34,825 nucleotides of DNA from an uncultured Gammaproteobacteria bacterium (GTDB lineage: Bacteria > Pseudomonadota > Gammaproteobacteria > GCA-001735895): assembly GCA_947260025.1 (NCBI GenBank), contig CAMYON010000015.1, positions 52,432 to 87,256 of the forward strand, in the 5' to 3' direction. The notes under the pieces were generated by a model, which did not search any database, was not told the DNA's origin, and saw only the letters and a list, made by a program, of their open reading frames with translations. The position numbers were made by a program, and so were the translations under genes. Every line of letters starts with the position of its first letter. Positions within the stretch are counted from its first letter, which is position 1. This document shows, in pieces, positions 1 to 34,825 of the stretch.

Positions 1-774
1 TATTACCATTTCAACCAGGTAAGGTTTGGAACAGCGATTTTTTTTCTGGCGATTCTTATGGGTGTTTGCGCGATGATACTGTCCGGAACCCGAACCAGCT
101 GGATAGCGGGTTTTGTCGTGCTTGTCATTGCAATGTTTTTCTACCTGGACCGTTTTTCGTTTATCAAGCGTGTCCTGATTGCAGCGGCGCTTATTGTCTG
201 TACTGCAATTGTGGCGAGCTCGGTGCCCCTGGTACAGAAAAGAATCGATGACATGATCGAAATTACCGCACCCTACGTGAAGGGCGAGGAACAAACTCAA
301 TTCAACAGTTTGCGTTACAGGGTCGAAGCATGGAGAGCGGGCTGGAATATGGGAATGGAAAATATAATCTTTGGTGTCGGGCCCGGCAATACCAAGAGCG
401 CGATGAAAAACTACGTGCGGGAAAATCCGCAAGTGAAAGGGTTGGAAAATCTGAGTCATATTCATAATCAGTTCATGCAAACTTTTGCAATGACGGGCCT
501 GGTCGGGCTTTTCCCATTGCTGATTATGATAGGTTGCCACCTTTGGTTGTTTATGAAATATCTCGGGAAACGCTACAGCCTGATAGTACGCTGTTTTGCC
601 CTTTCGGGGTTACTTTTGCTGGTCGCATACCTGGTCAAGTCAATACCCGGGGTCCCGTTTTACGGCAAGAATTACCTGATGATGTATGGTTTCTCCAGCG
701 CAACAATTTGGGGTTGCCTGCTGGGCGCCTTGCGTTTGTCGGAACAAGATAATTGCAGAGTCAGTCAAGACTAA
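1..774 (+). CDS. O-antigen ligase / Wzy-type polysaccharide polymerase family protein (5' truncated)
   Basis: This is the C-terminal part of a polytopic inner-membrane protein. The reading frame is open from base 1, so the true start lies outside the window; the ATG at 58 is internal. Several hydrophobic segments are visible (for example around GFVVLVIAMFFYLDRF and a pair near the end). A long periplasmic loop is followed by the Wzy_C-type signature HIHNQFMQTFAMTGLVGL, where a histidine-asparagine pair precedes a glycine-rich helix. Such proteins ligate O-antigen to lipid A-core or polymerise surface polysaccharide on the periplasmic face. The neighbouring sulfotransferase suits a surface-glycan locus. 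Which activity it has (WaaL-like, Wzy-like or another glycan/protein ligase) cannot be decided from this fragment. Confidence 0.8.
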   Translation, partial: YYHFNQVRFGTAIFFLAILMGVCAMILSGTRTSWIAGFVVLVIAMFFYLDRFSFIKRVLIAAALIVCTAIVASSVPLVQKRIDDMIEITAPYVKGEEQTQFNSLRYRVEAWRAGWNMGMENIIFGVGPGNTKSAMKNYVRENPQVKGLENLSHIHNQFMQTFAMTGLVGLFPLLIMIGCHLWLFMKYLGKRYSLIVRCFALSGLLLLVAYLVKSIPGVPFYGKNYLMMYGFSSATIWGCLLGALRLSEQDNCRVSQD

Positions 775-976
775 ACAGAGGGCTTTTTGCGCCTCCTGCC
801 GTCTTGTCTTGTAGCTTCAGCACGGCCACTACTGTCTAACATTGATCTCGTTAAAGCCAGGTTTTGACTGCAAATCCATGTTAAAAAGCCCGGGCATCAT
901 GGAAGCAGCCGTTACGCATGAAGCAGGGCAAATATAGCTTCTGACAGTCGATGATCCACGTTACGTTCAACGGCGC

Positions 977-1789
977 TTACCAGTCATCGCCGGTGGCATA
1001 ACCGAAATCAATCAACATCTGCATCGCTGCTTTGTCAGCCTTGAAACAGGCCTTCTCCTCTTCGGTCATCTCTTTAAGCCATTTCCCCGAGCCATCGAAA
1101 AGTTCCTGGTTGATTTGCCAATTCCTGAACTCCTTGTGATTCTTGCCCGATCCAGATCCGGGATTCCTCACATTCTCGGAAAAAATATAGGCCGGCGTTT
1201 CATGATAGGCAATTAACGCTTCCTCGAATTTTTCTCCGATGAATTCGCATATGCGAGGCATGGTTTCATCGTAGCGTTTAACGAGATCTTCATATTTGAC
1301 AGTCATAACCCGAGGATCACCCATCCAAATCAGGCCGTAGCGGTTGTCGTCCACCCAGCGCCGCAACCCTTTGTCAAAATTGCCGAAACGTTTACGCAAG
1401 GAAATCGAGACATCCCTGCCGTCGCGGACTACAAACAGCACTCTTGAATCTGGATACCTCGCAAAGATTCTGTCGATCATTCGAACATGGATAGGTGTTT
1501 TTTCCGCCCAGCGATGCTTACCGTGCGCTACTGTATTGCGATTCCAGATCTTGGAAGTCAACCACTGTTTGAGGCCCGGATGACTGAATACGCGGCTTTC
1601 GTAAGGCACACCATAAATCTTGCTGTGCGCTGCTAACAGCCGCAGTAGCACCGACGTTCCACTGTGCCCGCAGCCAACCAAAAAAATCGGAGCAGCCTCG
1701 ATTCGGCGACCCCTGAGTCTCTGCTCTAAATACTGCCTTGTGTACAGGAAAAATTTTTCGTTTTTTAGTATTTTTGCCGTTAGCCCCAA
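977..1789 (-). CDS. Sulfotransferase family protein
   Basis: A 270-residue PAPS-dependent sulfotransferase-like protein. The 5'-phosphosulfate binding loop is seen near residues 37-50 (FLVGCGHSGTSVLLR). A WAEKTP motif follows, and then the 3'-phosphate binding stretch FVVRDGRDVSISLRKRFG. These are the two cofactor-binding elements of the Sulfotransfer_1/3 superfamily. The start is a TTG at 1789 with an AGAGG sequence about 8 bases upstream on the minus strand; I see no better ATG. It is convergent with the polysaccharide ligase-like gene. I infer transfer of sulfate to a surface glycan or other small acceptor, but the acceptor cannot be read from sequence. Bacterial members of this family are often annotated only as sulfotransferase. 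Confidence 0.82.
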   Translation of the reverse strand: MGLTAKILKNEKFFLYTRQYLEQRLRGRRIEAAPIFLVGCGHSGTSVLLRLLAAHSKIYGVPYESRVFSHPGLKQWLTSKIWNRNTVAHGKHRWAEKTPIHVRMIDRIFARYPDSRVLFVVRDGRDVSISLRKRFGNFDKGLRRWVDDNRYGLIWMGDPRVMTVKYEDLVKRYDETMPRICEFIGEKFEEALIAYHETPAYIFSENVRNPGSGSGKNHKEFRNWQINQELFDGSGKWLKEMTEEEKACFKADKAAMQMLIDFGYATGDDW

Positions 1790-2077
1790 GGTTCCAACCT
1801 CTATTAAAAAAAACCGGTTACCCGGGTATCAGTGATGAACGACAGTATACAGCAGAGCTGAGCGAGGCGATTACATGGGATGTGTCCTGACTCACTCGTC
1901 AGAACAAATCCGCTGACCGCAACGGCAAAGCACTTACGACAGCGATCCTGATCTCGGTTGCATAAAGACGATAGATTGTTTCGCACAGCGAGTCTACTTC
2001 AGGGTGCCAGGCCTTACTTCGTACTTATCCCCGATCTCGACTGAATTTATCGGAGCTTACGGCTTGATCACTGTGTG

Positions 2078-2091
2078 TTGATCCAGGTCAA
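2078..2091 (+). promoter_or_regulatory. FNR/Anr-like box upstream of hsp20
   Basis: TTGAT-CCAG-GTCAA matches the FNR/Anr consensus TTGAT-N4-ATCAA at 9 of 10 informative bases. It lies about 100 bases before the hsp20 start and just upstream of the sigma-32-like -35 element. No good -10 hexamer sits at the class II distance (expected at 2114), so a direct activation role is less certain than for the other boxes in this window. Confidence 0.4.
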
Positions 2092-2098
2092 TTGACGT

Positions 2099-2128
2099 GG
2101 CTTGAAAATCCTATGCTCAATCCCAATT
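2099..2128 (+). promoter_or_regulatory. Sigma-32 (RpoH)-like heat-shock promoter for hsp20
   Basis: GGCTTGAAA (2099-2107) is followed after 13 bases by TCCCAATT (2121-2128). The RpoH consensus is CTTGAAA then CCCCATnT with 13-15 bases between them, so the -35 is exact and the -10 is close. Transcription would start about 50 bases before the hsp20 ATG. The placement before a small heat-shock protein supports the call. Confidence 0.65.
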
Positions 2129-2187
2129 AAATTGCAATCAACAGCGTTCCTGTGAACGCCGGTTATCCAAATCAACGGGAGAATATT

Positions 2188-2757
2188 ATGAATCTGGAAA
2201 AACTGAAGCCCTGGAACTGGTTTAAACATGAAGAAGGCGGTAATGGCGGTAACCAGGTGCCGGTCAGCCGCGAGCGATCCACGGGACAGTCGCTGGGCAA
2301 AGGCCCCGTAGCGCTGATGAGTCTGCATCACGAGATGGACCGTTGGTTCGAGGACGCGCTCAGATCTTTCGGTATGCCCGGTTTCGAGCCTAAAAAACAG
2401 ACCGATGCAGGTTTTCCCGGGTACTTTCGGCCGCAAATTGACGTTTCGGGTGACGATAACTGTTATGAAATCAGTCTCGATGTTCCGGGATTGACCGAAT
2501 CCGACCTGACGCTCGAGGTCAAGGACGACGTTCTGACCATCAAGGGTCAGAAGGAAGAGAGCAGCGAAGACAAAGATAAGCATTATTATCGAATCGAGCG
2601 CAGCTATGGGTCGTTTCAACGCACCCTCGCGTTGCCCGACGATGCCAATGCCGACGAAATCAAGGCCAGTCTCGATAAAGGCGTACTGAAACTGGAGGTA
2701 CCGCGTCGTGCCGCGGTCGTAAAGGAAGACGTCAAGCGCATTTCGATCTCATCTTAA
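2188..2757 (+). CDS. Small heat-shock protein, Hsp20/alpha-crystallin family
   Basis: A 189-residue ATP-independent holdase chaperone that binds unfolding proteins in the cytoplasm. The alpha-crystallin domain spans about residues 82-175, from RPQIDVSGDDNCYEISLDVP through the GVLKLEVPR strand. The C-terminus carries the oligomerisation IxI motif (RISIS). The N-terminal arm of about 80 residues is longer than in IbpA/B and resembles the environmental Hsp20 class. I chose the ATG at 2188, which has GGGAG 6 bases upstream, over an in-frame GTG at 2152. A sigma-32-like promoter precedes it. The htrA-type protease gene follows after 71 bases on the same strand, so the two probably share a stress response. 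Confidence 0.93.
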   Translation: MNLEKLKPWNWFKHEEGGNGGNQVPVSRERSTGQSLGKGPVALMSLHHEMDRWFEDALRSFGMPGFEPKKQTDAGFPGYFRPQIDVSGDDNCYEISLDVPGLTESDLTLEVKDDVLTIKGQKEESSEDKDKHYYRIERSYGSFQRTLALPDDANADEIKASLDKGVLKLEVPRRAAVVKEDVKRISISS

Positions 2758-2768
2758 GCTAATAAAAA

Positions 2769-2796
2769 GGGCCAGCTGTTTTATCGCATCTGGCCT
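2769..2796 (+). terminator. Hairpin between hsp20 and the Do-type protease (possible attenuator)
   Basis: GGCCAG (2770-2775) pairs with CTGGCC (2790-2795) around a 14-base loop. Only a broken T-rich stretch follows, so this may be a partial terminator or an mRNA-processing hairpin rather than a full stop. Confidence 0.3.
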
Positions 2797-2828
2797 CTTG
2801 CTCTGATTACAGGACAGGAGGTTTCCGC

Positions 2829-4199
2829 ATGAAAATTGACCTGAAGAATGGAGTCCTGGTAGTGCTGCTGGCTTTGGTTTTGCCGTCAGCGCAGGCGACT
2901 CTGCCCAATGTTACCGCCGACGGTAAGCCGTTTCCTACGCTGGCGCCGATGCTAAAAAAAGTAAATCCAGCCGTGGTTAATATCTCGACCTATTCGAAAC
3001 GGGAGACGCAGTACAACCCGCTGTTGAACGATCCCTTTTTCAGGCGGTTTTTCGATCTTCCCGAGGACTTCGATTCCAGGCGCGAAGCCCCGGAAAAGCG
3101 CCAGCAAAGCGCGGGCTCGGGCGTGATCGTCGATGCCGACGACGGTATCGTCATGACCAACTACCACGTTATTCGTAACGCCGACGAGGTGCGGGTCTCG
3201 CTGATCGATGGCCGCAACCTGGCAGCCAGGGTTATCGGCACCGATCCCCAGCTCGATATCGCTATCCTGGGGGTGGAAGCCGAGGACCTGACCGAGGTGA
3301 AACTTGCCGATTCTAGCCTGCTCGAGGTGGGAGATTTCGTGGTGGCGATCGGGAATCCGTTCGGACTCGGACAGACGGTAACCACAGGCATCGTAAGTGC
3401 GCTGGGTCGTAGCGGGCTCGGTATGGAAGGCTACGAAAACTTTATCCAGACAGATGCCTCGATCAACCCGGGCAATTCAGGTGGCGCGCTGGTTAACCTG
3501 GCCGGGGAACTGGTGGGAATCAATACTGCAATCATTTCGCCGGCGGGTGGCAATGTCGGCATCGGATTCGCGATTCCGATGAACATGGCCAGGGCCAGTA
3601 TGGCCCAAATCATCGAGTACGGCGAAGTCCGGCGCGGCCAGATCGGCGTCGGTATTCAGGACATTACTCCGGAGCTGCGCGATGCATTCAATCTGAAAAA
3701 AGGTGAGTTTGGTGTGCTCGTAACCAATGTGTTCGAGGATACCCCAGCCGCGAAGTCCGGCCTCCAGACCGGTGACATTATTCTCGAAGTCGACGGCCAG
3801 GAAACGCGTTCGGCGGCGCAGCTGCGCAGTCGAATCGGTGTCAAGCAGGTCGGCGATAAGGTCAGTCTAACACTTCTACGCGATGGCAAAACGATCGAAC
3901 GGTCGGTTGAAGTCGGTGCCGCCAGAGCGAGCCTGGCACAGGCTGAAGACCTGCCGGAATTGCTGGCCGGATTACGGGTAGATAACAATCCTGATGGCGA
4001 CGGCGTGCTGGTGATCGACCTGTCGCCGAATTCACCCGCTGCCTACAGCGGACTGCGGCCGGGCGACGTCATTGTCGGAACCAATAAGCGTCGGGTGCGG
4101 GATATCGAATCTTTCAAGGATGCGCTGACGCTCAGCAAATCCTCGATTCTGCTGCGAGTCGAACGTAATGGTGGGTCGCTGTTTATCGTTATTCGCTGA
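2829..4199 (+). CDS. degQ: Periplasmic Do/HtrA-family serine endoprotease (DegP/DegQ-like)
   Basis: A 456-residue protease/chaperone for misfolded periplasmic proteins. A Sec signal peptide ends near ...VLPSAQA (residue 23). The trypsin-like domain carries the catalytic triad His113 (in TNYHVI), Asp143 (in DPQLDIAIL) and Ser217 (in GNSGGAL). Two PDZ domains follow, roughly residues 265-345 and 370-452, the second starting after the GLRVDN segment. Two PDZ domains and a length near 455 fit DegP/DegQ/MucD rather than DegS, which has one PDZ domain and a membrane anchor. A strong AGGAGGT site lies 6 bases before the ATG. The gene sits 71 bases behind hsp20, suggesting a heat or envelope-stress operon. 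The choice among degP, degQ and mucD is not settled by sequence alone. Confidence 0.93.
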   Translation: MKIDLKNGVLVVLLALVLPSAQATLPNVTADGKPFPTLAPMLKKVNPAVVNISTYSKRETQYNPLLNDPFFRRFFDLPEDFDSRREAPEKRQQSAGSGVIVDADDGIVMTNYHVIRNADEVRVSLIDGRNLAARVIGTDPQLDIAILGVEAEDLTEVKLADSSLLEVGDFVVAIGNPFGLGQTVTTGIVSALGRSGLGMEGYENFIQTDASINPGNSGGALVNLAGELVGINTAIISPAGGNVGIGFAIPMNMARASMAQIIEYGEVRRGQIGVGIQDITPELRDAFNLKKGEFGVLVTNVFEDTPAAKSGLQTGDIILEVDGQETRSAAQLRSRIGVKQVGDKVSLTLLRDGKTIERSVEVGAARASLAQAEDLPELLAGLRVDNNPDGDGVLVIDLSPNSPAAYSGLRPGDVIVGTNKRRVRDIESFKDALTLSKSSILLRVERNGGSLFIVIR

Positions 4200-4221
4200 T
4201 AACCGATCGCCTGATCCTTTT

Positions 4222-6249
4222 TCAGTACCTGGTTCGGACCGCCTTCAGTTTCGGCGTGCCCCGCGATACGAGTTGCTTGATGTCATCGATCGAGCGGGGC
4301 CTGCTGTAATAATTTCCCTGGACCATGTGACATCCCAGTTCCTTTAGCATCGCATCCTGTTCCGTCGTTTCGACGCCTTCGGCGACCGTCACCAGGTCGA
4401 GGCCATGGGCCATCGTGACGATGGTTTCGACCAGGCGATGGTCGGCCGCGTTGCTGGCGATGTCCTGTATGAACGAGCTGTCGATTTTTAGCGCGGTGAC
4501 CGGAAACTCCCTTAAGTAGCTCAGGGCCGAGTAACCGGTGCCAAAATCGTCGACCGCCAGGCGGATTCCCATGCTTCGAAACTCGGCCAGTTTCTCCTTG
4601 ATGCGTGAATCTTCTTCCATCAGCAACGACTCGGTGATTTCGAGCAACAGGTTAGTGGCAGGGAAACCGGTCTCGTGGAGAATTTTCTTCAAATGCCCAC
4701 TGCTGAAGCCCCGTTTGAACTGGCGCATGGAAATGTTTACCGCAAGGTAAAAGCTGGGCTGTAAATTGCTCGAAAGCCAGGGCCGCGCGGCGGCGCAGGC
4801 GTGGCGCAACACCCACAGGCCGATATCTTCGATCAGTCCGGTCTCCTCGGCAACTGGAATAAATTCATTGGGCAGGATCATGCCCCTGGTAGGATGTTGC
4901 CAGCGCAGCAGGGCTTCGATGCCGGCCAGGGAATCGTTCCGGGTCTCGTAAATTGGCTGGAAATATATTTCCAGTTCGTCCTGCTGCAGGGCCCGGCGCA
5001 TATCCTTGTCGAGTTCCAGAAACTGTTTGGCCCGGTCGGTCATTTGCGAGGTGAAAAAGCGAAACGTGTTACGTCCCTGATCCTTGGCTTCATACATGGC
5101 CATGTCCGCGTTCTTTAACAGCGTATTGGCATCGGTGCCATCCATCGGACTGATGGTGATGCCGATGCTGGCACCCGAGTAAACCTCATGACCGAACAGG
5201 GTGAAGGGTTCGGCCAGGCGCGCAATGATACTTTTGGCAATAATCGATGCGTGTATTTCGTCGGTGATATCCGGCAGCAGAACCGTAAATTCGTCGCCAC
5301 CCAGTCGCGAAACAACATCGGTCTCGCGAATCGCTCCCTGAATTCTGATCGCGACCTGCTTGATCAGTTCGTCCCCGAAGTCGTGGCCGAGCGTATCGTT
5401 TATCGTTTTGAATCGGTCGAGGTCGATAAACAGAAGTGCGGACCTGACCGGGTGGCGACGGTTGCGGGATATCTCTTCGCCCAGGTGCTCGATAAAATTC
5501 GGGCGGTTGGGTAATTGTGTCAGCGAATCGAAGTTGGCGCGGTAGCGAATCTGTTCCTCGCTTTCTTTCAATGCCAGCACGATGCGCTGCAGCCGAAATC
5601 CCAGTAACACCAGAACCATGGTCATGATCGCAAGGGCGGTAAGCGTCAGAATCATGATGTTGCGGAACTTCTGGATTCTGTTTGCCTGGGTTCCGAGTAC
5701 CTCGATCGCGGTTTCACCAACCTTTAACAGCAGGGTTTCGGCTTCATCGTGGGCATCTCTTGCTCTCTGTTCTACCAGCCGTAAAGTTTCGGCGGAGGTT
5801 GGACCAAAATTATAGATGCCCTCGGTCAACCAGTTCCTGATATCGTATATGGCCGGATTTAGTTTGGCGTGTATTGCGGATACACCAAGCACATCGTTGA
5901 ACCGATACTTGTCCCTGATTTGTTCGAGGTTTTTCTCGACCTCGAAGCTTTGTCGCACCACCATGCTAACGACCTTGGGACTCTGGTAGGCGCGGGCAAA
6001 CTTGATGGTTTGAGTCATTTTGCCCATTTCGTTAACGAGCACTCGGATATCGCGTTCCTGCTTTGACAGCCGGATTGGCAGGGCTTCCTCTATTTCCGAC
6101 AGCGTGCTTTGTACGTAGAAAATTATGCTGGACGTACCTACCATGAGCGCCAGCACCAGCAGGAACGAAAGCAAAGGGCCGACCAGCGCCTTGTTGCGAA
6201 GAATACGCATCGCGCTCGTAAGCCGGGGTTCACTGCCAGTTTCGGTCAT
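4222..6249 (-). CDS. Membrane-anchored GGDEF-EAL protein (diguanylate cyclase / c-di-GMP phosphodiesterase)
   Basis: A 675-residue bifunctional-type c-di-GMP enzyme. One membrane helix lies at about 22-46 and a second at about 196-219. They enclose a periplasmic segment of about 150 residues, mostly helical in appearance and with no family I can name. A GGDEF domain follows (about 235-400; DxLTxLPNR-like DSLTQLPNR at 241 and intact RLGGDEF at 316-321), then an EAL domain (about 412-655; IEALLRWQHP with EAL at 445-447, and the metal-binding DDFGTGYSALSYL loop). Both catalytic signatures look intact, so either or both activities are possible. The start lies 6 bases after the stop of the TAXI binding protein, so the two are almost certainly co-transcribed. 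The periplasmic domain could therefore read the TAXI protein. Confidence 0.93.
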   Translation of the reverse strand: MTETGSEPRLTSAMRILRNKALVGPLLSFLLVLALMVGTSSIIFYVQSTLSEIEEALPIRLSKQERDIRVLVNEMGKMTQTIKFARAYQSPKVVSMVVRQSFEVEKNLEQIRDKYRFNDVLGVSAIHAKLNPAIYDIRNWLTEGIYNFGPTSAETLRLVEQRARDAHDEAETLLLKVGETAIEVLGTQANRIQKFRNIMILTLTALAIMTMVLVLLGFRLQRIVLALKESEEQIRYRANFDSLTQLPNRPNFIEHLGEEISRNRRHPVRSALLFIDLDRFKTINDTLGHDFGDELIKQVAIRIQGAIRETDVVSRLGGDEFTVLLPDITDEIHASIIAKSIIARLAEPFTLFGHEVYSGASIGITISPMDGTDANTLLKNADMAMYEAKDQGRNTFRFFTSQMTDRAKQFLELDKDMRRALQQDELEIYFQPIYETRNDSLAGIEALLRWQHPTRGMILPNEFIPVAEETGLIEDIGLWVLRHACAAARPWLSSNLQPSFYLAVNISMRQFKRGFSSGHLKKILHETGFPATNLLLEITESLLMEEDSRIKEKLAEFRSMGIRLAVDDFGTGYSALSYLREFPVTALKIDSSFIQDIASNAADHRLVETIVTMAHGLDLVTVAEGVETTEQDAMLKELGCHMVQGNYYSRPRSIDDIKQLVSRGTPKLKAVRTRY

Positions 6250-6255
6250 AACAAG

Positions 6256-7260
6256 CTACTCCGTCACCAGACCGATTTCTTCATAGAATCGCCTGGCCCC
6301 CCGGTGGAGCGGCACGACGATACCCTGTAAAGCGGTTTCGAGCGTGATCATGCCCCCTTTGGCATGACCGCTATCCAGCAGTTTGCGCGAATTTTCGTTC
6401 CACATTGTCCGGGTAATCTCATAGACCAAGTCGTCATTCAGCGCGGTACCGACCAGCCACTGGGCGCCAACGCTTATCGTCTTGACCCCCGCAACGCCCG
6501 AGTATGTATCCTGCGGAATTTCAGCGTGGGTGAAAAAACGATAGCGCGATACGAGTTGCTCGGCTTCGGGGCCGTCGATGGGCAGCAGTACCGCACCGCT
6601 TTCGCTGGCCAGTTCAGACACTGCCCTGGCCGGGTAGCCGGCGACAACGAAGAAAGCGTCCAGCTCGTTCTCGCGGATTCTCCTGATAGCCAGTTCTGCT
6701 TTCATGTACTCGACCTCGATATCGTCTCGGGTGATACCGTATGCATCCAGCACCAGCTCGGCGTCTATCAAAGTACCGGAGCCGGGTTCATCCAGCGACA
6801 CGCGTTTGCCGATCAAGTCCCTGATTCGTTTAATACCAGAACCCTTGCGTACCACAATATGAATACTTTCCTGGTAAAGATTAGCGATCGTGCGCAGTTC
6901 GGAATAAGGTTCTTCACCCTCAAAGGTACCGGTTCCGGTATAGGCCCAGTAGGCAATATCCGACTGTACGAATCCCGATTCGAGGTGGCCATTGTGGATA
7001 TCTCTTACGTTAGCTACCGAGCCGTTTGCCGATTGGGCGATTACCATGAGACCGCGAGGCCCACAGCTTCCTCCCTGGTCGCAGGGGAGTGCGCCGGGCG
7101 GGTTACTGATTGCGTGAGCGATCATTCCGCCAATTGGATAGTAGGTGCCGGCAATACCGCCGGTTCCAATACGGAAAAACTGTAAATCTTCGGCCTGTGT
7201 ACGGTGAACGGGATTGCCCAGAGCCAGCACGATCCCGATTGTCATTAAGAATAGCCGCAT
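6256..7260 (-). CDS. TAXI family TRAP-type solute-binding protein
   Basis: A 334-residue periplasmic binding protein of the TRAP-associated extracytoplasmic immunogenic (TAXI) family. A signal peptide MRLFLMTIGIVLALG...HRTQA is followed by the family's opening FFRIGTGGIAGTYYPIGG. Further family-like segments are ESGFVQSDIAYWAYTGTG and GKRVSLDEPGSGTLIDAELVL. TAXI proteins normally deliver organic acids or amino acids to a fused TRAP membrane protein, but no DctQM-type gene is present here. I chose the ATG at 7260, which has GGAG just upstream and gives a clean signal peptide. The frame is open further upstream to 7479, but those starts lack a good ribosome site. The GGDEF-EAL gene follows after 6 bases. 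A TTGGTT/TATAAT pair (7296-7301, 7273-7278) could be the promoter but would leave almost no leader. Confidence 0.88.
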   Translation of the reverse strand: MRLFLMTIGIVLALGNPVHRTQAEDLQFFRIGTGGIAGTYYPIGGMIAHAISNPPGALPCDQGGSCGPRGLMVIAQSANGSVANVRDIHNGHLESGFVQSDIAYWAYTGTGTFEGEEPYSELRTIANLYQESIHIVVRKGSGIKRIRDLIGKRVSLDEPGSGTLIDAELVLDAYGITRDDIEVEYMKAELAIRRIRENELDAFFVVAGYPARAVSELASESGAVLLPIDGPEAEQLVSRYRFFTHAEIPQDTYSGVAGVKTISVGAQWLVGTALNDDLVYEITRTMWNENSRKLLDSGHAKGGMITLETALQGIVVPLHRGARRFYEEIGLVTE

Positions 7261-7633
7261 AACACTCCGAAAATTATATCGATATCGAAACTTCGAACCA
7301 AATTTCATCACCCGTCGACCACCGGAACCAAACTGGTAATCCGGGGGCAGGGCAGATGAAAACAGGATGCTGCTGAATATGTTTGGACGAGTTATCTTGT
7401 TATATGTGTCGTTTTGTCCGCCAGCAGTAAGTTTAGTCTGATATCGACCCTTTATTGGGCAAAATGTGAAGATTTTCACCTTTTTAAATTCTACAGCTGT
7501 GAGACCGGTTTAACATCGCAACCAGGAAATGTCGATAACAGCATCATAATGCGGGCTTACGGCTATCGGACAACCCGAATACCGGCCTGTTCGCAGCCGG
7601 ATTTAGCGTTGAAAAAGCGTCGAACCCGGATTT
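7261..7633. other. Intergenic region upstream of the TAXI gene
   Basis: No convincing gene is present. It contains the upstream open frame of the TAXI gene and a possible minus-strand promoter at 7273-7301. No clear terminator for the preceding hydroxypyruvate isomerase gene was seen. Confidence 0.4.
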
Positions 7634-8428
7634 TTATTGGTCCGGCCGGCCCTGCCGGTAAGGAATTAGCCAATCCAGCGAAGATTGGGTGTTAACGGAC
7701 GGGAAGTATTCGGCACCGACGTAACCTCGGTAACCGAGCCTGTCGATCAACTCGAAACAGGCTGCGAAATCGATGCTGCCGCGACCCGGTTCGGTTCTGC
7801 CGGGCACGTCCGAAAACTGGATATGGCCGATCCTGTCGATGATGGCGGGAAGCCGACTTATCAGGTCCGCCTCCATCATCTGCATGTGATACAAATCGTA
7901 TTGCAGCCGCAGCTCGATGTCCGGTATGGTCTCGATCAGATCGAGCGCCTGTTGCGATCCACAGAGATAAAATCCGGGTAGATCGATCGTGTTGACCGGT
8001 TCGGTCAGCAAGCGAATGCCGAGTTTGCTGGTCAGGGCGTAGGCCTTGCGCAGACTCGATTTGAATGCGGCGTCGCAAAGTGCCGGATCCTGTGTCGAAT
8101 CGGGGCGGCCGGCGAGCAGGTTCATCGCCTCCGGCTTCAAAATTTCGGCAAATTTTTGCGCCTCGGTTAAGGCCGCGTCGAATTCGGCCTCTCGACCGGG
8201 CACCGCGGCCAGCCCCTGGCCTCCTTGCATCAGGTCGCCGACGGGAAAATTCATCAACACCAGCGGTAGCCGGTGCAGTTCAAGTTCGGCTTTAAACTGT
8301 GCTGGGTCTTCATCGTAGGGAAACTGTACTTCGATGGCGTCGAAACCGGCGGCGGCTGCCTGTCCGATACGCTCCAGCATCGGAAATTCGCGAAACAGGG
8401 TCGATATGTTGGCGGAGAATCTGGGCAT
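7634..8428 (-). CDS. hyi: Hydroxypyruvate isomerase
   Basis: A 264-residue cytoplasmic TIM-barrel enzyme that interconverts hydroxypyruvate and tartronate semialdehyde in glyoxylate metabolism. The N-terminus MPRFSANISTLFREFPMLER and the following FDAIEVQFPY are typical of Hyi. So are the LLTEPVNTIDLPGFYL segment (Glu metal/catalytic ligand), LQYDLYHMQ and the late IDFAACFELIDRLGYRGYVGAEY stretch with the second active-site Glu. The length matches the family (about 258-265). It lies 37 bases downstream of the DUF423 gene on the same strand. No gcl, glxR or garK partner is in the window, so the metabolic route is not shown here. Other sugar isomerases of the AP-endonuclease-2 superfamily are the main alternative. 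Confidence 0.88.
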   Translation of the reverse strand: MPRFSANISTLFREFPMLERIGQAAAAGFDAIEVQFPYDEDPAQFKAELELHRLPLVLMNFPVGDLMQGGQGLAAVPGREAEFDAALTEAQKFAEILKPEAMNLLAGRPDSTQDPALCDAAFKSSLRKAYALTSKLGIRLLTEPVNTIDLPGFYLCGSQQALDLIETIPDIELRLQYDLYHMQMMEADLISRLPAIIDRIGHIQFSDVPGRTEPGRGSIDFAACFELIDRLGYRGYVGAEYFPSVNTQSSLDWLIPYRQGRPDQ

Positions 8429-8465
8429 GTTGCGGGTGCGGTGAGTCAGCTGTTAAAGCGGTCCG

Positions 8466-8879
8466 TTAATCGAATTCCGGCTGCTGCTTAAAACCGGCGA
8501 CGATCAGGAGCAGCCAGCCGAATATAAAGGCAACGCCGCCGAGCGGGGTAACTGCTCCCAGCCATTTAATGCCGCTGAGCGCAAGCAGGTAGAGGGAGCC
8601 GCTAAACAGGAAGATGCCCAGGACAAAAACGATTGCGGCAAGCTTCAGCCATCGAGTTGAAAACTGCGGCATCGATGCCAGTATGCCGACGATCAGCAGT
8701 GCAATGGCGTGGTACATCTGGTAGCGGGCCGCAGTCTCGAAGATAGCGAGGTCATAGGGGGCCAGCATCTGTTTGAGCCCGTGTGCCGCAAATGCGCCCA
8801 GTATTACCGCGAGCATTGCGAAAGCCGCGCCCGCCACAATCGTCAATCGATTGAACCTCGAAGTATTCAACTCACGCAT
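8466..8879 (-). CDS. DUF423 (YgdD-like) small membrane protein
   Basis: A 137-residue protein with about four hydrophobic helices. It carries the DUF423 pattern: an N-terminal helix ending in GAFAAHGLK, then FETAARYQMYHAIALL, a GIFLFSGSLYLLALSG segment, and the closing PLGGVAFIFGWLLL. The family is widespread in inner membranes and its function is not established. It is probably co-transcribed with hyi, which begins 37 bases downstream. The ATG at 8879 is the natural start. Confidence 0.88.
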   Translation of the reverse strand: MRELNTSRFNRLTIVAGAAFAMLAVILGAFAAHGLKQMLAPYDLAIFETAARYQMYHAIALLIVGILASMPQFSTRWLKLAAIVFVLGIFLFSGSLYLLALSGIKWLGAVTPLGGVAFIFGWLLLIVAGFKQQPEFD

Positions 8880-9027
8880 TGTTGCTAATTCCTCCGGTTA
8901 ATCCGGCCCATAATGCCAGTGAGAAACCTGATTTGAAAATTTGATAGCTCGGTTCGAGCTTTCTATCTGTCAATGACAGGCTAATGCAAACAGGTATATC
9001 GCACCTGGCAGACCAGGAAAACCCAAT

Positions 9028-9058
9028 AAAAAACCCCCCGTACTTTCGTACGGAGGGT
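9028..9058 (-). terminator. Rho-independent terminator of ssrA
   Basis: On the minus strand an 11-bp stem (9048-9058 with 9033-9043, one G-U pair) closes on a GAAA tetraloop and runs into a T tract (9028-9033). It starts eight bases past the CCA end of the tmRNA. Confidence 0.9.
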
Positions 9059-9065
9059 CTGTTAT

Positions 9066-9456
9066 TGGTGGAGACGGCGGGAATTGAACCCGCGTCCGCA
9101 AGCCCTCTGCCATTGGCTCTACATGCTTGTTCCGACATTTAATTTAACTGGCTGCTACCCGCCGGACAGGGAAAACAGACAGCGATTTCGGTACTTTTTT
9201 AGTGCTTCAGCCCCGAACGAGCATCCATCACGATTCTATGAGAGCGATGCCGGAATGTTCCCGAGTACCCGAGGGCATAAAGGAACCTGGACGCATAGAC
9301 ACGGCTCCAGTCCGACAGCAATCTACCGGTTATTAAGCGGCGAGTGCGTAGTTGTCGTCGTTGGCAACTATAATTTGCAGGAGATTTTACGAGATTCCCT
9401 ACATTCTCGGCATGCACCTCAGGTTTCGCGACCCACGTCGAAGCCAAGTCGTCCCC
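9066..9456 (-). ncRNA. ssrA: Transfer-messenger RNA (tmRNA)
   Basis: A 391-nt one-piece tmRNA that rescues stalled ribosomes with SmpB. The 5' end reads GGGGACGACTTGGCTTCGAC (from 9456) and the 3' end GGGTTCAATTCCCGCCG...CCACCA (to 9066). The acceptor stem pairs over seven positions and the third pair is G-U, the alanine identity element. The T-arm TTCAATTCC is present and CCA is encoded. The tag reading frame is at 9333-9365. A TATACT -10-like element at 9467-9472 would start transcription a few bases before the mature 5' end, fitting later trimming by RNase P. A strong terminator follows. Confidence 0.97.
9333..9365 (-). other. tmRNA proteolysis-tag reading frame (ANDDNYALAA)
   Basis: Within ssrA the resume codon GCC (9363-9365) opens the frame A-N-D-D-N-Y-A-L-A-A followed by TAA (9333-9335). 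It differs from the E. coli tag (ANDENYALAA) only by Asp for Glu at position 4 and keeps the ALAA end recognised by ClpXP/ClpAP. Confidence 0.95.
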
Positions 9457-9646
9457 AAGACTGCGAAGTATAACCCAATATGTTGATTCGGGGGCTTATT
9501 TCAACCCTGCAGGCGGTTCGCTGAACGACGCCGCATTACGCCGTTAACCGGGCCATCTAACATCCACAGCTGGCTTGGACGCCCTGGTATAAAATCAGAA
9601 TTTATCGTCGTCTGGTTCCCGGGGTTTCCTGAATTGTAAGCGGGGC

Positions 9647-9660
9647 TTGATCGGTATCAA
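9647..9660 (+). promoter_or_regulatory. Perfect FNR/Anr box upstream of the P-type ATPase
   Basis: TTGAT-CGGT-ATCAA matches the FNR/Anr consensus at all ten informative bases. Its centre (9653.5) is 29.5 bases before TAAGGT (9683-9688), the spacing of a class II activator promoter (box centred at -41.5). That hexamer keeps only the T1, A2 and T6 bases of a -10. The predicted start near 9695 leaves a leader of about 30 bases to the ATG at 9726. Confidence 0.75.
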
Positions 9661-9725
9661 TCGTTATCGTTTCGGGATAAGTTAAGGTTCGGCAAAATAA
9701 TAAATCGGAGCATGAGAGCCCTCCC

Positions 9726-12458
9726 ATGACCAATAATGTCGAGCAGAAAACGCCCCAGGCGCCGGGGCTCGAGCATCCCTACGCGCTGGCCTCCGAACAA
9801 ATCCTGACCAGCCTGGAGGCGTCGAAGCTGGGTCTGACACAAGACGAGGCCGCTGTCAGACTGCAGCGTTACGGCCCCAATGCGTTGCCGAAGAAGACAC
9901 CTCCTGGCGTGCTGCAGGTGTTCATCAACCAGTTTAAAAGCCCGCTGATTTATGTGCTGGTGGCAGCGGCTTTTGTATCGCTGGTGATTGACGAATATTC
10001 GGATGCGATTTTTATCAGCGCGGTGCTGTTGCTGAATGCTGTCATCGGCACCGTTCAGGAGTATTCGGCGCAGCGCTCGGCCGATGCGCTGCAAAAAATG
10101 ATGATGACGCAGACCCGGGTGTTGCGCGACGGTGAGGCTTACCAGATCAACTCGGAAGAAATCGTACCGGGAGACCTGGTGTTGCTGGAATCGGGTGAGC
10201 GCGTGCCGGCCGACATGCGCATTCTCGAAAGTCACAACCTTGAAATCGACGAATCGCTGTTGTCCGGCGAATCGATTGCCGTCGTCAAACGCGCGGACGT
10301 GGTGCTGGACGAGGATACGGTGCTCGGCGATCGCATCAACATGGCCTTTGCTGGCAGCCTGGTGAACCGGGGCAGGGCGCAGTGTGTCGTGGTCGCGACC
10401 GCGCTCGCGACCGAGCTCGGCACCATTGCCGAATCGGTTACCGGCGATACCAGCGCCAAGGCGCCGTTGCAGGAACGCATGGAACGCTTCACCCGGCGCG
10501 TGGCGATGTTCGTCGGCGGCGCGGTGGTCGTGATGGCCACTATCCTGTTCGTACGCGGCATGCCCATATCCGAGATTTTCCTGTCTTCGGTCGCGCTCGC
10601 GGTGTCGGTGATCCCGGAAGGGTTGCCGGTGGCGCTGACGGTGGCGCTGGCGATTGGCATGCGCCGCATGGCGAAACGCGACGTCATCGTTCGACGATTG
10701 ATCGCCGTCGAGGCGCTTGGTTCGTGTACCTATATCGCTTCCGATAAAACCGGAACCCTGACCGCAAATCAACTCACGGTGCGCCGCCTGGCCTTCCCCG
10801 GTCTTGACGAATGGCAGGTAACCGGTGACAGCGATCAGCCCACCGGCAGCGTGCTGACCGAGCAGGGCACGCCCGATAGCGATCAGCATAAACTCCTGGA
10901 CCAGGCCTGTCAGTGCGCGGTGATCGCCAACGAGGGTTACCTCGGTCATCAGAATGGAGAATGGGCGCATAACGGCGATGCGGTCGATGTGGCGCTGTTG
11001 ATCATGGCGCACAAGGCGGGCTACAAGCGCCTCGAGGAAATCAGCCATTTTCCGGAAATCGATAGCATGCCGTTCGAATCGGAACGCCTGTACAGCGCCA
11101 GTCTCAATCAGGCAAACGGCAAATCGCGCGCGTTCGTCAAAGGCGCTTTCGAAAAGCTGCTGGAAATGTGCAGCACCGCACTGCAGCCGAATGGCGTTAT
11201 GCCGCTGGATAAGGACGCGATCGAAGCCCAGGCCAGGCAGCTTGCCTCCGAAGGATTCCGTGTGATCGCGCTCGCCTGTGGTGATGTCGAGGTCGGGGAA
11301 CAGGAGGATTTCAACCACGAGCACCTGGTCGATCTGACCTTGATCGGGCTGGTCGGCCTGATCGACCCGTTGCGCCCCGAGTCCCGTCCTGCGGTTGCCA
11401 AATGTCGCGCTGCCGGAATCAAGGTGGCTATGGTGACCGGCGATCACCCGATTACCGCGTACGCGATCGGGCGCGAGCTCGATTTACTGGAAGACGAATC
11501 GCAGATCGTGACCGGCCCGCAATTGAAAGCGGCGGCCAACGAGGCGGAGGTCGACCTGATGACGCAAGACGCAGCCGTGTTCGCGCGCGTCGAACCCACG
11601 CAAAAGCTTGATATCGTGCAGTCCCTGCAGCGTAACGGTCACTACGTCGCGGTCAGTGGGGATGGCGCCAACGACGCACCCGCGCTGCGCGCGGCGCAGG
11701 TTGGGGTGGCGATGGGAAAAGACGGTACCGATGTGGCGCGCGAGACCGCCGAGATCATCGTGACCGACGACAATTTCGATTCGATCGTCGATGGCGTGGA
11801 GGAAGGACGTATCGCTTACGCCAATGTGCGCAAGGTTATTTTCCTGTTGATCTCCACCGGCGCCGCCGAACTGGTACTGTTCGTGCTGGCGATGATAACG
11901 GCGTTACCGCTGCCGTTACTGGCGGTACAGCTGTTATGGCTCAACCTCGTAACCAATGGCATACAGGACGTTGCGCTCGCATTCGAACCGGGCGAGGGCC
12001 ACGAACTCGATCGACCGCCGCGGCCGCCGCAGGAAGCCATATTCAATCGCATCATGCTGGAACGCGTGATCATTTCGGCGATTGTTATCGGCGTGGTTGC
12101 GTTCGGGCTCTTCAAGTACCTGCTTGACCAGGGTTTTAGCCTCGAGGAGGCGCGTAACGGCACGCTACTGCTGATGGTGCTGTTCGAGAATGTGCATGTT
12201 TTCAACAGCCGTTCGGAAACCCTGTCGGTGTTCCGCCACAATCCGATGCGTAATAAGCTGCTGCTGGGTGGCACAGTCATCGCGCAGCTGGTTCACATCG
12301 GAGCCATGTATACGCCGTGGCTGGGCAACGTGCTCGGTGCGAGCCCGGTGACGTTCGAGCAATGGTTAAGCCTGCTTGGCCTGGCGCTGTCGGTAATGCT
12401 GGTGATGGAGTTGCACAAGATTTACTGGGCCCGTTTTGTAGCGCGATCTGGCGGTTGA
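9726..12458 (+). CDS. P-type IIA cation-transporting ATPase (Ca2+-ATPase/SERCA-like, substrate uncertain)
   Basis: A 910-residue ATP-driven cation pump of the inner membrane. Visible elements are the N-terminal cation-ATPase domain, the TGES-like SGES loop in the A domain, TM4 PEGL (297-300), the phosphorylated Asp340 in DKTGTLT, TGDHPIT, the hinge GDGANDAPAL (645-654) and C-terminal helices. The length fits PacL/PMA-like II pumps. By alignment from memory with SERCA, Glu309 and Glu771 are kept (Glu298, Glu715), but the TM5 Asn is Gly712 and the TM6 Asp is Asn744 in NLVTNGIQD. Two Ca2+ ligands are therefore altered and the transported ion is uncertain. It is preceded by a perfect FNR box and followed by two usp genes on the same strand. 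Confidence 0.9.
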   Translation: MTNNVEQKTPQAPGLEHPYALASEQILTSLEASKLGLTQDEAAVRLQRYGPNALPKKTPPGVLQVFINQFKSPLIYVLVAAAFVSLVIDEYSDAIFISAVLLLNAVIGTVQEYSAQRSADALQKMMMTQTRVLRDGEAYQINSEEIVPGDLVLLESGERVPADMRILESHNLEIDESLLSGESIAVVKRADVVLDEDTVLGDRINMAFAGSLVNRGRAQCVVVATALATELGTIAESVTGDTSAKAPLQERMERFTRRVAMFVGGAVVVMATILFVRGMPISEIFLSSVALAVSVIPEGLPVALTVALAIGMRRMAKRDVIVRRLIAVEALGSCTYIASDKTGTLTANQLTVRRLAFPGLDEWQVTGDSDQPTGSVLTEQGTPDSDQHKLLDQACQCAVIANEGYLGHQNGEWAHNGDAVDVALLIMAHKAGYKRLEEISHFPEIDSMPFESERLYSASLNQANGKSRAFVKGAFEKLLEMCSTALQPNGVMPLDKDAIEAQARQLASEGFRVIALACGDVEVGEQEDFNHEHLVDLTLIGLVGLIDPLRPESRPAVAKCRAAGIKVAMVTGDHPITAYAIGRELDLLEDESQIVTGPQLKAAANEAEVDLMTQDAAVFARVEPTQKLDIVQSLQRNGHYVAVSGDGANDAPALRAAQVGVAMGKDGTDVARETAEIIVTDDNFDSIVDGVEEGRIAYANVRKVIFLLISTGAAELVLFVLAMITALPLPLLAVQLLWLNLVTNGIQDVALAFEPGEGHELDRPPRPPQEAIFNRIMLERVIISAIVIGVVAFGLFKYLLDQGFSLEEARNGTLLLMVLFENVHVFNSRSETLSVFRHNPMRNKLLLGGTVIAQLVHIGAMYTPWLGNVLGASPVTFEQWLSLLGLALSVMLVMELHKIYWARFVARSGG

Positions 12459-12486
12459 TTACAGGCTGATGCAACACGGATCGAAG

Positions 12487-12500
12487 TTGATTCGAGTCAA
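12487..12500 (+). promoter_or_regulatory. FNR/Anr-like box upstream of the first usp gene
   Basis: TTGAT-TCGA-GTCAA matches the consensus at 9 of 10 informative bases. Its centre is exactly 29.5 bases before TGCAAT (12523-12528), a 4/6 match to TATAAT, giving class II geometry. The predicted start near 12535 precedes a GAGGAG ribosome site and the ATG at 12557. Confidence 0.62.
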
Positions 12501-12556
12501 GAAGCTCGCAATTCAACTGTGCTGCAATATTCATACTCAACGAGGAGAGAATTTCG

Positions 12557-13081
12557 ATGTTCAAATCTATCGTGGTTGCTTTTGATGGCTCGACGCATGC
12601 TAGCAAGGCACTGGAAATCGGTGCTGGCCTGGCGAGTCAGACCCAAATCCCGCTCGGTATTATCTATGTTATCGACCGATCTCATATGAATATTCCTGAA
12701 GAGATGCGCAAAATGGGTGAAATCGAGCATCTAATCGAACCGTCCGAGAAAATGGTGGTAAATATCGAGAATGCGCCCGCGTCGATGATGAGTTCGCTCG
12801 CCCAGGCGAATGCCGACTCGCAAGCCGCGATGTTTCATTATGCCGACTTCCTGGTGGAGCAGGCCGGCAAAGGCGCAAAGTCAGCGGGTGTGCAACAGGT
12901 GGACGTCAAGGCGACGCTCGGGGATCCCGCAGAAGAAGTCGTCGCCTTCGCCAAAGACCGCGAAGCGGATCTGATTATTTGCGGAAATCGAGGATTTGGC
13001 AAGCTCAAGAGCATGGTACTCGGCAGCATCTCCAACAAGATTACCCAGCTGGCCGAATGCAGTTGTCTTACCGTGAAATAG
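12557..13081 (+). CDS. Universal stress protein, single UspA domain
   Basis: A 174-residue cytoplasmic nucleotide-binding stress protein. The first strand MFKSIVVAFDGSTHASKAL carries the conserved Asp10. The C-terminal ATP-binding pattern G-x2-G-x9-G-S is present as GNRG (143-146) followed by GS (156-157), so this is an ATP-binding type. A longer than usual middle segment (about residues 43-95) separates the two halves. A GAGGAG ribosome site precedes the ATG. It lies 98 bases after the ATPase gene with its own FNR-like box, and 16 bases before the next usp gene. Confidence 0.92.
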   Translation: MFKSIVVAFDGSTHASKALEIGAGLASQTQIPLGIIYVIDRSHMNIPEEMRKMGEIEHLIEPSEKMVVNIENAPASMMSSLAQANADSQAAMFHYADFLVEQAGKGAKSAGVQQVDVKATLGDPAEEVVAFAKDREADLIICGNRGFGKLKSMVLGSISNKITQLAECSCLTVK

Positions 13082-13097
13082 TGGCGGGGAAAGTGAT

Positions 13098-13958
13098 ATG
13101 AAACAGGGAAAAACCCGCCTGTTTGTCATCGTCGATCCAACAGCCAGCCACCAGGTCGCGTTGGTCAAGGCCTTGCTGCTAGCCAAGCTGGCCGATTGCC
13201 AGATCCATGCCTTCCTGTGCGTGTACCGCGAGCAACAGGAAGACGACAAGTACCCGTCGCCTGAAGATTTTAAAAACCATACATTAACGGACGCGGAGCA
13301 ATGGCTCGATGAGCAACTCGAGCCCTGCCGGACTGCCGGAGTACCCTTTAACAAACAGGTTGTCTGGAGCAGCAAGTGGCACGATGCCGCGCTGCGGGCG
13401 ATCGCGAAATCGGAGTGCGACCTGGTGATCAAGTCCAGTTATCACCACAGCAAGTCGAAACGATTTTACAGCTCGACCTCGGATTTCACACTGATGCGTC
13501 ACTGCGCCTGCCCGATACTGTTCACCCATCCGACGCAGGAATGGGAATCCAACGAACTGCTGGCTTGTGTCGACCTCGAATCGACCGATGTCGGGCATGC
13601 GCGGCTCAACGACGTGATCATCCGGGACGCCAGGGCGATGTCGAATATCGTCGGCATGGATTTGCACATCGCGGCTGCCCACCAGGGTGGTATCGATGCG
13701 GATAACTTGCCGATCGAGAGCCAGGGCGGCGAGGTTTCCGCCGAACAACTGGCGGAACTTTACGACGTCGATGCGTCGCGGATCCACCTGCGCCAGGGTG
13801 AAACCGTCGCCACGTTAAGCGCTATTTGCGACGAACTCGATCCGTGCATCGTCATAATGGGCACGCTGGCGCGAACCGGCATTAGTGGTCAACTGATCGG
13901 AAACACCGCGGAGAAGCTGCTGGACCGGGTGGAAGCCGACGTTCTTACCGTCAACTGA
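13098..13958 (+). CDS. Tandem-domain universal stress protein (UspE-like)
   Basis: A 286-residue protein with two Usp domains, like E. coli UspE (about 316 residues). Domain 1 starts with KTRLFVIVDPTASHQVALVK and ends near CPILFTHP. Domain 2 starts near LLACVDLES and ends with GTLARTGISGQLIGNTAEKL, the UspE-type version of the nucleotide-binding loop. It follows the single-domain usp by 16 bases with GGGG-AAAG upstream, so they are one operon. Its last 8 bases overlap the convergent APH/AAA gene. In Pseudomonas, Usp genes belong to the Anr regulon, in agreement with the FNR-like box upstream. Confidence 0.88.
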   Translation: MKQGKTRLFVIVDPTASHQVALVKALLLAKLADCQIHAFLCVYREQQEDDKYPSPEDFKNHTLTDAEQWLDEQLEPCRTAGVPFNKQVVWSSKWHDAALRAIAKSECDLVIKSSYHHSKSKRFYSSTSDFTLMRHCACPILFTHPTQEWESNELLACVDLESTDVGHARLNDVIIRDARAMSNIVGMDLHIAAAHQGGIDADNLPIESQGGEVSAEQLAELYDVDASRIHLRQGETVATLSAICDELDPCIVIMGTLARTGISGQLIGNTAEKLLDRVEADVLTVN

Positions 13959-15552
13959 ACAGTAAACTCCTGATTTCCTCTATCTTCGAGGCATCGAGTC
14001 CGGCACTGTCTATTGTGACTACCCGGGCGATTTCGCGTTCGCGTGAGCTAAGCGGCTGGCGCGTCTGCAGCTGACGCGTGAGCACTTCGAGGTTGGCTTC
14101 CGATGCATCGTGCTCGCGCGCCACGATACGCCTGCGCAGCTCGGCTTCTGGTGCCTCGCACTCGATGATGATGCGCTTGCCCGGCTGTCCCGATTCAAGT
14201 TCGAGCAATGCTAGCCGCTGGGATTCCTGCAGCAGCGTAGCGTCGACGATGACGGTAAAATCCGCGGCCATGATGGCGCCGGCGATTTCGCCCAGCCGCC
14301 GATACGTGGCCGCAGTCGCTTCGACGGTGTAAATTCCCTGTCCGAGTGCCGATTCGCTATCGGCAGTCGCCGCCAGCTCGAACAGGCGTTTTCTTTCCAC
14401 GTCGGAGCGGACCTGAACTGCACCCAATGCTTCGGCCAGTTGCGCCGCAACCGTGGATTTGCCGGATCCCGAAAGGCCGTGCATAACGATCAACCCGGCG
14501 CGGTGGCTGGCGGCCCATTGTGCCGCCAGGCCGATGTAATCGATGGCAGGTGTCAGAAGCTCGCGGTAGCTGTCGCCGGCCAGGGTTTCCTGGTCGACAC
14601 GCAGCGCCTCGACCTTGGCACGCACCAGCGCACGATAGACGAAGTAGTAACGCAATAGCTGAATTCCGGCATAGTCACCGCCGTTCGCGAAATAACGGTT
14701 CAGAAAGCGCCAGCAGTATTCGGGGTAGCCGCGCGCGTGCAGGTCCATAGCGACGAAGGCGACTTCGCTGATGGTGTCGATCCAGCGCAGTTCGGGATTG
14801 AATTCGATACAGTCGAACAGCGTAATTTCATCGTCGATCATCGCCATGTTGCCGAGGTGCAGATCGCCGTGGCATTCGCGCACGAAGCCGGCCGCCTTGC
14901 GCTCATCGATCGCCTGCAGCAACCAGTCGTTTTCACGATACCAGCGTTTCAACTCGAAGTAACTGTTGGGTAAATACTCCGGCGGGATCGCCGTGGCAAT
15001 GTGCACCAGGTTTTCCTCGCTCCAGCGCGCGGCCAGGGCCGAACTGCCAAAGTCGCTCTCCTCCGGGGCCCGATCGCTGGTTGCATGAAATCCGCTAACA
15101 CGGTCGGCAACAGCGTCGATCATTGGCGGGCTTAATTCATGGTTACCGGCATAGCTGCTGAGCAGGCAATGCTGCGGAAACTCTATCATCTTGACGGCAT
15201 ACTCGATGACCTCGCCGCTGCCGTCGACGCGCGGCCTGGTTTCGCTGCCGCGGATCTCGACTACGTCGAGGTAAATTTGCGGCGCGAACCTGCGATTGAG
15301 GCGTAATTCCGCTTCACAGTATTGGCGCCGCTTTTCCAGTGTCGAGAAGTCGAGAAATCCAAAATCGACCGGTTTTTTGATCTTGTAGGCAAAGGTGCCG
15401 GTTAGCAGAATCCACGAAATATGGGTCTCGATCAGCTTGACGTAACTCACCGGGTGCCCGAAGGCGAAAGGATTGTTCATCGATGCGATCAGCGTGCTGA
15501 CCGCGGGGTCTGCGGTGTCTGGCAGGTCTTCGTGGATCAGATGAGAGGTCAT
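13951..15552 (-). CDS. Bifunctional APH-like / AAA P-loop kinase family protein
   Basis: A 533-residue fusion. The N-terminal part (about 25-345) is an aminoglycoside-phosphotransferase-like fold with the catalytic HGDLHLGN (228-235) and the metal-binding DCIEFN (247-252). The C-terminal part (about 352-533) is a P-loop kinase with Walker A GLSGSGKST (359-367). This architecture equals COG2187 plus COG0645; the mycobacterial example is Rv2004c of the DosR regulon. The substrate is unknown and antibiotic resistance should not be assumed. Upstream on the minus strand a TATAGT (15583-15588) lies about 28.5 bases from a poor palindrome TTGAC-GTCA-GTCAG (15610-15623), a possible degenerate FNR site (7/10). 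The gene overlaps the end of the tandem usp gene by 8 bases. Confidence 0.85.
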   Translation of the reverse strand: MTSHLIHEDLPDTADPAVSTLIASMNNPFAFGHPVSYVKLIETHISWILLTGTFAYKIKKPVDFGFLDFSTLEKRRQYCEAELRLNRRFAPQIYLDVVEIRGSETRPRVDGSGEVIEYAVKMIEFPQHCLLSSYAGNHELSPPMIDAVADRVSGFHATSDRAPEESDFGSSALAARWSEENLVHIATAIPPEYLPNSYFELKRWYRENDWLLQAIDERKAAGFVRECHGDLHLGNMAMIDDEITLFDCIEFNPELRWIDTISEVAFVAMDLHARGYPEYCWRFLNRYFANGGDYAGIQLLRYYFVYRALVRAKVEALRVDQETLAGDSYRELLTPAIDYIGLAAQWAASHRAGLIVMHGLSGSGKSTVAAQLAEALGAVQVRSDVERKRLFELAATADSESALGQGIYTVEATAATYRRLGEIAGAIMAADFTVIVDATLLQESQRLALLELESGQPGKRIIIECEAPEAELRRRIVAREHDASEANLEVLTRQLQTRQPLSSREREIARVVTIDSAGLDASKIEEIRSLLFS

Positions 15553-15634
15553 GCAAAAAGCTAAAATTTGAACTTGGGCCCTACTATAAAAAACCGGGCC
15601 CTACAGACACTGACTGACGTCAACTACTTCGAAA

Positions 15635-16331
15635 TCAGTTTTCCCCGGGCTTGGTTTTACCGATATCCTCGGCATAACCCCTGGGTGGCGGATTCCAGCC
15701 GCGTTCGCTGCCGGTATGCCGGTCGCTGCGGTCGGCCTGCATGGCGTCGCGAATTGCGGCTTCCTGCTGCATGAAGAGCTCACGGTAGCCAGGGCTCATG
15801 CCGCTGTCGGTGGACGCGACCCAGCTCTGGTACATCGCTTCGACCGTTTCATCCTCGGTGGCGATGAAGGTTCGCTTCAACTGTTCCGCCCGAAACGGAT
15901 GAAACCCGAGCCGGGTCAGTGCCTCGCAGCCGAGATCGAGCGCGGCGTGGTAGGTTTCCTTGATAATGAACTCGGCACCGGCCTGCTTCAACTGGTAGTA
16001 GTGGATCTGGTCGAAGGCGCGCGCCAGTATCGCCAGCCGCGGGTAGCGCTGCCTGATGGATGCGGTGAGTTCGACCGCGCGCTCACGGTCGTCGATAGCG
16101 ATGACGAAAAGGTCGGCCTCCTCGATGCCGGCAGTTGCAAGCAGATCGGGGCGGGTAGCATCGCCGAAGCTGTTGTTCGCGCTCGATATCGATACAGTAA
16201 TCGGGATACTCGGCGTAGGGGTCGACCAGGGTGACGTTTTCGACCGACCGCGAAATCCGGGCCAATGGCAGGTTGACTTCCGAGCGGTGCTGCGACGGAT
16301 GGGCGAACAGGATCAGGACTTTGCAGGTCAT
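15635..16331 (-). pseudogene. Deletion-fused remnant of kefG and kefB/kefC (glutathione-gated K+/H+ antiporter)
   Basis: The 5' part (16331 to about 16170) encodes the first 54 residues of a KefG/KefF-like NAD(P)H oxidoreductase: MTCKVLILFAHPSQHRSEVN, then VDPYAEYPDYCIDIEREQQ. At about 16166-16172 it switches, one base out of frame, into the C-terminal cytoplasmic part of a KefB/KefC antiporter. That frame reads FGDATRPDLLATAGIEEADL, then AILARAFDQIHYYQLKQAGAEF, and continues to the stop at 15635. The rest of the oxidoreductase and the entire membrane and early TrkA-N part of the antiporter are absent, about 1.7 kb by family lengths. The antiporter tail remains a clean frame, so the loss looks recent. 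A misassembly is the alternative. No functional antiporter can be made from this locus. Confidence 0.82.
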
Positions 16332-16541
16332 GCGATCGAACCGAGCTGCTGGATAAGCGATCCTGTGTAAAGTTTGCGCGAACTTTATTCAAGCGAATTC
16401 ACCCGAACCCGCATCGATTTCGTCGTGGGCGCCGATCCGGATTCAAGCTGCTGCAGATACGGGCGGCGAATCGGACGCTTTCGTTATGGTATTCTGTGCC
16501 GGGCCAGTTATTCGTATTGGGACCGAATTTGAGGTGCGCAA

Positions 16542-16742
16542 ATGAACATCGAAACCGAGGCTCAAAGAATCCAGCAGTTCGTCGATCAGGGCAACTATCA
16601 TGCGGCCTACAACATTGCACTTTCCGGGCTGAACGACCGTCGCCGCAACCATGACCAGGCTGGAATAGACCGCTTTATCGAAATCATCCGGGAGGTCGTC
16701 GACTCTCTGGACCAGGAGTTCGGCAGCCAGCCGGATAAATGA
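16542..16742 (+). CDS. Small hypothetical protein (66 residues)
   Basis: I do not recognise this protein. It starts at an ATG with GAGGTG 7 bases upstream, which supports expression. The sequence is charged and looks fully alpha-helical, with a first helix AQRIQQFVDQGNYHAAYNIA resembling a TPR-like half repeat, and a second FIEIIREVVDSLDQEF. No signal peptide, membrane segment or cysteine is present. It is convergent with the radical SAM gene (16 bases between stops) and divergent from the kef remnant. It is probably a cytoplasmic helical-hairpin protein, function unknown. Confidence 0.6.
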   Translation: MNIETEAQRIQQFVDQGNYHAAYNIALSGLNDRRRNHDQAGIDRFIEIIREVVDSLDQEFGSQPDK

Positions 16743-16758
16743 TGCAACCGCTCCGGGC

Positions 16759-17847
16759 TCAGGCTCCGGGATAGCGGCTGAGCTTTACCGGGATGCGTTG
16801 AGCACCGAAATTGCCTGGTTTTGCGAGAAAGTGCCCCGGCAGGCGTTCGCCGCAGCTGGCGCAGCAGCCGTCGGCATCGAGACCCCAGTGCCCGAGCACA
16901 TACCAGTCGCGCTCGATCAACAATTTGCCACAGTTATGACACCAGGTGCTGGAACCCTTATTGTCATGTACGTTGCCGGTGTAGGCGTAGTGCACGCCGT
17001 TATCCAGCGCGATGGCGCGTGCACGGGTCAAGGTGCTCGCCGGTGTGGGCCTGATATCGAGCATCTTCCAGTCGGGGTGAAATGCAGTGAAATGTAGCGG
17101 CACTTCGGGACCGAGTTTTTCCACCACCCATTGAGTCATTTCCTCTAGCTCCGCGTCGGAATCGTTCTCACCGGGAATCAGCAGCGTCGTCAGCTCGAGC
17201 CAGCAGTCGGTTTGATGATGTATGTACTCCAGCGTCTCCAGCACCGGCGCCAGGTGTCCACCGCAGATCTTGTGATAAAAGCGGTCGGTGAAGGCTTTCA
17301 GGTCGACGTTGGCGGCGTCCATAGCGGCAAAAAATTCCTCGCGCGGCTCAGGGTCGATGTAACCCGCGGTAACCGCGACGGTCTTGATCTCGCGCTCGCG
17401 GCAGGCGGCGGCAACGTCGATCGCGTACTCGTGGAAAATAACCGGGTCGTTGTAGGTGAAGGCGACGCTCTGGCAGGATAATTCGGCGGCGACGCGGGCG
17501 AGTTTCTCCGGTGACGCCGCGTCGGCGAGCGTGTCCATTTCACGCGACTTGGTCATATCCCAGTTTTGGCAGAATTTGCAGGCCAGGTTGCAGCCGGCGG
17601 TGCCGAAGGAGAGTACCGAGCTGCCCGGGTAGTAGTGATTCAGCGGTTTCTTTTCGATCGGATCGACGCAGAAACCGCTGGAGCGGCCATAACTGACAAG
17701 CTTGATTTCGTCGTCGAGACGCTGGCGCACGTAACACAGGCCACGCTGGCCCTCGCCCAGGTGGCAGTGTCGCGGGCACAGATCACATTGCAGCCGGCCG
17801 TCGTCCAGTCGGTGCCAGTACCGGGTAGATACTATGGTTTCCTGCAT
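16759..17847 (-). CDS. amrS: AmmeMemoRadiSam system radical SAM enzyme
   Basis: A 362-residue radical S-adenosylmethionine enzyme. The cluster-binding motif C-x3-C-x2-C is Cys86, Cys90 and Cys93 (GCNLACKFCQNW). An N-terminal cysteine set (CDLCPRHC at 21-28 and Cys38) and two C-terminal CxxC pairs (WCHNCGKLL and CCASCGERL) suggest extra metal or cluster sites, as in pyruvate-formate-lyase-activase-related AmrS proteins. The GGHLAPVLETLEYIHH and LTTLLIPGENDSD stretches match the AmrS subfamily. It is divergent from the Memo-like gene, and the intergenic region has a perfect FNR box. The reaction catalysed by this trio is not established to my knowledge. The [4Fe-4S] radical chemistry is oxygen-sensitive, which fits anaerobic control. 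Confidence 0.9.
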   Translation of the reverse strand: MQETIVSTRYWHRLDDGRLQCDLCPRHCHLGEGQRGLCYVRQRLDDEIKLVSYGRSSGFCVDPIEKKPLNHYYPGSSVLSFGTAGCNLACKFCQNWDMTKSREMDTLADAASPEKLARVAAELSCQSVAFTYNDPVIFHEYAIDVAAACREREIKTVAVTAGYIDPEPREEFFAAMDAANVDLKAFTDRFYHKICGGHLAPVLETLEYIHHQTDCWLELTTLLIPGENDSDAELEEMTQWVVEKLGPEVPLHFTAFHPDWKMLDIRPTPASTLTRARAIALDNGVHYAYTGNVHDNKGSSTWCHNCGKLLIERDWYVLGHWGLDADGCCASCGERLPGHFLAKPGNFGAQRIPVKLSRYPGA

Positions 17848-17985
17848 ATCTTTGTCTCTGCCAACTTACACCGCGCCACAGGCTTTAATCGCATCTCGTG
17901 CCGCTAAATACAATCGAGATCAACGAGCATGCCCGATAATTGCAGAAGATACGAGCAAGACTAGGCCCGTTCACAGGGGTGTGAA

Positions 17986-17999
17986 TTGATCCTGATCAA
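17986..17999. promoter_or_regulatory. Perfect FNR/Anr box between amrS and the Memo gene
   Basis: TTGAT-CCTG-ATCAA matches all ten informative bases. At the class II distance of 29.5 bases from its centre, the plus strand has TTTAAT (18022-18027, 5/6 to TATAAT). The minus strand has TAGTCT (17958-17963, 3/6 but keeping T1, A2, T6). It could serve either gene or both; toward amrS the leader would be about 105 bases. Confidence 0.72.
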
Positions 18000-18195
18000 G
18001 GAGTGTGGTTGTTTTTCCCGTTTTAATTTGCTGCGGAATTTAGCTGTCTGCTTCTCACCTGGTGGGCCGGCTGTTGATTCAATCCCGATCTGACCCGGGA
18101 TGCAATTCGCATCCGCAGATACCATAAACCGATGCCTGTCACACTACAGTCACCCAGGCCGTTTACCAGAATCTGGCAATTGCTATCGCCGTGGT

Positions 18196-18237
18196 TTGAT
18201 CCAGGGCAAATCGGGGTAAACCAGGTCGGGCTATAAT
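18196..18237 (+). promoter_or_regulatory. Memo-gene promoter with degenerate FNR half-site and consensus -10
   Basis: TATAAT at 18232-18237 is preceded, exactly 29.5 bases from its centre, by TTGAT-CCAG-GGCAA (18196-18209; 8 of 10 FNR bases, first half perfect). No TTGACA-like -35 is present, as expected for an activator-dependent promoter. The start would be near 18244, with GGAG (18257-18260) 7 bases before the ATG. Confidence 0.6.
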
Positions 18238-18267
18238 TATAGGATTCTAGTGGGTTGGAGATAGATT

Positions 18268-19050
18268 ATGAGCATTCGCCAGGCCGCCGTAGCAGGGTAT
18301 TTTTACGAGGCTGACGCGGGCCGATTACAGCAGCATCTCGAGCAATTATTAAACGCCGATACGACGCCTTCCGAAGGTTTTCCGAGGGCATTGATAGTAC
18401 CTCACGCGGGTTACATATATTCCGGTTCGACCGCGGCCTTTGCCTATCGTGGCCTGCTGGTCGATCCCGACCGAGTAAAGCGCGTTTTGCTGCTAGGCCC
18501 GGCGCACCGCGTTTACCTGAAGGGTCTGGCGATTCCGTCGGTAGATCGGTTCGCGACACCGCTGGGGGAAGTGCCACTCGACCGCGAAGCGCTCGATCTG
18601 ATCGCAAAGTTGCCCGGAGTGCAAGTTTCCGACGAGGCGCATCGCGAGGAGCATAGTCTCGAGGTGCAATTACCTTTCCTGCAGACGGTGCTGAACGATT
18701 TTACGCTGGTACCTGTGGTTGTCGGGGGGGCTGACGCCGACCAGGTTGCGGCAGTGATCGACGCGCTTGCGCCGGATGCACACACCCTGGTCGTGATCAG
18801 CTCCGACCTTTCACATTTTCTAAACTATCGCGACGCGCAGCAGATCGATGCTGCCACCTGTGAGCATATCCTCGGCAAGTCGACCACGCTAAAAGGAGAG
18901 GAAGCCTGCGGTGCGCGCGCCATCAACGGGCTGATGGCCTCGGCACAGGCACGCGAGCTCGAGGTGTCGTTACTGCACGCCTGCAACTCTGGCGATACCG
19001 CCGGAGCGCTCAACCGGGTGGTTGGTTATGCCGCCTTCGCTCTGCATTGA
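18268..19050 (+). CDS. amrB: AmmeMemoRadiSam system protein B (Memo family)
   Basis: A 260-residue member of the Memo family, related in fold to extradiol dioxygenases. The three putative metal ligands line up with human MEMO1 (His49, His81, Cys244) as His46 in VPHAGYIYSG, His80 in LLLGPAHRVYLKG and Cys239 in LLHACNSGDTAG. The family-typical EEHSLEVQLPFLQ and VVISSDLSHFLNY segments are present. Human MEMO1 is reported to bind copper or iron; the bacterial role is unknown. It overlaps the AMMECR1 gene by 23 bases, so the two are translated from one message. The RBS is GGAG and the promoter carries an FNR-like half-site. Confidence 0.92.
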   Translation: MSIRQAAVAGYFYEADAGRLQQHLEQLLNADTTPSEGFPRALIVPHAGYIYSGSTAAFAYRGLLVDPDRVKRVLLLGPAHRVYLKGLAIPSVDRFATPLGEVPLDREALDLIAKLPGVQVSDEAHREEHSLEVQLPFLQTVLNDFTLVPVVVGGADADQVAAVIDALAPDAHTLVVISSDLSHFLNYRDAQQIDAATCEHILGKSTTLKGEEACGARAINGLMASAQARELEVSLLHACNSGDTAGALNRVVGYAAFALH

Positions 19051-19609
19051 GTTAAGCGACAGCGAGCAGGCTCGTCTGCTCGAGATAGCGCGCCAGTCGA
19101 TCGCTAGCGGATTGACCTCGGGCAGGGCGCTACAGGTCGAACTTGACGGAATCGACGCCAGGCTGCAAACCGTGGCCGCGGTGTTCGTCACTTTGACCCG
19201 GGCGGGAGAACTGCGTGGCTGCATCGGCTCGTTGAAGGCACAGGAAGCGCTGGCGCAGGCAGTGGCGAATTCGGCTTACAGTGCCGCGTTTCGTGACTAT
19301 CGTTTCCCATCGCTGGGCGCGGATGAGCTCGACGCAATACGAATCGAGATTTCGGTGCTGTCGGAGATGGAGCCGATCGAGGCGCCAACCAGGCAGGCGC
19401 TGCTGGATGTGCTGCAACCCGGGGTCGACGGCCTGCTGCTGGAGGACCGGGGCCATCGTTCGACGTTTTTGCCCCAGGTCTGGGAGAAGATTGCCTCGCC
19501 GAGCGAATTTCTCGACCAGCTATGCCTCAAAGCGGGGCTCGATGCCGGCTACTGGTCCGGCACGCTGCGGTTCCATCGTTATCACACGCTGTCGTTTGCA
19601 GAAAGTTGA
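19028..19609 (+). CDS. amrA: AmmeMemoRadiSam system protein A (AMMECR1 family)
   Basis: A 193-residue protein of the AMMECR1 family. The invariant ELRGCIGSL (LRGCIG, residues 62-67) is present. So are family segments SAYSAAFRDYRFPSL and, later, GVDGLLLEDRGHRSTFLPQVW. I chose the ATG at 19028 rather than the TTG at 19022; either overlaps the end of the Memo gene, indicating translational coupling. AMMECR1, Memo and the radical SAM enzyme occur together across bacteria and archaea, suggesting one pathway, perhaps a modification reaction, but no activity is proven as far as I know. No signal peptide; cytoplasmic. Confidence 0.92.
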   Translation: MPPSLCIELSDSEQARLLEIARQSIASGLTSGRALQVELDGIDARLQTVAAVFVTLTRAGELRGCIGSLKAQEALAQAVANSAYSAAFRDYRFPSLGADELDAIRIEISVLSEMEPIEAPTRQALLDVLQPGVDGLLLEDRGHRSTFLPQVWEKIASPSEFLDQLCLKAGLDAGYWSGTLRFHRYHTLSFAES

Positions 19610-19698
19610 TCATCGGGTGCCGGTTTGAGTTGGAGCCCCGTGGCTTTTCCGTTATCATTCGATCACCTTTCCATCCCCGCTACGTGACCTGAAACAAT

Positions 19699-22600
19699 AT
19701 GCTATGCCTGCCCGGTAGCCCGGCATTATCCGAATTCAGACTAAGAAAACTTCAACAACAACTAGCCGCCGCGGGAACCCCGGTCGACGCGCTCAGCAGT
19801 CGTTACGTGCACCTGGTCGATAGCGAGCATGAACTCGGTAACGAGCAACTGGAGGTGCTCAACAACCTGCTGACCTACGGGCCGGCGATGGCTGCGACCA
19901 GCGTCGAAGGCCGGAGCTATTACGTCGTGCCGCGTCCCGGCACCATTTCACCCTGGGCCAGCAAGGCGACCGATATCGCGCACAATTGCGGCCTGACGCA
20001 AATTCGCCGCATCGAGCGCGGTATTCAGTTTACCGTCGAGGCGACCGAGGAGGTTGCGCTCGACCTGCTGCATGATCGTATGATCGAGGCTGTATTTACC
20101 CGACTCGAGGACTGCTCGGCGCTGTTCGAAACCCATCGACCGAGGCCTTATAGCGAGATCGATACGATTAACCAGGGTCGCGTAGCGCTGGAGCAGGCCA
20201 ACACCGGGCTTGGGCTGGCGCTCTCGCCCGACGAAATCGATTACCTGGCCGCGGCCTACGACGAACTGGGCCGTAACCCGGTCGATGTCGAACTGATGAT
20301 GTTCGCCCAGGCAAACTCCGAGCACTGTCGTCACAAGATTTTCAACGCCACCTGGACGCTCGACGGTGACGAGCAGTCGATGACCTTGTTCCAGATGATC
20401 AAGAATACCCACGCACAGCATAGCGACGGCATCCTGTCGGCCTATCACGACAATTCCGCGGTCATCGAGGGTTTCGCCGCGCAGCGGCTGGCCCCGGCGG
20501 CGGAATCGGCGGAGTACCAGTACCAGGATACGCAACTCGATATCCTGATGAAGGTCGAAACCCATAATCATCCGACCGCAATCTCGCCATTTCCCGGGGC
20601 GGCAACCGGTTCGGGCGGTGAAATCCGTGACGAGGGCGCCACCGGAATCGGCTCCAAGCCCAAGGCCGGGCTCTGCGGTTTCTCGGTTTCGAACCTGAAG
20701 ATACCTGGCTTCGAACAGCCCTGGGAACAGGACCATGGCAAGCCCGAGCGGATCGCTTCGGCGCTCGAAATCATGCTTGAGGGCCCGATCGGGGCAGCCT
20801 CGTTCAATAATGAATTCGGTCGTCCCAACACCTGCGGCTATTTCCGTACCTACGAACAATCGGTGGCTACGCCCAGCGGTACCGAGCTGCGCGGCTACCA
20901 CAAGCCGATCATGGTTGCCGGCGGCGTCGGCCTGATTCGTCGCGAGCATATTGATAAAAAGGAAATACCGCACGGCGCCAACATTATCGTGCTCGGCGGC
21001 CCGGCGATGCTGATTGGCCTCGGTGGCGGGGCCGCCTCGTCGATGGCGAGCGGTAGCAGCAGCGAAAGCCTCGATTTTGCCTCGGTGCAGCGCGGTAACC
21101 CGGAGATGCAGCGCCGCGTGCAGGAAGTTATCGATCGCTGTTTTGCGCAGGGCGAGGCGAACCCGATCCTGTCGATTCACGATGTCGGTGCCGGCGGACT
21201 GTCGAATGCCTTGCCCGAGCTGGTCAACGATGCCGAACGCGGCGCCCAGCTGGACCTGAGAGCGGTGCCGAACGACGAACCCGGCATGTCGCCGATGGAA
21301 ATATGGTGTAACGAGAGCCAGGAGCGCTACGTGCTCGCAATCGACGACCAGCGGCTCGATGACTTTATTACGCTATGCGAGCGCGAACGCTGCATTTACG
21401 CGGTGCTCGGCAAGGCCACCGAACAACGAACATTACAGGTAAGCGATCCGCATTTCGACAACAGGCCGGTCGATCTGCCGCTCGACGTGCTGCTCGGTAA
21501 ACCGCCGAAGATGCATCGCGAGGTAGCGCACCAGGAAACGCCGCAGGCCGAGTTCGACCGCAGCGACGTCGATCCGCGCTCGGCCCTTTACCGGGTGCTG
21601 CGCCTGCCAACGGTTGCCGACAAGACTTTCCTGATCAGCATCGGCGATCGTTCGGTGAGCGGGCTGGTGTCGCGCGACCAGATGGTGGGCCCGTGGCAAG
21701 TGCCGGTAGCCGACGCCTCGGTTACGTTGACCGACTATTCCGGGTATAGCGGTGAAGTCATGAGCATGGGCGAACGCACGCCACTGGCATTGCTCGACGC
21801 GCCTGCGGCCGGACGCATCGCTATCGGCGAAGCCCTGACCAACATGGGTTCGGCCTGGGTCGGCGATCTGTCGCGAACCGTGCTGTCGGCCAACTGGATG
21901 GCGGCCGCCGGTCATGCCGGCGAGGATGCGCGCCTGTTCGATACGGTAAGAGCCGTCGGCATGGAGCTCTGTCCCGAGCTCGGTATTACGATACCGGTGG
22001 GCAAGGATTCATTGTCGATGCAAAGTCGCTGGCAGGATGGCGCTGAGGACCGCAGCGTGACCGCACCGCTGTCGCTGATTATCTCGGCGTTTGCGCCGGT
22101 GACGGACGTGCGCAAGACGGTGACTCCGGACATCAAGCCCTGTGACGGCAGCTCGATTCTGTTGCTGCTCGACCTGGGCGCCGGACAGAATCGGCTGGGT
22201 GCCTCGGCGCTGACCCAGGTTTACGGTCAAACCGGCGCCCGTGGCCCGGACCTCGATGACGCCGTCCTTTTCAAATCCGGCTTTGGCGCGCTGCAGGCCA
22301 TGCTCGAGCAGGACTTGTTGCTTGCCTATCACGATCGTTCCGATGGCGGCCTGGTCGTCACGCTGTGCGAAATGGCCTTTGCCGGCCGTAGCGGTCTGCA
22401 GTGCGATGTCACCAGCCTGGGCGATGATCCGCTCGCGGTTTTGTTCGCCGAAGAGCTGGGGGTCGTGGTCCAGGTGGCGGAATCCCAGCTGCCGCGGGTC
22501 GAAGCGATTTTGCAGCAAGCCGGGCTCGCTCGTAACTGTCACCGTATCGGCCTGCCGCAGTCGCAGGCCAGCCTCGAAATCAGTCATGGCGGAGCCACGG

Positions 22601-23565
22601 TGATCGACGAGACTATCGTCGATCTGCAACGCGCCTGGTCCGAAACCACGCTGAAAATGCAGGCGCTGCGCGACAATCCCGAATGCGCGCAACAGGAGTT
22701 CGACCTGATACAGCCCGATCAGCCGCCCAGCCTGTTCTCGAAGCTTGGCTTCGATCCCAAAGACGATATCAGCGCCGCCTATGTAGGCGGCAGCAAGCCA
22801 CGCATCGCTGTCCTGCGGGAAGAAGGTGTCAACGGCCAGGTTGAAATGGCGGCCGCCTTCGATCGAGCCGGCTTCAGCGCGGTGGACGTGCATATGAGCG
22901 ATATCATCGAGGGTAGGGCGAGCCTGTCCGAGTTCCGCGGCATTGCCGCCTGCGGAGGCTTTTCCTACGGTGACGTCCTCGGGGCCGGAGAAGGCTGGTC
23001 CAAGTCGATTCTCTATAACCCGCGAGCTTTCGACGAGTTTTCCGCGTTTTTCGATCGCGCCGACAGCTTTGGCCTGGGTATCTGTAATGGTTGCCAGATG
23101 ATGTCCAACCTGTATCGCATGATTCCGGGCGCCGCGAACTGGCCGCGCTTCGTGCGTAACCGTTCGGAACAGTTCGAAGCCCGCTTCACCATGGTCGAGG
23201 TGCTGGCGACGAATTCGATATTTCTCGATGCAATGCAGGGTTCGATGATGCCGATCGTGGTTGCTCACGGCGAAGGACGTATCGAAACGCGAGACCACGA
23301 TGCGACCGAGTTACTGCGGCAAAACCTGGCCTGCCTGCGTTATGTAGATGCCGGCGGAGCGGCGAGCGAAACTTATCCGATCAATCCCAACGGATCGGCG
23401 CTCGGATTGAATGGATTTACCAACGAAGATGGCCGCTTCACGATCATGATGCCGCACCCGGAGCGCATATTCCGCAGCGTGCAGAATTCCTGGCACCCGT
23501 CGGACTGGGGTGAGTACAGTCCCTGGATGCGCATGTTTCGTAACGCGCGCCGCTGGGTCGATTAG
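19699..23565 (+). CDS. purL: Phosphoribosylformylglycinamidine synthase (single-chain FGAM synthase)
   Basis: A 1288-residue enzyme of de novo purine synthesis that converts FGAR, glutamine and ATP into FGAM. The order is an N-terminal PurS-like domain (about 1-140), a linker, two AIRS-like synthetase halves ([13 protein letters not shown], then [28 protein letters not shown], with the second half from about residue 635), and a C-terminal glutaminase. In the glutaminase, Cys1129 ([11 protein letters not shown]), His1253 and Glu1255 (MPHPERIFR) form the triad. Length and layout match enterobacterial PurL (about 1295 residues), the large gammaproteobacterial form. No PurR-like operator was recognised in the 89 bases upstream. 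A HisC-like gene starts 4 bases after the stop. Confidence 0.98.
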
Positions 23566-23569
23566 CGGC

Positions 23570-24655
23570 ATGATCCGGCCAAATCCGAGCGTCGCCGCTA
23601 TGGCCCCGTATGCGTTACCGGATATAACCTCTGGCTCGGACCAGGAGCCGATCGTGCTGGCGCAAAACGAGCACGCCTGGCCGCCCTCGGCGCGGGTGCA
23701 GCAAGCGGTAACCGACGCGCTGAGTCGCGGGCAACTGTACCCAGATAGCGACTGGACCGAGTTGCGCGCGGCGATTGCCGGCGTGCATCGGCTCGATGCC
23801 GCCAGTATCGTCTGCGGTTGCGGCTCGATGGAACTGATGTCAGCCCTGATGCTGGCCTACCTGTCGCCTGCTGATCGTCTTCTGATGACCGAGTACGGTT
23901 ACCTGTTTATGCGTACGCTGGCAAAGCTGGTCGGAGCCCGGCTCGATACCGCGGCGGAACGCGACTATCACGTCGATGTCGATAGTCTGATAGCCGCGCT
24001 GCAGCCGGATACCAGGCTCGTTTTCGTGGTCAATCCCGGCAATCCCTGCGGCAGCCTGTTGCACAACGATGAAATCCGCCGCCTGCGTGATGCCCTGCCA
24101 CGGGACGTGTTGCTGCTGGTGGATGAAGCCTATGCGGAATTCGTAGATCCCGCTTTCCATGAGCCGCTGTTCGACCTGGTCGAGCATGGCAATACCGTCA
24201 TTACCCGCACTTTCTCCAAGATTTACGGGCTCGCCGGGCTGCGGGTTGGCTGGGGCTATTTCCCGGGGGATATTCGTGACCAGATACGCAAGGTGCAGAA
24301 CCCCGGTAGCGTCTCGACGCTATCGCAGGTGGCGGCGCGCGCCGCGATGCTGGACCAGTCCGGCGCCGACGAAGCACGCCGCCTGATTGCGGAACAACGC
24401 GATTTCCTGACAGCGGAAATTACGCGACTCGGATTACCGGTGGTGCCAAGTCAGACCAACTTCGTGCTGGTCGATTTCGGCAGCCCGGAATCAGCCGTAT
24501 CGGCGTTCGAATTTCTGCGTGCCCATCGGCTCGTGGTAAGGCCGATGGCCGGTTACGGCCTGCCTGCCTGTTTGCGCATTACCATCGGCACGCCGGAGCA
24601 AATGCGGCTCACGGCGCAAACGCTCGGCGCCTGGCACGCGCAAATCGGTGGATAA
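23570..24655 (+). CDS. Histidinol-phosphate aminotransferase-like class I/II aminotransferase
   Basis: A 361-residue PLP enzyme of fold type I. Conserved pieces are VFVVNPGNPCGSLL (Asn contacting PLP), LLVDEAYAEF (Asp/Tyr of the ring pocket), Schiff-base Lys217 in TFSKIYGLAGLRVGW, and the terminal Arg in LRITIGT. It resembles HisC, but no other his gene is nearby, so it may act on another amino or amino-phosphate substrate (aromatic amino acids, or the cobalamin-pathway CobD-like branch, are alternatives). I chose the ATG at 23570, 4 bases after the purL stop; an ATG at 23600 is possible. The next gene starts with a GTG overlapping its end by 8 bases, so purL and these two genes likely form one transcript. 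Confidence 0.82.
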   Translation: MIRPNPSVAAMAPYALPDITSGSDQEPIVLAQNEHAWPPSARVQQAVTDALSRGQLYPDSDWTELRAAIAGVHRLDAASIVCGCGSMELMSALMLAYLSPADRLLMTEYGYLFMRTLAKLVGARLDTAAERDYHVDVDSLIAALQPDTRLVFVVNPGNPCGSLLHNDEIRRLRDALPRDVLLLVDEAYAEFVDPAFHEPLFDLVEHGNTVITRTFSKIYGLAGLRVGWGYFPGDIRDQIRKVQNPGSVSTLSQVAARAAMLDQSGADEARRLIAEQRDFLTAEITRLGLPVVPSQTNFVLVDFGSPESAVSAFEFLRAHRLVVRPMAGYGLPACLRITIGTPEQMRLTAQTLGAWHAQIGG

Positions 24656-25424
24656 ACGCGAATTCAATCTCGGCGAGGTCCGCATCGCCGATGATCGATT
24701 GCGACGTATCGGCATGATCGTGCCGGCGTCCAATACTAACGCCGAACCCGACTGCCTGATGCTGATGCCGCAAGGGGTTACGCTTCACGTGACCCGCAGC
24801 GGTGGTTATGACGTCGAGGCGATCCCGGATTCGAACGAGATGCGACGTTTCGCACGCCAGGCGCTGGACCAGCAACTGCAGTTGCTGCTCGACGCGCGCG
24901 TCGAGTTGATCGCCTACGCCTGTACCTCGGCCACGCTGGCCGATGGTCCCGGTTTCGACCAGGCGTTTTGCGACGACATAACGGCTAAATCCGGGCTGCC
25001 GGCGGTCACCACCGCGGGCGCCCTGGTCGAGGCGATCGGGGCGCTGGGAGCCAGTCGTGTTGCTTTTACCTCGCCCTACGTACCGCGACTGGTCGAGGAG
25101 TCGATCGATTTTATCGAACGCTGCGGTATCGAGGTGGTAAACCAGGCCAGCTTCGAGCGCGCGCTCAGCAGCCTCGAGCAAAACGCGTTGACGCCAGGGG
25201 ATGCCTATCGCATGGGGATGCAGGCTGACCACCCGCAGGCACAGGCAGTGGTGATATCCTGCACCGACTTCCGCGCGCTGGAGGCCGTGCCGGCGCTGGA
25301 AATGACGCTCGGCAAACCGGTGGTGACCAGTAATTCGGCGCTGATGTATGCTTGCCTCAGGCGTCTCGAGGTCGATGTCGGTAAGATCGAGGCTGGCGGT
25401 TACCTGTTTACCCGCAGGAACTAG
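24648..25424 (+). CDS. Maleate isomerase / arylmalonate decarboxylase-like member of the Asp/Glu racemase superfamily
   Basis: A 258-residue cytoplasmic enzyme. The opening GMIVPASNTNAEPD matches the P-S-S-N-T motif of maleate cis-trans isomerases. The two cysteines expected of the superfamily are Cys92 (YACTSATL) and Cys205 (ISCTDFRALE). Both being present argues for an isomerase or racemase rather than a one-Cys arylmalonate decarboxylase. The start is GTG at 24648, overlapping the aminotransferase stop. Pairing of an aminotransferase with such an enzyme hints at metabolism of a dicarboxylate or its amino derivative, but the substrate is not shown by the sequence. Confidence 0.8.
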   Translation: MDKREFNLGEVRIADDRLRRIGMIVPASNTNAEPDCLMLMPQGVTLHVTRSGGYDVEAIPDSNEMRRFARQALDQQLQLLLDARVELIAYACTSATLADGPGFDQAFCDDITAKSGLPAVTTAGALVEAIGALGASRVAFTSPYVPRLVEESIDFIERCGIEVVNQASFERALSSLEQNALTPGDAYRMGMQADHPQAQAVVISCTDFRALEAVPALEMTLGKPVVTSNSALMYACLRRLEVDVGKIEAGGYLFTRRN

Positions 25425-25470
25425 TTGGCGCCCGTTCGGTCTAGGTTCTATCTTCTGGGGAGAGTTGCTA

Positions 25471-26412
<942 letters not shown>

Positions 26413-26443
26413 TATGTCGCTGTTCGCGGGAAGGCGGTGATAT

Positions 26444-27052
26444 ATGTGGCTCAAATCCGCCTGGTCCAAGCCCGTCGTGCACCTGCTGTGCCTGCTGCCT
26501 TTTGCCAGCCTAGTATGGGCAGGATTCAATGACGGGCTGGGCGCTAACCCGGTAGAAAAACTGACCCACGAAACTGGTGGCTGGACTTTACGTTTCCTGC
26601 TCATCACGCTCTGCCTGACGCCGTTGAGACAATGGACCGGTCAGGCCTCGTGGATACGTTTCCGGCGCATGCTTGGCCTCTATACCTTCTTCTATGTCAG
26701 TTGTCATTTCATGATCTGGTTCGTCGCCGACCATTCTCTCGATCCTGGCTCCATGGTCGAGGATATCGTCAAAAGACCTTATATCACGCTGGGTTTCAGC
26801 GCTTTCCTGTTGATGGTCCCGCTGGCGATCACGTCGAACCAGGCCATGATCCGACGGCTCGGCCGAAAATGGAAAACCCTGCATCGGCTGGTATACCTGG
26901 TTATCCTGCTGGGCGTTTTACATTTCCTGTGGCTGGTCAAGGCCGACTATCTCGAACCGGTGATTTATGCGATTATCGCGATGATCCTGCTGGCACACAG
27001 GTTAGGCCCGATCAAGCGCCTGGGCGCGAGGTCCTCTCCCGTTACCCGCTAG
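26444..27052 (+). CDS. msrQ: Heme-binding membrane subunit of the methionine sulfoxide reductase system
   Basis: A 202-residue inner-membrane b-type cytochrome that passes electrons from the quinone pool or flavin reductase to MsrP. About six hydrophobic helices are visible. Family features are GGWTLRFLLITLCLTPLRQ, the RRMLGLYTFFYVSCHFMIWF helix with a heme-ligand His, the WKTLHRLVYLVILLGVLHFLWLVKAD segment with further histidines, and the PLAITSNQAMIRRLGRKW loop. The length fits MsrQ (YedZ, about 200-211). The RBS is an AAGGCGG stretch. It sits directly behind msrP. Confidence 0.95.
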   Translation: MWLKSAWSKPVVHLLCLLPFASLVWAGFNDGLGANPVEKLTHETGGWTLRFLLITLCLTPLRQWTGQASWIRFRRMLGLYTFFYVSCHFMIWFVADHSLDPGSMVEDIVKRPYITLGFSAFLLMVPLAITSNQAMIRRLGRKWKTLHRLVYLVILLGVLHFLWLVKADYLEPVIYAIIAMILLAHRLGPIKRLGARSSPVTR

Positions 27053-27091
27053 CACCGTTAACGCCCGCGGGCGCTTTACAACTGGAGTTAC

Positions 27092-28102
27092 ATGAAACTG
27101 CTGGTCACCGGCGCCGCCGGTTTTATCGGTTACTCGCTTGCCAATGCCCTGTGTATGCGCGGTGACGATGTTATCGGCATCGATAACCTGAACGATTACT
27201 ACGACGTGGGGCTGAAACGGGCGCGCCTGCAGCAGCTCGAGCGCCACGCTAATTTTCGTTTCGTGCAACTCGAAATGTCCGATGCGAACGCCTTGCGGGC
27301 TTTGTTCGCGGAACAGCGAGTCGAGCGCGTGCTGCATATGGCGGCCCAGGCCGGGGTGCGCTATTCCCTGGAGAATCCGGCCGCCTACATCGACAGCAAC
27401 CTGGTCGCGTTTGCCAACCTGCTCGAATGCTGCCGGCATCACGCCGTCGAGCACCTGGTTTACGCCTCGTCGAGTTCGGTTTATGGCGCAAATCGCAGCA
27501 TGCCGTTCAGCACCACCGATAACGTCGATCATCCGATTTCGCTTTACGCCGCCACCAAGAAGGCGAACGAATTGATGGCGCACAGCTACAGCCACCTGTA
27601 CCGCTTGCCGACCACCGGCCTGCGTTTTTTTACCGTTTACGGGCCCTGGGGGCGGCCCGACATGTCGCCGATCCTGTTTGCCGATGCGATCATGCAGGGC
27701 AAACCGATCCGGGTTTTCAACGAAGGTCGCCACCGGCGCGATTTTACCTATATCGACGACATCGTCGCGGGCGTGATCGGCTGCCTCGGGCGGATCGCCA
27801 GCAGCAATCCCGAATGGTCCGGCCTCGATCCCGATCCCGCCAGCAGCAGCGCGCCCTGGCGTATCTACAATATCGGCCGCGGCGAACCGGTCGAGCTGTT
27901 GCGCTATATCGAACTGATGGAGCAGGCGCTGGGAAAAACCACCGGCCGGGAATTGCTGCCGGCCCAGCCCGGCGACGTGGAAGACACCTATGCGGATATC
28001 GCGTCGCTAACCGCCGATACCGGTTATGCCCCGCAAACTTCGATAGAACAGGGATTGCATCATTTTGCGCGCTGGTATATAGACTATTACGGCACGAAAT
28101 AA
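27092..28102 (+). CDS. NAD-dependent epimerase, UDP-glucuronate 4-epimerase type
   Basis: A 336-residue short-chain dehydrogenase/reductase enzyme for nucleotide sugars. The NAD-binding glycine motif GAAGFIG is at residues 7-13. The [17 protein letters not shown] stretch is typical of CapI/UDP-GlcA epimerases, as is the catalytic SSSSVYG with YxxxK ([10 protein letters not shown]). The [16 protein letters not shown] and [11 protein letters not shown] stretches follow. The length equals the family's usual 334-340. It would supply UDP-galacturonate for surface polysaccharide. A GGAG site precedes the ATG. No glycan cluster lies beside it here. Confidence 0.88.
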
Positions 28103-28115
28103 TTTATACTTGTGG

Positions 28116-28150
28116 CAAGTAAACCGCGACTGCAACAAGTAAATCGCAAC
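28116..28150 (+). repeat. Short imperfect direct repeat
   Basis: CAAGTAAACCGCGAC (28116-28130) and CAAGTAAATCGCAAC (28136-28150) agree at 13 of 15 bases with a 20-base period. They lie between the epimerase stop and the ABC operon; a regulator-binding site is possible but unproven. Confidence 0.4.
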
Positions 28151-28202
28151 GGGCAGGCGGTTCGAGGAGCATCAAATCGTTGACCAGGTACAACATTCAG
28201 CC

Positions 28203-30074
28203 TTGCTGGAGATAAACCAGCTGGCGGTCGATTTCAGGCTGCAACATCACGCCGTGCCGGCACTGATGGATGTCTCCTTCAGTGTCGATCCCGGCGAAAC
28301 CGTAGCCCTGGTAGGGGAGTCGGGTTCCGGCAAATCGGTTACCTCGCAGGCGATCATGGGCATCCTGCCCACGAATGCCGAGATTCGCTCGGGCGAGATC
28401 CTGTTCGACAATCCCGAAACCGGCCAGCGTATCGACATCGCCAGGCTGGATCCCGAAAGCGCGCAGATGCGCCAGATTCGTGGTGGCAATATATCGATAA
28501 TTTTCCAGGAGCCGATGACCTCTCTGTCGCCGGTGCATACCATTGGCGACCAGGTTAGCGAGGCCCTGTTCCTGCACCGCGATGCCAGTTACCAGGAAGG
28601 CCTCAAACTAACCGAGGCGATGCTGAAACACGTCGGTTTTCCGGATCCCGCCAGGGCCTTGCGGATGTATCCGTTCGAGCTTTCCGGCGGGTTGCGCCAA
28701 CGCGCGATGATCGCCATGGCGATGATAACCCACCCGTCGTTGCTGATTGCCGACGAGCCGACAACCGCGCTCGACGTGACGATCCAGGCGCGTATTCTGA
28801 AACTGGTGCGCGAGTTGCAGGCCGAGCTTGGCATGGCGCTGCTGCTGATTACCCATGACCTGGGCGTGGTCTCCAACATGGCGGATCGTGTGGTGGTGAT
28901 GTATCACGGCCGCGTCATGGAAGCGGGCCCGCTACAGCAGCTGTTCGGCGATCCGCAGCACGATTATCTCAAGGCGCTGATGCACGCGGTACCGCGTTTC
29001 GACCTGGAGCCTGGCGAAAGGCTGGTGCCGGTGCGTGAAATCAAGTCCGAAGCCGGTGCGCTGATCAAGCAACAACCGCTCGACCAGGTTGCCGATGCCG
29101 GTGCGCCGCACCTGAGCGTAAGCGAGGTCAGCAAGACCTATCATCTCCATCGTGGAGACTGGTTCAGCACCGAGTCCAGGGAACTACTGGCGGTCGACCG
29201 GGTGTCGCTGGAGGTCGAGCGGGGCGAATGTTTCGGCCTGGTCGGTGAAAGCGGCTGCGGCAAGACGACGCTCAGCAAGATCATCATGCGGGCAGTAACG
29301 CCGGACCAGGGTGAGATCATTTACCACGACGGCAGTCGCGCGATCGACGTACGCGCGCTCGACAATTCCGCATTGCTCGAGTTTCGCCGCAAGATGCAGT
29401 TCATTTTTCAGGACCCCTATAGTGCGCTCAATCCGCGCATGACGGTGTTCGATATCCTGCGCGAGCCGTTGGTGGTGCACGAGTTGGGCGACATGGATTA
29501 TCAGCGCGAAATGACAACCGAGTTGATGCGGCTGGTGGGTCTCGATCCACGCTTTCTGAATCGTTACCCGCACAGTTTCTCGGGCGGACAGCGGCAGCGT
29601 ATCGGTATCGCCCGCGCACTCGCGCTGCAGCCCGACCTGATTATCTGCGACGAGCCCGTGTCGGCGCTCGACGTTTCGATACAGGCGCAGGTATTGAACC
29701 TGTTGAAGGACCTGCAGCAGGAACTCGGGCTGACCCTCGTTTTTATCTCGCATAACCTGGCGGTAATTAATTACATCGCCAACCGAATCGCGGTCATGTG
29801 CCAGGGACGAATCGTCGAGCTGGCGCCGCGCGACGCGCTGTTTGCCAACCCGGTTCATCCCTATACCCGGGCCTTGCTGTCAGCGGTGCCGCACCCCGAA
29901 CTGTCGCAGCCGTTAAACTTCGATGCGATTACCGAGGGCGCGGCTTCCGAGCCCGGCCAGTGGCCGGTTCCGTTTACTATCGATGGACTTACTCCAACTG
30001 AATTCATGGCGCTTGGCGAAGGGCACTATGTGCGTGTTGCGAGTGGTTCCAAACCCTCGGACCTGGCCGCATGA
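28203..30074 (+). CDS. Peptide-type ABC importer, fused double ATPase (YejF-like)
   Basis: A protein of 623 residues from the TTG at 28203, with two complete ABC ATPase domains. Domain 1 has Walker A GESGSGKS (38-45), signature LSGGLRQR and Walker [13 protein letters not shown]. Domain 2 has Walker A GESGCGKT (348-355), signature FSGGQRQR and [12 protein letters not shown]. Each is followed by an oligopeptide-transporter C-terminal extension ([15 protein letters not shown] in domain 2). It energises uptake of peptides or similar solutes with the three genes downstream. The start is doubtful: the TTG has no ribosome site, while a GAGGAG (28164-28169) stands 6 bases before an in-frame ATC at 28176. 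The stop overlaps the next ATG by 4 bases. Confidence 0.92.
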
Positions 30075-31978
30075 CTGGTTCAGCAAGAATTCTGTTTTGC
30101 CTGGCGATTATGCTGCCGTTGGCAGCAGTGGGCGCGCAGCAGCAATTTATCGAGACGCCGTCGCTGGCGGAACAGGTGCAGACTGGCGAGTTACCGCCGG
30201 TAGCGCAAAGGATTCCGCAGGTCCCGCGACGCATCGAGCTTGGCGGTGAATTCAGCCCCGGGCAGCATGGCGGGCAGATGCGCCTGTTGATGGGCAAACA
30301 GAAGGATATACGCCAGATCGTCATCTATGGTTACGCGCGACTGGTCTGTTATTCGCCGGATCTCAGGCTCGAAGCCGACATCCTGGAAAGCTTCGAGAAT
30401 ATTGAAAACCGGATTTTCACGCTACGGCTGCGCAAGGGACACAAGTGGTCGGATGGTCACCCGTTTACCTCGGAGGATTTTCGCTACTACTGGGAAGACA
30501 TCGCGCTGAATCCTGCACTTGGCAAGGGCGGGCCGAACAAGTTACTGCTTGTAGAAGGCGAGTTACCAAAGGTCGAATTTCCGGATCTCTACACGGTGCG
30601 ATACAGCTGGTCCAAACCGAATCCTTATTTCCTGCCGGCGCTGGCCGGCGCGCGTCCGCTTTACATCTACAAGCCGGCACACTACCTGCGCCAGTTCCAC
30701 GCTTCCTACCAGAGCGAGGAAAAACTGAACCAGATGATAGACGAGATGGGTAAGCGCAACTGGGCCGGCGTACACTTCAGCCGCGATCGACCCTACAAGG
30801 CAACCAATCCCGACTTGCCCAGCCTGCAGCCCTGGGTCAATTCGACTTACCCGCCATCGGATCGTTTCATTTTCGAGCGTAATCCTTATTACCATCGCGT
30901 TGACCAGAACGGCAGGCAGTTGCCGTATATCGATTCGATCGCGGTCAACATCGCTTCCAGCAAGCTGGTTCCGGCGAAGGCCGGCGCCGACGAAGCGGAC
31001 CTGCAGGCGCGTTACCTGCGGATGGATAATTATACGTTTCTCAAGACCGCGGCCAAACGCAGCAATTTCGACGTGCGCCTGTGGCAAACCGCAAAAGGCG
31101 CCCACATGGCGTTGTATCCGAATCTCAACACTAACGACCCGGTGTATCGCGAGTTACTGCGTGACCTGAATTTTCGGCACGCGCTGTCGCTGGCGATACA
31201 CCGCTACGAAATCAACCAGGTCGTGTATTTCCGCCTGGTCGAGGAAAGCAACAACACGGTGCTGCGGGAAGGTCCGCTATATCGTCCAGAGTACCAGAAA
31301 GACTGGATAGAATACGACCTCGAGACCGCCAACCGGCTGCTGGACGAGCTTGGACTGGACCAGCGGGACGATCGCGGCGTGCGGCTGATGTCCGACGGTC
31401 GGCCACTAGAGATCATGATCCAGACTGCCGGCGAGAGTACCGAGCAAACCGATGTGCTCGAACTGATCCACGATAGCTGGCTGCAGGCCGGAATCAAGCT
31501 CTATAGCGTGCCCTCGACGCGCGAGGTTTTTCGCAACCGGGTATTTTCGGGTGAAGCGCTGATGTCGATCTGGTCAGGGCTGGAAAACGCGATTCCGACC
31601 GCCGAAAGTAGCCCCAAAGATCTGGCGCCGACCTCTAAATACCAGTACCAGTGGCCCAAGTGGGGTTCTTATTACGAGTCGAGCGGCAAGAGTGGCGAAG
31701 CGCCCGATCTACCGGCGGCACGCCGGCTGGTCGAACTGAATGATCAGTGGGCGAGGGCACTTAGCCATGAAGAGCGCGTCGATATCTGGCACCAGATGCT
31801 TGAAATCAATCGCGAGCAAATGTTCACCATTGGGATCGTCAACCATGTGCCGCATCCGGTGGTCGTCAACAATTACCTGCATAATGTCCCACAGAAAGGT
31901 TTTTACGACATTGCGCCGGGCGCTTATTTCGGTATCTACAAGCCGGATACCTTCTGGTTCGACGAGACCAGGCGCTGA
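30071..31978 (+). CDS. ABC transporter extracellular solute-binding protein, family 5
   Basis: A 635-residue periplasmic binding protein of the SBP_bac_5 (peptide/nickel/opine) family. The signal peptide runs to LAAVGA (residue 22). The typical LRLRKGHKWSDGHPFTSEDFRYYWE segment is present, as are DRFIFERNPYYHRVDQNGRQLPYI and LRDLNFRHALSLAIHR. At 635 residues it is longer than DppA/OppA (about 535) and nearer YejA-like proteins. The ATG overlaps the ATPase stop in an ATGA, and its own TGA overlaps the ATG of the first permease. The ligand is unknown; large oligopeptides are the simplest guess by analogy with Yej systems. Confidence 0.92.
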   Translation: MTGSARILFCLAIMLPLAAVGAQQQFIETPSLAEQVQTGELPPVAQRIPQVPRRIELGGEFSPGQHGGQMRLLMGKQKDIRQIVIYGYARLVCYSPDLRLEADILESFENIENRIFTLRLRKGHKWSDGHPFTSEDFRYYWEDIALNPALGKGGPNKLLLVEGELPKVEFPDLYTVRYSWSKPNPYFLPALAGARPLYIYKPAHYLRQFHASYQSEEKLNQMIDEMGKRNWAGVHFSRDRPYKATNPDLPSLQPWVNSTYPPSDRFIFERNPYYHRVDQNGRQLPYIDSIAVNIASSKLVPAKAGADEADLQARYLRMDNYTFLKTAAKRSNFDVRLWQTAKGAHMALYPNLNTNDPVYRELLRDLNFRHALSLAIHRYEINQVVYFRLVEESNNTVLREGPLYRPEYQKDWIEYDLETANRLLDELGLDQRDDRGVRLMSDGRPLEIMIQTAGESTEQTDVLELIHDSWLQAGIKLYSVPSTREVFRNRVFSGEALMSIWSGLENAIPTAESSPKDLAPTSKYQYQWPKWGSYYESSGKSGEAPDLPAARRLVELNDQWARALSHEERVDIWHQMLEINREQMFTIGIVNHVPHPVVVNNYLHNVPQKGFYDIAPGAYFGIYKPDTFWFDETRR

Positions 31979-32976
31979 TGCTCCACTATATCCTGCGTCG
32001 CATACTGACGATGATCCCAACCCTGCTGATAATCAGCATGCTGGTTTTCGTCATTATCCAGTTACCGCCCGGAGATTATCTCGAGAGCCATATCGCCGAA
32101 CTGCAAAGCCAGGGAGAATCGGTCGACGAGCAAAAAATCCAGTTTCTGCGGGAACAGTACGGGCTCGACAAGCCCATGCTGCAGCAGTACTGGTATTGGC
32201 TAATCGGCATGCTACAGGGCGATTTTGGCTATTCTTTCGAGTACGATCTGCCGGTGACCGAGGTCGTCGGCGACCGCTTGTTCCTGACCGTCCTGATCTC
32301 GATCGCAACCATCCTGTTTACCTGGGCAGTGGCCTTTCCGATTGGAATCTACTCCGCCACCCACCAGTACAGCTGGGGCGACTACGGGCTTTCGACGCTA
32401 GGCTTCCTCGGTCTCGCCACCCCGAATTTCCTGCTGGCCTTGGTGATGCTGTACCTGGCCAACGTTTATTTTGGCACCAGCATCGGCGGTTTGATGGATC
32501 CGGAATATATCGATGCCCCGTGGAGCCTGGACAAGGTGTTATCGATTCTCGAACACCTGTGGATCCCGGTGGTCGTGATCGGCACCTCGGGCACGGCCGG
32601 CATGATTCGGCGCCTGCGCGCAAATCTGCTGGATGAATTGCAGAAACAGTATGTAACCACCGGGCGCGCCAAGGGACTGCCACCGGGCAAGCTGCTGAGA
32701 AAGTATCCGCTGCGGGTTGCGCTCAATTTTTTCGTGGCCGATATCGGTAACCTGCTGCCCACGGTTATTTCCGGCGCCGAGATCGTCGCGGTGGTCATGT
32801 CCTTGCCGACGACCGGTCCGATTCTGCTGAGCGCGCTGCAAAGCCAGGATATGTACCTGGCTGGCTCCTTCCTGATGTTTCTCGCGTTGCTGACCGTATT
32901 CGGCGTGCTGGTTTCGGACATATTGCTGGCCCTGCTGGATCCCCGGATCCGGCTCGGCGGGAGTGCGAACAAATGA
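31978..32976 (+). CDS. ABC transporter permease (DppB/YejB type)
   Basis: A 332-residue inner-membrane permease. The N-terminal helix MLHYILRRILTMIPTLLIIS and the following PGDYLESHI are typical of the DppB class. About six helices and the ATPase-contact loop (TTGRAKGLPPGKLLRKYPLR, EAA-type) are visible. It overlaps the binding-protein gene by one base (TGATG) and the next permease by 4 bases. It forms the translocation pore together with the DppC-type permease. Confidence 0.92.
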   Translation: MLHYILRRILTMIPTLLIISMLVFVIIQLPPGDYLESHIAELQSQGESVDEQKIQFLREQYGLDKPMLQQYWYWLIGMLQGDFGYSFEYDLPVTEVVGDRLFLTVLISIATILFTWAVAFPIGIYSATHQYSWGDYGLSTLGFLGLATPNFLLALVMLYLANVYFGTSIGGLMDPEYIDAPWSLDKVLSILEHLWIPVVVIGTSGTAGMIRRLRANLLDELQKQYVTTGRAKGLPPGKLLRKYPLRVALNFFVADIGNLLPTVISGAEIVAVVMSLPTTGPILLSALQSQDMYLAGSFLMFLALLTVFGVLVSDILLALLDPRIRLGGSANK

Positions 32977-34121
32977 GTGGCGATCATTTTGTATCGCGCG
33001 AACCGTTCGATCCGCACTCGATCGAGGCGCTGACACCGGCGCAGGAGAAATACTACCTGGCCTCGCAGTGGAAGCTGATGTGGTGGAAACTGAAACGCCA
33101 TCGACTGGCCGTCATTTGCGGCGTCATTCTGGCGCTGAACTACGCCACTATCATGGTCAGTGAAGTGATTGCTCCTTATAACCTGCATACCCGCAACACC
33201 GACTTCGTTTATTCACCGCCGCAGTCGGTGCATTTGTTCCATGAGGGCGAGTTCATAGGGCCTTTTGTCTATGGCAGAGGCTATGAGCTCGACATGGAAC
33301 TGCTCAAGCGTAATTACCCCGAGAACAGGGACGAGGTGCAGCCTTTGCGCTTCTTTTGCCAGGGAGATCCTTATCGCTTCTGGGGCCTGTTCGAGGCCAG
33401 GTTTCACCTGGTCTGCCCACCGGAAAACGGAACTTTCTTCTTACTGGGTACCGATCGGCTAGGGCGGGATATGTTTTCGCGTATTACCTACGGCGCACGT
33501 ATATCGCTGACCATCGGGCTGGTCGGTATCATGATCAGCTTTTTCTTCGGTATCGTCATCGGCGGCCTTGCCGGCTATTACGGGGGCTGGGTCGACGCTT
33601 CGGTACAGCGCCTGATAGAAGTGATCCGTTCGTTCCCAGAATTACCGCTGTGGATGGCTTTATCGGCGGTGCTGCCGGTCAACTGGAGCCCGATATTCAT
33701 ATTCTTTGGTATTACCGTAATCCTGGCGATGCTCGACTGGACCGGGCTGGCACGCGCGGTACGCTCGAAGCTGTTATCGCTGCGCGAGGAAGACTATTGC
33801 GCCGCCGCCGAACTGATGGGCGCCAAACCGGGCCGTATAATCGGCCGCCATCTGTTGCCGGGCTTCATGAGCCACCTGATAGCGTCGGCGACGCTGTCGG
33901 TGCCGGCCATGATCCTCGGTGAAACCGCTTTGAGTTTCCTGGGCCTCGGTTTGAGGCCACCCGTCACCAGCTGGGGTGTGCTGCTGAACGAGGCGCAAAA
34001 TATCAACGTGGTCGCACTATATCCCTGGCTGCTGTATCCGGTGGTGCCGGTGGTGCTCGTTATTCTGACCTTCAATTTCTTCGGCGACGGTTTACGCGAC
34101 GCGGCTGACCCCTACAAGTAA
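32973..34121 (+). CDS. ABC transporter permease (DppC/YejE type)
   Basis: A 382-residue inner-membrane permease. A cytoplasmic N-terminus of about 40 residues precedes the first helix (LAVICGVILALNYATIMVS). A periplasmic stretch of about 100 residues lies between the first and second helices, longer than in DppC and similar to YejE-like proteins. The GTDRLGRDMFSRITYGARISL motif and the EAA loop (AAELMGAKPGRIIGRHLLPG) are clear. The gene overlaps the preceding permease by ATGA. It completes an ATPase-binding protein-permease-permease operon. Confidence 0.92.
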   Translation: MSGDHFVSREPFDPHSIEALTPAQEKYYLASQWKLMWWKLKRHRLAVICGVILALNYATIMVSEVIAPYNLHTRNTDFVYSPPQSVHLFHEGEFIGPFVYGRGYELDMELLKRNYPENRDEVQPLRFFCQGDPYRFWGLFEARFHLVCPPENGTFFLLGTDRLGRDMFSRITYGARISLTIGLVGIMISFFFGIVIGGLAGYYGGWVDASVQRLIEVIRSFPELPLWMALSAVLPVNWSPIFIFFGITVILAMLDWTGLARAVRSKLLSLREEDYCAAAELMGAKPGRIIGRHLLPGFMSHLIASATLSVPAMILGETALSFLGLGLRPPVTSWGVLLNEAQNINVVALYPWLLYPVVPVVLVILTFNFFGDGLRDAADPYK

Positions 34122-34124
34122 GCC

Positions 34125-34825
34125 ATGGGCGCGGATTTTCAACGGCGTCGGCATTGCCCTTTATGCCGCTCTGAAGATGCCGATACTCTTTGTGACCTGT
34201 CTTACGGCGAGCCGCCAATGACGAATTTTCTCGAAGCGTTCTACCACGGTCGAATTCCGTTAGAGCACTTGTCTCCGCATTCCTATCGAGTAGCAGCTTG
34301 CCGGCGCTGTCACTTTGTTTACCAGGATCCGATACTCGATGACGATGGCATGCAGGCCCTGTACCAGGACTGGATCGACAACGCGCAGAGCCTGCGCAAG
34401 AAGCAGGGCGCCGGAGCGAGCCTGTTTAAGCGCTACGCAGGCCAGATCCAGACCTTGCTGCAAATGCTGGAAGGCCGACCGGGTCAGCCGCGCGTGCTCG
34501 ATTACGGTATGGGTTGGGGTTACTGGAGCCGTATGGCGCAAGCCTGTGGCCTCGATGTCACCGGTTTCGAATTGTCCGACGAGCGCCGTGAGTACGCGCG
34601 CGCCATGGGCCTGCAAGTAATTACCGAACTGCCGCCGCCGGGTGAGCATTTCGATTGCCTTTATGCCAACCAGGTATTCGAGCACCTGCCTGATCCGCTA
34701 GCGACGCTGCAGCAACTCTGCGCCCGCCTGGCGTCGGGCGGGCTGGTCTATATTCGAGTACCGGATGGCCGTGGCATTGCCGACAGACTGCGGCGCCATG
34801 GCTGGTCACCTGAACTGGACGCGAT
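34125..34825 (+). CDS. Class I SAM-dependent methyltransferase with N-terminal Cys cluster (3' truncated)
   Basis: The frame starts at the ATG at 34125, 3 bases after the permease stop, and runs off the window after 233 codons. Two CxxC pairs (Cys11/Cys14 and Cys59/Cys62) suggest a zinc-binding N-terminal module, as in Methyltransf_13/23-type sugar or small-molecule methyltransferases. SAM motif I is VLDYGMGWGYWS (124-135), with acidic Glu149 in TGFELSDERR. YANQVFEHLPDPLATL is motif II-like and LVYIRVPDG follows. The substrate is unknown. No ribosome site is obvious, so translation may be coupled to the ABC operon. Confidence 0.82.
   Translation, partial: MGADFQRRRHCPLCRSEDADTLCDLSYGEPPMTNFLEAFYHGRIPLEHLSPHSYRVAACRRCHFVYQDPILDDDGMQALYQDWIDNAQSLRKKQGAGASLFKRYAGQIQTLLQMLEGRPGQPRVLDYGMGWGYWSRMAQACGLDVTGFELSDERREYARAMGLQVITELPPPGEHFDCLYANQVFEHLPDPLATLQQLCARLASGGLVYIRVPDGRGIADRLRRHGWSPELDA

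Follow-up and report, generated by a model that had tools for sequence, protein, structure and literature searches.

The 34,825-nucleotide stretch of DNA analysed here (hereafter the window) appears to carry a cluster of stress genes for low oxygen, from a marine genus of gammaproteobacteria that includes the Gamma 3 endosymbiont of Olavius algarvensis. From its sequence, this cluster is predicted to be activated by FNR/Anr and to have been assembled independently, a reading to which I assign a probability of about 0.72. The stress genes would probably be switched on at oxygen exhaustion, and the gene set seems to have been put together independently of the mycobacterial dormancy set.

A preliminary description of this DNA had placed five genes between positions 2078 and 15552, for an Hsp20, a P-ATPase of the PII type, two Usp proteins and an APH/AAA kinase, and Pfam and NCBIfam assignments bear this out. 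The Hsp20/alpha-crystallin small heat-shock protein (2188..2757, + strand; PF00011, 99.5 bits) is followed by a DegP/DegQ-type periplasmic protease (2829..4199, + strand; TIGR02037, 471.9 bits, over the cut-off), whose gene also adjoins Hsp20 in two other genomes of the genus, G006 (locus L144) and G001 (locus L175). The gap between Hsp20 and the ATPase spans 7 kb and holds five protein genes, encoding this protease, a GGDEF-EAL protein, a TAXI solute-binding protein, a TIM-barrel protein and a DUF423 protein, as well as a tmRNA gene (ssrA; 9066..9456, − strand) that lies outside the counted set. The ATPase (910 amino acids; 9726..12458, + strand) was classified as PII-type from Pfam/NCBIfam and from its tree. 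Next come a single-domain Usp (12557..13081, + strand; PF00582, 93.7 bits) and, starting 16 bp past it on the same strand, a tandem UspE-like protein (13098..13958, + strand; PRK11175/UspE, 152 bits, below the cut-off). The APH/AAA_33 double kinase (13951..15552, − strand) is convergent with the UspE-like gene, and their frames share 8 bases. Beyond it, two gene pieces (15635..16392, − strand), to which I give the names kefF and kefC as an assumption, form the scar of a pair, with the start of one gene and the end of the other; Pfam finds no family in either piece, and several relatives have long kefC-type frames at the same place. The AmrS radical-SAM enzyme of the AmmeMemoRadiSam trio (16759..17847, − strand; TIGR04337, 649 bits) is encoded further on, and its gene is a frequent neighbour of the kinase within the genus.

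The kinase has a bifunctional architecture, a single chain combining an APH-type N-terminal domain with a C-terminal P-loop domain of the AAA_33 family. I take it to be the COG2187+COG0645 fusion, using the COG numbers of the preliminary description. It resembles choline kinase/APH folds and, in a gluconate-kinase-like P-loop domain, gluconate kinase (1knq, TMt 0.73). A role in phage defence was considered and rejected, the PADLOC matches being weak (22.2 and 19.7 bits) and restricted to the P-loop part. The ATPase scores 583.8 bits against the Ca-ATPase equivalog TIGR01522, under the cut-off of 798.3, and comparison with LMCA1 shows that the M4 glutamate is kept while the M6 aspartate is replaced by asparagine; these two positions are presumably the site II carboxylates. 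Given both the score and the M6 replacement, I do not assign it as a PII Ca2+ pump of the PMR1/SERCA type.

The window contains two perfect matches to the FNR box consensus TTGATN4ATCAA and two with one mismatch. The box TTGATCCAGGTCAA (2078..2091, + strand; one mismatch) is centred ~103 bp upstream of the Hsp20 ATG, the perfect box TTGATCGGTATCAA (9647..9660, + strand) 72 bp upstream of the ATPase start, and the box TTGATTCGAGTCAA (12487..12500, + strand; one mismatch) 63 bp upstream of the Usp start, with a −10-like TGCAAT (12523..12528, + strand) 22 nt past it. The second perfect box (17986..17999, + strand) is located in the amrS-amrB spacer, outside the named gene set. Across 100 copies generated from the window by a second-order Markov model, boxes with at most one mismatch average 0.8 per copy, with at least four in a single copy, and perfect boxes average 0.02, compared to 2 in the window. 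Allowing up to two mismatches, 21 boxes are found against a shuffled mean of 11.4, a number reached in 3 of 100 shuffles. The proposal that FNR boxes stand in place of DosR sites thus holds for the Hsp20, ATPase and Usp of the window, but not for its kinase, which has no FNR box upstream. No site for the DosR/OsdR-type palindrome GGRCCN4GGYCC is present in the window, although this pattern is crude: of the 9 genes listed for a Streptomyces locus it lies near 1, and in the Embleya and Rhodococcus loci near none. A box is found in 9 of 12 amrS upstream regions across the genus, but 7 of these are inside the frame taken as amrB. I dropped amrS and amrB from the predicted FNR set because the box is in non-coding DNA only in the window and in the Olavius Gamma 3 symbiont (L171; one-mismatch form).

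The boxes are conserved across the genus. They were counted in slots of 300 bp plus 15, omitting loci L037–L039 (which duplicate L150, L171 and L151) and L175, frames aligning beyond query residue 25 and frames with less than 150 bp upstream. The Usp box is present in 12 of 15 loci, 61–64 bp from the start, and all 12 have TGCAAT exactly 22 nt downstream; the ATPase box is present in 11 of 14. The Hsp20 box, at 103–113 bp, was found in all three Hsp20 loci tested; a fourth Hsp20 (G001, L175), outside this count, has no box in its locus. Among pooled control slots, with amrS and amrB kept apart, 2 of 75 contain a box. Three ATPases lack a box: those of G005 and G011 are off-cluster and branch elsewhere in the tree, and that of G004 is in the cluster. 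The ATPases of G020 and G041, also distant from Usp and kinase, have retained the box and still group with the genus. Between box and −10-like element, Usp shows a well-defined spacing, the ATPase a looser one (best offsets 20 and 22) and Hsp20 none that stands out. The predicted geometry of the Usp and ATPase boxes is that of class II FNR promoters.

The genome to which the window belongs encodes a 132-residue fragment with an ETVSR helix, which I take to be a recognition helix of the FNR/Anr type, E-xx-SR being the form of this helix in FNR. This argues against binding of the boxes by another regulator of the CRP/FNR family, of the DNR type and responsive to nitric oxide or redox state, in place of an oxygen-sensing FNR/Anr. 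However, the cysteines of the fragment cannot be read because it ends at the contig end, and in the same genome six Crp-like HTH matches exceed the cut-off of the family. PMC2908626 treats DNR, FixK and FNR boxes together, such boxes being common to several regulators of the family, but also places UspA in the core alphaproteobacterial FNR regulon, in favour of FNR. Overall, I regard another regulator of this family as rather unlikely.

Within the genus, the ATPase, Usp, UspE and kinase genes form a tight core. Of the 16 loci with at least 700 bp of room, 15 have a Usp no more than 100 bp from the kinase, and of the 14 with at least 2.6 kb, 12 have the ATPase within 1.6 kb (in one, G023, as a fragment only). 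Hsp20 is an unsteady partner, in reach in 2 of 7 loci with at least 9 kb of room, plus L150, a count that leaves out L171, half of which is N. It could therefore be argued that common stress genes have been grouped by chance, and that the real unit is an FNR-driven ATPase and Usp-UspE, with the kinase and Hsp20 as bystanders; the convergent orientation of the window kinase, its lack of a box and the unsteadiness of Hsp20 are all consistent with this. A box was identified within 300 bp upstream of only 1 of 17 kinases in the genus, that of G011. This is the sole kinase of the genus without a Usp neighbour, and it possesses its own perfect FNR box, 76 bp upstream of the start. This box makes the bystander explanation less likely. 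The adjacency of Usp and kinase in the other 15 loci and the box at all three tested Hsp20 loci also count against it.

Outside the genus, the evidence on this point is divided. I inspected 77 kinase loci from outside it (the best 80 of 515, minus L037–L039; 43 of at least 20 kb), and found Usp in 2, an ATPase in 1 and Hsp20 in 2 within 9 kb, which favours the bystander explanation. Likewise, 20 flanks of close gammaproteobacterial ATPase orthologues (L179 included) contain no Usp, kinase or Hsp20. Neither sample shows the other genes in excess, and a general gammaproteobacterial module was rejected on these two counts, and among the gammaproteobacteria sampled (the best 80 of 515 kinase loci) the clustering is particular to the window's genus. 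In contrast, of 36 loci taken as alphaproteobacterial, 17 have a Usp no more than 9 kb from the kinase, against 0.8 expected. The P values assume independent loci, whereas families f192 and f195 account for 13 of the 36; counted by family, it is 8 of 14. These loci, drawn from 92 genomes carrying the kinase, were taken as alphaproteobacterial from scores, and their kinases form one clade with six alphaproteobacterial plasmid kinases. The Usp-kinase link also returns on actinobacterial plasmids, and I consider chance grouping with bystanders unlikely.

FixK/FNR-type boxes accompany the alphaproteobacterial Usp (15/34, 1.33 expected), kinase (9/43, 1.71 expected) and Hsp20 (3/4, 0.16 expected), and none of 9 ATPases. 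The "ATPase" neighbours in the 36 loci number four, with kinase-ATPase distances read by eye: in the tree, L285 and one of two in L278 group with MgtA-type pumps, the ATPases of L272 and L278 occupy a branch of their own, and that of L259 is the only close kin of the common PII pumps. Replicons of Streptomyces, alphaproteobacteria and betaproteobacteria carry three or four families of the set in the vicinity of the kinase, and such content is found on plasmids from Sinorhizobium, Leisingera, Streptomyces, Rhodococcus and Paraburkholderia. On S. fredii pSF45436d the kinase, PII ATPase and Usps adjoin. Hsp20 and Usp genes are found beside the APH/AAA kinase on Paraburkholderia pOLGA1 and in B. 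stagnalis (L314), and a Rhodococcus kinase locus (L247) includes a DosST/DosR-like pair.

In the kinase tree, in which 25 of the best 80 (of 515) kinase loci were used, the window's genus forms a clade with support 100, joined at 94 to six rows of the Methylococcaceae/Ectothiorhodospiraceae type and nested among gammaproteobacterial kinases, while the 42 alphaproteobacterial kinases and the 4 actinobacterial ones each fall into a clade of their own, with support 100 in both cases. In all four actinobacterial plasmid kinases the catalytic loop reads HGDLxA[ED]D where HGDxHxxN would be expected. The window ATPase belongs to a gammaproteobacterial subfamily with rhizobial ATPases as near kin, in a tree for which rows of more than 1100 residues were cut to 1100; those of Streptomyces and Rhodococcus are on another deep branch, and the P-type ATPase encoded on pOLGA1 is an outlier on a long branch, outside the window's subfamily. 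Streptomyces and Rhodococcus (with Embleya for the kinase) represent the Actinobacteria in these trees, standing in for Mycobacterium, with no mycobacterial rows. With these stand-ins, common descent with the DosR/OsdR sets finds no support in either tree. The preliminary description had offered two explanations, transfer as a module or repeated assembly, and on this evidence the second is favoured, with the alphaproteobacterial Usp linkage and the replicons carrying three or four families in its support. A single module moved between phyla, from which the gammaproteobacterial cluster and the DosR-like sets would both derive, could explain the shared plasmid content, but I rejected it as highly improbable because the kinase and ATPase trees, with their separate clades and different deep branches, contradict it, and the altered actinobacterial loop does so too.

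An independently assembled, FNR/Anr-activated cluster would operate as follows. When oxygen falls, FNR/Anr would occupy its sites upstream of the Hsp20, P-ATPase and Usp-UspE genes and activate them, Usp through a predicted class II promoter. Judging from folds and families, the products may protect a cell low in energy: Hsp20 and DegP would hold or remove misfolded protein, Usp and UspE would help in anaerobic survival, the ATPase would keep a cation gradient or expel some cation, and the double kinase would phosphorylate some small molecule.

A more tentative suggestion is that the APH/AAA kinase and Usp are a functional pair, recruited repeatedly by FNR in the genus, by FixK in alphaproteobacteria and by DosR/OsdR-like regulators in actinobacteria, with P-ATPases recruited separately. 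If so, the kinase would make or remove a phosphorylated metabolite, acting with Usp in energy-poor cells, and this could be a shared biochemical step of bacterial hypoxic dormancy. The genes that recur across separate assemblies, chiefly the APH/AAA kinase beside Usp, are good candidates for what low-oxygen survival needs. This kinase is uncharacterised, and the recurrent genes are open to study outside pathogens. The DosR-type dormancy set also gains a tractable comparison, with a compact core, a well-understood regulator in FNR and a separate assembly.

In M. tuberculosis, the DosR set comprises Hsp20, a PII ATPase, Usp and an APH/AAA kinase. The window contains all four families, as do the DosR and OsdR (S. 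coelicolor) sets. The resemblance to DosR is one of content: DosR and OsdR belong to two-component systems while the window has FNR boxes, no GAF-domain DosS/DosT kinase or LuxR-type DosR was identified by Pfam among the 30 ORFs of the window, and the actinobacterial plasmids tested differ from it in ATPase branch and kinase loop. For Streptomyces the comparison draws on plasmid content, and for the OsdR regulon on PMC5069765. For P. aeruginosa, another gammaproteobacterium with an ATPase and stress proteins, a table in PMC8087004 includes the P-type ATPase PA1429 and the stress proteins PA4328 and PA4352, and I read this table as a list of Anr-regulated genes. According to the title of a cited paper, cells under anaerobic energy stress depend on the Usp PA4352 as an essential protein. 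In Pseudomonas loci among the best 80 of 515, no ATPase or Usp was found near the kinase.

The rhizobial FixK/FixK2 regulon has CRP/FNR-type boxes and Hsp20 in common with the window, but its kinase is in another clade. PMC2908626 assigns to FixK a "putative kinase" (ID 2589, blr6071) together with Hsp20, CBS, phosphoketolase and Zn-ADH; blr6071 may be the APH/AAA kinase. Among the 30 ORFs of the window, Pfam detects none of the families phosphoketolase, CBS, Zn-ADH and BON, so that the window does not match an lxa-type locus, a large one in which several Usps and Hsp20 accompany BON and further families. The latter (BCAM0275–BCAM0323), from the betaproteobacterium B. cenocepacia, is activated by low oxygen and has six Usps and an alpha-crystallin, and its authors compare it with DosR (PMC6127331). 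Content similar to lxa occurs beside the APH/AAA kinase on Paraburkholderia pOLGA1 and in B. stagnalis. No paper on the cluster in the window's genus was found, in searches that were not aimed at the cluster by name. The likeness to DosR, OsdR, FixK2 and lxa is best explained by repeated assembly of the same families under different oxygen regulators rather than by one moved module. The parallel is not new in kind, given Anr, FixK2, OsdR and lxa and the comparison of lxa to DosR in print; what is new is an apparently independently assembled cluster that joins a known kind of low-oxygen set.

The window (bases 52432–87256 of contig 15, in a gammaproteobacterial draft genome of 3.59 Mb) does encode, as real genes, the set named in the preliminary description: an Hsp20 (2188–2757, forward strand), a PII P-type ATPase (9726–12458, forward), two Usp proteins, the second tandem and UspE-like (12557–13081 and 13098–13958, forward), and an APH/AAA_33 double kinase (13951–15552, reverse). 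The layout spans 11.2 kb. Five protein genes, encoding DegP/DegQ (directly 3′ of Hsp20), GGDEF-EAL, TAXI, TIM barrel and DUF423 proteins, and a tmRNA gene (9066–9456, tag ANDDNYALAA) separate Hsp20 from the ATPase. In one relative (G001, loci L175 and L174), the Hsp20-DegP pair adjoins another PII ATPase, a paralogue of 39% identity; contig 10 of the window's genome carries such a distant paralogue as well. Next to the kinase is the scar of a gene pair that I take to be kefF-kefC (15635–16392), of which one gene survives only as its start and the other only as its end; several relatives have a frame of ∼1.9–2.7 kb at this site, between amrS and the kinase. The complete AmmeMemoRadiSam trio amrS, amrB and amrA (16759–19609) often adjoins the kinase in the genus, the marine gammaproteobacterial genus of the window's source. 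An FNR-type box lies upstream of amrS in non-coding DNA only in the window and the Olavius symbiont; in seven relatives, the upstream match falls only inside the amrB frame.

The set is probably an FNR-type low-oxygen stress cluster. The window holds two perfect and two one-mismatch FNR boxes (TTGATN4ATCAA type); Markov copies of it average 0.8 boxes at up to one mismatch and 0.02 perfect boxes, and just one copy of 100 has at least four boxes at up to one mismatch. The boxes near Hsp20, the ATPase and Usp are conserved across the genus, occurring within 300 bp upstream of Hsp20 in 3/3 loci, of the ATPase in 11/14 and of Usp in 12/15, versus 2/75 pooled control slots. Binomial probabilities at the genus-wide box rate are 1e-4, 1e-12 and 6e-14 respectively, for relatives that are not independent. 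A fourth genus Hsp20, that of G001, outside this count and beside another ATPase paralogue, is without a box. The Usp box lies 61–64 bp before the start, and TGCAAT follows exactly 22 nt past it in all 12 boxed loci. A class II FNR promoter has its box centred at −41.5, with such a gap to the −10 element. The ATPase boxes are best matched by −10-like elements at offsets of 20 and 22, and for the Hsp20 boxes no clear offset emerged. The window's genome has six Crp-type helix-turn-helix matches over the cut-off, one of which, a fragment truncated by a contig end, has an FNR-like helix.

Within the genus the linkage of ATPase, Usp and kinase is tight. Of the 16 loci that extend 700 bp or more beyond the 3′ end of the kinase, 15 have a Usp at most 100 bp from it. 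The exception, G011, is also the only one of 17 genus loci with an FNR box at the kinase: a perfect box (587–600 of its locus, L153) 76 bp before the start, with TATAGT 21 nt on. Of the 14 loci that offer 2.6 kb or more, 12 have the ATPase at most 1.6 kb from the kinase (G023 being counted on an ATPase fragment only). In the other two, G005 and G011, it sits elsewhere in the genome, without a box and on another tree branch; the ATPases of G020 and G041, also without Usp or kinase alongside, retain both the box and the genus branch. Hsp20 is within reach of the kinase in two of the seven loci that offer 9 kb or more (omitting the Olavius symbiont locus, which is half N), and in L150; an 11.2-kb layout like that of the window could be seen only where a locus extends further.

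Co-occurrence, the check proposed in the preliminary description, is strong in the genus for ATPase, Usp and kinase, but not in excess in the other gammaproteobacteria sampled. Three of the best 80 of 515 kinase loci from named genomes belong to the genus; among the remaining 77, of which 43 measure at least 20 kb, Usp is found within 9 kb in 2, the ATPase in 1 and Hsp20 in 2. A PII ATPase is present at E ≤ 1e-150 in 132/276 Gammaproteobacteria. Flanks reached at most ∼8.6 kb per side, several ending at contig ends. In those of 20 close ATPase orthologues outside the genus, Usp, kinase and Hsp20 are all absent; L204 has a one-mismatch box in the 300 bp upstream, and L212 has one inside the frame start. 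Stray Usp genes occur in 4/20 flanks of more distant ATPases, mostly of the 38–41% class. Across 299 Pseudomonadota, the kinase is found in 92 and the ATPase (E ≤ 1e-165) in 51; reading across both tables, they come within 20 kb of each other in G000 and G495.

Similar sets recur further afield. Among 36 kinase loci treated as alphaproteobacterial, 14 have a Usp within 2 kb, 15 within 5 kb and 17 within 9 kb, where genome-wide Usp counts predict 0.21, 0.47 and 0.80; a P-type ATPase is found within 9 kb in 4, and Hsp20 in 3. FixK/FNR-type boxes lie near alphaproteobacterial starts of Usp (15/34, 1.33 expected), kinase (9/43, 1.71), Hsp20 (3/4, 0.16) and ATPase (0/9), where one box may serve two divergent genes. 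Sinorhizobium fredii pSF45436d carries the kinase, a PII ATPase and two Usps, with a CRP/FNR-family regulator and a response regulator nearby, and a Leisingera plasmid has the order ATPase-Usp-kinase-Usp. Usps are close to the kinase in Rhizobium johnstonii and Bradyrhizobium septentrionale, and are present on ATPase-anchored rhizobial plasmids. All four families lie inside ∼15 kb in G495 (L259). In actinobacteria, Streptomyces fungicidicus p1 holds Usp, Usp, P-type ATPase, Hsp20, Usp and kinase in 13 kb; Rhodococcus DK17 has the kinase, Usp, Hsp20, a GAF-GAF histidine kinase and a LuxR-type regulator in 15 kb; and R. qingshengii has the ATPase, kinase, Usps and a GAF histidine kinase with regulator. 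Hsp20, kinase and Usp are adjacent on Paraburkholderia pOLGA1; in B. stagnalis the kinase has Hsp20 at a distance of ∼1.3 kb and Usps at ∼9 kb. The Azospirillum kinase locus has just one Usp of the other families, those of Amphritea, Chelatococcus and Cupriavidus metallidurans have none, and the ATPase-anchored Methylocystis and Halomicrobium plasmids are without Usps.

Such recurrence could reflect transfer as a module or repeated assembly, as initially proposed, and the trees speak against transfer. In a kinase tree of 87 rows, made by a quick method with SH-aLRT support only, the alphaproteobacterial (42), actinobacterial (4) and genus (7) kinases each form a single clade at 100, the genus clade nesting within the gammaproteobacteria. 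Four kinases of genomes labelled Planctomycetota and Nitrospirota (L055, L059, L085, L110) fall inside the gamma/beta clade, by transfer or as misbinned contigs. The ATPase tree, with 75 rows and flags on some of its long branches, unites 12 genus ATPases at 100 within a gammaproteobacterial subfamily that has rhizobial near kin. The Streptomyces, Rhodococcus and Leisingera ATPases occupy a different branch, and the one from G495 belongs to the common gamma class. Given the separate kinase clades and differing ATPase branches, the sets were probably assembled from local genes rather than transferred as a whole.

The kinase was said to share the architecture of M. tuberculosis Rv2004c. Its model (pLDDT 90.4) matches choline-kinase/APH-type structures in the PDB and, over shorter alignments, gluconate-kinase-like P-loop kinases. 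Such a likeness need not extend to the chemistry: the APH loop HGDxHxxN is found in 23/23 gamma/other, 7/7 genus, 10/11 beta and 38/42 alpha rows, and in 0/4 actinobacterial rows (L245–L248), where HGDLxA[ED]D instead suggests chemistry changed or lost in that clade. For the ATPase, the nearest solved structures by sequence are LMCA1 and SPCA1; it scores below the Ca-ATPase equivalog cut-offs, and its M6 reads NLVTNGIQD, as noted for its gamma/rhizobial subfamily, versus NLVNDSLPA in LMCA1, Asp becoming Asn. Judged from these residues, the ion moved may not be calcium.

Parts of this picture have precedents. In the passages cited, FixK controls Hsp20, CBS, phosphoketolase, Zn-ADH and a ‘putative kinase’ (PMC2908626), OsdR and DevR overlap (PMC5069765), the lxa locus is likened to DosR (PMC6127331), and Bradyrhizobium Usps and Hsp20 appear under microoxia (PMC6515984). 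One table of PMC8087004, taken here as listing Anr-regulated genes, includes a P-type ATPase and stress proteins, and another of its passages has Usps going up in anr mutants. Recurrent kinase-Usp adjacency and separate ATPase recruitment were not found in these passages on FixK, OsdR, lxa, Bradyrhizobium and Anr. The cluster is ordinary in kind and useful as a comparison: its layout is probably specific to the genus among the gammaproteobacteria sampled, and its resemblance to DosR-like sets is probably one of convergence.
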